This document shows positions 1-64,000 of a DNA stretch of 64,000 bases, piece after piece. Both the position numbers and the translations under genes were made by a program. How positions within the stretch are numbered: the first letter of the stretch is position 1; every line of letters starts with the position of its first letter. The notes beneath the pieces were generated by a model. It did no database searches and had not been told where the DNA came from. It saw only the letters and a list, made by a program, of their open reading frames with translations. The DNA is from Simmondsia chinensis (lineage: Eukaryota; Streptophyta; Magnoliopsida; Caryophyllales; Simmondsiaceae), in contig JAGTTD010000010.1 of assembly GCA_018398585.1 (NCBI GenBank), positions 18,784,005-18,848,004 on the forward strand, read 5' to 3'.

Positions 1-3000
1 TTTAAAAAATTAAAAAAATAAAAGGGTGCGTGCATGCACTTGCATGCTTCCTTAAAAAAAATACAAATTTTAAAATTTTACAAATGCCACATGGAGGCCA
101 TTGTGGTAAATATTTTTTTAAACTAAGCCATTTTAGGTAATATTTTTATTTTTCAAGCCATTTTAGGTAATGGCTCATTACAATGACTAAAAAAACTAAT
201 ATATATCCATATACATATATGTAAATAATAACTAGTGATATCCCGTTCAATGCATGGGGTTTTAACATTTTTATTAAATTTACTATGTCACATTGACATG
301 TTTAAATTTAAACGTACACTCTTAAATTTATCAACACAATTATTGTCCAAATTTTAATTGTGTTCTTTAAGATCATTGTCAAATTTTTTTTTTTTTTTTA
401 TTTTGATATAATAATAGTATTTCTATTCTTAAACTATTTTTACAAAAACGTTCCACTAAAATGTGCCTAAGGTTGCTTGACTAGAACATTATATATGTAC
501 TCATTATTACTATTAATATTCCCTTAATTTTGGGAAACAAATTTAATTATTATAATTATGATCATAAAAATTTATAAGCGATAATATATATATATATATA
601 TATATATTATTTGTACTTTATATATTGTCTTGTACGTTCTTTATGTCTTTTTTTTTTATTTTTTATGAAATATAAAATAGTAAAGCCTACTAATAAAAGG
701 TTATGTCACTAGTGTCATGGAATTATAGCAAGAAATTTCAATCTAATAGATGATCGAACCCGACTTGATCAGCCAAGCTAGTGGATAAAATCAGGGCGAA
801 CCATGCGCCATAGCGAGCTAGATGAGTGGTTGTAAATTTTTGGTTTGATCACAGCTTGACGCAACCCGACTTTGGACCATCGACCCTATGTCACCTTCAT
901 CTAACTTATTTAACCCGTTGGACCGGACTTGGTTCGACCTATTTTCCAACGGGTTTGCCCCGGGTCAATCTGTTAAAATCGTTTCATCGTGTTAGCTATA
1001 AATTAGGTTATTTCAACCTGTTTTTCAACGGGAGTAACCTAGTTCATTATAGTAGTTCTAAATTATGTCATTTCTTTTCATTTTTTTCTTTTGTAGGAGA
1101 TTTAGGGTACTTATGATTTTTTTTTTTCTTTGGATTTTTTTTCCTTTTTCATAGAAGTTTAGAAGTCATCTTGTAGAATTATAGAAAATGAGCTTTGGAG
1201 GATTTTAAGGAAGAAAGGACTTCTTTATTATATATAGAGATTGATTAGTTTGTTATTATAGAAGGCCGAGTAGATATGCATTAAGTCTAAATTAGGAAAA
1301 CGCTACAATGAGAGTAGGAATGACCCAATTATAGCTATAGATGACCCAATCATAACCAAGGCCACTACTGACACTGCCAAGGTTTTTCTAAAGATTCATT
1401 TTGATATATAACTCATTTGATAAATCGTTATGAATCCAAAGTTAATGCTCGTTTTAAGTTACAAACTTTTCCTATTGCCCATGGATACAATATGTGTGTC
1501 TAAGAATCCTTCTTACTCGCCCAAGCCTATAACATATTTGCCCAAGCGTTAATCCTACTCATTGGTTGCATGAGCAAGTAAGGTATCACTATACCTTGTC
1601 CATCGAAAACCAAGTAGTCTTTTAGGGTAGTTAGCATGATGTGTCAACCAAAGAACATTATGCAGAGTAGGCATATAGGCATTCTTCTTTACTCCCAACA
1701 GCTTCTCAAAGAGCTTCTGAGACTAGTAAAAGAATTGAGACAAGTTTCTTTTAAAGTGGATACCTAAATGTCAAGGATGGCTTGTAATAATCTATCTTCC
1801 GTGCATACGATGAATTTTAGCCAAGTCCCTTGTTAACTGATCAACAAAGTCTAAGTAGCTTGTCATCTTAAGAAGGTAGCCAAAGGACTGCTTGGAAAGA
1901 GAGAAATTTTCAATTTTCTAGGAAAAGTTTCCTAGAAAGTTGGAAAAGTTTTTAGAAGTCTAATTTTCAATGAAAATAGCTTTCCTATTTTTCTTACTCT
2001 TTAGGAAAATTTAAAGATTAATTTGTAACTATTTCTAAGAATTTTCTACTTCTTTGTTCCTTACAAGTTTCTTCATCTTCTCTCTTACTCTCAACTTTAT
2101 TCTATTTTTTTTTTTTTTTCTTCACTCCACCTTTGCTCTTTCTCTTACATTCCCACACTCTTGCTATAAGTTCAAACCCCCATCCTCAAACCACCCTTCA
2201 AGGCTGAAGATGCATAAGAGAACCATGTGAGTAGTTTAATAACACTTATCTTTATGGAAAGCAATAGAGCATGTTTTGATGTACTTAAGTTTATGTTACC
2301 ATTTTTTAAACCAAAGCTAGTTTGGGGGAACTCATTTGTGCTTTATACTAAACCATCCACGAAAGCGAAAAAAGACAATTCCAATAGTGCGTAAATAAAG
2401 GATAAAGCAAATACATTATTTACTGTGTATGGTAGAAAAAGTACGGTGTTGTGTAATACGAATGATATTGTCGGTGTACAAGACGACATAAAAGTGAACA
2501 TGTGCCAAAAAATTGCAAAACTTAGCATGTTTTATACGTAAATTATATTTGAATTATATAAAAATGGATTAATGGTTTTCTTTGTATGTGATTAAGTAGT
2601 ATAAGTAGGCAGTCAGCACTTTGTACATGTACCTGAACCAATATCCCAAATCTCATTAATCGTATATATGGATCATTTTCGAATTGATTAGCCTAATAGT
2701 TTGAGGTTTGGATTGAATTATTAGGTTTTCACATTTGCAAGTAATACTTATGCCTATAATTTTAATTTTTAAGAAAATTGAAATTTGGAATCATTTGAAC
2801 GTATTTTCCAGTTTTCTTTATTTGAAATTCTCCAAGACAATTTGGAATCAATTGTTGCACTATGCCAACTCACCGCTCTTGCCTCTTGCCTACAAAAGGC
2901 CATACCAGGCCAACTTCCCCGGACAAGTCATTCACATCTTCAGCAAGCTCTCCCATATTGGAGAAGTCCTCCTTATTGGTCAATGAACTTAGTAGCCAAC

Positions 3001-3858
3001 TCATGGCCTTTTTCGCCACCTTCCGATCTTACTAGCCCTTAGTCCTAGCCTACCCCTTATTATATTTGGTGAAAGCTTCATATTAGCCATTCAAGTTTTA
3101 TGGAAGCTATCTCAGGTGGATTTTTATCATATTGAAGGTTAATAGCCAAATTCTAGCTCACTAGTCAAGTCTTCTCAACCACGCTCATTCTCTGTCTTAA
3201 GTTACAAGCATTTCTTACTAGCCAGTCTTCCACTAGCCCCTTGTATCATATGCAATCTATGGATTTCAAAAGCTATGTATTTCACTATATTGACTTTTTC
3301 TTATTTACTAGTCGACTCTTTATGGTGTAAGCCTGCTTATTGTGTCTTGACTACTGACCTATAACTAAGTACTTCATTAAATTTATGAATCTATTGCTTA
3401 TTTTACCTATTATTAGGCAAGACTTTGGTTGACTTAAGCATCAAAGAAGTATCTCCGTGAATCAATCCGCGGGCTCCTCTTACCATGTGCTTGTCTTGCA
3501 GGAAATATTGAATTAGACATGTATCTGCTACCTTCTAATCATAGGAGAGCTTTGGGTTCAGCACTCATGCTAATGAATCCCTCAAACAAACTTAATGACA
3601 GACACACTCACATATGACTAGACAAAACTCAAGCGAGTCAAGCACAAACCTAGGGGCCCAAATTACAAGAACTTCAAGTTTTTTATTTTCGATCATACCT
3701 TACTTTTCCCTTAATATCATAATAAGTTATTAAGCGTTATACTACATGTAAAATTATTGATTGTTGAGTGTTTTTCTATTTTGGGGTTGATAATTATGCC
3801 AAATAGAAAATGTTTATTGGGATATAAATTGAGACAAAAAAGAATAATTTATTCAGTC
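1..3858. other. AT-rich intergenic DNA without a recognisable gene
   Basis: No ORF here gives a recognisable protein, and the short open frames have no supporting motif. Visible small features are a 17-bp direct repeat (about 123-139 and 155-171), an (AT)n microsatellite near 583-606, T-runs near 381-398 and 2107-2120, and a pyrimidine-rich stretch near 2080-2170 that resembles the U5 side of an LTR but has no partner copy here. A CTAG-type Helitron-like end near 232 is listed separately. The region is probably decayed transposon sequence, but I cannot assign a family. Confidence 0.5.
232..280 (-). mobile_element. Possible Helitron-like 3' terminus
   Basis: On the minus strand a C-rich/G-rich near-hairpin (about 243-260) is followed after a few bases by CTAG then T. 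This is the arrangement seen at 3' ends of many plant Helitrons (hairpin, then CTRR, inserted before T). The stem is weak, only about three G-C pairs, and the other end was not found. This is a suggestion only. Confidence 0.25.
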
Positions 3859-3863
3859 TCAAA

Positions 3864-4883
3864 TGTTAGACAAATATGACGTGTGCAACGACAATACTGC
3901 ATATAACAATGTGTAAAATACTATATAAAATACTGTTATGAGTTACCGAAAAAATACCCAAAAATTACAGTATAAACGAAATGAAAATGCCGCTGAAAAT
4001 TACAGTGTACTGACCAAAAATTGCAGTAAAATTACCCAAAATCACTGTAAATTGATCAGCAAAAAATACTCAAAAAATAAGCATTAAATCTCGGTACAAC
4101 GGGGTAATATATTCCAGAAAACTTGTATCGAAAACCGCAGCCGAATAAATGAACACGACAATCAAATAATACTGTAAGAGGAAGAGTAGATTAGAAAATA
4201 CCGAAGATACCGTGCCGTGGGAAATACTACTATCCGAAAAGACGATTTCACCACTGCTTCGGTGCATACAGTGTTACCAGCGGCCGTCCTCCAGGAATAA
4301 CACGGTCCGACTCTTAACGTGCACTCGTTAGTCGTCAGGTAGAAGAGAACGAGAACTTTGCCCAAGTTTTGTTAAGGAAGAAAGAACAAAATAGAATGAA
4401 GAATCAAGAGATATATAAGCAAGATGATTACTGTGAGTTCATATTTTTTGCAATAAATTAGAACATGAATATATACTGAGGTCAAGAGGAACCAGTAATA
4501 ATGATCCAACGGCAAGTAACGGTTTGTAGTAAAACAGGATTAATATTGTGTAATTAACAGTTCTTAATTGGTGCAGTAAAGAGCTTAACAACAGTAAAGA
4601 GGTTTAATGCAGTAACGGTGACATATTTTCTGTAAAATAAATATACCTGTTGTAAAAAATTCACCCACACCCTTGCCCGAGCATGGCGCAGCGAGCGGGC
4701 GGGTGGCACGCGTGTGGTTTCCACCATTCCTTCACCCAAGGCTCAATTCAAATGAATTAAAAACACACTCCCTTATAAACCCAACTGCCCCTCTCTAAAT
4801 TATCAATGTGGGATTTGAGACCTATACAATGTGGGATACAACTACCTACACATTTAGACTTAGCTTGTATTATTTTTCCAACA
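3864..4883 (-). repeat. 3' LTR of element H
   Basis: This 1020-bp LTR is the partner of 8974-9967. It retains a short segment near 4820-4836 that the other LTR lacks, and has a different GC-rich microsatellite near 4670-4700. Small ORFs inside both LTRs are LTR sequence, not genes. Confidence 0.85.
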
Positions 4884-5479
4884 ATCTCCCACAAAGGATA
4901 CAAGCGAAAGGAAAAGAAAGGAATAGACTGGGCAAAGGGAGTTCGGTTTTTCAGTGCCGATGTCTTGCGACTTGAATCGTCATCTAGTGTAACCAAGTTT
5001 AGGACTAACTTCTTACAAGGTGACTTTCGTCTTGAACCTCACAAGGGGTTATATAGTCTTCCACTTGGACACACACCGAACTCCAGATCTTGGCAACTCC
5101 TACGGTTTGGAGCGTTTAATCGGCCATGCGCTCGTCCTGGATATTCATAGGCGCTCTAGAAGGCAAGTCTCAAATCCTTCATAGGGAGCGGCCAGACTCC
5201 CACACCTATATAGGTGGATCCCATCAAATGTGTGTTACCGCACACAATCAAACATATGGATATGGGTCCATTAAGAGCTAAAGCTTAACCTTACCCTTGG
5301 TAACATACAGACAGTGTCCTTCATGTGCAAGTCGTGCTTACACCGCCAACATACGGCATTGGACTCGTCTCCGCACTGCACACCATAGGGTGGGACAACA
5401 TAAAACACAGTGCATATCTTGAATGAAACTATGACTTCTCACATTGAACATGTTAAAACCAGGTTGGATACGTCACAGT

Positions 5480-5773
5480 TTATTCACGTATAGACTTTAG
5501 TCCCGTCCCCCTCGATGTCTTTACAATCATTTTACGACAAAGGCCTTTTGTCAACGGATCCGCAAGATTCTTTTCAGACTTTACATAGTCAAGTGATATC
5601 ACTCCACTTTCTAGTAGATCTTTCATGATCTTATGCCTGAGACGAATGTGTCTCTTCTTGCCATTATAAACCTTGTTCTCTGCCACATCAGTTGCAGCTT
5701 GACTATCACAGTAAAGTGACACTAATGGAGCTGGAAGCCCCCACAATGGCACTTCAACACTGTATTGCAACAA
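5480..5773 (-). pseudogene. Copia pol fragment: RNase H C-terminal end
   Basis: This 97-codon minus-strand frame matches the last part of Ty1/copia RNase H. It has CDSQAA, then NGKKRHIRLRH, then NLADPLTKGL, and ends near GLKSIRE, the usual order and spacing of the copia C-terminus. In the autonomous family this domain degrades RNA in the RNA-DNA hybrid during reverse transcription. Everything upstream (gag, protease, integrase, RT and the N-terminal half of RNase H) is missing from the sequence that follows on the minus strand, so it cannot make a working polyprotein. It sits just inside the 3' LTR, where the end of copia pol belongs. Confidence 0.85.
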
Positions 5774-8700
5774 AGCGGTACTTTAGAGTAGACTATTGCT
5801 AACATCAATCATTAGTTACTCTTACCCCTACATTGAGGTACCTGCAATGAGCTGTTAAACAACTAGCTCCGTCGCCAGCCAACTTCAATAAGAGTCAATA
5901 TAACACATTAGTGGAGCACACATTATATTAGTGAAATTACATCTCCACCCCAAGTACTCACATAGTATGTATATCATAAATACAGTTGGCACAAAAACCA
6001 CATACCGTAAATTGTCACTTTCACATCTCATCACAATTGTGAGACATTATCATTAGTTTAGGCCACAAAGGGCCATAAACCCATTATCATCGTACTTAGC
6101 GTACATACGATATTACTATTAAGGGTAGTTCATGTCTTACCAATGTTGTACCAAATTTTGGTGATATCAAGAGAAAAAGGTTCATAAGACCATGTTTCAC
6201 AAGATGCCTTTTACAACTCAACTTAAGGCAACCCAAGCCTCTGTAAGGCTCTTAAGCCCAAGTGCTAAGCTATTTACATCGACTTTGGACAATCAACAAA
6301 TAATATTTCCACCATAATGAATTTCCATGAGCTAGCTATAACTAGCAAACAACTGTAGAAACATAATAATCAGAAAAGATTATGATCAGACAGCATACCT
6401 TATAGGCTCTTGGGTGCTCTTACAGCCCCCCAAAATGGAATGTCTCACAGTGCATTCTTAAGCCGTTAGATTTTTCTACCTGCTAACTCAGTGTTTAAGG
6501 ACAACTAAAACATGCAGGTTTCAGCGGGGTGTCAGAAATATAGCTCACTAACGAGCCTAAATTCATTGTAATTAGTAGAATGTCTCTCAACGATATCAAA
6601 CACCCAACACAACGAGGAGTCTATTATAACGTAAACCCCATTCATGATGCTTCACTAGTACTTCGACAATTTAACTAGAGCACTACAATAATCATCATTT
6701 GGATCAATAAGTGTAGACCAGGTCTACCAGTGACATATGAAATAATAGGAAAATTGTCGTGTTTTTCCTCAAGCCATAATGTTATCAATCACCTTAGCGC
6801 ATGTAGCTTTAGTTGTATGGTGCAAGTAATACGAGATATAAGTGTCAATTGCCCACACTGAAAAATAATAATTTTTATTATAGCTGACCCCACTGGATTT
6901 AGGTCCTAACTTTGCCATTGCACACGTGACTCCCTGCCGGAAGTCCAGGCACCTTGAACCTCCAGCCTCAAGTTGTAACATAAATCAGTAAGTGAGGAAA
7001 GCTTCACAATACAAGTCCACAACATAATAGCTCCTTGTCCAATATATAGATTTGAAACTCAGTTCAACCACAAAAACTTGCAACTCCCGAAGCATTTGCC
7101 AATTCATATATACTTATTTTGAGTTCAGTTAACAAAAGCCAAAAAAAGGTTGATACTTGCTGTATAGCCAGACAATAATTTGGATCCTAGGGCTAAGTCA
7201 AAGGGTTAGTGCAAGATATCACACGCTCAGCATACTCCACTTGGATTTCTCTAACATCCTTTCAGTATCATAAATGAGGAGTATTGATGCTCCTCTCAAG
7301 CAATCAGATAGTACCGCAATTACATTAAGTAAATTTGACTTCATGACTAGTTACAGGAAACCTTATTTTTAGGGTGAAAACATTAAATACCAAAGCAATT
7401 TTATGGAAACTTTTTACTAGTAGTATTATTCGATGCAAATCACGTCATTGCTCTCTTAGTAATACTTTAGCCCTATCATAACAACATGCCTAGTTATGAT
7501 AGCTATGAACATAGTAATAGCAGGATTGAAGGTATCAAATGGTTGTTACTGAATTACATATAGAATCTAAATCATCAATAAATTAGCAAAGCAAATTGAT
7601 AGAAATCATAAAATATATCTATTACCATATGAGCTACAATTTCTTTTGTCCTACAAGACTCTGATGATCAGAATCACAAATTTAAATGAGCAAACAGTTG
7701 CAAGTCGGATATAACACCCCACACATGGACATCCGTATCGGGAAGTGAGAGATGTTAAGAATAACATCTTTTCCACAAAGAGAAAACCAAGGGATGTTCA
7801 AAACCAGTGAGAAATCTATGCTATTTAGGCCACCTAATCGAGTGTCCAAAGAACAAGGACACTTAAACTCGTCTCAACCACCACGTAGGAGACAAACCAG
7901 GGCTTTAGACGCAGTTTCATTCAGAACAGAAATAAAACAAGGTATTAGTTTTATTCATAAATAACCGAGTAAAACCCTCTACCTTAATCAATGCCACAAA
8001 GAAAACTGTGAAAATGCACTATAATCAAAGAGGAACAACATTACAGGCTTCACCAAAAACATCACATCTCATTTTAAGACCTAGCATAACTATTATTATG
8101 CAGTAATGTGTGTCACCATATACAGACAGGGATAAGTTTACATTTAGAAAGGAAAATCAGCATAACACATGCATTTAGTATTATGTAGAAAAAGGTACAC
8201 AACAATTCTGAATTGTGATATAAATCAAAAATTTTGTCCCTTACCAGTTTAACAAAGTGCAGAAAAGGCGTAAGAAATGGACAACCAAAAAACATCATGG
8301 AAGTGCAAACTTCTAGTAAAGAATCACAACTCTAATACAGCTTTCCATCTGCTACTCTAGATGCAGCAGTAATCTATAGTTCAGAGGACCCCCAATAATC
8401 AATTTCTTTCAGTAAGTCCTTCGAAACTTGACTCTACAGGATCATCTAGTCTTCTTTGTCATCAATTAAGTTACAATCATAAACATCAACACATAATGCT
8501 AACATTTTCACAATTATTCTTTTAATCAACTCTAGAAAGAAGCAAACAGTAGCTGGAGAAACTAGGTTAAAAAGTATCTCTCTTCATCGCACAAATGCAT
8601 AATTCCCATAGTCCTATCTTGGATGTCATACAACTCTCTCTATCATTAAGTTAATGCGTACGTCCAATAGTCCAATCTTGAATGTCTAAAACATTTCCGC

Positions 8701-8973
8701 ATTGTTATCCTTTCGTAAACTCTACTTTCACAAGCTACCCACATCCAAATAAACCATATCAGTTATGTACAAGGAAATGGGTCAAATATTTTGGATGGAG
8801 GAGTACTTTCTAGGCATCTCATTAGACCCTCCCTTGTAAACTCCTATCAGTCAGCCGAGAAATTCACTTTGATAGATTTTGTAATCCGGCAATAGATTTT
8901 CCGCTTAGCAAGTTTGTTGCAAACCAAATCAATTCACAAGAAAGTACAAAAAGCTCTAAATCGTCTTTTAGAT
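5774..8973. other. Non-coding interior of element H of unknown origin
   Basis: About 3.2 kb between the pol fragment and the 5' LTR. No retroviral motif was found in any frame, and the short ORFs (for example near 6769-6981 on the minus strand and 7752-7964 on the plus) resemble nothing I know. The base composition is that of intron or UTR-like plant DNA. It could be captured host sequence or a decayed element interior; the sequence alone does not decide. Confidence 0.5.
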
Positions 8974-9967
8974 TGTTAGAAAAATATGACGTTTGCAACG
9001 ACAATACTGCGTATAACAATGTGTAAAATACTACATAAAATACTGTTATGAGTTACCGAGAAAATACCCAAAAATTATAGTATAAACGAAATGAAAATGC
9101 AGCTAAAAATTACAGTGTACTGACCAAAAATTGCAGTAAAATTATCCAAAATCACTGTAAATTGCTCAGCAAAAAATACTAAAAAAATAAAATCTCGGTA
9201 CAACGTAGTAATATATTCCAGAAAACTTGCATCGAAAACCGCAGCCGATTAAATGAACAAGACAATCAAATAATACTGTAAGAGGAAGAATAGATTAGAA
9301 AATACCGAAGATACCGTGGCCTAGGAAATACCACTATCCTAAAAGACAATTTTGCCGCTACTTCGGTGTATACAGTGTTATCGGCGGTCGTCCTCCAGGA
9401 TTAACACGGTCCGACTCTTAACGTGCACTTGTTAGTCGTCAGGTAGGAGAGAACGAGAACTTTGCCCAAGTTTTGTTAAGGAAGAAAGAACAAAATAGGA
9501 TGAAGAATCAAGAGATATATAAGCAAGATGATTACTGTGAGTTCATATTTTTTTGCAGTAAATTAGAACTTGAATATATACTGAGGTAAAGAGGAACTAG
9601 TAGTAATGATCCAACGGCAAGTAATGGTTTGCAGTAAAACAGGATTAATATTGTGTAATTAACAGGTCTTAATTGGTGCAGTAAAGAGCTTAACAATGGT
9701 AAAGAGGTTTAATGCAGTAACGGTGACATATTTTTCGTAAAATAAATATACCCGGTGTAAAAAATTCACCCTCGCCCTCGCCCTCGCCCTCGCACGGCGG
9801 GCGGACGGCACGCGTGTGGTTTCCACCATTCCTTCACCCAAGGCTTAATTCAAATGGATTAAAAACACACTCCCTTATAAACCCAACTACCCCTCTCTAA
9901 ATTATCAATGTGGGATTTGATACAACTACCTACACATTTAGACTTAGCTTGTATCATTTTTCCAACA
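8974..9967 (-). repeat. 5' LTR of element H
   Basis: This 994-bp LTR is the partner of 3864-4883. It carries a hexanucleotide expansion of the CTCGCC type (about 9770-9795), expanded relative to the other copy. Confidence 0.85.
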
Positions 9968-9972
9968 TCAAA

Positions 9973-10391
9973 GAGGGTCTTGGATAAATGTTTTGCAACA
10001 AGTAATAATAAGCCGAGTATTTGACAAATGGTGGGAATTTAAATGAAAATGATCAAGAATAAATTATGATTATAAGAGTTCATGAAATTTAACAAATCAA
10101 TAAACGCGAGCATGGGACAGATGATCTCGTTGGAAATCTTGAATTTCGCCCTTCATACGTCTTCGACCCAAAAAATTTGGATAAATTTAGTATAATCTAA
10201 GAGACCTTAGAAAAAGGTCCGATAAGAGTGCATGATGTTTCTTGCCCATTATACTCTAAAGGTAGACATTTTTCTTCATCATATTATACACGACATTTAT
10301 TGAACGAGGAAAGAGAGTTATAACTTGGTTTATATTCATTATCATGGGATAGAGTGTCCTGCTTTTATTGTAAGCTTTTCTATATCAAACA
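9973..10391. other. Short AT-rich spacer
   Basis: This DNA lies between the right TSD of element H and the start of the next LTR remnant. I see no gene, repeat pair or motif in it. Confidence 0.4.
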
Positions 10392-12255
10392 TGTTGGAAA
10401 TATTTCAAAAATTACTCCCTAAAATTGGCTAGAGTGGAGTAGCAGAATAAATTTAAAATTTTTAATTCTAAATCTAAGGTATTCTAATATATTCTCAAGA
10501 ACAGAGAATATCAAAGCATAATAAATGAGAAATTAAAAGTATAAATAAAAATGTGAAGATTAAAGGAAAGCAAAAAAATAAAAAGGAAATCAGGAATAAC
10601 TGGAAGGTAGGCCGCAATTGTTGCCTTGGAAGAATCACCGCGACTGGGAGATCTTCTTCTCAATGACCTCTTGACACTAGATGGTGGGCTTCAAAAATAT
10701 TTATTGAAGCAAAAATTTCACAAAAAATTCTTCCTTGCAATTTTTCCAAAAAATAGTTTCAAAAAATATTGGAATGCTAAGATGAATCCCAAAGACTCCT
10801 ATTTATAACAGGATGACGGATAAAAACATTCTAAAATTTTCAACGTGGGATACCATTCAAAACACAAAAGAAACGCTTTTATAATAACTCAAAACGATGT
10901 CACAACAGCCAAGAAAATGCGTGATTTTAGTCCCACTCAAACTGCCACATGTCACGTTCAGATTGGCTGCATCTAAACAGTGTGGATAGTAGACTAGGTG
11001 GCTCATGCACAACTGCCAACCCAACACGCGGATCACACCTTAGCTAACCATTGGCCACTATGTGCAATGCGCGGATTCTATAGGGTTTTTGACATGATTT
11101 CCTTTTTTTTGGTTATATTTTCACATGTATAAATCATCTCATGAGTATTTTTTGGTAAAATAAATTTACTCATCTTAGAAATACATAATTCATTTAGTGA
11201 ATTCATTTTAAATATTTTTTTTTCAACTGGCGTAGTTCTAAAAGCTTGCAGAGGGACCTTAAGAACAATTTAATTCTAGTTTCATGTAGATGAAACCTAA
11301 TTATCAACACTTGATAACATTGATTATCATTTAGTAATATTTAATTTCACTAAATAAATATTACTACATTCTAGAATTAAATACAATTTTATAACAATTC
11401 CCAATTAACTTTTATTATGACAAATAACCCTACTAGCAAATATCCATAGGAAAAACTAAATTTAACTACTGTCATTATTTTTCTTACCTCTTTTACCTTA
11501 GTTCATGACTTGCCCTTCCCGAATATTAATTACAACATAAAATAATTTATGTACTAATTCCAAATATAAAGCATATAGAATACTTTGGCCAAATATTTTG
11601 AACGTATTCATGTGTTTGCGAATCAATTAAGGGGATATCTTTTATCTCGTAAGGGATTATAGATTTCTAGTAAAATACTTGTTGTTGCTACACTTCATGC
11701 CATTACCTAACATACTTAAGATTTTAATCATGTATTGTGGCTTGATCCTTTTGGCATATCAAAGCAACAAACATTCGATGCACAAGTTTAGACTATTTTC
11801 TGGATTTACAGTTATCATCTTACTAAAATGAATTAGTTATTTCTGGTAGCAGTTAAGAATAAATAATTCAAGTGGTCTAACTCAATGTTCTAATCTTATA
11901 GAGAACACCAATATAACACTTTTGGATACATATCCATATGACCAAGGCAAGTCATCTAAACTATCATATTATAGTCTTATATGACAAGTTGTCCAAAGTT
12001 ATCACTGATTACTAGCATACTTTGACCGTATATCACTAATTTGATTTAAGTCTTTCTGTGGCTCATTCTCATTGACCACTTAAGCCAAACTCGACATGTT
12101 ATCTTGGATTAAGTCCATCTCATGGAACGTTTTAGAAAACAATCACGTATATTTGACTTGTAAAACATAATCGAACATTAAATAAATAAAACAATTTTAT
12201 TTAATTAACATTTAAAACTAATTAATTAGGCTTTCAGGACAACAATTTTAACAAT
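10392..12255 (-). repeat. Diverged LTR of the copia B family
   Basis: Read on the minus strand, this stretch aligns by eye with the LTR of element B (32355-34550). Shared blocks include the segment around the AAACTTTGGCCAAAGTATTC sequence (about 11580-11600), the 'gcgaatcaattaagg' segment (about 11618), the 'cttttggat...catatgacc' segment (about 11918-11945) and the terminal 'ctttcaggacaaca' end near 12235. It begins TGTTGG on the plus strand, as an LTR ending CCAACA on the minus strand should. A TATA-like TATAAATAGG lies on the minus strand near 10800. Internal sequence follows only on the high-coordinate side, so this is the 3' LTR of a truncated minus-strand element. Confidence 0.7.
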
Positions 12256-12985
12256 CTATCACTTGTTCTAAACCTAATTAACCCCGTTGCATAACTATCC
12301 TCTAGGGATCTTTCAACTCGTTGAGTATTATATCTTCAATATCGATATCGTACTGTGTCATTCTTTTGCTCACAAGCTATGATCTATAAGGAATTTTTTT
12401 TAGCCAATAAGTTTATTTTACAACTTCATAGCTTCCTAGTGCTCGACTTTCATAGCAAAGTAAGCAATACAAGAATGCTTCATACTTTACCATCTAATGA
12501 CTCCCACTCCTAGAGCAAACTTAAATTCCAATGTCAAACATCTAGAATCCATTTAAGACGAGCAACCCTTCATAAACCCAACATGTTTTCTTGGAATCTT
12601 GCTAAAGCTTGATTCTAAGAACATAGTTGGCTTATCCTAGGTTTTTCATTTTCAAATAACTAGGCAGACAATCTTAATAGCTAATAACATTTCTGCACAA
12701 TTCTTAATGAGTAGAATCCCATCTATATACAATACTTTGAAAGTCACTACTTTTTGGTCATGTCCTCATACACTTATGGTTCAGAAACCATTGGCTCAAA
12801 TCCATATGATTTGATAGGGATCATCGAATCCACTATCAAATGAATAAGACGCTTATCTAAGTCTACAATTAGACTTCCTCAGTTTGCATACTGTATGTTC
12901 CTGACTCTTGGCAACAAACTTGTCTGGTTGTATAATATACATAACTTTTTCAAGATGACCATTCAGAATAACTTTGCAGGTCCTC
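12256..12985 (-). pseudogene. Degenerate copia pol (RNase H and RT parts)
   Basis: Immediately inside the LTR, the minus strand shows a polypurine-like tract with the same flanking wording as in element B. Degraded RNase H follows, with a CIA...M..EH stretch near 12420-12480 matching the copia CIADSTMEAE box. Further on there is an RT stretch containing LNGHLE, QPDKF and VCKLRKS near 12880-12975, matching the copia NGxLEExVYM...QPEGF...VCKLxKSxYGLKQA region. Several stops and frameshifts interrupt it. The homology stops near 12985, where LINE sequence begins, so the 5' part of this element has been lost. Confidence 0.65.
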
Positions 12986-13853
12986 CTCCTCATAGCATAG
13001 AGAAGAGCATCTCTAGCAAAAATAGCCTCAGCCCCGATAACAGAAGCTTGCCCTAGCTTTCTAGCCCGAGAAAAATGATATCACCTTGGTCATCACGAGC
13101 AATAAACCGTGCCGCAACCATCTTTCCCCATTTAGAATCGTCAAAATTAACCTTCAACCAACCTTGCCCAGGCAGGGATTAGGACACCTACCTGGAATAT
13201 CACTTACCACTCCTACTACCTGGGTGACTCACTGTTGCTGCCTTGTTCATACTGCTGCGAAAATTCCACTCATAAGCCATTGTCTAGCATGGAGAAATGG
13301 TTTGATCGGGCACGACATTGTATCGTTCAAAAAAGCGCTTTGTCTTTCCAAATTTGACGACAATGGAGAATGAACTTTGAGAGATTCCCGCTTCTTCTCT
13401 AAGCTCTCAATTCATATGCTAAGGTGGGGCAACGTGGGATTTTGCCACCTCATTGATCCAACCACTTGCCAAATCTCAACAACACATCGACACGATAGGA
13501 GGATATGGTGAATGTTTTCGTTCACCGAGCCACACCAAACATAGGCCCGAGCATGCCCACGAATGTGCTTGCAAACTTAGGCTCTAGTTCCAATGCAGTC
13601 ATTTAGGTCTTCTCACAAAAAAAATTTAACCTTAGGGGGATGTTAAGGTCCCAAATCTTTCTAAATTCCCACGGGTTCCTATCAGCCCAATAAAGATTAT
13701 GGGCCAGCCAAGTGGCCGTGTGAACACTAAATTTTCCGGTGCTCGTAAAACCTCAACAAAGCTTATCTTCCACCTATTTTTTGGGGATTGAGATCCCAAG
13801 TTACTATTAATAGTCTCATGGGGGACCACACTTGGAGTTTCTCTAGATTACAT
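12985..13853 (-). pseudogene. LINE (L1-type) ORF2 3' part: zf-RVT and RNase H-like domains
   Basis: Minus-strand translation gives a broken zf-RVT domain. It reads DLNIP/L...FF, then LNDCIGTRA.VCKHIRGHA, then VWCGSVNENIHHILLSC around 13500-13660, which is the cysteine/histidine block of plant LINE ORF2 C-termini. After it comes an RVT_3 RNase H-like segment (GWRLILTILNGERW..., WLRHGLLLVMTK) near 13060-13170. Stops and frameshifts make it non-functional. The same ORF2 continues beyond element D at 16603-17000, so D landed inside this LINE. Confidence 0.65.
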
Positions 13854-14258
13854 TGTCATGATTCAAGATGAATCATGAATCATAACCTAAGATAAATGCT
13901 GAATTAAAGTAAAAAAGTGAAGAGAATTAGAGATTTAAGATGAGAATTAGAGAACCAAGATAAGAAGTAGAGAAATTAGAGAGCAAAGTAGAGAGAATTA
14001 GGGTTTGAAGAAGAAGATAGAAATTGATATCATTCATCAATTATGGGTTACAAGAGAGATCATCCTAATTATACTAAGAGCTAATATACTGCACTTAGAC
14101 ACACAAACTAACCGACTTATACTAGAGCCGCCACTCTTGACTAATACTTACTAACATATTAACCAAAACTAACCGACATTACCAAGTACTAAACCATACA
14201 AGACCATTATTGAGGACTTATTACTACTTAGCATTTCTTATATCCTAGAATCATGACA
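13854..14258 (-). repeat. 3' LTR of element D
   Basis: A 405-bp LTR with TG/CA ends, rich in AGAGAATTAGAG-type purine repeats on the plus strand (a CT-rich U5 side on the minus strand). Confidence 0.88.
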
Positions 14259-14366
14259 ATACTCCCCCCTTTAGAGATTATGTTCTCAAAGATCTCATTA
14301 GAGAGCATTGTGACTGTAAGGAATCTTATTGATGCTGAAGCTACTGAAATTGCAGCTGGGAATGAG

Positions 14367-14738
14367 TTAGTTGGTGTAGACTTTTGATTTTGATGCAGTT
14401 TGTAGTAGCTGGACGAACACATTTACCCTTGACACCAATTGGTGAAGCATTATGCTGCATAAGTACATGTGTCTAAACGTCCAAACCTTTCCCAACTTGA
14501 TTGTCTTGCTTGAACTTTCTAAGGCCTCTGTTGCAGCAATTTTGATAAACAACTTCCAAATATCCTCCCATTTACAAAGTTTCACTATGAAGTCCATCGT
14601 GCTCGTGATGAAAGTATGAAGTATCTGGGTTTCTCTTGATTCACAGCATTCTATATATTTGAATCCCAGGCCATAGCATTCTCCAATCTGGTGTTGCAGT
14701 AGTATGAATTCAGCACTGCCAGATGAGATTTGCTCCAC
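14367..14738 (-). CDS. Element D ORF-b, unknown protein
   Basis: A 123-codon minus-strand ORF in the 3' half of element D. I do not recognise the family. The notable stretch is LGKVWTFRHMYL (near residue 80), which resembles LGKLWKFKDLEF in the element J ORF and LSKVHNLRAL in the second ORF of element C, in the same relative place. It is probably the C-terminal part of a longer protein whose N-terminal part is the ORF at 14924-15394, separated by frame breaks. No signal peptide, membrane segment or catalytic motif is evident. Whether it is expressed is unknown. Confidence 0.4.
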   Translation of the reverse strand: MEQISSGSAEFILLQHQIGECYGLGFKYIECCESRETQILHTFITSTMDFIVKLCKWEDIWKLFIKIAATEALESSSKTIKLGKVWTFRHMYLCSIMLHQLVSRVNVFVQLLQTASKSKVYTN

Positions 14739-14923
14739 CTCTTGATCAATTTTCTGATGCGATTATGTTTACCTTCCTAAGTGACAATAAGTTCCCCTTT
14801 TTCTAGATCAAAAGGCCTCAAGTTTGCCTAGTTTGTCACTCCGTGAACCATTGAAATGTCCTGAACTTGAACTTCCAAATCAATTACCTGAGTTTGCAAG
14901 TTATGTTGCTGTACATATTTTAA

Positions 14924-15394
14924 CTATGCTGCTGGAATTTTCAGCTGCTTTGAATCATCTTTCTTATGCTGTAAAATTGACGCACAACCTCGAAGAGGTG
15001 TTTTCTTTTTCCTCTTATATTGTTGATCTTGCATCATTGAAGGTTCAATTATTCCCTTAAACTCTATTGTGGCAATGACAGCCTCACTTTCATTTGAATT
15101 GAAGTGCTCGGCAGCAAAAATTTGCATTGCTTCAGGATCTATTATCTGTTGTGTATCTGATTGAGATTGCATTTCATTAAGTTCTTCCATATTCTCTGCT
15201 GAACTGGAGTGTATTGCTGCAAGATTTTGCTCCATTTCTTGATAAATGTGCTGCTGCGTTGCTAAGCTTAGGATCATCATGTCCTTAAAAGTTTGCCTTA
15301 TCTTCGAGAAATATTGATCACAGAGTTCTTTAATGTATGCTTCCATCTCCTGTCTAATTTTCCCCGTTCCTTGATGTGCATTACCCACTCCCAA
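14924..15394 (-). CDS. Element D ORF-a, coiled-coil-like protein of unknown function
   Basis: A 156-codon minus-strand ORF, rich in Gln, Glu, Met and Ile. Residues about 12-85 look helical and could form a coiled coil. Near residue 110 is EFKGIIEPSMMQDQQ, which resembles QFKEVLEPSTVQDQL in element C and, more weakly, QFKDMKLGSTLQSD in element J. It is followed by a basic KRKKK patch. It lacks the CCHC zinc knuckle expected of a copia Gag. Its position (after the primer site, 5' in the element) is that of a gag gene, so a nucleocapsid- or packaging-related role is possible but unproven. Confidence 0.45.
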   Translation of the reverse strand: MGVGNAHQGTGKIRQEMEAYIKELCDQYFSKIRQTFKDMMILSLATQQHIYQEMEQNLAAIHSSSAENMEELNEMQSQSDTQQIIDPEAMQIFAAEHFNSNESEAVIATIEFKGIIEPSMMQDQQYKRKKKTPLRGCASILQHKKDDSKQLKIPAA

Positions 15395-16182
15395 CTCTTC
15401 TTTTGCTTCTCTAGTTTCCTTACTAAGAGTGAAGAATTGAATTTCTAATGTACAACTATAGTCGTAGACGTTTCTTCCTTATAAACATTTGCATGCTCTT
15501 TTAGCATATTTCCTTGACGTATAGATCACTTGAGCTTCAATCTCTAAAGAAGATGTTGAGTTGATTTCGATTTTCTCAAGGTTATCAAAGGGAGAGAACA
15601 CTTGGTTGAGGATTTCCTTGGCAAAAGAATAGATGACATTCACAATTTAAAAAAAAAGTGTAATGTCCATTTCTTGAGCTAGAACGAAGTACTAAAGCTT
15701 GATTTGTGGTTAATTTCAGTAGTGTCTAATATAGATTTAGCGACATCAAATGCAATTTTCAGCTGAATCGATGAATCAATAGCACAAGTCACAAGAATCA
15801 GCTACAATATTACCTTAACAACAAGCTTTTGAGTGAAATCTTGATTCTGCTTAGGGAACAGATAAGCTCGAGAACAATCTGAAATCTTGCTCCTACGCAA
15901 CTTGAACAGCAAATTCCCTTGCAACACGACTTGGAACACAGCTCAACTTGATCCAACACCCCTTATATCACACAACAACTAAATTTCAGAACAATGTGAA
16001 GCACAATTCTTGATCAACACAACCAGAACAGAACTTGATCTGTTCAGCAATGCTTAATCGAAGCAGATCAATGCTAATTTCAGCATGCTATCAATCAACT
16101 GAACCTTATGCACAATAACAATGAGCAAATGCAATTAGATCAAAACCAGATATCAATTTAACTGGATTTGGAAGCAAATCAT

Positions 16183-16197
16183 GGCTCTGATACCAAT
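16183..16197 (-). promoter_or_regulatory. Primer binding site of element D
   Basis: On the minus strand this reads ATTGGTATCAGAGCC directly after the 5' LTR. It matches the sequence complementary to the 3' end of plant initiator-Met tRNA used to prime copia reverse transcription. Confidence 0.85.
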
Positions 16198-16602
16198 TGT
16201 CATGATTCAAGATGAATAATGAATCATAACCTAAGATAAATGTTGAATTAGAGTAAAGAAGAGAAGAGAATTAGAGATTTAAGATGAGAATTAGAGAATC
16301 AAGATGAGAAGTAGAGAAATTAGAGAGCAAAGTAGAGAGAATTAGGGTTTGAAGAAGAAGATAGAAATCAATATCATTCCTTAATTATGGGTTACAAGAG
16401 AGATCATCCTACTTATACTAAGAGCTAATACATTGTACTTGGACGCACAAACTAACCAACTTATACTAGAGCCGCCACTCTTGACTAATACTAACTAACA
16501 TATTGACCAATACTAACAGATATTGCCAAGTACTAAACCATACAAGACCATTATTGAGGACTTATTACTACTTAGCATTTCCTATATCCTAGAATCATGA
16601 CA
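16198..16602 (-). repeat. 5' LTR of element D
   Basis: A 405-bp LTR, the same length as its partner at 13854-14258, followed by TSD TACAT. Confidence 0.88.
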
Positions 16603-16607
16603 TACAT

Positions 16608-17000
16608 TCCCCATTCTCAATGAAATTTGTTGCTTTCGGAGATATATCAACATCTTACTATCCTCTGCTTGACAGCTGATAGAAGGATGATCAAAGACCC
16701 ACTAATCAAGCCAAAAGCAGACCTTCTTTTCCTTCCCTATTTCCAATCTCAAACCTTTACACATAATAAATCTAATTGTCAGGAGTCCCCTCCAACCAAG
16801 GGAATCAGAGTTCTTCACCCTGTAACTCATAAAATCTTCCTTATTAAGATATTTCTCTATGACTACCTTGACCCACAAATTTTGTTAATCCTTGTAACTC
16901 TCAATCCTAACTTACAAAGAAAAGCCATATTGATTAATTCCTATTCTTTCAGACCTAGGGCCCCCGCACCTTTGGGCTTGTGAGCAAGATTGCCTTTTTT
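16608..17000 (-). pseudogene. LINE ORF2, upstream segment of the copy split by element D
   Basis: On the minus strand, degraded coding near 16850-16980 reads like the plant LINE segment that follows the RT domain: NQYGFLCKLGLRV, then a broken LKAKYF-like stretch, matching NQAxLAKQGWRL...LKAKYFP. It continues in the same direction as 12985-13853 and abuts the TSD of D, so the two pieces were one ORF2 before D inserted. Stops are frequent. Confidence 0.55.
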
Positions 17001-17604
17001 TTATGGAAAAGTGGGATATTGATTTTTCAAGTAGCAAATAATCAAAAGGTTAAGGACTTCGAAAAATCATAGTTGATACATAACAATATAAGCCAGCACT
17101 GAAAATGGGCATGACCTTGGGGTTTTTTGAAGATGAGGATTATGAGAAGTCATATGAAAGAAATTTTCACCAAATTCATTAAGGGGCTGGGGTCAATATT
17201 GGAAATGAACAAAAAGCTGCAGCCAAAGCATATTTTGGTGGAATTTCATCAACAAGTTGCACCACTTTTTTTGGGGTATGTTTTGGAATGTCTTCTTTTA
17301 CTTGATCTATTATATATTCCCCACCAATTTGATTGATGAATGATGATGAAAAAGTGTCTTTGCATTTGAAAAACAGTCATTTTCTTACATCTCCGTATAT
17401 CTTCCTTTACATACTTTCACTCCACTTTACTTGGTTATCGTTGTATCCCCGAGACTATTTCACACGCTGAAATAAGTCTTAAGGAAAGTAATTTCACGCT
17501 TCGAAACCTAAAGATCGGATAGTTACCCGTTTTCCTTGATTTTACAAGTGTTTACACCAACATTCTTAAGACTTAGTTTTCACGTTTGGTATCTTGGGTT
17601 TGAC
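17001..17604. other. Spacer and possible leader of copia E
   Basis: No gene recognised. The last 250 bases before 17605 may be the untranslated leader of copia E, but I find no LTR end and no ATTGGTATCAGAGCC primer site here, so the 5' LTR is lost or diverged. Confidence 0.4.
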
Positions 17605-17746
17605 ATGGCTTCGTCACTGAGAGAGATGACCGCGAATTTCGTCAAATTGGACCGTTTTGATGGCAGGAATTTCCGCCATTGGCAGAGGAAGATGCACTTC
17701 CTGATAACGATGCTCAATGTGGTGTATGTCTTGAATACACCATATC

Positions 17747-17786
<40 letters not shown>

Positions 17787-20700
17787 ACTGAGGAGGAGGA
17801 GACACTGGCCGAGCAACGAGCCTGGTTGAAGTGGGAGAATGAAGACTACATATGTCGAGGGCACATACTCAATGGGATGACTGACGCCCTCTTCGACATC
17901 TACTCCAACGTTCTGACCGCTAAGGAACTGTGGGATGCGCTCGAGGCTCGGTACATGGCAGAAGATGCCACAAGTAAGAAAATTTTAGTTAGTCAATTTA
18001 ATAACTATAAAATGGTGGATGGTCGTCCGGTCATGGAGCAATTCCATGAAATTGAACGAATTTTGAATAATTTTAAACAACATAATATACCATTGTTGTT
18101 TCGTCTTTGATTGACAAACTTCCCCCTTCTTGGAGAGACATTAAGAAGTCTCTCAAGCACAAAAAGGAAGATATGTCAATTGAAGAATTGGCTGACCATT
18201 TAAGAATTGAGGAAGGATACAGGTTACAGGATGACAACAAGGACGGCCCAGGTGACATTAGAAAGATCAATGTCACAGAAAAAGGCCAGACGATTAAGAG
18301 GACCAAACGAACCGGACACTTTCACAAGAAACGCAACGAAAAGAAAACGAAGTTGGTTTGTTGGGAGTGTCATATGCCCGGTCACCTGAGGAGGGACTGC
18401 ATCCGCCTTAAAAAGAATAAGGGGAAGGGGCAGGACCATCGCAACAAAAATTCGAATGATAGGTTCATGGCGATGATCTCGGAGATCAACCTAGTCGAGA
18501 GTGATGACTCTTGGTGGGTTGACTCGGGGGCCACAAAGCACGTTTGTCAAGACAGAGGTTTCTTTACAGAATTGGAACCCGTGAACAATGGAACTATATT
18601 GTTCATGGGCAATGGAGCGAGTATACCGGTCAAGGGAAAGGGAAAAGTTGACTTACTTTTAACTTTTGGAAAAACCCTTACCCTAATCGATGTATACTAT
18701 GCCCCGGATGTAAAGAAGAACCTAGTGTCTGGTGGCCTACTGAATAGGTTCGGGTTTAAACTGGTCTTCGAGTCTGACAAGGTTGTACTGTCTGGGGGGG
18801 GGGGGGGGGTGTTTGTTGGAAAGGGGTATCTTTGTAACTGTATGTTTAAATTGAATATCAATAATAAAAGTGCTAGCTCTGTTTATTTGCTTGATTCTAC
18901 TTATTTATGGCATCATAGATTAGGACATGTGAATTATTGTAAAATGCGTGAAATGGCTACTTCGATGTTGATTCCACATGTTGAAAAAGTAGATGATAAG
19001 TGCAAGACATGCATGCTAACGAAAATAACTAAGTTGCCGTTTTCATCGGTACAAAGAGAAACAAATTTATTTGACTTGATACATAGCGACTTGTGTGACT
19101 TCAAAAATACTCCTACCATAGGGGGAAAACGATATTTTATCACTTTCATTGATGACTGCTGAAGATATTGCTATGTATATCTGATTAATTATAAGGATGA
19201 GTCGTTACAAAGATTTAAAGCATATAAAGCCGAAACAGAACTACATTGTGAAATCTTCCTGAAACGACTTAGGTCGGACCGTGGTGGAGAGTATTATGAC
19301 CCCAAGTATTTCGAATCCACCGGTATAGTGCATGAAATTACCGCACCGTATACGCCACAACAGAATGGCATGGCTGAGAGGAAAAACCGGACTCTTATTG
19401 AAATGGTTAATTCCATGTTGTCATACTCCGGTCTTAGCGATGGTTTTTGGGGTGAGGCTATGTTAACAGCCTGTCACATTTTGAACCGTGTTCCAACACT
19501 GGAATGGTAGAACCCCTAAGTTGAGTTATCTTAAAGTGTGGGGGTGTAGGGCTGTAGGTAGAGTCCCTGAACCTAAACGTAAAAAGTTAGGTGAAAGAGG
19601 CATCGATAGCATATTTGTTGGTTATGCACCGCATGGTAAAGCGTATCGATTCTATATAATTAAGCCAAATGATTATGTTGGTATTAATACAATAATAGAG
19701 TCGAGAGATGCCATATTTGATGAGAATCGGTTCACTTCTATCCCTAGACCGAGGGATTATGTACCGGTTGATACTGACACACCAGTGTCGTATGGTGATG
19801 ATGATGTTCACCATGAGAGGGAACAAACCTCTAATTCTACTCCAGAACTCGGAAGGAGTAAAAGAGTAAGGAAAGAGAAATCTTTCGGATTGGACTTCTA
19901 TACCTTTTTGGTAGAAGGTTTAAGAAATGATGTGGTCTCTATTGTACCACGTTGTCACATCATGGAGGTCGACCCTATGATGTTTGATGAGGCAAGGAGG
20001 TCTCATGATGCCGCTTTTTGGAAAGAGGAATTAATGATGAGATGGATTCCATCATGGGCAATAATACCTAGATATTGGTGGATCTTCCACAAGGTAGTAA
20101 GTCGATCGGGTGTAAATCGATCTTCAAGAAGAAGATGAAAGTCGATGGGACTATAGATAAGTTCAAGGCCCGATTGGTGGCCAAAGGGTTTACCCAGAAA
20201 CATGGGTTAGACTACTTTGACACTTATGCCCCCGCGGCGAGGATATCGACTATAAGAGTGTTGATTGCTCTTGCTTCTATGTATAAACTCCTAATTCACC
20301 AAATGGATGTGAAAACAGCCTTTCTGAATGGTGAATTGGAAGAGGACGTGTACATAAAACAACCTGAAGGGTTTGTTGAACCGGGCCAAGAGAGGAAGGT
20401 ATGTAAACTCATACGCTCTCTGTATGGGCTGAAGCAAGCCCCGAAACAATGGCATCAAAAATTTGATGAGGTTGTTCTGAACAACGGGTTCATGATTAAT
20501 GAATCGGATAAGTGTGTATATAGCAAGTTTGAGAATGGCAAAGGTATCATAATTTGCTTGTATGTGGATGACATGTTGATATTCGTTACGGATTTAGAGC
20601 AAGTAGAGAGGACTAAAAGGTTTCTCTCAGAAAACTTTGCTATGAAAGACATGGGTGATGCCGAGGTAATCCTTGGTATAAGGATTGTAAGGAATGGGGA

Positions 20701-21231
20701 CTCCATATCCTTGACTCAATCCCACTATGTGGAGAGTGTGTTGAAGAGATTCAACTGTGGTGCATGTGCACCAGTGCTCAGACCCATGGACCCAAGTATG
20801 AAATTGGTACCGAATAGGGGCACACCTGTTCATCAGTTGGATTATGCCCGAGTCATTGGGTGTCTGATGTACGCCATGACGAGCACTAGGCCTGACATAG
20901 CCTATGCTGTTGGAAAGCTTAGTAGATATACTAGCAATCCAAGTAAGCTACATTGGCTAGCGATCTCTAGAGTACTGAAGTACCTGAAGAGTACCATAGA
21001 TTATGGTATTTCTTATGTGGGGTATCCCCCGATTTTGGAGGGATACTCGGATGCAAGTTGGATCTCCCATGAGGAGGATCATGCATCAACGAGTGGATGA
21101 GTTTTCTTACTCGGTGGAGGTGCAGTTTCTTGGGGTTCCAAGAAATAGACCTATAGAGCTGATTCTAAGATGGCAGCGGAGCTTATAGCTCTTGCTTCCG
21201 TGGCTCAAGAAGCCGAATGGTTAAAGGATCT
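17605..21231 (+). mobile_element. Ty1/copia element E, internal region without LTRs, gag-pol broken
   Basis: The domain order is Gag, CCHC zinc knuckle, aspartic protease, GAG-pre-integrase, integrase, reverse transcriptase, RNase H, which defines Ty1/copia. Gag opens at 17605 (MASSLREMTANFVKLDRFDG). The order is collinear over 3.6 kb, but at least three frame changes and several in-frame stops break it. The 3' end stops within RNase H near 21231, before the CDSQAA and GKxRHI boxes, and neither LTR was found. It is an inactive fragment. Confidence 0.9.
17605..21231 (+). pseudogene. Copia E gag-pol polyprotein, disrupted
   Basis: Breaks in order: (1) a 37-C run at 17750-17786 in gag shifts the frame; (2) a 1-nt shift near 18100 before LIDKLPPSWRD; (3) a TGA at about 19160 in the integrase after FITFIDDC; (4) a short deletion with frameshift near 19500 before WNGRTPKLSYLKVWGC; (5) a shift near 20050-20075 before the RT; (6) TGA and TAG in RNase H after 21097. 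Landmarks: zinc knuckle CWECHMPGHLRRDC (about 18360), protease WWVDSGATKHVC (about 18514), pre-integrase WHHRLGH (about 18908), integrase PYTPQQNGMAERKN (about 19346), RT core YVDDMLIF (about 20560), RNase H SDASWIS (about 21045). A 16-G run near 18794-18809 also sits in pol, with the frame kept. Confidence 0.88.
17750..17786 (+). repeat. Poly-C tract, 37 nt
   Basis: An uninterrupted run of 37 C inside copia E gag. It is nearly the same length as the G-runs at 47407-47442 and 58805-58841. Apparent proline- and glycine-repeat ORFs over it are artefacts of the homopolymer. Confidence 0.95.
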
Positions 21232-21714
21232 CAACAAACCTATGCTTAACCAACAAACTAGCTAAAGTATCATACAATCATGTTGTTACTTCATCTTTGC
21301 CAATTATACTGTATCACTAATCCATATGATACAAATTTTTGTCTTATGGATTACTTACTATCATTAATTAATAAGTACATAATTGTTGTATCTATTGTGT
21401 ATATTTAACATGCGTTTAGTTCAGCTTATTTTAACTTATCTTTTTTCAACTTATTTGTTTCAATAAAATCTGTCAATTTAAGATATATCTCTTTTTATAA
21501 TAAAGTATTTGGTTGTACGATGCAGAAAGATCATTTTTGACAGAATAAAGTGTTTAGATACAAGTTTAAGTGTATATAATCACAAAAATGACTGAATAAT
21601 ACAAATCAATTAATTAATAATAATAGGTAAGAGAGCATCTTAATAATAGCTGGTAATGGTAGTAAAGTGTAGTGAATGTAGTGATCCATGAGCGTGAAAA
21701 GGGTGGTGGTAGGT
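21232..21714. other. AT-rich spacer
   Basis: No gene. The stretch near 21410-21560 has the 'gtttagttcagcttattttaac' wording common in plant hAT-type MITE ends, but I found no matching inverted terminus, so no element is called. Confidence 0.35.
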
Positions 21715-22201
21715 TGTTATGGCCCGACTATATTATATATAGGTTGATTTAGCATTAATAATTGAATGATGTAATAAGTAGTATTAATCATAGGTATAAG
21801 TCCATTTAGTGTTCTTATTACCATGTATTAGCTTGAATAAGTCAAGAGTGTGGTTAAGATAGAAGAAAGTCGGTTAGTAAGAGTCAATATAGGTGGCTAG
21901 TTAGTAGTATGGTGGTTACAAGGAGCTGTGCAAGTCCATTGTATCTGGCTTTAGTGCTCTTTAGTATAAGTAGGTTGATCTTGGTTGTAAAATAATAATG
22001 TTGATGAATGATATGAATTGATCTTTCTCTCTCTTTGAGCTTGAATGCTCTCTATCTCTTTTCTACTTCTCATCCCTAATTCTTCTTGAATTCTTCTATT
22101 ATCTCATCTAATTCTCTTAATTCTTTTCTTGATTTCACTTTCTAAGTGTAAATCCTTATCCAAACCTTAGGTTATGATTCAAATTATCTTGAATCACAAC
22201 A
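21715..22201 (+). repeat. 5' LTR of element F
   Basis: A 487-bp LTR with TG/CA ends and a pyrimidine-rich U5 side (about 22020-22140), placed directly before an initiator-Met primer site. Confidence 0.78.
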
Positions 22202-22670
22202 ATTGGTATCAGAGCCTTGATTTAATCCCAAATCAAGCTCTTAATTAAGAAAATTCAAATTTTGATTGTTGCTATTGCGCAAAATTCAAATTTTGATCGT
22301 TGCTATTGCGCAAGGGACTTTAGATGCTTTGCATTTGATTGATTGAATTTATTTCAACTAAATTGAGTTTGTATTGTGTCAAGCTTTGGTGCTGGTTGCA
22401 AACAATCAATAAAAACAAGTTTCAGAGCCTAAAATCTAGCTTCCAAGTGATTAGATCTTGTGTTTTCTTTGTTATACGCTGCGATCGATTTTGAATTCGT
22501 CAAATTAGGGTTATATTGAGCATGATCTGCAACGTCAGTTGGAATGAGCAGTGAAGTAAGTGAGCTATAGAGATTACACTGATTTTAGTTGAAAATTTTG
22601 TTCAGATCATTGATCATTGCTGTTTTGACATGAAACGAGCTGATTGAAGTGAGCAAGATCAATCGCTTGT
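21715..22670 (+). mobile_element. 5' part of small LTR element F
   Basis: An LTR (21715-22201, TGTTATGG to CACAACA) is followed directly by the primer site ATTGGTATCAGAGCC (22202-22216). The LTR resembles that of element D: similar 'taagtcaagagt' and 'gtcggttagtaag' phrases, a CT-rich 3' half, and near-identical 'ttaggttatgattca' before the end. About 450 bp of leader follows, including a near-perfect 29-bp tandem duplication (about 22250-22312). There is no ORF and no 3' LTR, so the element is truncated by deletion or by sequence leading into the 5S-SINE copy. Confidence 0.75.
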
Positions 22671-22717
22671 ATGGGCGGCCTATTTTATAATGTGACTTTA
22701 TTGGTAATTATCAAATA

Positions 22718-23002
22718 TATCTATACATCTACATACCAAAGAGGGCACCAACACGCCGTCACCGGATCCCATGAGAACTCCGAAGTTAAGCGTGGTTGGG
22801 CGAGAGTAGTACTAGGATGGGTGACCTCCTGGAAAGTCCTCACCCTCAGGTTGGGGGCATTGGGAAACAGCGTCTCTTCAGGTTAACACCCTGAAGGGGG
22901 AAGGCTATGTACATCCGCCCCCCCCCTCCTCCCCGACCCTGCGTAGGCGGGAGCCCTTGAAGCACTGGGTATGTTCCTTTCCTTTATCTATATATCTACA
23001 TA
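22718..23002. repeat. 18-bp target-site duplication around 5S-SINE copy 1
   Basis: The left copy is 22718-22735 and the right copy 22985-23002; 17 of 18 bases are identical. Confidence 0.85.
22736..22984 (+). mobile_element. SINE-like repeat with 5S rRNA-derived head (copy 1)
   Basis: The head (22741-22842) is clearly 5S rRNA: CACCGGATCCCATGAGAACTC, GAAGTTAAGCG, then AGGATGGGTGACCTCCTGG. The internal promoter boxes of 5S genes are near-intact: box A has one change, box C is intact. The rest (about 22860-22975) matches the conserved 3' domain of plant Au-like SINEs: GGGAAACAG, AAGGCTATGTACATCCG, GACCCTGCGTAGGCGGGAGCC, GCACTGGGT. The unit is flanked by an 18-bp direct repeat with one mismatch (TATCTATACATCTACATA at 22718-22735 and 22985-23002). 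That is the TSD length of LINE-driven retrotransposition, not the 5 bp of an LTR element. A second copy at 28819 aligns over its whole length, so this is a family and not a stray 5S gene. Confidence 0.85.
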
Positions 23003-25832
23003 GGTAAACTCTACTTTTTATTTATATTAATAATTTAATTTATCAATTATAAATTATAAATATAACTATTTAAAATTTAATAACACACAGTAAATCGTAT
23101 TGGAAAACTTTAGTAAAGTATTACTTACAATCTAAAAATAAAGAAAAAAAGAGATCTATAACTCCAAGTCAACGCTGATGAAGGAAATGGGTGATGAGAT
23201 GTAGACTCATGGACCCACGGGACCCACAATTTATGTCTATTTATGACCGGCTCTTCCCTTTGTTGGAGTTGTATTTTGTAATAGGTTATTTTGCTGACAA
23301 ATATGCAACTCTATCTTTCTCAACCGTAGATGTTTATACTCTAGGATATTGACTTTTGTCCATTTTCTTTGGGACATTATAGTAATTTGGGCAGAGGGGA
23401 TTATCCCTCCTTACGAATTGAGACTATAAAAGGATAGCAATTAGATTTTCATAGCACAATTACCTAATTTTCCTATCTATCTTCTATCTATCTATTTAAG
23501 TAGAAGGTTCCCCTTTAACCAAAATCCTCACAATATTTAATCCCTTTAATTCTAAGACAGTTCTCCTAATTTTGAAAAATATTAATAAAAAAAAAAAAGA
23601 AAAATAATTAACTCCCCACCATGTGACTTAAGCGAGGGTAGTAGTTAGCAATTACGTACCCCTTCCCCTAATTTTCAATTGAATTACTTAAAAAAGAACC
23701 AAAAACTATCAAGACCCACCACCCCGCTTCTGCAGCAGTTAAAAAAATTGCATTCAATCTATACTTCTATATGTATATATATACATATATATACACTTAT
23801 CTATTAAGTAGGAGTTATTAAACTATGTGGTTACCAATATTTTAGGAGCCTCCAAATGTACTTACCCACTTCCCTCACGTTCAAATACATTACATTTTCC
23901 AAAATCATTACTCATACCTTCATTCCGTTATTATTCAAATTGTAAAATCAAAATGTGCACTCTTCATATCCAAAAGATCAACAACTACTACAAAGCCATT
24001 AAATAGAAAATTGGTAAGGTTCATCCAAGCACACCACAACATCGCCAAAAAAACAACCTCGAAGCTCGAGACATTATCAAAGGCTAGACTCTTTACCTTT
24101 TTATCTATGCATTAACAATGATTGGTATATCTCTTTTTGAAAGGTTAAGGCGCATGTATTCATCATGGAAATTACAACGCTAGCAATAATAGATCTTCTT
24201 CTCTTATGCTTTACTTAGATTTTTTATATTTCATTGTATTCTTCATTGAGTGTGATTTACTAAAATATAAGTTCAATAAAAATATTTTGAATATGGACAA
24301 TTAATTAGTCTTTCAATTTAAAATTTAATCTAATAATAATATAATAAATATTATTAAACTAATATTAAGTTTTGCATATTTATTGTTAAATCATGGAGAA
24401 ATAATATAGTATCCAGGTACATAGAGGTATAATTCTTTTCAAGGATAAATGATTATTAATTAGGTTTTAAATATAAAATAATAATATACATAATCTTGGA
24501 TAAGTTAAAATTAATCTACTTTAAAAGATATGGTGATTACAAAAAAATAATTGTATCTAGATATTTAAAATATTTTAACAAAAATATATGTAAAATTAGA
24601 TATATAATTATTTTTCACAAAAATTATAATTTACTTTTTGAATTTAATTTAAGCTAACAATAAAATATAATAAATATTATTGGATTAAGGTTTTGGAGTC
24701 TTGAGTCTACGTAATTTTTTTAATTTCTTTACTTTTATCATTAGATTGAAGTTTTTGTGAATATATTAAATATTAAGTTTTGTGTGTTTATTGTGGTTAT
24801 AAAAAAAATGTATGTAGCTTTATAAAATAATTTTAAAAAAATAGAGTTTACAGTAATATAGATGATTAGTAATTAATTTTTGAATTTTAAGTATAAACTA
24901 TTGACAAATACAAATTTAGAAAAACAAAATTTTAATATGAATATTTTTAAAAGAAAAGGCCTTTAAAAATTATAGCTATTACCGGAAAAATTATTACATT
25001 TAGATATAAAAGATAATAGCAATAAAAAAATAATATTAAAATTAGTGATATAATTCTTTTTTAATATATATAATTATTTATTTTTTGATTGTAAATTTAA
25101 TTTGATGATAAATTGATAAATATTATCACATGAAAGTTTTGTGTGTATGTTAAATATTAAATCATTATAATCATTTATATTAAATATTAACTTCTTTGTG
25201 CATACTGTGGTCATACAAATTTAGGTTATTCGGTTATATAAAATAATAAATTAAATTTTATAAAAATAGGAGTAAAATTATTTTTGAATATACTTGATTA
25301 TTTTAAATTTTAGTTAGATTTTTAAAGTTAGATTAAAGTCTTTATATGTATAAATATTATTTCAAAATTACAAATACTATATTTTATAAACAATAAAGTA
25401 AATCTGTATCGCACGAAATTTCCCTAGTATAATTGATACAAATAGACTGTTTAAAAAGGGGATGTGTTGCGTATAATTGAAAATTAAAGTCTTAATTTTT
25501 GGGAGAGAATATTTGTGACATCTAGTCTCGGGAAATTATCATTGGGCTTCTCGAGATTTTTGTCAAAAATATAATTCGATATTTCAACATACACAATGTA
25601 ACCTTGAAGCTTAAACATTTTATCCTCAAGGATCCTTCACCAAACTAGTAATTTTTTTGTCAAACTTGGATGATTCCTTTTGCATAAATTGGTGACGTGA
25701 CACACAACTTCAGCAATATCTAAGTTTCACATTAGTAATTTTGATTAAAAAATTGTTAATTTAGAATGAAAAGTACCTATATATTATCGAATTATATGTC
25801 TTAGTTGATCTTTTAAGCAAAAGAAAGGCAAA
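23003..25832. other. AT-rich non-coding DNA
   Basis: No ORF of note on either strand. A possible Helitron-like unit (23758-25427) is listed separately. The remainder shows only A/T runs and a short TATATA palindrome near 23771-23795. Confidence 0.5.
23758..25427 (+). mobile_element. Possible non-autonomous Helitron-like element
   Basis: It starts with TCTATAC after an A. It ends with CTAG before a T, after a 'tgtatcgcacgaaattt' segment like the hairpin regions of plant Helitrons. The 'ctattaagtaggag' wording at the 5' end is common in such elements. No TSD is expected for Helitrons. There is no Rep/helicase coding and the 3' hairpin is degenerate, so this call is weak. Confidence 0.3.
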
Positions 25833-25837
25833 CTCCA

Positions 25838-26240
25838 TGTCATGATTGTAATAATTAGGATAAGTAGTATAAGTGTTCTTATGTTAGTTAGTATGGGAAG
25901 GAATGATAGTTATTAGTTGGTTAGGGATATTCTTGTATTCGTAAATGTAGTTAGGTTGAGTTGTTATGTTGGTTAGATGAGTTGTATGTTGTATTGAGTT
26001 GTTAACCATTAGTTAGTGCATTAGCTAGATATTTCCTAGGCTTAAGCTAGTATAAATACTTAATCTCACACTTGTAATCCTCATTCATGATATTAATGCA
26101 AATCTTATACTTTCTCCCTCAATTCTATTCTCTCTACTTCTCCCTCTAATTCTCTTCTCTTCCTCATCTCTTTCTCAATTCTCTCTCCCAAACTCTCTTT
26201 CATTCTAAGTCACAACCCGAGCCCACCTCGGGCCATGACA
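25838..26240 (+). repeat. 5' LTR of element J
   Basis: A 403-bp LTR starting TGTCATGATT and ending CCATGACA, with a CT-rich stretch at about 26110-26200. Confidence 0.9.
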
Positions 26241-26255
26241 ATTGGTATCAGAGCT
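26241..26255 (+). promoter_or_regulatory. Primer binding site of element J
   Basis: ATTGGTATCAGAGCT sits directly after the 5' LTR, complementary in type to the initiator-Met tRNA 3' end. Confidence 0.85.
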
Positions 26256-26347
26256 CGATCTTGAGCACACATTTTTTTGTAGAATTGTTGCACTATTTGG
26301 CTTAAAATTGCACTCAAGTCTTGATCTTGTTGCATCTAAGAATAGCA

Positions 26348-27784
26348 ATGGATTCTTTACAGATCCTTGATGGTTTGATGAAGATTGTAAGATCGCTGCG
26401 GCAATTGGCTAAATACAAAGAGTTGTTGTTACCAACTTTGGTAGCAATGAAATCAAAGGCTCGTATTGAAGTTAGGAATAAAAGATCAGCAAGACTGAAG
26501 CATCTAACCCAGCAAAATTTGGTGATCAGGCTGCATTCAAGCTGCAAGAAACCGAGTGCTATCAAGAAGGTTCAAGGAAAATCATTCTTGAAGCAGAAAT
26601 TGAATCAAGATCTTGCACAAAATACAACATATGGAGCTGGGGAAGGCTGGAATCAGAAAATTGCAGCAGCCAAAGAGGTTAATGATGCAGCATTTATACT
26701 TCTGCAGAATAAAATGAAGCAAATACAAGCCTCTCAATTAGAACTGAAACCTGCAGCAGTAACTTCAGAAGCCTTCACCAAACAAACTCAAACGGATCAA
26801 CATGAGGCAGCAAAGTTGTCACCCATTCAGCAACAAGATGTAGGAAATTCAGATCACAAGTGGACATATCAGCCCATGGATCAATTTAAAGATATGAAGC
26901 TTGGTTCAACATTGCAATCAGATGCTGCACAGTTAGCAAAGTTGCATCTGCAGCCTCAGGAGTTGGAATTGACAGTGCGTCATATGCAAAGTTCATGGAA
27001 GCAGAACTCTGTGCAGCATGTTGGAGTTCAAGAAATTAGAGTGCAAGATCACATCTCCACAATTGCAAAGCCTTTTGGGGCAAAAGGAATCCCAATCTTG
27101 AATGATAGAGGTAGACCACCTGATTTTCTTGGTGGTAAGAGGGTTCACATAAGCAAGAGACTTAGAGCAAGAATTAGACCCGTTTTGTATTTTAATGGAA
27201 GACCACTTGAATTCCTAAACCTTAAATCGAATGCTAAGGTTCTTGGGAAGTTATGGAAGTTCAAGGACTTGGAATTTGAGCAACCAAAAGTGGTGATGAT
27301 GACCATTGATAGATTAGAGGTACTTTCTTGGATCAAGAAGACAAGTACGAAGGCAAAGGGAAGGCTGAATTCTATCAGAAATGAAGCAATGTCAGCAAAG
27401 AAATGGGTTGCCAATGCTCCAAGGCAATCCAAATCAGTAAAGGAGCAAATTGATAGATCTACAAGGATGGAAAATGCTGCAGATTCAGCAATGAGTCAGA
27501 TTGAGGCAATAGCTTCACACCAAATGCAAGATTTGGATGCAACTGTAAGGATTAAGCATCAACCAAAGCCATATATTCTGCAATCACAAGGAGTAGACCA
27601 AGTACCAGACCCGGTCAGCTTACAACATCAAATGGGAAGAGTTGAAGTTTGTTCAGCTTTTGATGCAGCAATGAGTTCATATGTAAGAATGCCAGATAAG
27701 CTCCATTTTGGTACTGATCATGTAGGAAATTGCTGCAGCAAAGGGCATTGCAGCAAGCAAGCAAGTGTAAGTGTAAATACTTAA
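26348..27784 (+). CDS. Element J ORF, 478-residue protein of unknown family
   Basis: This open frame has no internal stop. I take ATG 26348 (MDSLQILDGL); an in-frame ATG at 26321 would add nine residues. The protein is basic and rich in Lys, Gln and Ala. The N-terminal 80 residues are Lys/Arg-rich; residues about 85-230 are Gln-rich and probably helical; a central segment has RPPDFL (about 265) and RPLEFL (about 286); LGKLWKFKDLEF starts near 299; an Ala/Ser/Met-rich helical stretch follows. There is no CCHC knuckle, no DSG protease, no integrase and no YVDD. Collinear look-alike motifs occur in elements C (QFKEVLEPST, RPPEYV, LSKVHNL) and D (EFKGIIEPS, LGKVWTFRH), which suggests a conserved retroelement protein, perhaps with a structural or nucleic-acid-binding role. 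That role is inference. Confidence 0.7.
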   Translation: MDSLQILDGLMKIVRSLRQLAKYKELLLPTLVAMKSKARIEVRNKRSARLKHLTQQNLVIRLHSSCKKPSAIKKVQGKSFLKQKLNQDLAQNTTYGAGEGWNQKIAAAKEVNDAAFILLQNKMKQIQASQLELKPAAVTSEAFTKQTQTDQHEAAKLSPIQQQDVGNSDHKWTYQPMDQFKDMKLGSTLQSDAAQLAKLHLQPQELELTVRHMQSSWKQNSVQHVGVQEIRVQDHISTIAKPFGAKGIPILNDRGRPPDFLGGKRVHISKRLRARIRPVLYFNGRPLEFLNLKSNAKVLGKLWKFKDLEFEQPKVVMMTIDRLEVLSWIKKTSTKAKGRLNSIRNEAMSAKKWVANAPRQSKSVKEQIDRSTRMENAADSAMSQIEAIASHQMQDLDATVRIKHQPKPYILQSQGVDQVPDPVSLQHQMGRVEVCSAFDAAMSSYVRMPDKLHFGTDHVGNCCSKGHCSKQASVSVNT

Positions 27785-27953
27785 TCATGTGGGAAGTTCA
27801 TCATGTGGCAAGTGGTCTGAGCATACTGCAGTAAGCAGCAAGTCCTGCAGAAGTAGAAGGCTTGTTTCAATTACAACTTATGATAATTACGTTCTTAAGA
27901 GCTAACCTTCTAATTAGATTATTGAGGACAAGAATCTCTAAAGGGGGATGTAA

Positions 27954-28358
27954 TGTCATGATTGTTATAATTAGGATAAGTAGTATAAGTGTTCTTATGT
28001 TAGTTAGTATGGGAAGGAATGATAGTTATTAGTTGGTTAGGGATATTCTTGTATTGGTAAATGTAGTTAGGTTGAGTTGTTATGCTGGTTAGATGAGTTG
28101 TATGTTGTATTGAGTTGTTAACCATTAGTTAGTGCATTAGCTAGATATTTTCTAGGCTTAAGCCAGTATAAATACTTAATCTCACACTTGTAATCCTCAT
28201 TCATGATATTAATGCAAATCTTATACTTTCTCCCTCAATTCTATTCTCTCTACTTCTCCCTCTAATTCTCTTCTCTTCCTCATCTCATTCTCAATTCTTT
28301 CTCTCCCAAACTCTCTTTCATTCTAAGTCACAACCCGAGCCCACCTCAGGTCATGACA
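27954..28358 (+). repeat. 3' LTR of element J
   Basis: A 405-bp LTR, partner of 25838-26240, followed by TSD CTCCA. Confidence 0.9.
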
Positions 28359-28363
28359 CTCCA

Positions 28364-28818
28364 ACAAACCAAGGGCACCAATATATTATTAAAAAAAAAA
28401 AAAAAAAACAGGTCTCTACACCTGTGTTTTAAGAAGGAAATTTGCTAAATTTATTAAGATTAATGAATAAAAATATAAAAAAAAAATGTTATTTAGGCCA
28501 AAAGTCTGTGTAATTTACCAGGGTTTTAAAAGTGTGTAAAAACCGCGTAATCGCAAGCGTATGAGTTTGTCATAGCTAAGTCCGTATAAGGGAGTCGTAT
28601 CCATAGGGAATCCATACAAAGTGAAATTCAATGATTATCAAGCAGTTTAAATCTGGATTTTTGTAGAAAATATGAGTAATTAACTAAATTAAAGGAATTA
28701 AAAAATAAATAAGTTTGTCAATCGATCAAAGGTAGTTTAGGATATGAATTAGGGTTAGCCTAACTCGGATCCTTTCATTATATTTCATCACCATAATGAA
28801 TTTAAAGGTATAACAAAC
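28364..28818. other. Spacer between element J and 5S-SINE copy 2
   Basis: It contains an 18-A run near 28390 and no gene. The phrase 'gtaagtccg...gtcgtatccatagggaa' (about 28560-28610) resembles wording common in plant LTR-element leaders, but no element could be bounded. Confidence 0.4.
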
Positions 28819-29055
28819 GAGGGTACCAACACACCGTCACCGGATCCTATTAGAACTCCGAAGTTAAGCGTGCTTGGGCGAAAGCAGTACCAGGATGGGT
28901 GACCTCTTAGGAAGTCCTCACACTCAGGTTGGGGGCACTCGGAAACAGCCTCTTTTCAGGGGTAATGCCCAGAAGAGGAAAGGCTACGTACCCTCCCCCC
29001 CCCCCCCGGGGACCTACTTAGGTAGGAGCCCTTAGGCATTGGGTAGGAATAGGAA
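28819..29055 (+). mobile_element. SINE-like repeat with 5S rRNA-derived head (copy 2)
   Basis: It aligns end to end with copy 1 at 22736. The 5S-like head (about 28820-28921) has CACCGTCACCGGATCC, GAAGTTAAGCGTGCTTGGGC (box A intact) and AGGATGGGTGACC (box C intact). The Au-like 3' part (about 28940-29045) has GGAAACAGCCTCT, AAGGCTACGTACC, a 13-C run and AGGTAGGAGCCC...CATTGGGTA. I could not find a clean TSD, so this copy is probably older or has lost an end. Confidence 0.8.
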
Positions 29056-29094
29056 TTAGAGTACCATGTTGTTGCTTGTTGCTAGGCTATAAGT

Positions 29095-29530
29095 TTTAAA
29101 CCTAGATTAACAATAAACTAGGGTTAGGGTAATGGACTAGTCTAAGAGCATAATCCATCTTATCACTCTACTTGTAGTATGGATTATCTTAATAGCACTA
29201 TTAAATTCCTTTATCACACCTAATTTCATGTTAAACTTTGATTAACACTTAAGTTAGGGATTATGGTGATAAACTAGTGTAAGGGTATATCCCATCTTAT
29301 TACTCCAGGATTGGCATGGATTATAGCACTACTAAATTCCTTTATCACACCTAATTTCATGTTAAACTTTGATTACCACTAAAGTTAGGGCTTATGGTGA
29401 TAAACTAGTGGAAGGGTATAACCCATCTTATAACTCCAGGAGTAGCATGGATTATCTTAATAATACTAACAAATTTCTTTGTTACTCCTAATTTTGTATT
29501 ACTTTGTATAAAGATTGTATTATCGGTTAG
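29095..29530 (+). repeat. Tandem repeat, unit 131-137 bp
   Basis: Units begin with AAATTCCTTTATCACACC at 29203 and 29334, and with AAATTTCTTTGTTACTCC at 29471. Each contains 'ggtgataaactagtg' and 'catggatta' landmarks. A diverged partial unit precedes 29203. There is no coding potential. Confidence 0.75.
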
Positions 29531-30450
29531 GTACAGCCTTAACCATGACCACTCTTGAAGAACCTATTATACTAGTTTAGGCTACAAGCACAAGACAAAT
29601 CACAAATAAACTAGAAATCTAGCCATAGCTAGAAGCACATAAATAGAAAACTAATCTCAATGAATAATTTTCCATGGGGGTGAGAAATAGCATAACATAA
29701 GCCATTATTAAAGATAAGATATAAATTTGGGGTCCAGACGTCTATCCGTTTTTCACCCTTAAATTAGCAGCCTACTCCTCCATAGGAGTTTTACAAAACT
29801 CAAAATCTAAAAATAAAAGTAAAGAAAAACTCATGAATGAAGACTCCCTTGATCGGTGTTGACTTGACTCTTGCTTCGATTCCCCTGTACTCCAACCACT
29901 TGCACTTCGGCTTTTCATGAGTATCGAATCTCTCTTGGCGGCTCGAGGAAGAAGGAGAAGTGGATAGAGAACAAAAGGTATGAAAAAATTAGGTCATCCT
30001 CCCCTACTTATAGAGGTGCGCAACGTGCTTTAAGGCTCAATTCACGACCCAACTAACAACTCATTGTCAAGGAAACTAAAAATATAAGATTTAAAAGCCG
30101 AATCTTAACCTGATGGGTACTTTTTCAACATGTGGTCAATTTTCTCAAAATAATCTTCAAAGTTTTCCATTTTAGCTCATTATTCACCACTTTTCAAGAT
30201 GACCTTTCTCTGATGTATTCCAAGCCTAATTGCACATAAATTATGCAATACAAACATGTAATAGCCAAAAATATCATAGGAATATATTATAGAACATATA
30301 AAATACAAGGCACATCCTTTACCCCTATGTCCATTTAGTCCTTTTCACATTTAATTTTGTCAGTTTAGTCTTGTGCGAGTTAAATTGTGTCAATTTGTAC
30401 TTCATTAAAATGTATGTTAGGTTGGTGATTGAATTTTTAATGATCCAATC
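29531..30450. other. Unassigned DNA
   Basis: No gene, repeat pair or motif that I can name. Short ORFs (such as 29871-30056) have no recognisable features. Confidence 0.4.
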
Positions 30451-30453
30451 ACT

Positions 30454-30575
30454 AACAACAATAACAGTCCCAGTGCCACAGGGGCTCCCGCACGAAGCAG
30501 GGTCTGGGGGGGTGGATGAACGCAGCCTTCCCCTCCCGGGTGGAAGAGAGGCTGTTTCCGAGATACATTTCTACA
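30454..30575 (-). mobile_element. 3' fragment of an Au-like SINE
   Basis: The minus strand reads CTCGGAAACAGCCTCTCTTC, then AAGGCTGCGTTCATCCACCC, then CAGACCCTGC and GGGAGCCCCTGTGGCACTGG, then a TTATTGTTGTT tail. This is the conserved 3' domain of Au-like plant SINEs in its standard order. The head is absent, so it is a 5'-truncated copy. Confidence 0.75.
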
Positions 30576-30726
30576 AATAATGTACTAGAGTTTTGCTATA
30601 GGATGTATAGTTTATTTTTGAATTTAAAAAATGAAATTTTTGTCTGTTATAAAGAATTAAAAAATATTGTTAATAATGATATAAATAAGATTGATTTTTA
30701 AGCTATGGAAACAATAATTGATTAAT

Positions 30727-32354
30727 ATTGTTACTAATTCTTTTTATATGGTAAGGAGGTACCACAACATTTCAATAAAGGTCACTAGCCAACATCAATA
30801 GAGAGGGGAGATGGGTTTCAAACCCAATGTCTTGTTAAAAATTCCACAGGAAAAAGGCACAAGTAATGGTGGGTAAAGGGGAAAGTTTTCTAAAGGGAAG
30901 AAAAAGACAAAACAGAACTTTACAAAAGGAGCGAACAAGTTTAAAGGACAATGCTAGATGTGTGCAGATTTGGATCATCCTGCCTACAAATGCTCAAAAT
31001 GCCATGAACAAAGAACGCCTGTAGATAACAAATCTCGTACTCACCAGACTGAAGACCCCATTCAAGAAACCATTATTGCTATAATCTTGGAGGTAAATTT
31101 ACTTGGTAAAACGATCTAGTGGATCATAGATACCGGGGCTACAAGGAACATCTGCGCCAATAAGGATATGTGCACTAAGTATGAGAAGTTGGGTGAGGGC
31201 GAGGTTATGTACATGGGTAACTCAGGTTTAGTGGTTGTGCTAAGTAAAAGGAAGATTCTTCTCGAACTTACTTCTAGGAAAAAAAAACTTTATATTAGAA
31301 TGTTTTGCATGTTTCTAAATATTGGTAGAAACTTAATTTCCAGTGCTGTGCTCAACAAGGCAGGTGTAAAACTGATATTTGAATCTGATAAGCTAGTGCT
31401 AACTAGGAATAGGGAATACATGAGGAAGGGATATTTTACTGGGGGCCTACGTCGTGTTGAATGTTGTTGATAACATGATAAACCAGGTTCATTTACTTAT
31501 ATAGATGAGTCACTTGAGTTATGGCCTACTAGATTAGATCATGTTAATGTTCTAACAATTAGAAAACTGAAAAGCCTAAATTTAATTCCTAATATTAGTA
31601 ATAATGAGTTCACAATATGTGAGATTTGTGGAGAAGCCAAACATCCCCAAAAGGCCCTTAATGAAAGGTAGGAAGGACTTTGGGACTGTTAGAATTAAGA
31701 CACCGTGATCTCGGAGATTTTAAGAACACTGTAAATCGATGCGGTAAACATTACTATATCACCTTTGTTGGTGTTTATTCTGGATTCACAAATGTATACC
31801 TCTTCAAAAATAAGAATGAGGCCAAAGACATGTATAAAATATATAAGGCTAAAGTCAAAAGCCAATTTGACCTAAGAAAAAAAAAATTTAAGAGATTTTA
31901 GGATTGATAGTGAAGAAGAGTATGGTTTTGAATCCCTTTAAAAATTTTATGAATAACATGGAATCATATATGATGTCCCAGCCCCTTAAACACCTGAACA
32001 AAATGGTATAGCAGAAAGAAAGAATCAAACTTTAAATGAAATGATGAATGTGTTGCTGATAAGTTCGGTTTCCCTACAAACATGTGGAGGGAAGCACTTC
32101 TATCTGCATGCTATATGCTTAATCGTGTACCTGATAAAAAGTTAGACAAAACACCTTATGAATTGTAGAAAGGCCTTGCACCAAATCTTAATTACCAAAA
32201 AGCATGAGATGTCTTACTACAGTAGGACTATCTGAATTTAAGAGGGACAAGAAAGGTCACAAAACCATTGATGCAATCTTCATTGGTTATGCACACAAAT
32301 ATTTGAACATATTTTTCCTATGCAATCACCGGTTGTTAAGAGTCCCTATGCATT
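30727..32354 (+). pseudogene. Old copia element A, left part (gag end, protease, integrase)
   Basis: Degenerate copia coding. A zinc-knuckle-like stretch is at about 30950-31010, protease IDTGATRNIC at about 31126, then NISSAVLNKAG-type sequence and GAG-pre-integrase (LDHVN...) at about 31530. Integrase follows with YYITFV.VYSGF (about 31750) and TPEQNGIAERKN (about 31990). Stops and shifts occur throughout. The element is interrupted at 32354 by insertion of element B and resumes at 43868. The start of gag and the 5' LTR were not identified. Confidence 0.75.
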
Positions 32355-34550
32355 TGTTAGGAACAGTGTCCTAAAATTCAAATTTATTCTGGATATATTA
32401 TTTTAATTAATAAATAAAATTGAATTCCTAGTCATTTCCTAGTTAAATTTGTGTATGTGAGCATTTATACTGCATATGGTTTTCTTTTGAAAACATCCAT
32501 GAGATAGGTGTAGTCCTCAGACTACAATTTACATATTTGTTCTAAGTGGTTTTTGAGACTAAGCCACAGATAGACTTGAAACAAATGGTATGGATTGCTG
32601 TTTGAAATACTCGTAGTCGAAGACAAGTTTGGACTACTTGTATGTTAAGACCATTATGTGACACTTTAGATGACTTGTCTTGGTCATGTGGATGGAGATC
32701 CAAAAGTGCTAGGTAGTGTACTTAATAAGATTGACACACTAAGTTGGACTATGTGGTTTACTTATTTCTAGACTACTATCGAAGATGAGTTATTCATATT
32801 GTACTGTTTGAATGACAACTCTAAATCTTGAGGGTATTCTGGACTTGTGTATGGAACGTTAGTTACTTTGGCATACTATAAGTAAGGTCTAAACGAATGA
32901 CTGAAATCCCACATACATTGGATAGCGGCGTGAAGTGTGACAAAGATAAGGTATTCAATATGGGATCTACGGTCTCATATGAGATACAGATGTCCCCTTA
33001 GTTGATTCGCAAATACTTGAATAGTTTGGAAACTTTGGCCAAAGTATTCCAAGTGTTCGACATTTGGAATTTATACTGTGAATATGTTCAAGTATAAATG
33101 AATTATTCAGTGAAGGGCAAGTGCGTAACTAATGGAGAAGCTGTGAGAAGAATAATGGTAGTAGTTATATTTATCATTTGTCATGAACATCGAGTGGAGG
33201 GGTTGTTGTCATCAATACATTCTACTGGGGAGATATCGAATAAATAGTTTAAGTCTAGAGTGTAATGAGATTTATTTAGTGAAATTAGGTCTCATTAAAT
33301 AGTAATTAAATTATTTCAGGAGATGATTAATTTAAATTAAATTATTTCAAGAGATGATTAATTTAACATATTTGGAGCTAGATTTAAATTGTCCTTGAGG
33401 TCCCTGCGCAATGAAATGAATTATTTATCCATGAGATGGATAAAGTTAATTTTGCCAAACATTATTCAAAGGATGAATAAAATTAAAAATTATAAAATAA
33501 AATAATTTTAGAAAATTAAAATTCATAAGACAAATTTTTACACGTGGGAAACAAAGCAAAAAAAAAAAAAAAAAAATTTGCGTTAACAAATGGTGATCCC
33601 CGTAATTTGCATTGGACAAACCAGCCCCATTGGTTATCCGCGTCAACTTAAGTGGGCCAATGAGTGGCCACCATGTGTCACGCACAGTATAAATTTAGCC
33701 AGGTAAAAAACACTGCATTTTACCTATTTTTAAAATGAAAATGATGCATTTTGGTTTTTGTTTTGCGAGTCCCACGTCGAATTTTAATAATTTTTTGCTC
33801 CGGTATATTCCTATAAATAGAGGTGCTTCCGAGTTTGGTATTCAGTTTCAGAAACAAGTTTTAGGGTTTCTGAAAATAGTTTCGGAGACCTAATTGGAGA
33901 GAAAAATTTCCATTGAAAGTTTTCTTTCCTCAGTTTAATATTTTTCGGAGCCCACCCTCCGGGCAGTTTGAGGTCATTGCATAGAAGATCGCAAGGTCTC
34001 GATTTTTTTGGTATCCTTTATTATTGGAGCAATTTCAGGTATGTTCTTCTTTCCTTATTATTTTTGCTTTTTTAGTTATTTATAGTATTCGTTGTTATGC
34101 ATGTTTAACTTTATGTATTGTTATGAATATATTAGAGAAAAATGCCTGTAGATCAAAATTAAAGAATTTAGATCCGTTGATTTAAATTATGAATTTAAGT
34201 CAGTAGATTTAAAATTAGGAATTTTAAGTCGACCCTAGGTTTAGAGTTATGAATTCAAAACCTATTCCGCTGCGTTAACTTTATAAAACTAGGAGGAATT
34301 TTTGAAATTCATCCCAACAACCGGTATTGGGGCAAAGGGTTTATAGAGATAAACTTATTCTTGAGAACTCTCGCACATGAGGTGTCGCGAAGCATGACTC
34401 TCTGACCAGGGGCTTAGGAAGAGAGAAGAGTCTCCTATTCTAAGTGCTCTAATAGGTGCCTATTGTTGTGACCATAGTTGAGAACTGTAAATTCAATAGT
34501 CGGCATCAAAGTTTATTTTGCAACAAAATTCATGCTTTTTTTTCCCAATA
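32355..34550 (+). repeat. 5' LTR of copia B
   Basis: A 2196-bp LTR with an A-run near 33559-33577 and a TATA-like box at 33812-33819. Confidence 0.9.
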
Positions 34551-34565
34551 ATTGGTATCAGAGCC
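34551..34565 (+). promoter_or_regulatory. Primer binding site of copia B
   Basis: ATTGGTATCAGAGCC directly follows the 5' LTR, matching initiator-Met tRNA priming. Confidence 0.88.
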
Positions 34566-35043
34566 AGCCTCTGATTACATTCATAATATAAATAGGTATA
34601 ATAAGATCGAAATAAATAGATCTGCGATTTAATAAAACAGAGATTGTATTAAGAAGGAAAAACTTGTTTGAATTTGTGATTTAAATTATTTAAATCATTA
34701 AAAGAGTTAATAGTTAACTAGGTTACTTAAAGTATTGATTTAAATTGTTTAAATCAGTTGAAATATTTAATAATTAACTAGGTTATTTTTCGTGATGATT
34801 TAAATTGTTTAATCATTAGAGAATTAATCGTTAATTCAGATCTAACAATCTATTAATTCGGGATTACATGATATTTATTATGAGACAATGATCATTTGGT
34901 TAAGATTTGTTAAATCATATAAGATTAATCTAATGAGATTAGATGACAAAATCAGATAAAATTAATCTAATGAAATTATTGGTTTTAAATTAAATTATTT
35001 TAATTTAAAATTTTAAAAAAATAAAAAATAAAAAAATTGTCAC

Positions 35044-35109
35044 CAGACGTTGATGTCATGCTGATGTCGGCACCTGCTGCGGACGTCTGACAACTGACAT
35101 CAGCGTCTG
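35044..35109 (+). other. GC-rich inverted repeat in copia B leader
   Basis: The arms are CAGACGTTGATGTCA (35044-35058) and TGACATCAGCGTCTG (35095-35109). They pair at 14 of 15 positions, and the exception is a G-U pair in RNA. The 36-nt loop holds further GATGTC/GACGTC words that could extend the fold. It stands out because the surrounding leader is very AT-rich. Confidence 0.75.
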
Positions 35110-35225
35110 ACGTCTAACTTCAGCAATTAAAAAAAAATTTTATTATTTTATTTTTGGGACATGTGGGCGTCAGTACTGATTTATATAATAATTATAAATT
35201 AATTATTTTATTAATTAATTTTGTT

Positions 35226-35765
35226 ATTGATTGAGATTCTAAATTAGATTATGAGATAATCTAAGTTGTGTATTAGTATTAGTTTTTAAATAAAAGTTAT
35301 TTTAATTAATTTTAGAATAAGATTCTAAAATAGATTGTGAGATAGTCTAAATCTTTAAATTTAATTTTAAAATAAAAGTTAAATTTTATTAATTAAATTT
35401 TAGAATAAGATTCTAAACTAGACTATTTGATAGTCTAAGCTTATTTAACTCTTAGAATGAGATTCTAAAGTAGACTACGTGATAGTCTAAATTTTAAGAC
35501 GTTGCTCATTTTGAATAAAAGTAATTTTATTACTTAATTTAATTTTAGAATTAGATTCTAAATAAAAGGTTATGAGATAATCTATGGTACCGTTTTTAAA
35601 AGTAAAATTAATTGATTAATTTTATTGAATAAATTTAGAACGAGATTCTAAAGTAATATTATGAGATAATCCATGCTTTAAAATGATAATATTTTGAATA
35701 AATAAATAAATTAATTTTGGTTAATTTTAGAATAAGATTCTAAAGGGGATTATAAGATAATATAG
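35226..35765 (+). repeat. Array of seven double-palindrome repeats in copia B leader
   Basis: Each unit has two adjacent short palindromes. The first is TTAGAAT-NNN-ATTCTAA, at 35312, 35400, 35452, 35545, 35635 and 35727, with a diverged copy at about 35226. The second is of the type AGATTAT-NNN-ATAATCT, for example 35246-35262. Spacing is about 86-93 bp, with one short step of 52. In the second stem the sequence changes from AGATTAT/ATAATCT to AGACTAT/ATAGTCT (unit 3) through AGATTGT/ATAGTCT (unit 2, G-U pairs), so pairing is largely kept. The array sits after the primer site and before pol. No protein is encoded here. Confidence 0.85.
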
Positions 35766-35799
35766 GTTGTAAATGCAAGTTAATTAAAAATCACTGGTT

Positions 35800-36420
35800 A
35801 TAAAACTCAAGTGGGAGCAAGGTTTCAATTGTTGTAACCTCACGGTCTCCATTACCGGTCTAGCAGTATAGTAGATCGATAGACCTCCCTGCGGAGGATG
35901 TAGGTTTGCAGATTACAGGGTTAGACTTTTGTTGGGATAAACAGCAGTGCAAAGAAGCAATGCGGCCACGCTGCCATGGAGTATTTCATGTATTTGTATG
36001 GGCTTTAGGTAATGATTTACACTTGACTAGCGTGATGCATTAGCCTTCCCGAGGAGCTCTATTGTTTCATATTAGAGACTAAGGTAAAGTGGTTAGTTAA
36101 TCATATTTAGTAAGAGTTACAAGAAAATAGGTTAATTGAGAATAGTTCCCATCCAAGCTAGCTTCGTGCGACCCGCTACCGGGGAGTAAGGAGTGGTGTG
36201 TTTGGGTCATCATTGTATGCATGATAATACAGTTTGGTGGATATCTAACTTATTGTGTATGCTAAATTGAAAGAATATATATCACTGTATTATACATGAC
36301 TCTTGTTAGAAAGTTACACAAATGTTTGCATTTACAGTATTTTATATGGATAGGGTTGGCAAACTTTGCTTGATTTTAAATACATAATGTACTCGCTGAA
36401 CCAAATTACTTTGCCTTGAA
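35800..36420 (+). other. Remainder of the copia B leader
   Basis: Non-coding. It has GC-richer segments such as 'ctcacggtctccattaccgg' and 'gcgacccgctaccggggag' (about 36168-36188). I see no ORF that looks like gag, so gag is either very degraded or deleted. Confidence 0.5.
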
Positions 36421-36439
36421 AAATAAGTTAGACTTGGTT

Positions 36440-38650
36440 ATTACTCACAAGAGACCTACTAGAAAGAAAGAAAAGGGTAAGGTTGCTATTGTAGCATCCA
36501 AGTCCATAAGGAAGTAAGCAAAAGAAAAATGTTTCTTTTGCAAGAAAACTAGGCTACTGGAGAAGAAACTACACTAATTTACATAGCTACTCTTCCTGCA
36601 AAAACTGCTAAGTTATCTGGTGAAGGTATGTTGATATCTCACTTAGTTGAGTCATGCGCAGTTGAGAGTCCACCAGTTTCCTAGTGGGTGGACTCAGGTT
36701 CAACTAACCATATCTATAATATGTTACAGGAGCTTAGGCTGGGCTAAAGGCTACACGATGGGTGTTGTACCTGATGGCCAGAGACAGTACAATAATAGTG
36801 GTCTTAAGTATAGAAGACGTTAGCTTTTACTTTAGTGATAGAGTTTTGTTTTAAAGGATTGATTATTTAAACCTTCGCTGTACATGAATTTGATTTCTGT
36901 ATTTTGGTTAATAGATAATTGTTATTCAGTTGATTTTGATAATAAAAATTTTAATATGAGAAATAAATTGTTTATTTTCATATGTACATGAAAAAATTGT
37001 TTATTCATGTTATTTCCTTATCAAAACTCCGGTGATTGTTTAAATAAATCTAACGTAAGTTCACTTGTTTAATCTTCTAAAAGAAAACACCCTAAAGGTG
37101 ATAATGCCTACACAAAATGTTTAGGTCACATTAATTCAAACAAGATCCAAACACTGGTAAAAGATGGACGGATAGAGGCTTTGAACTTGAGGTTATTACC
37201 AGTCTGCAATTCCTGCATAGAAAGAAAGATGATCAAATATATCTTTAAGAGTAAAGGCAACAGGGTTGGTGGCTTGCTTGAGTTGGTTCACATAGATGTA
37301 TGTGGACCAATACATGTTCAAGCAAGAGGTGGGTATGAGTATTTAATCACGTTTAGTGATGATTACTCAAGGCATGGATATGTTTACCTGATGACACATA
37401 AGTCAGCCTTTTTTTTTTTGGAGAAATTCAAAGAGTAGAAAGTTGAATTTTAAAAGCTATTAGGTAAACAAGTCAAGTCACTTCAATCAGATCGAGGTGG
37501 TGGATATTTTTCGGGTGAGTTTTTGATTTTGCTGAATGCAAATGAGATAAGATCTTAGCTTTCTACTCTGGTTACACCGAAGCGGAATGGTGTTGCAGAT
37601 AAAAGGAACAAGGACGGTTTTTTCTACAGTTTATTGATTTAAAAGGTCCTTTGTAAATATAATGCAAAATACTTAGAGAAGCATTTTGCAAGTAAGCTAC
37701 AAAAACAAAAATAAAATAGTACTAAAGGAAAATGACACTAATTCTAAACAGCTATACAATTCAAGACATAGTGGATGCATTAGATGCACCTACTGATAGG
37801 AATGAGAATATTCCAAGTACACGAGAGCTTAAGTGTGGTGGGAGGATTGTCAGAACACCTGACAGGTTCATAGCGGGAGCCGTAGTGGTTGACCGTGGCA
37901 TTGAATCTAATCCTTTTAGCCACAATAAAGTAATTAAGTCTTATAGTTTTGAAAAATTGGTTAAATGAACCATGTGTGTACAATCGACATTAAGAGAAAG
38001 TAGTGACTTTCTTGGTATTGTATGTCAACAATATACTACTCATTAGGAATGATGTGTGGGTGTCATTAGCTGTAAAGACTTGATTGTCATGATAGCTCAA
38101 TATGAAAGACATAGGAGAAGCCATATCTACTCTTAAGATTAAGCTTCTGCAAGGTCGTAAGAGTAGGATGTTGGGTCTTTCTCTAGCCACTTATATTGAC
38201 AAGACGTTGTCAAGATATAGTATAGAGTCCCTCTCTCTTTTGAATAGTGTTATAGGACACCTCAAGAGGAGGAGCAATTGAGGAATATTCCATATGCTTT
38301 GGTAGTGGGAGCCACAGGTATACCATGTTGTGCACGAGACTTGATATCTGCTATGCTATGGTATAGTAAGCAGATGTTAGTCTAACCTGGGTCCAATGGA
38401 CTAGGTGGCAGTGAGTTGTTTTCTTTAATTCTTGAGAAGAACTAGAGATCCTATGCTGATCTTTCAAAGTGACGAGCTGGTAAGACTTCCAGTCAAGATT
38501 AAAATGATAGACGTTCAACGTCTAAGCATGTCTTTATCCTTGGAGTGGGAGCCATTAGTGAGAGAAGTGTCAAGCAGTATTGTATTGCTGACTTCCCAAT
38601 AGAGTAATTGAGCTCACTAAGGGTTAGGCTCAGTAGACCTTTGGTTCAAA
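36440..38650 (+). pseudogene. Copia B pol remnant
   Basis: Broken copia coding. A CFFC knuckle-like stretch is at about 36528, protease WVDSGSTNHIYN at about 36688, and pre-integrase/integrase coding LGHINSNK (about 37120), CNSCIERKM (about 37201), HIDVCGP (about 37290), YLITFSDDYSRHGYVYL (about 37340) and QSDRGGGYFSGEF (about 37487). RT and RNase H are represented only by fragments: a PDRFI stretch near 37857, MKDIGEA near 38103, GIVSRC near 38350, RRTRDPMLIF near 38445 and CIADF near 38585. The N-terminal RT core (LNGxLEE, GLKQA) was not found, so an internal deletion near 37950-38050 is likely. It cannot encode a working enzyme. Confidence 0.75.
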
Positions 38651-39998
38651 CTTAAAAGGGGTGAGTATGGACTTTGTCATAAATTGGATTTAGAACAAGT
38701 GGGAGATTGTTAGGAATAGTGTCCTGAAATCTAGATTTATTAGGGATATATTTTTGTAATTATTAAATAAGATTGAAGTCCCAGTCATTTCCTAGTTAAA
38801 TTTGTGTATGTGAGCATTTATACTGCATGTGATTTTCTTTTGAAAACATCCATGAGATGGGTGTAGTCCTCAGACTACAATTTACATGTTTGTTCTAAGT
38901 GGATTCATAAATAGACTTGAAACAAATGGTATGGATTGTTGTTTGAAAGACTCGTAGTTGAAGACAAGTTTGGACCACTTGTATATTAAGACTATAACGT
39001 GACACTTTAGATGACTTATTTAGATCATGTGGATGGAGATCCAAAAGTGTTAGGTAGTGTGTTTAATAAGATTGACACACTGAGTTGGACCATGTGGTTT
39101 ACTTATTTCTAGACTACTATCGGAGATGAGTTATTCGCATTGTACTGTTTGAATGATGACTCTAAATCTTGAGGGTATTCTGGACTTGTGCATGGAGCAT
39201 TAGTTACTTTGATGTACTATAAGTAAGGTCTAAACGAATAACTGAAATCCCACGTACACTGGATAGCGGCGTGAAATATGACAATGATAAGGTATTCAAT
39301 AGAGAATCTATGGTCTCTTATGAGATACAGATGTCCCCTTAGTTGATTCGCAAATATTTGAATAGTTTGGAAACTTTGGCCAAAGTATTCCAAGTGTTTG
39401 ACATTTGAAATTTATATTGTAAATATATTCAAGTATAAATAAATTATTCAGTGAAGGGCGAGTCGGTAACTAATGGAGAAGCTGTGAGAAGGATAATGGT
39501 AGTGATTATATTTATCCTTTGTCATGGACATCTAGTTGAGGGGTTGTTGTTATCAATACATTCTATTGGGGAGCTATTGAATAAATAATTTAAGTCTGGA
39601 GTGCAATGAGATTTATTTAGTGGAATTAAGTCTCATTAAATGGCAATTAAATTATTTCATGAGATTATTAATTTGACCCATATGGAGCTAGATTTAAATA
39701 GTTCCTAGGTCCCTGCGCAAGCCTCTTTATTTTATTACCATTGAAAAAATATTAAAGAATTCATGAGATGAATTATTTATCCATGAAATGGGTAAAGTTA
39801 ATTTTGCCAAACATTATTTATGGGATGAATAAAATTAAAAATTATAAAATAAAATTATTTTAGGAAATTAAAATTCATAAGATGAATTTTTACATCTAGG
39901 AAACAAGCAAACAAAAAAAAAAAAAAAAAAAAAGGCGTTAATAGATGGTGATCTGCTTAATTTGCATCGGATGAACCAGCGAGCGACGCCCACTAGTT

Positions 39999-40607
39999 TG
40001 TTATGATCCGAGAATCCAAGGCTTGAGAGGGTTTAATGTTGTGTTCGGTAGCTGCTGCTGGGGGCTGAGATGTAACTTAATTGGTGCTATTATTGTGGGG
40101 TTGTTAGCTAATAAAGATGTAATAGTCTTGGTTAAGTGTTGTTCTAGCTATGGGGCGTTAATAAGCTGCTAATCTCTCTTGTAATCTGGTAGTTCGCAGC
40201 TGTAATGTTAACCTGTAGTAAGCATGCTGCTGCTGTTGTTGGTCTTTGCGCCATAAGCCTTAGGTAGTTATGTTAGTTAGTAGATATTTTAGAGTTAGTT
40301 AGATATTTTCTTGGACCTTGATATTTTTAGTGTGAGTCGGTTAGCTTGGGTAAGTCTAGGTTCAATGTTTTAGCTTGCATTGTTTTGGCTATAAATAATG
40401 GTGATCAAGTGTAATTCTGAATCATTCAATCAAATTCAATGAAACAATCTCAACTTGAGATCAAATTCTCTCTCTCATCTAACTCTCTCTATTTCTCATC
40501 CCTAATTCTCTAGTTTCTCATCTTAATTCACTTCTTTCTCATCTCATACTCTCAATCTATCTCAATTTTACTTAGCTTATGTTTGGGAATCGATCCCGAG
40601 CATAACA
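39999..40607 (+). repeat. 5' LTR of element C
   Basis: A 609-bp LTR with TATAAATA at about 40391 and a CT-rich U5 side from about 40460. Confidence 0.88.
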
Positions 40608-40622
40608 ATTGGTATCAGAGCC
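40608..40622 (+). promoter_or_regulatory. Primer binding site of element C
   Basis: ATTGGTATCAGAGCC lies directly after the 5' LTR. Confidence 0.87.
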
Positions 40623-40997
40623 TCGTTTGGCTTCCAATCGAGTGCGTAATCAAAAGAAAAATAAAAAAAAACAAAAAAAAAAAAAACAAATTCAGATCAG
40701 TTAAGGACAATTAGTTTAAAATCAGTTCAGAATTGTAGTCAATCAGGAAATTGTGATCGATTAAATACACATACGGTTGATCTGCTGGTGTTAGATTGAG
40801 AATTGTGCTTGTGTTGTTTTGAATTTTAGTTAGCGTGGCAGAGATATATGGATTAAGAGTTCAGCTCAAGCATGATAGACTGAATTAGGTTGAAATTTAG
40901 TTGCGGCAGAAGCTGAAATATGTTGATAACTAAATTCAGTGCACATGAACTGGTGTCCTGAAGATAGTTGGCAGTGGCACAACCAGAGCAGCAAGTG

Positions 40998-41858
40998 ATG
41001 GAATCAAATTTCAGTGAGGTAATCGAATCACAAGTGCAAATTACAAATGATCCGCTGAACACACACCTGGAGGCAATGCTCACTCGGCTAGAGCAGTCTC
41101 AGTTAGATATGGAGGAACGATTGCATAAAATGTTGCAAGAATAGGATCGAAAGTTTAATGAGAGATTTGGCTTGCAATTCCAGCGTGTTGATGAGGATAA
41201 TGAAGATCAATTAAATCAACAAAAACAAGGATTTGAGGAGAAGGTAACTGAACGTGTGACGCAGCCAGCTCAAGTTAGGGAACCAAATTTCATTGATGTA
41301 ATCAAAGCACAAGATGACGATAGAATCACTCAAGCCAAATGCATGCAAAAAGTTCTTGTTGCAGAATCACATATTCCGGTGGAGAAATTTCATGTTCGGC
41401 CGGAGAATTTGCAAAATCTGATCACATGGCAGTTTAAGGAAGTGTTGGAACCTTCGACAGTGCAAGATCAACTTCCCAAATTGAATGAAGCAGTTTCAGT
41501 TCAAGATCTTGTTGCTGATTTACAGCCTGCGCAACATAAATTGATACAATTACAAGCAAGCGATTCATTTCAGTTTGGAAAGTTGCACAACCCGATCAAA
41601 GAGCAAGGTCAAATGATTGAAGTTGGTGTTTATACAACAAAGAACACTAACAATAGGTTCTTTGATCAAAGAGAGTGGAAGCTTACTGTTCAGATCAACA
41701 AAGAGGAATTTAACAATGAATTGAACAAGTTGGGAGCTTGTATTGTTCAAGTTGAGAGCAAAGGACATCTTCCCAAAATACAAGCAAATGTTAGGCCTCC
41801 CGAATATGTTGTGAAATTGGAGACTAGGCTGGATTTAGAGGTTTTAAGGAGGACTTGA
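40998..41858 (+). pseudogene. Element C ORF, interrupted by one stop
   Basis: An in-frame ATG at 40998 opens a coiled-coil-like stretch (HLEAMLTRLEQSQLDMEE...) that meets a TAG at 41142-41144. The same frame continues to 41858, and an ATG at 41172 would give 228 residues. The downstream part is Gln/Glu/Val-rich with QFKEVLEPSTVQDQL (about 41430-41474) and RPPEYVVKLE (about 41794). These correspond in order to EFKGIIEPSMMQDQQ in element D and to QFKDMKLGST and RPPDFL in element J. The protein family is unknown to me. The stop suggests the copy is dead, unless translation restarts at 41172. Confidence 0.6.
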
Positions 41859-42151
41859 AGTTCATGTGCTGTAAACTGAAAAATTCAGGTAGCTGGGTTC
41901 TTGTAGGAGCTCAAAACTTGACTGAATTCCTTTGGAGTCTTGCCGAGACAATTGGAAGTTTTTCTTGGTTGAGTAAAGTTCACAATCTTCGAGCCTTAAG
42001 TTCAATTGCTCTAGATTACATGCTGAATTGGTGCACACAAAAGAGAATAGCTATTGGCATTAGTGTGTGGCTGATTTGGTTGAATCTGAATAGACCTCCT
42101 GAAAGATACTCCAAAACAGATGCAAGACATCTTAGCAGGGGCCAAAAGTAG
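41855..42151 (+). CDS. Element C second ORF, unknown protein
   Basis: This 98-codon ORF overlaps the end of the previous frame by 4 nt (ATGA-type overlap). LSKVHNLRAL (about 41973) sits where J has LGKLWKFKDLEF and D has LGKVWTFRHMYL. In J the equivalent region is part of one continuous protein, so this is probably the C-terminal part of the same protein, put out of frame by a mutation. It is Trp- and Leu-rich in the middle. No function is assigned. Confidence 0.4.
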   Translation: MKFMCCKLKNSGSWVLVGAQNLTEFLWSLAETIGSFSWLSKVHNLRALSSIALDYMLNWCTQKRIAIGISVWLIWLNLNRPPERYSKTDARHLSRGQK

Positions 42152-42333
42152 CTCATCTGTGGGATTATTTGTCTTGGAGTTGGTTGAATTGACATGTTGT
42201 TGGTAGAAGTTGCTTCAGAACTTCTCGTCCATTGCAATCCCGGCTTGAAGTTCATCACCATCAACTCCAATTTCTACCTCTATATCAATAAATGTTCTTC
42301 TTGAGGACAAAAATATTTTCAAGGGGAAGGGAA

Positions 42334-42939
42334 TATTATAATCCAAGAATCCAAGGCTTGAGAGGGTTTAATGTTGTGTTTGGTAGCTACTGCTGGGGGC
42401 TGAGATGTAGCTGAATTGGTGCTGTTATTGTGGGGTTGTTAGCTAATAAAGATGTAATAGTCTTGGTTAAGTGTTGTTCTAGCTATGGGGTGTTAATAAG
42501 CTGCTAATCTCTCTTGTAATCTGGTAGTTTGCAGCTGTAATGTTAACCTGCAGTAAGCATACTGCTGCTGTTGGTCTTGGCACCATAAGCCTTAGGTAAT
42601 TATGTTAGTTAGTAGATATTTTAGAGTTAGTTAGATATTTTCTTGGACCTAGATATTTTTAGTGTGAGTCGGTTAGCTTGAGTAAGTCTAGGTTCAGTGT
42701 TTTAGCTTGCATTATATTGCCTTATAAATAATGGTGATCAAGTGTAATTCTGAATCATTCAATCAAATTCAATGAAACAATCTCAAATTGAGATCAGATT
42801 CTCTCTCTCATCTAACTCTCTCTATTTCTCATCCCTAATTCTCTAGTTTCTCATCTCAATTCACTTCTTTCTCATCTCATACTCTCAATCTATCTCAATT
42901 TTACTTAGCTTATGTTTGGAAATCGATCCCGAGAATAAC
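42334..42939 (+). repeat. 3' LTR of element C
   Basis: A 606-bp LTR, partner of 39999-40607. Both of its outer ends have mutated away from the TG/CA form. Confidence 0.87.
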
Positions 42940-43867
42940 TAGTTATCCGCGTCAACTTAAGCGGGCCAATGAGTGGCTGCCACGTGTCACGTACAGTCCA
43001 AAATAAAAGGGCGATTTTAGCAAGGTAAAAAACGCTGCATTTTACTTATTTTTAAAATGAAAACGATGCATTTTGGTTTTTGTTCTGCGAGTCCCACATC
43101 GAATTTTAATAATTTTTCGCTCCGGTATACTCCTATAAATAGAGGTGCTTATTTCAAGTTTGGTATTCAGTTTCAGAAACAAGTTTTAGGATTCCTGGAA
43201 ATAGTTTGGAGACCTAATTGGAGAGAAAAATTTCCATTGAAAATTTTCTTTCCTCAGTTTAATATTTTTCGGAGCCCACCCTCCGGGCCGTTTGAGGTCA
43301 TTGCGTAGAAGGTTGCGGGGTCTCAATTTTCTTGGTATCCTTTATTATTGGAGCAATTCCAGGTATGTTCTTTTTTTCTTATTATTTTTGCTTATTTATT
43401 TATTTATAGTATTCGTTGTTATGCTTGTTTAATTTTATGTATTGTTATGAAAGTATTACAGGAAAAGTTCTGTAGATTTAAATTAAAGAATTTAGATATG
43501 TTGATTTAAATTATGAATTTAAGTCAGTAGATTAAAAATTAGGAATTTTAAGTCGACCCTAGGTTTAGAGTTAAGAATTCTAAACCTGTTCTACTGCGTT
43601 ATTAAAACTAGGGAGAATTTTTAAAATTTATCCAACAACCGGTATAAGGGCAAAGGATTTATAGAGATAAACCTATTCCCGGGAAATCTTGCATGTGAGG
43701 TGTCACGAAGCGTTACTCTCTAACCGGGGGCTTAGGTAGAGAGAAGAGTCTCCTATTCTAAGTGCTCTAATAGGGGTCTATTGTTGTGATCGTAGTTGAG
43801 AACTGTGAACCAAATAGTCGGCATCAGAGTTTATTTTCAAATAAAATTCATGCTTTTTTTCCCAACA

Positions 43868-45214
43868 GCATTTTCGACACATGTGCTAGACCTCGACCTT
43901 ATTAGAATACTAAACCTAGAAGTAGCAAGAGAATTAGGACGTAAAACACCTTTGGTCCAAATTTTATAACTTCTTTCTTAACTAAAAATAATGCAATACA
44001 TGAATAATTTGTTCCTACTTTTATAATTGAAGAAGATCCTAAAACCTATGAGGAAGCTAGACATTATGTTCTAAAAATAGACAATAAATAGCCGACTAGA
44101 TTCTATAATGAGCATTTATATGTGGGAACTTGTAGTCTACCCAATGAGTGTAAACCCATAGGGTGTAAATTGTGTTTAGGAAAAAGTTGGAGGCGGATGC
44201 TATCAGTGACAAGTTTAAAGCTAAGCTTGTAGCCGAAGGCTATCCCTGAAAGAAGGACATTTCAATGGTTGTTTTTATTAACAACAGTGATATGTGTGTG
44301 TACCTTAAAACCAGTGACAAAAGATGGTCATCATTTGTTTGTATGTGTGCGATATGCTCAGTTTTGGCACTAATGTTGATGCTGTAATTGAGGTCAAGTT
44401 TTTTCTAAATTCAAAATTTGATATGAAGGATCTGGAAGAAGGGATTTCCTAAAATAAAATCCACTATGTGAAAAAGATCTTCAAAAAATTCAATCAGTTT
44501 GATATTGATCCCGTGAAAACACCTTACGAGATCCTTCTATTAACTTAAAAATCAATAAATCAATTGGAGTGTCTCAGTTGAAGTATGCAAAAATAACTAG
44601 GGCATTGCCTATGTTGTGAGCAGGCCTAGTCGATATACCCATGATCCTAGTCGAGAACATTGAAGTGTTTTGACCTGATTGCTTAAATATCTAAGAGGGA
44701 CAATGGACAATGTCTATTTTATAAAAGATATCATGTCGTTTTAGATGGGTATTGTCATGTAAGTTGGTTTCTAATAATGATGAAATTCATTCAACCAGTG
44801 GTAATGTTTTCACTCTTGGAAGGGCTCCTATAGCTTGGAAGTCATCTAAGAAAACTTGCATTACAAAATCTACATGGAATATGAATTTACTATCTTGGAA
44901 TTGCCATATTTAGAGAATGAATGGCTTAGAGACTTTCTTGCAGAGCTTCTACTATGGGAGAAATCGGCTTCATCTATGCATCTTCACTGTGATTCGCAAG
45001 TGGGCATTGGTACCACATGAAACAAGGCACACCATGGGAAGAGAAGATATATACATCTTGGACATAGCATATTGAAGAGATTGATTGAAAATGGAGTGAT
45101 ATCACTTGAGTATGCAACATTTGCGAGAAATTTGGCCGATCATCTTATGAAAGACCTTTCTAGAAAGATGGCATTGGAAACAACATTAGGAATGGGACTA
45201 AAGCCCATCAAGTA
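43868..45214 (+). pseudogene. Old copia element A, right part (RT and RNase H)
   Basis: Continuation of the element at 30727-32354 after insertion B. RT-type fragments include KPIGCK (about 44155) and VSRPSRYTHDPSREH (about 44620). RNase H fragments include LKYLRGTMD (about 44680), HSTSGNVFTLG (about 44790), a CDSQVGIG stretch (about 44990) and GRRYIHLGHSILKR-like sequence (about 45040-45075), then NLADHLMKDLSRK (about 45130) and GLKPIK at 45198-45215. All frames are broken by stops. This gives A a near-complete set of copia domains across its two halves. Confidence 0.75.
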
Positions 45215-46118
45215 AGGGTCGTGTTTGAGGGATACCCATCCTAGATTTCTGAGGTTCAATGGGTCAAAATAAGTTTTGTTATGACTTAATATAGTGAACT
45301 TTTTGGGCCCATTCTATGTTAGTGCATTTGTTAACACTTGTAGATGTAGAGTTTAAGGCTCTTTACATGACCCATAGTCCTTCAAGGATGGTATGGGACA
45401 TCACACACCTGATGAATCTTACATATGTGAATGTGGGGGTGGTGCCCACCCCTATTCTAGAGCGTTCATGAATGACCAAGAGAGTCGCAGGGGCAAAATG
45501 CTACCAATAGCGAGGTGAGCCTTGATTTGGATAAAAATTATGTGTGCAGACTTGTTTCTATATCACCTTAATAGGACCAAGACCTAGCGCACTTGTTAGG
45601 AGTAGTATAAGTATGTAAACACTAAGTATTGATTCAAGTACAAAAGACATTAGTATTATACATTATTGACCTCTCCTAGCAATATCTGCATTTCCTTTTG
45701 AATCATGTTAGGGAATGTTAGAAATATGCTTTAAAACTTTGAGTTGGCCAGCACCAGTTGTTCCATTTTTCCTTGTCCACATTGGAAGATGGACTTTGAA
45801 ACTTTCCTAAGTTCCTCCTCTAAGTCTTCATTTCACATTAGAAGATAGAGAAGGGAGTTCCCTAAAATAGCCCATCCCATATAAGTGTTGTATAATAATT
45901 AGTCCTACATTGAAAATGGAGATGGTTACTTTCCTAGTTTATCGTGTTCCACATCAGATTAGAGAAAACACTAAATCTTGCATAAATATCCTAACATCCA
46001 CTATGCCCATTCAGTTGTTGAGCACTCGTTAAGGCAGACCACAAGTGCGTGAGAGTTGGCCCAGTGGCGACAAGTGCAATCATGTTCTTCTTCTGAGATA
46101 TATTTTTCTAAATTATCT
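45215..46118. other. Spacer with a possible short LTR-like unit
   Basis: A stretch from TGTTAGAAATATG (45716) to ATATCCTAACA (45994) has inverted ends like a 279-bp solo LTR, but the flanking five bases do not match, so it is only a possibility. The first part may be 3' untranslated sequence of copia A. No gene is present. Confidence 0.3.
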
Positions 46119-46900
46119 GTTAGAATTTTACTAATCGTTGGAGGAATAAATGTGCTAGAGTGCCACTAGATTTTAGCAATGTTAATGCGCCATAAATATG
46201 CTACTTTATTGCAGCATAATATCTTGTTAGTTGAAAACCTTTTGAGTTCTAGCCATTAAACTAGTGTTCCTCCCTTTGTCTATAAAAGGGACCTAACAGC
46301 TTATTCTCAATACAAAACAAGAATAAATTCTTCTCTCTTTCTCTTCCACTCTCGTCTTTTGATCTCTTTTGTTGGAAATTGCTCGAGGCTCTCCCATATC
46401 GTAGCCCTCGAGTACACAGGTGTTGCGGTTGTCAGGTTAACCTTAGAGTCCATTATCAAAAGGCCAGTGCGTATTGGTGCTTAGGGGAAATTCGGCTCTA
46501 AGACAGAGTATTCCACGGCACTGTAATCTCTTTACACTTCATTGCCTTTTTTGTATGTCATAAGCTTGCCCAAGTTGACCTTTGCATCATCCTAATTTTT
46601 CAGCAATATCTTCATTTCTTTGTTATCCTGTATGGTGAGTTATTTACGTTGTTCCCCAATCTCATAAGCTTGCCATTGTTAAAAGACTAGTGTGTACTGG
46701 TGTTGGGAAAATTTCGGCTTTAAGACAGTGGTAATCCACGGTCTTGTAATCTCTTTATGCTTGGTTGCGTTTTCTGTATGTTATAAGCTTGCCCATGTTG
46801 ACCTTTACATCATCCTTTTTTTACAATAATATCTTTGTTTCTTTGTTACCCCGTACTGTGAGTTATTTACGTTGTTGGTCCTTCATATTTTTAAATTTGT
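46119..46900 (+). repeat. LTR-like promoter region with a 223-bp tandem duplication
   Basis: TGTTAGAATTTT (about 46119) starts a region with a TATA-like TATAAAA at 46281-46287 and a CT-rich stretch, like the U3-R of an LTR upstream of gypsy G. Within it, 46451-46653 is repeated at 46674-46876 (period 223): 'cattatcaaaaggccagtg' against 'cattgttaaaagactagtg', both ending GAGTTATTTACGTTGTT. No matching second LTR was found. Confidence 0.5.
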
Positions 46901-46949
46901 TCAAATTGGTCCTTATCTTTTCTTTTACTCAAATTGGTCCCTCAAATCC

Positions 46950-47396
46950 AAGAATTCCATGGTTAGTTGCTCCATGTCCAGCTCAATTTGTGGGAATCTA
47001 GCCTCCATATCCCTTGATGCATCCAAGTACATGAAAGACAAGCACAAAGATTTTGAGATTCGGATTGATATCCTGAAATTCCAAGGATAAAAGAAGCTAG
47101 AGAAGTTCTAGGACTTATTGGTGTTTGAATAGATGATCGATTTTAATGATGTTCCTAAGCACAAGAGGGTTCCTTTGGTGGCTGCTAAATTACAAGGGAG
47201 GACACAATTGAGAGAAGATGAAAAGGCACATCAGAGGTGCCTTCCAATGCCAAAACCATGCTAAGCTTACGTATTAGAAGCTCAAGAAATTGCATTAGGG
47301 ATTGCAGTCAGTGAAGAATTATAAAGCGAAGTTTTATGAGATGGTGGCACGAAATGACTTAACAAACTCAAAGGCATGGATGGTGGATAGGTATAT

Positions 47397-47443
<47 letters not shown>

Positions 47444-49100
47444 CAGGGAGTCATTCTAGGAGGTCTTAACACTTTTAAATTATTTTTTTTTGGTTTCTGA
47501 GGCTTATTAAAGGGCCCTGCACTACAGGTTAAGAAGCAACTACAATGGCAACTAACAACTCTTAGAGTGGTTAAGGGAGTGATAGAGAACTATATCAGGT
47601 GAGGCCCCCATCAAGTGCCAGCATACAAAGACTTGTTAAAGACCAGTTGAGAGAGTACTAGTGGACCGAATAACCAAGACTAGGCTGGAAGCTCAAGGAG
47701 GCATTGCTTCAGATATGATGAGACTAGGCACCACAATGTCAAGTGCCACAAGGGTGAGAAATACAACAAAGAGATATAGATTAAGAAAGCCAAAGCCTAT
47801 GAAGGGACTTGGCTATTGAATAGGTTAAGGGGTTGAGGAGTCAACTAGCGAAAAAAAAGTCACCAAGAGTGAAGGCCATCTACTAGTGGTGAGGTGTGTT
47901 TGTCTTGCTTCACATGAGGTGAGGGAGATGGGTGGTCGTGGAACAACATCTTATAGGCAATTTGCATTGTTGCCTAGTCACTAATTCCGACAAGTGCAAG
48001 AATGTCATTATGTAAAGAAAGGGAATCGAATAACAATGTCCAAATGTTTCTTGATTAATTTTTCTATTTGTGTGAAATATCATAATGGGATTTGGATCTA
48101 TGTAGTTACCATGGGTTTTTATCATCCATTACTCAGCCGTTCATGGTAGTATGATAGAGGAGCGACTTGTGATGGACAAAAGAACATCTATAGCTTTCTA
48201 TTTGAGGGAACCAAGATTATCTTGTTACCTAAACAAGCGGTAGCATGACAAGTAGAGTCTATTGAGAAGCCCAAACATTAGACTAGAGCCATGTTTATTA
48301 GAGAGGTTGGCAAGATTCAAATTATACTTTTCCTAATTGACAATGAGAGTTTGGCATATCAGACAGAGACTACGAACAAGTTAAGAAGCCTACTAGGGGA
48401 ATTCAGTAAGGTCTTTCTAAATGAATTGTGGAGTTTCATGCTACCATTAAGGGGCATACAAAACCAGATATCATTCTGATATGAAGAGCTATATTACCGA
48501 ATAGGCTGAAATAGAAGATGAAACAACATCACATGAGGAGCTTAGGCGACAGGTAGAGGAGTTACTCATCCAAGGTTTTGTTTGAGAGAGCTTGAGTCTG
48601 TGTGTAGTTCTTGACCTATTAACACCAAAGAAGGATTGGAGTTAGTGGTTGTGCATAGACAATCGAGCCATTAATAAAACCACAGTACATTATCAAATAT
48701 CGATTTTAATGCTTGATGATTAGTTGGACCAGTTGAGTAGCTTGAAGGCGTTCAACAACTTGGACTTGAAGAGCGGGTACTACCGTATCTCGTCAAGGGA
48801 CATGCTAAAGACAACATTCAAGATTCGAGAAGGATTATATGAGTGTGTGGTGATGCCATTTGAGTGTCCAACATGCTAGTAAGTTCATGCTATTCATGAA
48901 TCATGTATTATGACCTTACATTGGGAGATTTGTGGTGGTTTACTATGATGATATCTTGATCTATAATCCGTGTCAAGAGGAGGATCTAGGGCACCTTGAA
49001 TAAGTACTTGGTACTTGGAGGGAGCAACACTTAATTGTCGCTTGAAGAAGTGTGCCATTATGACTGACTGTGCAACCCTCCTTAGCTTCATGGTGCCCAA
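46950..49100 (+). pseudogene. Ty3/gypsy remnant G (gag, linker, RT)
   Basis: A gag-type stretch lies at about 47050-47200, with FEIRID.LKFQG then MIDFNDVPKHKRVPLVAAKLQG, the form seen in plant gypsy Gag. It is broken by the T11-G36 run at 47396-47442. A protease-to-RT linker at about 48100-48240 reads VVTMGFYHPLL-like, then a CDGQKN.YSFLFEGTKIILLPKQ-like sequence. RT is at about 48530-48960: EELRRQVEELL, LTPKKD, CIDNRAINK, NLDLKSGYYRI, TTFKIREGLYECVVMPFE and a degraded YDDIL. Stops and frameshifts are frequent, and RNase H and integrase were not found. It is dead. Confidence 0.75.
47407..47442 (+). repeat. Poly-G tract, 36 nt
   Basis: A run of 36 G directly after 11 T, inside gypsy G gag. 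Confidence 0.95.
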
Positions 49101-49116
49101 GGACGGCTTAACAAAT

Positions 49117-49862
49117 TATGAGACTAATATAGAGGCTTTCGTATGGAAACTATTACATAATGCTTTACCTACTTCTTATCCCAGCGTGGAATGCAGTTAG
49201 TGGCATGTTGCCCCTTTTCCTCAGAGCAGTAGGAAAGTATATTGATCATCTGTTTATTTTGTGTCTCTTTGCCTAACTATGTTGGTCACAAGCATCCTCG
49301 AGAAAAGTGGATTAAGCTAGTGCCAAGTTGGGGTTCTTTGTCTCTGTGGTTGCAAGAAGTTCGTAGTGATAGGGATGATTCATTATTTGAAACTAACAGG
49401 GTCAGCACGTGATGTTTGAATGTCGAGCACCTAGGAATGATTCATTCTTAGTGGCAAAAGCATTAGTAGCTAGGGATGATGACATTCAAAAGCATATGGA
49501 TATGAGTTTGTTTCTAGTTCACGTTGAGCAAGATAATATGGTAATTATAGAGGTGTTCTAGAAGGAATTCAAATAATCATATGGTAGATTAGGATCATTA
49601 ATTAGAATATTAGGGAGATGCGTACAAGTTTGACATTGTTCGAGTTTCTCATATTCTTAGAAAAAGGTAGTCAGATTGCAGATTTGGTGGCAAATGTAGG
49701 TCATTTTGGGTAGAGCGGGAGATGCGTAGAAGGAGAATTGTTGCACAATCTCGAAAAAATAGTCATTGCTAACTCACTAGGACGGGCTAACTATCAATAG
49801 TTCCCTACTATTCCTTATCTTTCTAAAAAATAGATAAGCTGAAAAAAAAAAAAAAAAAAAAA
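49117..49862 (+). mobile_element. LINE 3' end fragment with poly(A) tail
   Basis: Broken ORF2 C-terminus. A zf-RVT-like part is at 49131-49290 (AFVWKLLHNALPTSY, then DHLFILCLFA). A reverse-transcriptase-associated RNase H-like end is at about 49630-49710 (FDIVRVSHILR, then a DLVANVG-like sequence). It ends in a run of 21 A at about 49842-49862, a typical LINE tail. It joins gypsy G without a clear TSD. Coding is interrupted. Confidence 0.6.
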
Positions 49863-50450
49863 CCTAAAAACATATAAATGAAATGCACACTAAGATGTTA
49901 TACATCTTTTTAGGGGTTTCCACTTATCTGCCACAACACTTTTTTGGCTGCCATATGATCTTTTATTTTTTGACTATTGACAATGATGTACAATCGGAAA
50001 GATGACATATTGACTGACACAACAGACATTAAGAAAATTACCACTCTTTTTGTTCTCTGTTTCAAACATTTTACATTTTATAACATGTTATATATATAAA
50101 CACTACCTAAAATAAACATAAATATCATACTCAATTTATTTCTTTTTGTTTTCTCATAAATATTGCCTTTCTCACATATTTTTGCTCAGAATTAACCCTG
50201 AACTAGTCAAATAGGGGCCGCTCAGCCCAATTTTCCTCAATAAACTACATTATCAGCAACGGGCAGTCAACAAATAACCCGTAAAAGGAGAGAGAAACAA
50301 AACCTTACAATTAAAAAAAAAAAAAATCTCGCAATAATTAAGTTAATAAAAATATAGAGGGACAACTTTATTATTATTATTTTTTTCTTTCTTTTTTTTT
50401 TTTTTTGATAATTAAGAGAGGGGCCAACTTGGTGGCCTTTTGCAGTGTAC
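49863..50450. other. Upstream region of the H+-ATPase gene
   Basis: AT-rich DNA between the LINE tail and the core promoter, with A- and T-runs near 50310 and 50380-50406. I cannot name specific regulatory motifs with confidence. Confidence 0.4.
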
Positions 50451-50453
50451 AAG

Positions 50454-50461
50454 TATAAAAA
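50454..50461 (+). promoter_or_regulatory. Probable TATA box of the H+-ATPase gene
   Basis: TATAAAAA lies about 267 bases before the start codon. By the usual plant spacing, transcription would begin near 50485, giving a leader of about 235 nt that contains a CT microsatellite (about 50637-50654). Confidence 0.6.
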
Positions 50462-50595
50462 GGGGCATATCACAAGAACCAGTGCCTCCCTTCGTAAAAC
50501 AAAAATCAATTTTCTTTTTTTTTTTAATTTTTATTTTTGTTTTCTCGAGAAAGAGAAAGGAGAAATTAAGGTTCATTGAATTACTGAAACCCCAA

Positions 50596-50631
50596 ATGAT
50601 TTCTTTCTCAATTAACTTTGATTTGATCTGA
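50596..50631 (+). CDS. Upstream ORF in the H+-ATPase leader (11 codons)
   Basis: If transcription starts near 50485, the first ATG of the leader is at 50596. It encodes MISFSINFDLI and then stops, 89 nt before the main ATG. Short leader ORFs that tune translation have been described for plant plasma-membrane H+-ATPase genes such as tobacco PMA genes, so this one may matter. The transcript start is inferred, not known. Confidence 0.5.
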   Translation: MISFSINFDLI

Positions 50632-50720
50632 TTCTCCTTCTCTCTCTCTCTCTGTATTTTGATCTCTATAGAGATCTTAGGTTTGGTTGTGGGGGTGAAT
50701 TTTAGCCGTTGATTTGAGCA

Positions 50721-53700
50721 ATGGCGAGCGGTAAGGCGGCTCTCAATCTTGAAGATATCAGGAATGAAGCTGTTGATCTGGTAATTTTGATTTCTTTGTT
50801 ATTTGTTTTTAATTTCTTTTCCTTGTACTTTACTACTGGGGTCTTTCGAAAATAGTCTTTCTACAGAAAAACACCCTGCAGGAGGTAACACTGCGTAAAT
50901 CTTAGCCTTGTGAAATTCTATCTTGACGAGAGCCTATTTGAGGCGTTTAGTTTGTTGTTATTGTTGCAGATGTTTAATTACTTAGTTCTTGATTAGTTCA
51001 ATTTCCTAGCTTTTTAGTTTAATTTGAATTTTGAGTTTTGAAAAATCAGAAAGCAGGTGTTGACAAAGATTTTCTTCCCTTTTTTATTTATTTTGGGATT
51101 TTAAAAAGTTCAGAAAAAAATTAAAATTAAGAAAAGTTGAATTCTAAGATTCAATTTGATGCTTTAAAAAAAATTTAAAAGTGATCACAAAAGATGAGTA
51201 GGAAAAACGAGAAACCATTACTAGTGGGCATCCCGACAAAACATCAAGCAGCCGCTTGAACCTTAAAATTTTGGGGTTATCTTTTTATATCTTAAATATT
51301 AATATTAATAAATTTTATTATTAAAATTTTTATTATTTATAGTACTAGTATTATGTTATAATAAAGAAAAAAATTATCATATATAAATAATTACGTTTAA
51401 AATATTCGCTTAGAGTCCAAAAATTGTCATAACCAGCTCTGGTGTATGATTAAATAAAAATAAAAAAAAAATCCTTACTTAATTTTTATTCTTTTTTCTT
51501 TTTTTTTTTTGGGGGGGAATTGTTTGATATTTTAGGGGAGATTTAGTGGGAAAGCGAAAACTAAGGAAAGGAAACGAGATAGAGTAGCTGCTTTATGCTT
51601 TTTTACCCTTTTTTTATTTTATTTTTTTGCCAGTTCTCCTGCAACCTTTTTGCGCCCCTAACTTGTGAAATTTGATTGAGACTTCTTGAAAAGAAGTAAC
51701 ATAAAAGTGAAGTTGTCTCCATTTCCATGTCAATCTTGTTAATTTGTGCATATACCAATAAAATTTACTTATCATTTTACAAATATTGTCAGTCAAGCCA
51801 AAACATAAATAAATAGATAAATAAACTGGGTAGTGTTATTGTCGGATTAATATAATGAGATTCTAAAAGTTGAAATAAATGATACATAAGGTTGCAGTTA
51901 TAGAGTAATAGGTTATGTGATTGAGTTTTATGTTGACAATTTTATTTATTTGTAAATGAATATTAGCAATTACCAAAGTTATTCTATTATTTAGATTTAG
52001 ATTTGTTTTCTTATTTTTAAGATGCATAAACCTAATCTTATAAATATACGTTATTATTGTTGTTGTAAACTTTTGTATCCGGAAGATAAAAAAGCGAGCA
52101 TATATTATTGTACTTTATAGAATAAACGCAAATATATTAGTTAATTGTGCTTTTATAGTGCTTTCGGCTAATGATATGATAACTTTCTAATTATCTAGAT
52201 TTTCTATAATCGGGAGATCTTGAGTCTAAACTTTATTTCACTTATCTTGAGTTAAACCAAACTTGATTAGTTTAAGCTCTTTTAGGTTTGATCAGTTACA
52301 TCTGAACTCGTTTCCTTTTAGGCTCATGCATCGACTAGTTTTCTCTAGACAAATGATAAGTCAAGCCTTTACAAATAGATATTATGAGTTCGCTCGCAAA
52401 CTAACTTAGTTCATTTACATACCTGATTACGAATCATTCTATGCAGATGTATAATCATCTCTATAATCTTATTATTTAATAAAAAGATTTCCATTATTGA
52501 TTTATTTTCGCTATTTAGATTTCAACTATTTTATAATAGTTTGTTTATTATGCTTCTACTAATTTATAGGCCTTTTTTATGTGTTTTTAAAAACTTTATA
52601 TGTTTTAACAATAGAAAGGGCTAATAATACGAGCTAATTGTTTAAGTTAATAAAAAATTGCTTAAATGAAAAATAAAAATAAATAAAATAATATAATATG
52701 ATAAGGCCTTCCCCAACAGTGCCCCATTTTCTTGGGGCACCCAAAAAAAGGTGAAAAATGGGGCTTCAATGGGAGCCCCATTTATGAGGCCTCCATCCTG
52801 AAGCCCCATATGGGAGCCCCATTTTTATTTTTTAATTATTTTTATTTTTATTTTTATTTTTTATTTATTATTTATTTTTAATTAATAAAATATATTAAAT
52901 TTTATTTTAAAATATATTTTAAACATTAATAAATTTTTATATATTAAATTTGAGTATTTTTTTTAATTTACTTATTAATATTACGTTATTTTTATCAAAA
53001 TAAATCTTAATTTTCATAATTTTAATTTTTTCTCTCAATATAATTAATTATTTTTTAATTATATTTGTTTTTAATGAAATAAATGACATTAAATATTAAA
53101 ATATCTAAAAAATAGGACTTAAAAAATGGAGCATCGTTGCGAGCAGCCTAAGAATGATTCAAACACTTTGACATGTATTTTGGGGTTGTAATAAATAAAT
53201 AAAAAAAATAATAACTTTATGGGATTAGCATTATCTAGTCACCCACTAGTTTTGAAAGGTTCATTAAATAATATTCACGCGAGATGCTTTGATGACCAGG
53301 AAAATGAGAGAGAGAGTGTGGCCAAATCGTTGTCAAAGTGCGTGTTTGGTTGTGGTGCTTTTTTGCAATTATGGAGCATCCTATTTCCACATTTTCGATC
53401 TTTTAAACATAATTAAAAAAATTTATTTTATTAAAACTTGATTTTTTTAAAAGACCTTACTTTATTTGTGATATCTAGTTGTTGATATCTTTTTGTGGGA
53501 TTTTCAGAAAATTTAATTACTTTATATATGTAATTTTATTTAGGTTATATATAAAATAATAAAAAATATAACAAATGTCCATTTTAATGTAGTTAATAAA
53601 ATATTATACTATTAAGGTGGCTGTATTGAGTTGAATTCCTATACACACAAGCATGTGATTAGATTCAAACCTGCTGATGTATATCCTTCAATCCATATAT

Positions 53701-56684
53701 TACTTTCACAAATGAGTTACCACAAACATATATATTTATCTCCCTACTTAAAGGTCTATACCTTTCGAAAGTAAGACCTTTCCTTAGATAAATATCCTTA
53801 TACGAGATATAAACTTATTAAAATTAGTACCCTCTAGCACCTTACCTTAGTGGTCAGAGATATGTGAGAGAATAGATTATTACTTTAGGCTAAAAGGCCT
53901 GAAGTTCAATTTTCATCTTGAACCTTTTTTTAATGAATTTTTAACTTAACTGGCTTCTTTGGTGTTTGGTAATCGCATAACCCGAGGTTTATCAGGAACC
54001 GGATTCCTCTTTAGAAGGAAAAACATTATAAATATAAGTATGATCAAAGCGACTCTTAGAATTCAATTTAGAAATTTATAAAGCTTTGTTGACCTTGGAG
54101 CTTCATCTCCAAACAAGATCATTCTTGCCAATAAGGTCCCCTACTCTTGAGTAGAGTAGGCATGTTGGTGTTCAAGTCTCTTCCATTTTTATTCACCCAC
54201 CTAGTATACGTCTAATAATATCAAGTTGATTGTTCACAATACAATTTGATATTTGATTCGTAAAATCTATTTCAAAAAATCATAATTTGTATTTTATGTT
54301 TTCATAGATTAAATATGGTTTGGAAACTATCTTTCTATGGAGTAATATCCTGTAGAGGCAAAGTTGCGTACATCTAACCTTCTCAAACTCTGCTTTTCAG
54401 AAGCCTCTTTAAGGCATTGAATGCGGTTGTTGTTGTATAAATTAAGTCAGGTCTCCTAATTTCAATTTTCAGGAGATTGAACGATCCGGTCAACAAGTTG
54501 CATTTTAATTTTTTACAAGTAGATATAATCAAATAGCCCTTGTCTATTCTTGCTTTTGGATCATTAAAAGGTTTCGTTTTCAAATGTATGCAAAAATTGT
54601 TAAGAGTACACAATTTATATATACAAATTAAATGTATGCAAATATTTTTAAGAGTACACAATTTATGTATACAAATTGGACAAATTGCATAAGGTAAGGT
54701 TTCTCACATGGATGGTTTACTTAAAAATAGTATAAATTATAACTCTGATAAATATTAGATGTCAAATTAGAGTAATTAATAATATCACATAAAACTATTC
54801 AATTATAAAAAAAAATAAATATTAATTTCTTAGGTCTAAGAGAAAGGACTTCTTACTAAACCAATATTAAATTTATTTTCTAATGAAAGGGGAGTTCTTA
54901 TTAAATATATTTAGTTAACATAATAAGTTATAAATTTTGACCAATGTTATTATCTAAACAAAATTATTAATACAGAGCAATTTTATAAAATTTATATATA
55001 TTATTTATTACAAGTTACATTATTATTGTATTAATAATACTTTTTATACTATTAAGAGCATCACTGTAATATATATATTTAGTATTTATGACATTGTTAT
55101 ATAACATTTTATATAAAATTAAAAACAACTTGCATTTTTTTTTTTTTTTGAATTTATAAAGCAGAAAATGCCATGGGAAACGTCAAATCTGAAGGCATTG
55201 AATGGAAGTACCGTCCGTGGTACTCAAAGATGCTCATTTTTAAACCCATTAACTCTGCTCGTTTAACGGTACTGATTCACAACAGACTTCTTAAAATACT
55301 CCAAAAATAAAAATAAAATAATATTTTAATAAGGTTATAATAATAATAACAAACTGAGTGTTATAAAGACTCTTGTCAAAACAGGATTTGGGAATTGGAT
55401 AATATTATTATAATGGTATAATTGTTACTATCAGAGCAAAAGTGTAGTTTTTTATATAATTTGTAGGTTATTATTATTTATAAGTTATATAATTAGTCTA
55501 GTAATAAATTTTTTTAATAATAATAACTCTATAATAAACTCAATTATGTTAATTAATAACCAAATAGTTTTGTGGGGACCAATAGAAATTGCTCAACACT
55601 TTAGAAATTTATCCTTGAATCCGCTTCTCTCTGCGTTGTCGTAGTGGTGTCGTGGCACGACATGTGATAAAATATTATGTTAAAATTAATTTTTATGATC
55701 TAAATTTTTTTATATTAAAGTTTATAATATAAATAATAAAGTAGTGTTGTTCATGAATATCATGACTGCTTTAATAAAGTTCTAGTTGAAAACTAGAAAA
55801 TAGTTATGGTTAGTGATTAGTGTTTAAGCAATCTTTCAAAGTAATTAATGTAGAATTTTATTGTGTTAAAAGTATAGTATGAATTATAAAGCAGTACTAT
55901 TTATTAATGTAATTGTTGCTTTTAGAAAAGTTCTAGTTGAATATTAAAAAGAAGTTATGGTTAACCTTTAGCGTTTAACCAAAAACAACAGCCACCTTGT
56001 GCCTCAAGGAGGCTCTCACCAATTGTAGAATCTAAGAGGGATAAAATGTACACAACAATGCCCTTTTAGAGTGCTACCCCAAAAGGAGGTCGTTACCCAT
56101 TAACTTTTAACTAATTTTTAAACATAATATGGTACTTTATTTATGTTAAATATATCTTTGAATTAATTTACAAAAACTTATTCTTTTTGAGCATAATTAT
56201 CTTTGCATTAATTAACAAATCTTTTATTTAATAATGTCAATAATTATGTACAATAATAAATGTTTTTTTTTTTTTTTTTTTGGATCAACGGGTATTTCTT
56301 TTAAGGCATGAAACATAGAGGCCAAAAGTAAGGCTTATTGAACAATAAGATCATTTAAGTGTTTAGTGACGATTTTAAAGAGCTAGTTTGGACATTATCC
56401 ACACAATTTTGTATGTGGTTAGGAATTACATTTCAATGATAGAATTATCTTCAAACATGGACTAGTACTGATATAACATAACCTTTACATGAAGAAGAAA
56501 TAATTAATGAAAAGAGGCATATTAATATATAATATAAGTAATATTATAAGAAGCTATTATTGTCGAAATAAAAATTTTTATTATTTGTGTAATGATGTAA
56601 CTTATAAAATATGAGAGCCATAAAAAATATTTTGAAAATAATAATTTTATTTTAATAATAATAATTTTATCTAGATAATAATAT

Positions 56685-56733
<49 letters not shown>

Positions 56734-58802
56734 CACATCATACAATGAATAAAGGGGAAGTATTCTTTCTCCTCTAACCAAAAAAGTTAGCAGTAATACT
56801 AGTTAGAATATTTTTAAAAACAAAAATTTATATAAAAATCAATTAAATAAATAATTTAGAGATATTTATACCATGTATTAAATAAAAAATGTCAACCAAC
56901 TACTACATACAATACAAGTACATCACATGAACAGAGAAGTTCATGACCTACTCAAGCCGGGCCCACCACCATCGCTCAGCTACTTTGAAATTTCTTGGAA
57001 ATATAAAAAATACATTTTTAATAATAATAAAATAATAAAAATAATTGGCGTGGGAAAAAAAAAAAAGAGGGGCCGCGGGGGGACCTTTTGGGGAGTCGGA
57101 ATGTCAAACTAGGCAATTAAACGCGCGTGGAGTGCACATATGAAGGAGGCGCGTGGGGGACAGTCCCCCAGTTATTATGGCAAAATTAGCTCTCAAGTTT
57201 CAGCATAACACGTTATGCCAGAGTGTATAAGGTGATTGGGGGGGGGGGGGGAGGTGGTTCTTCTTTCTACACTCTCTCTCCGCCGTACCAACTAAATTTT
57301 TTCTTGGGTGTCCGCTGTTTACGCGCCCTCTGTACCCTTATATATAATCAATTTTTTGATATGTGCTCTTACAAATATTTATTATACTTGTATATATTAA
57401 ATTTTTATTAAATTAATTAAATATTAAAAAAATTATTTTTATATGAATCAATAAAATACAAGTATTTATTGGGCACATATTAGAAAAATTCTATATATAA
57501 CTATGAAAAAATTTTATATTGTTAGGGTTAAAAATATTAGTATCAAGACAATTTATAAAATAATATCTAACTTAAAAGTATTAAACCGTCGTGACATTAG
57601 TGCTTTTTCCCTAACAATATCATTGGCCAAAATTATTGTTAGGGTTGTTTTGAGCTATCATTTTTTATAGCATAAAATTTATTTACTATTTTAAATTTGT
57701 GTTTGTTTTTAGTTTAAAAGTTTTGTATAATAATATTTTAATTAAAAATTATACGTATTTAATAAAATACTACAAATGACAGTTAAAATGATATATAACG
57801 TGTCGTTATTGGTAAATCCCTTATCCTGCTCTTATTATCCTTAAAAGTTGGATGAATGACCTATTTTATAACATTGCATATCGTCGTTTCAAATGAAAAC
57901 ATTAATGCACGAAATTTCAATTATACGTAACATTATTATCCTAACAGTAATTATCCCAAGAATAATAGCTTTGTATTATTAGTTACTTTTATTTCTATCT
58001 TTATCAATACAAATACTCTAATCAACTAGTTGTTTTACTGTTCTTTTGCACTCGTTTGGTTAAGTTTTTTAAGAGAAGTTAGACATATTAAGGGAATACA
58101 CTTGATCCATCTTTTCTAAACTAAAATAACATTTTAGCATTAGACATCAAGTTTTACTATAACGTTATTGTTTAATATAACTGACCGTAACATCAGATCA
58201 ATCGAGTATATACCTTGATCAATGAATGTGTGTTATTTAAAAATGTTAGGGGCCCCTCACTCATGTAGTAGAGGCTCTCAATCCACACGAAGAACAGAAA
58301 GAGGAAGAGTGGGAGGGCACTATTACACTAACAAATGGGAAAGAGACCCCACTATTACACAAAAAGGGTAGCGACTTTTAAGGTTAAATTTATTTAATGT
58401 ATGCCTCAATCAATCGCCCAGATTCTACTTAGACGAAAATTCTTGGGGCACTAAAAATGTTGTTTTTTATCTCTCAATCGATTGATTAAACATTTACTCA
58501 ATTAATGGAATTTTTCTATTGAAAAAAATAGATGATATACGATACAAACTAACTTTGAATATTTTCTAAAATTGAAATATTTATTAGAAATACTCTTATG
58601 TATTAATAATATTTCTTTGTCAAAAATGAGTAATTACAAAAAATTAATAACTGTCATTAATGGTCCTATAGGCATGCACCAATAAAAAATCATTTTTAGA
58701 AGATTCCAACTCAGTAGCCTTATTTTAACTTCAGACTTGAATCAATTGAGTTTAGTATATGAACTGTTTTTGGATCAGATTTTTTTTTTTTGGTTGGTTT
58801 TG

Positions 58803-58841
<39 letters not shown>

Positions 58842-61800
58842 CGGACAAAGGGAGTTGTACAATTTGACACTAAAATTTTTGGCTGGGTCAATCCATCAAA
58901 TTACATAGGAAAAAAAAATATATTTTTCACTTAACTTTTAAGTTATGAAATATTTTTGAAGAATAACGTTAAAAAAAAATTTTTTTTTAAAGTATTTTAA
59001 ATTTGAGAAACTTTTTTCACATATACTTCCTAAAATTTCATTCGGGTTATGTTAGTTTTTCATGTGACACTTAAGAAAAGAAAATATCTAAAAAGTAATT
59101 TAAATAAGATTAAAAATGTAATTTACACTTAAAATAATTCTAAAAAGTTTAAAATTTTTTAAAGAATATTTTGAATATGTAGAAAGGTATTGCAAATATT
59201 TATAAAGTTTTTAAACATTTAAAAAATAATTTTACTTTTTAAAATAATTTTAGATAATTCAAATATACTACATTTTAAAATCTGTTTCTAATTTTTAAAT
59301 TATTTTAAATATAAACTTCTTCTTTTTAGTTAAGAACTATGCCTAAATATAAATGACAATTTACCTTTAATTAAGTTATTTTAAAGTATTTGTTTTAGTG
59401 TCACATCAGTAAAAGAAGTTTACGGGGGGATATTTGAAAGAAAAAGTTATCAAGGTTCAAACTACATCAAAAAAAGCTGATTAAAAAAAAAAAAAAAACA
59501 CATTAAAAACATTTTAAACTTCCGCAACTAAATTTTATATAGTATTTGATGATAAACATAAACAACTAATTTAATTACTAATTCCATGAGAGACGAAGAG
59601 TCATTTATAAAAAAATTTCAAAAAAGTTTCAACAACCAAATCTAGTGCAAACTCGTAAACAATTATCAATTAATCATTTATACTCACAAGTTCTCCTCCA
59701 AGTTTATATCATATGTTACTAGCTTATACTCAACACATTATATTCGTGTTCACATCACGTTGTCATGATTTCTGAGACAATTGTTTAGCCTTAAATATAG
59801 AGGATTAAGTGATTTTAATGAAAAACGTGCAGGAAAACATTCCGATAGAAGAAGTGTTCGAGCAGCTCAAATGCACGAGGCAAGGTCTGACTACGGATGA
59901 AGGAGCCAACAGGCTTCAAATTTTTGGACCCAACAAACTTGAAGAGAAGAAGGTTATTATCTCATCAATATTTGAGCTTTTTCTTTAGACAACGATGCTA
60001 GATGTACAAAATTTACTCCATAAAAAGCCTGGCTTGGTTCTAATACATGAAGTGTATATGATTTATTTACGCGGTTGATGGTGTGAATGAGTTGAGCTAG
60101 CTGGTCAGGCTCAATGCTTAGCTCACAGTTGAACTTGATTAAGCTCCAATTTGGCTTGGCATCCTTTTAACTTTGCTCAACTTGTTTGGGCTTGACTAAG
60201 CCTCGAGTGATGAAAGTTGAACTTGGCTCATTTATGTAGCTCAACATTGGCTCAATTTGGCTCTATAGTCACTATTCATGAGGTTTATTAGGATCAGGTT
60301 GGACTTGCATAGTTAAACAACTAGCTGAGCCGACTCGACTTATTTACACGTTATTTGTGTTAAAGTATAAAATCATTCTTTAACCTTCACTCCAAAACTT
60401 AAGGTTTTTTTTGGGATAGTTGGTTCCTTGATATGGTATCAGAATCTTGCATGTTTGAATCCTAGTAGTTTCATTTTCTGTATTAACATAATTTAAAGAC
60501 AAGGTATGAGGTTTGTATATAACATCAGTTTAAGCTTTTGGGACAGTGGTTCCTTGACAATTTGTAGCGGTCCAACTAGGTTACCTTATTGTCCTTGCTT
60601 GTGTCACTAATGAATTAATCTCAACAAAACAGGAAAGCAAACTACTCAAGTTTTTGGGATTTATGTGGAATCCATTGTCATGGGTGATGGAAGCTGCTGC
60701 TATAATGGCAATAGCACTGGCAAATGGGGATGGACAGCCCCCAGATTGGCAGGACTTTGTGGGTATCATGTGTTTACTTGTCATCAACTCCACCATCAGT
60801 TTCATTGAAGAAAACAACGCTGGCAATGCTGCTGCTGCTCTTATGGCTAACCTTGCCCCCAAAACTAAGGTAAACTACATGTTACAATCACTTGCTCATT
60901 TCATTCCTTGTAAATTATACTGACATAGGTTTGAATTACAAGCATATTATGTCACATAATTACTCCTCTTTGTTTGATTTTGAAGTGCATATCTTTGCAT
61001 TGGACTTTTTACACATTGTAAAGACAATCCTTTTCCGAATTTCCTTCAGACGGTCAAATCAACTTGTTAAATTTTATCAAATATTTAGGCCCACCTTATG
61101 GAGTTGGCATTTATAAGATTCACAATTAAGTCCAAATGACTTTCCATTCTAAAATCGGTGGGCCTTAGGTAGAGTAGCCCACTAGGATTATATGTTGATC
61201 TCTAAGATCTCACAACTCCAATGTGTGATTATATTTATTATTTAGAGTCATATGTGGAGTTATTAACACAACTTTTGGCTCGGATGCAATTAAAGTTTCT
61301 TTATATGGCTGCAGCTGCTTAGAGATGGCCAATGGAGCGAGCAGGAAGCGGCATTGCTGGTACCTGGTGACATTATCAGCATCAAACTCGGAGACATTGT
61401 CCCTGCAGATGCTCGTCTTCTTGAAGGCGATCCGTTAAAGGTTGACCAATCTGCACTTACAGGAGAATCACTTCCTGCCACCAAGAACCCAGGAGACGAA
61501 GTTTTCTCTGGTTCTACCTGTAAGCAAGGAGAAATCGAAGCCGTTGTTATCGCTACTGGTGTCCATACCTTCTTTGGCAAGGCTGCTCATCTTGTTGACA
61601 GTACCAACCAAGTAGGACACTTCCAGAAAGTTCTCACTGCAATTGGAAACTTCTGTATTGTTTCCATTGCTGTTGGGATGTTGGTTGAGATCATTGTGAT
61701 GTACCCAATTCAACACCGAAAGTACAGAGACGGAATTAACAACTTGCTTGTGCTATTGATTGGTGGGATACCGATCGCAATGCCTACAGTTTTGTCAGTG

Positions 61801-63918
61801 ACAATGGCTATAGGGTCACATAGGCTGTCCCAACAAGGAGCTATTACAAAGAGAATGACAGCCATTGAAGAAATGGCAGGCATGGATGTGCTTTGTAGTG
61901 ACAAGACTGGTACCTTGACACTCAACAAGTTGAGTGTAGACAAGAACTTGGTTGAGGTGTTTGTCAAGGGTGTGGACAAGGACCATGTTCTCCTTCTTGC
62001 CGCAAGGGCTTCAAGAGTTGAGAACCAGGACGCTATCGATGCTGCTATGGTTGGGATGCTTGCTGACCCGAAAGAGGTAATAAGCTCTCCTCCTTTATCT
62101 TTGTTCCTTTTATTGAACTTTAAATCATATTCTTGTGATCTAGCCTATGTATAATGTGTATGTATATGCAGGCAAGGGCTGGGATCAGAGAGGTGCACTT
62201 CCTGCCATTCAACCCTGTGGACAAGAGAACCGCATTGACTTACATTGACAGTGAAGGTAACTGGCATAGGGTTAGCAAAGGTGCACCAGAGCAGGTAACT
62301 TGACATTCAATGGTGTTTTATGACTATTTCAGATATGATGTCATGATGCTCATCTCTCTTTCACTATCCCTTCATATGTGAAAAATAGATCCTGGACCTT
62401 TGCAATTGTAAGGAGGATGTTAGAAAGAGGGTTCATGGCGTAATTGAAAAGTTTGCTGAACGAGGTCTAAGGTCATTGGCTGTTGCAAGACAGGTTTGTA
62501 TTAGATGTTTGGCTTAGTCATTTGATATATAATAAAGCTCATGGAAAGCATATTCTAATATTCTGTTTTATGTTGAATACAGGAAGTGCCAGAGAAAAAT
62601 AAAGATGGTAAGGGTGGACCATGGCAGTTCATTGGCTTGTTGCCACTCTTTGATCCTCCTAGGCATGACAGTGCTGAGACAATCCGCAAGGCCCTTAACC
62701 TTGGTGTTAATGTTAAGATGATTACTGGTAAGTGATTGTTTTTTTTGGTCTGTTTACATGTATAATCAATAGATAGTTAAGCTAATTATGCAATTTTTTT
62801 TTTTTATCTCTGTCCATCAGGTGACCAACTTGCCATTGGAAAAGAAACCGGTAGAAGGCTTGGTATGGGAACGAACATGTACCCATCTGCTGCTTTACTT
62901 GGCCAAGACAAAGATCAATCGATCGGTGCCCTCCCTATTGATGAGTTGATTGAGAAAGCCGATGGATTTGCTGGAGTGTTTCCAGGTGAGAAATCCTTGA
63001 CAAGATAACGAGGAAAAACAGTTTTGAATGAAGAAAAAAAGAATTTCCCAAGAGCTCATAATGTAAATGTTTGTGCAGAGCACAAGTATGAAATTGTCAA
63101 GAAGTTGCAAGAGAAGAAGCACATTGTGGGAATGACTGGTGATGGTGTAAACGATGCTCCTGCATTAAAGAAGGCAGATATCGGAATTGCAGTTGCTGAT
63201 GCCACAGATGCTGCAAGAAGTGCTTCCGACATTGTTCTTACTGAGCCGGGTCTTAGTGTCATCATAAGTGCAGTGCTCACTAGCAGAGCTATTTTCCAAA
63301 GGATGAAAAATTACACGGTTTGTTCTTTCTTTCCTTTGTACTTTTTTTTTCTTTTGGATGAACTTGTGTGCCTTGTTTAATTAAAATTTTTTTTCTCATA
63401 ATCATTTGAATGCAGATCTATGCAGTCTCCATCACCATCCGTATTGTGGTATGTAAATATCACTTAAACATTCTATTTTGTAAGCAACTTTTAATCAGTA
63501 ATCGTTTTTTTTAACTAATTGTTTTTCATGTCATTTTGCAGCTCGGATTTATGCTTATTGCATTGATATGGAAGTTTGACTTCTCACCTTTCATGGTTTT
63601 GATCATTGCCATCCTTAATGATGGTAAGCTTCTTCCTTGACTATAAACTTCATTGGTGGGATTCTCTCTTTTCTAAAAAAGAAAGTTTCCTCTGTTCTTA
63701 ATATATATATATACATTGGTTCTTACATTGAGTATGTTTTCTTGACTCGCTTTAAAGGAACAATCATGACAATTTCAAAGGATCGTGTCAAGCCATCCCC
63801 AATTCCTGATAGCTGGAAGCTGAGGGAAATATTTGCCACCGGAGTTGTTCTTGGCAGCTACTTAGCACTAATGACAGTCATCTTCTTTTGGGCAATGAAG
63901 GAGACTGACTTCTTCTCG
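50721..63918 (+). CDS. AHA: Plasma-membrane H+-ATPase (P3A-type), 5' exons, partial
   Basis: This proton pump hydrolyses ATP to export H+ across the plasma membrane, energising nutrient uptake and turgor. CDS exons: 50721-50780, 59833-59952, 60633-60869, 61315-62076, 62172-62294, 62389-62493, 62583-62727, 62821-62985, 63079-63317, 63416-63448, 63542-63623, 63758-63918. All junctions are GT-AG and all phases agree, giving 744 residues with no stop. Landmarks: TGES (188-191, actuator), PIAMPTV in M4, DKTGT with catalytic Asp near 335, KGAPEQ (N domain), GDGVNDAP with Asp near 594, ILND in M6 with Asp near 690. Positions run about six ahead of Arabidopsis AHA2, owing to a longer N-terminus. [10 protein letters not shown] and [10 protein letters not shown] recall the AHA6/8/9 group more than AHA1/2, from memory. 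The last 200 or so residues, with the regulatory domain and the 14-3-3-binding C-terminus, lie beyond the window. Confidence 0.95.
50838..50912 (+). mobile_element. Decayed Au-like SINE 3' fragment in intron 1
   Basis: GGGGTCTTTCGAAAATAGTC, then TTTCTAC, GGAGGTAACACTGCGTAAAT and CTTAG follow the order of the conserved Au-like 3' domain (GGGTC..TCGGAAACAGTCTCTCTAC...GGTAAGGCTGCGTACATC). The head and tail are lost. Confidence 0.5.
52705..53148. mobile_element. Harbinger-like MITE in intron 1
   Basis: A 444-bp unit with imperfect terminal inverted repeats (GGCCTTCCCCAACAGTGCCC on the left; GGCTGCTCGCAACGATGCTC on the right, read from its own end). It is flanked by TAA on both sides (52702-52704 and 53149-53151), the 3-bp TSD type of PIF/Harbinger elements. 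The interior is AT-rich, with GCCCCAT words near 52720-52820. No transposase is present. Confidence 0.6.
53820..53930 (+). mobile_element. Possible tRNA-derived SINE head
   Basis: A box A-like TACCTTAGTGGTCAGAG (about 53843) and a box B-like GAAGTTCAATTTTC (about 53902) lie at roughly tRNA spacing. No 3' domain or TSD was found, so confidence is low. Confidence 0.25.
54317..54437 (+). mobile_element. Au-like SINE 3' domain in intron 1
   Basis: The sequence reads GGTTTGGAAACTATCTTTCT, then AGAGGCAAAGTTGCGTACAT, CTAACCTTCTCAAACTCTGC, AGAAGCCTCTTTAAGGCATT and a GTTGTTGTTGTA tail, in the standard order of the conserved domain. An upstream GTTCAAGTCTC (about 54170) could be the box B of its head. 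Confidence 0.65.
56692..56731 (+). repeat. (AT)n microsatellite
   Basis: About 19 AT units in intron 1. Confidence 0.9.
57057..57300 (+). other. GC-rich patch inside intron 1
   Basis: GGCCGCGGGG, ACGCGCGTGG and GGCGCGTGGGGG words, a 14-G run (57238-57251) and CTCTCTCTCCGCCG lie within otherwise AT-rich intron. A TATAAG-like word is at 57226. It could be an internal promoter or a fragment of a foreign element; I cannot tell which. Confidence 0.35.
58805..58841 (+). repeat. Poly-G tract, 37 nt
   Basis: A run of 37 G in intron 1, preceded by T-rich sequence and followed by CGGAC. Confidence 0.95.
60400..60565 (+). repeat. Short direct repeat in intron 2
   Basis: The wording 'aaggtttttttt-gggatagttggttccttga' (about 60402-60430) recurs as 'aagcttttgggacagtggttccttgac' (about 60533-60560), around a GGTATCAGA...TTTGAATCC stretch. 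This resembles a dispersed plant repeat, but I cannot name its family. Confidence 0.35.
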
Positions 63919-64000
63919 GTAAGACCTTATGTTTAGGCTAAAATTGTTGAACTTTTTAAATTGAAATGTAAAGTTGTTCTGGCAATAACATTTAACTTCG

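Follow-up and report, generated by a model that had tools for sequence, protein, structure and literature searches.

The 64,000-nt stretch of DNA analysed here (the window) holds a Copia LTR retrotransposon with clear ends, and this element is the host of a palindrome array (Table 1). Its target-site duplication, LTRs, tRNA-Met primer binding site (PBS), polypurine tract (PPT) and placement of integrase before reverse transcriptase are those of Ty1/copia elements. The domain order in the window copy is gag_pre-integrase, rve and RVT_2, all broken and below Pfam cut-offs. Both LTRs start with TGTTAGG (32355 and 38708) and differ by a K2P distance of 0.103 over 2,135 sites, equivalent to 4.0 to 7.4 million years if rates of 1.3e-8 and 7e-9 are assumed. 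A 920-bp LTR with a tandem partial copy upstream was ruled out, as TGTTAGG, the PPT and the GCATT duplication fix 2.2-kb LTRs. The apparent LTR break is due to the element nested inside the 3' LTR, which is younger than its host (LTR K2P 0.043 vs 0.103).

Table 1. Features of the array-bearing Copia element, in window coordinates
Feature	Position	Strand	Remarks
Target-site duplication GCATT, left	32350..32354	.	matches 43868-43872
5' LTR	32355..34550	+	2.2 kb, TGTTAGGAAC...CCCAATA; TATA box CTATAAATAG near 33811
Primer binding site TGGTATCAGAGC	34553..34564	+	
Array, seven units of one type-1 plus one type-2 palindrome	35226..35763	+	
Unit 1	35226..35262	+	type 1 35226-35242, type 2 35246-35262
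Unit 2	35312..35348	+	type 1 35312-35328, type 2 35332-35348
Unit 3	35400..35436	+	type 1 35400-35416, type 2 35420-35436
Unit 4	35452..35488	+	type 1 35452-35468, type 2 35472-35488
Unit 5	35545..35583	+	type 1 35545-35561, type 2 35567-35583
Unit 6	35635..35672	+	type 1 35635-35651, type 2 35656-35672
Unit 7	35727..35763	+	type 1 35727-35743, type 2 35747-35763
Conserved non-coding leader stretch in gag's expected place	35805..36330	+	stops; ratio 0.15
Decayed gag tail (zinc knuckle) and protease remnant	36450..36850 (approximate, by eye)	+	homologous to L085 frame
gag_pre-integrase and integrase core remnants	37115..37564	+	below Pfam cut-offs
Reverse transcriptase remnant (RVT_2, weak)	37976..38218	+	Pfam
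Polypurine tract AAGTGGGAGA	38697..38706	+	
3' LTR, split by nested element	38708..43867	+	
Nested LTR element	40001..42939	+	605-bp LTRs, K2P 0.043
Target-site duplication GCATT, right	43868..43872	.	

Elsewhere in the window, a plasma-membrane H+-ATPase exon lies at 61357-62151 and matches plant proteins (e.g. Glycine max, 93% identity), which points to a plant host, most likely a flowering plant. The minus strand at 11134-12815 carries a relative (~69%) of the host element's LTR start and pol end. A 2.5-kb element at 25837-28358 has 406-bp LTRs that are 97.5% identical, its own PBS and a 492-codon ORF without a Pfam match. Pure C or G runs of similar length (36-37 bases) occur three times within the 64 kb (17750-17786, 47407-47442 and 58805-58841) and are possibly assembly or sequencing artefacts.

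In each unit of the array, a 17-bp type-1 palindrome (TTAGAAT-NNG-ATTCTAA) is followed 3-5 bases on by a type-2 palindrome (AGAYTAT-NNG-ATARTCT). The first-pass annotation had described seven such units spaced mostly 86-93 bp apart. Start-to-start distances of the type-1 palindromes are 86, 88, 52, 93, 90 and 92, in agreement with that range except for the one interval of 52. Five type-1 palindromes are perfect, as had been claimed (units 2, 3, 4, 5 and 7); the exceptions are unit 1, whose left arm has decayed, and unit 6, with C-A at an inner pair. A 580-bp segment contains eight perfect palindromes with 7-bp arms and 3-nt centres, seven of the array motif and another from a spacer (35519); the expectation was 0.37, and the maximum in 500 Markov sequences was four. 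With up to three mismatches, the type-1 pattern matched 17 times in the window, a count that covers both strands and thus includes most palindromes twice, compared with an average of 3.2 in shuffled sequence and fewer than 17 in each of 100 shuffles. These comparisons rule out a chance origin and confirm the seven-unit array at 35226-35763.

Other small features share the leader. A second repeat at 34677..34834 (plus strand), with a period of 60, contains 9-bp/3-nt palindromes such as TGATTTAAATTGTTTAAATCA and has the same arm-3-arm design as the array. A short G+C-richer patch at 35041-35123 in the AT-rich leader holds GACGTCTGAC-like words, repeated and inverted. Three type-2 palindromes enclose the minimal upstream frame ATG AGA TAA (35251, 35572 and 35661). 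We also considered, and dropped as weak, an intron of the 5' UTR that would begin at CAG|GTATGT within the LTR (34038) and contain the array: 13 of 21 copies had AGGTATG exactly, and 30 of 65 had TTTGCAG.

Copies of the array were sought in the 831-Mb genome with positions 35200-35800 as query, and 40 places out of 3,001 first-look candidates were scored. Thirty-nine of these places were other copies (82-90% identity to the window), and all 39 carried the array at near-identical unit spacing, some with about one unit past the mismatch limit. A further 33 copies were picked without the array (20 + 3 by integrase, 10 by LTR/PBS). Array loss among related elements had been raised as a point to check; at least four units were present in 27 of these 33, counted under a mismatch limit that favours intact arms. 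The remaining six comprise one single-unit copy, three without homology before the leader and two that diverge early in it. Among the best 20 of 150 other copies ranked by integrase similarity, 17 retained the leader and every one of these had the array (4-8 units), the other three (L065, L077 and L081) having lost homology between integrase and leader. Three more integrase-selected copies, picked for long open frames, held seven (L084), eight (L086) and one (L085) units. Ten LTR/PBS-selected copies, taken out of 39 other matches listed, included eight with 4-7 units and two (L088 and L090) whose leader was lost within ~300 bp of the PBS.

The number of units proved less strict than the seven first described: under the mismatch limit, the 40 aligned copies have seven (27 copies), eight (9) or six (4). 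Unit number is nonetheless near-constant and the arms are conserved, which distinguishes the array from a hypervariable UTR minisatellite. Its occurrence in dispersed copies rules out a one-off tandem duplication and bears out the assigned leader position between PBS and pol. The family yields 3,001 to 14,435 first-look candidates in this one genome, a range of candidates and not of counted copies. Among viral contigs, 15 had a single match each to a 20-nt type-1 pattern and none had an array by that pattern; the integrase query gave one distant viral match only, and a plasmid search gave no match.

To assess selection, we compared 40 aligned copies, using columns in which no fewer than 39 had a letter. 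Because the array itself served as query in finding these copies, overall identity is raised, but we saw no reason for this to favour arms over loops or spacers; the alignment, the parsimony counts and the shared-variant tests are also free of mismatch-limit bias. Variants present in at least six of the 40 copies occurred at 13 of 195 arm sites (7%), 58 of 264 spacer sites (22%), 10 of 28 sites at loop positions 1-2 (36%) and none of 14 at loop position 3 (0%). Singletons per site were about equal (arms 0.67, loop 1-2 0.61, loop 3 0.64, spacers 0.69). In tree-free tests, shared variants differed between arms and spacers (p = 6e-6), arms and loops 1-2 (p = 8e-5), and loop 3 and loops 1-2 (p = 0.017). 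Parsimony on the array tree gave internal/external change ratios of 0.12 for arms and 0.31 for spacers (p = 3e-7; p = 4e-6 with stricter columns). A tree of 35 copies built independently from the downstream leader gave only p = 0.09 for arms against spacers, and p = 0.006 for arms against loops 1-2.

We infer that singletons mostly reflect neutral decay after insertion, and shared variants changes passed through living elements. The scarcity of shared variants in arms and at loop position 3, together with about equal singletons, then points to past purifying selection on the palindrome arms and the loop G. This G is fixed without a matching C at loop position 1. The first-pass annotation had judged the spacers less conserved and had invoked selection in place of plain tandem duplication, and both views agree with these data. 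The array is probably a signal that the element needs for being copied.

Arm pairing is well preserved across the 40 copies (89.1% Watson-Crick and 4.6% G-U, against 32-49% standard pairs for slid partners). At two type-2 positions, both arms change from unit to unit: the pair at position 3 is T-A in units 1, 5, 6 and 7 and C-G in units 2, 3 and 4, and that at position 0 is A-T in units 1-5, G-C in unit 7 and mostly unpaired in unit 6. Position 2 is G-T in about half of the unit 5 and unit 7 copies and otherwise mostly A-T. The paired changes originally read from the window as T-A, T-G and C-G in units 1, 2 and 3 thus hold for units 1 and 3, whereas the T-G of unit 2 is decay and no intermediate state (33 of the 40 copies have C-G there, four have T-G). 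Similarly, the retention of about five inner type-2 pairs in units 6 and 7 is true of the window, but the outer pair of unit 7 is G-C in 27 of 40 copies. The window's G-T at this pair is common to 10 of the 40, and the G-A beside it occurs in one. Type-1 pairs are most commonly alike in all units, except that one unit 1 position carries a T-T mismatch in 25 of 40 copies. A tree of 449 units from 68 copies, gathered under the mismatch limit and so favouring intact arms, placed three double pair-to-pair changes on internal branches, compared with 0-1 for slid controls. The double changes between units are few and fall at two type-2 positions.

The 15 common arm variants comprised five changes from Watson-Crick to G-U, two the reverse, one to A-C, one to a mismatch, two representing both sides of one G-C to A-T exchange, and four where the commonest state was unpaired. 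G-U-type variants outnumbered A-C-type variants 7 to 1, compared with 28 to 28 among singletons (p = 0.06); comparing G-U with the rest, for common variants from pairs against singletons, gave p = 0.012. When variants in 2-5 copies were added and transitions alone were counted (26 to 17), the excess had p = 0.32. G-U and A-C changes numbered 10 to 6 on internal and 98 to 65 on terminal branches of the array tree (40 copies), and 32 to 15 and 130 to 98, respectively, on the unit tree (449 units, intact arms favoured). The spacers, too, are strand-biased in this direction. As the tree counts do not clearly exceed this bias, we rejected a sense-strand G-U preference as proof of RNA and regard it as suggestive.

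Folding favoured the antisense strand. Relative to shuffles, z was -3.3 for sense and -6.1 for antisense RNA, and in a context of ~670 nt predicted hairpin probabilities were 0.24 (sense) and 0.45 (antisense) for type 1 and 0.37 and 0.58 for type 2. Local probabilities were closer (type 1 0.42 vs 0.54, type 2 0.60 vs 0.66). Rfam returned nothing at gathering score over 33600-37000 and one chance-level line.

Behind the array, in the expected place of gag, even the best frame contains six or more stops per 520 nt in all 60 rows aligned over most of 35805-36330. These rows were 34 array-selected copies, 15 of the top 20 by integrase, L084-L086, seven by LTR/PBS and the window. The low internal/external ratio of this stretch (0.15) indicates conservation despite the stops, for which neither an open frame nor an Rfam match accounts. 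Pfam detected no gag domain in the stretches examined of the window, L084 and L085. The frame of L085 homologous to 36450-36850 contains Pol_BBD and a sub-threshold zf-CCHC; this zinc-knuckle/protease remnant is more intact in L085 and L086 than in the window, whose own copy has no Pfam match there. The array-to-integrase layout, ~1.3 kb, is much alike in 17 complete integrase-selected relatives, with losses in L071 and L078.

As in BARE2, a translatable gag is lacking while other parts persist in many copies, although in the window pol is broken too. Since no gag was found, the Copia family appears to be gag-less and hence helper-dependent, like barley BARE2. For the same reason, translation control, one of the roles first suggested for the array, becomes less likely.

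A gag-less family needs only cis signals, so a selected, repeated leader element is best explained as such a signal. Our preferred reading, which we hold tentatively, is that the array is a cis-acting hairpin signal in the genomic RNA of a large gag-less, helper-dependent Copia family. Each unit would form two short hairpins with a three-base NNG loop, and the near-identity of type-1 arms across units, and largely of type-2 arms, would allow units also to pair between two RNA molecules. The array would be a multivalent dimer-linkage or packaging signal, read by the Gag of a helper; RNA would be the working molecule, such a helper would have to exist, and dimerisation or packaging would be the step served. 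It is unlikely, though conceivable, that some fourteen largely mutually complementary NNG-loop hairpins act as an RNA 'zipper' through which a gag-less family is dimerised and packaged by the Gag of another element. Little is known about what selects plant retrotransposon RNAs for packaging, or about how gag-less families can come to outnumber their helpers. A repeated leader element that has been under selection and is easy to mutate offers a direct handle on this question, whether RNA or DNA acts.

The RNA hairpin signal has a close rival, possible to nearly the same degree because the tests of RNA-strand pairing are only suggestive: the array could be a cluster of duplex DNA sites that lies ~1.4 kb 3' of the TATA box, is bound by a dimeric host protein and acts on the element as insulator or enhancer. 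We know of no host protein that binds the array motif. Dyad symmetry and AT-rich spacers fit DNA sites, as does a type-1 sequence that is almost invariant across units and copies; type-1 arms hardly covary, and sequence itself is kept. Sense-strand hairpins are no better than antisense ones, and by both hairpin probability and fold z-score they are worse, which argues against RNA. The architecture also resembles the gypsy insulator and Sirevirus palindromic repeated motifs, as described in the available parts of PMC2374998 and PMC2829016. Against DNA sites, loop base 3 is fixed and its mirror base free, an asymmetry easier to reconcile with a polar hairpin than with a symmetric protein dimer bound to duplex DNA. 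At positions 0 and 3, type-2 half-sites vary between units yet agree with each other inside a given unit, and these two-sided differences, with the three internal double changes, favour RNA. Also in favour of the hairpin signal are the family-wide presence of the array, the selection on arms and loop G, and the lean of common arm variants towards G-U. Its difficulties are that this excess is weak on trees relative to the spacer bias and fades once the 2-5-copy variants are included, that the independent tree separates arms from spacers less sharply, and that most copies lack pairing at the outer type-2 position of unit 6 and at one type-1 position of unit 1. Furthermore, L085 has a single unit, and no gag-bearing helper was among the fetched copies.

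Two further readings are less likely. Palindromes can be self-correcting, and tandem repeats in a fast-changing leader might have had no function past or present, their palindromes being kept by hairpin-templated correction during reverse transcription. The two double changes could then be single template switches, and tandem repeats in untranslated parts are known in plant LTR elements (PMC7004042, in part). We consider this improbable: correction accounts neither for a fixed loop base 3 beside free bases 1-2, nor for the near-constant unit spacing in copies, nor for the roughly threefold higher frequency of shared variants in spacers than in arms. Palindromes in maize Sirevirus LTRs have reportedly been proposed as small-RNA templates, and hairpins are predicted here in both strands. 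That the hairpins are a host-silencing feature of this kind is nevertheless very improbable, as targeting by the host alone would not preserve arms in the element.

We know of no comparable hairpin array in a plant retrotransposon leader; gypsy, a Drosophila element with a leader array of another kind, belongs to a different LTR superfamily than Copia. The gypsy insulator consists of 12 Su(Hw) sites in the 5' UTR and so likewise places a short-site array in an AT-rich retrotransposon leader, but the Su(Hw) consensus printed in the available text is not this kind of palindrome (PMC2374998). Yeast Ty1 has 5' palindromes PAL1-3 and kissing loops; these also lie near the RNA 5' end and are proposed to aid dimerisation, with three sites compared with seven units here (PMC5454406, in part). 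Tat/Ogre elements, which are plant LTR elements too, likewise carry tandem repeats in untranslated regions, but theirs are in the 3' UTR and hypervariable, whereas the present array is on the 5' side with near-constant unit number and spacing (PMC7004042, in part). BARE1/BARE2 is a Copia system whose leader is untranslated and which includes a parasitic subfamily deficient in gag, BARE2, said to retain dimerisation and packaging signals. BARE2 lost its gag start by an 8-bp deletion, whereas here the gag stretch is non-coding, and the text of that paper does not contain the term 'palindrom' (PMC3735527).

A literature search for palindromic repeats in LTR-retrotransposon leaders, with most subscription papers outside its reach, matched only the Sirevirus study (PMC2829016), and a broader search of titles and abstract openings gave no leader array among the matches listed. 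According to the available parts of that study, Sirevirus palindromic repeated motifs consist of a short dyad that occurs 8-32 times in non-coding regions, and are thought to be regulatory (Bousios et al. 2010, PMC2829016). Repeated short dyads in non-coding parts of plant Copia elements are thus common to both. Sirevirus dyads, however, lie in the LTRs and before env and mostly have CGG-CCG cores, whereas the present array is in the leader, AT-rich and with two dyads per unit. Sireviruses also have several identical PPT octamers near the 3' LTR (PMC2829016), which the present element recalls. Here the octamer is AGTGGGAG, found at 38304, 38544 and 38698 within ~400 bp before the 3' LTR, in a stretch part of which may be old pol; the Sirevirus octamer is AGGGGGAG, absent from both strands of the window. 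The junction at the 5' LTR reads TA/ATTGGTATCAGAGC, compared with CA/ATTGG/TATCAGAGC in Sirevirus, and the 3' LTR ends in ...CCCAACA. Because the octamer differs, we do not file the element under Sirevirus. The octamer AGTGGGAG also occurs at 35810, directly behind the array, and within the first 80 nt of the 35805-36330 stretch in 40 of 60 aligned copies, where one guess is that it provides a second plus-strand priming site.
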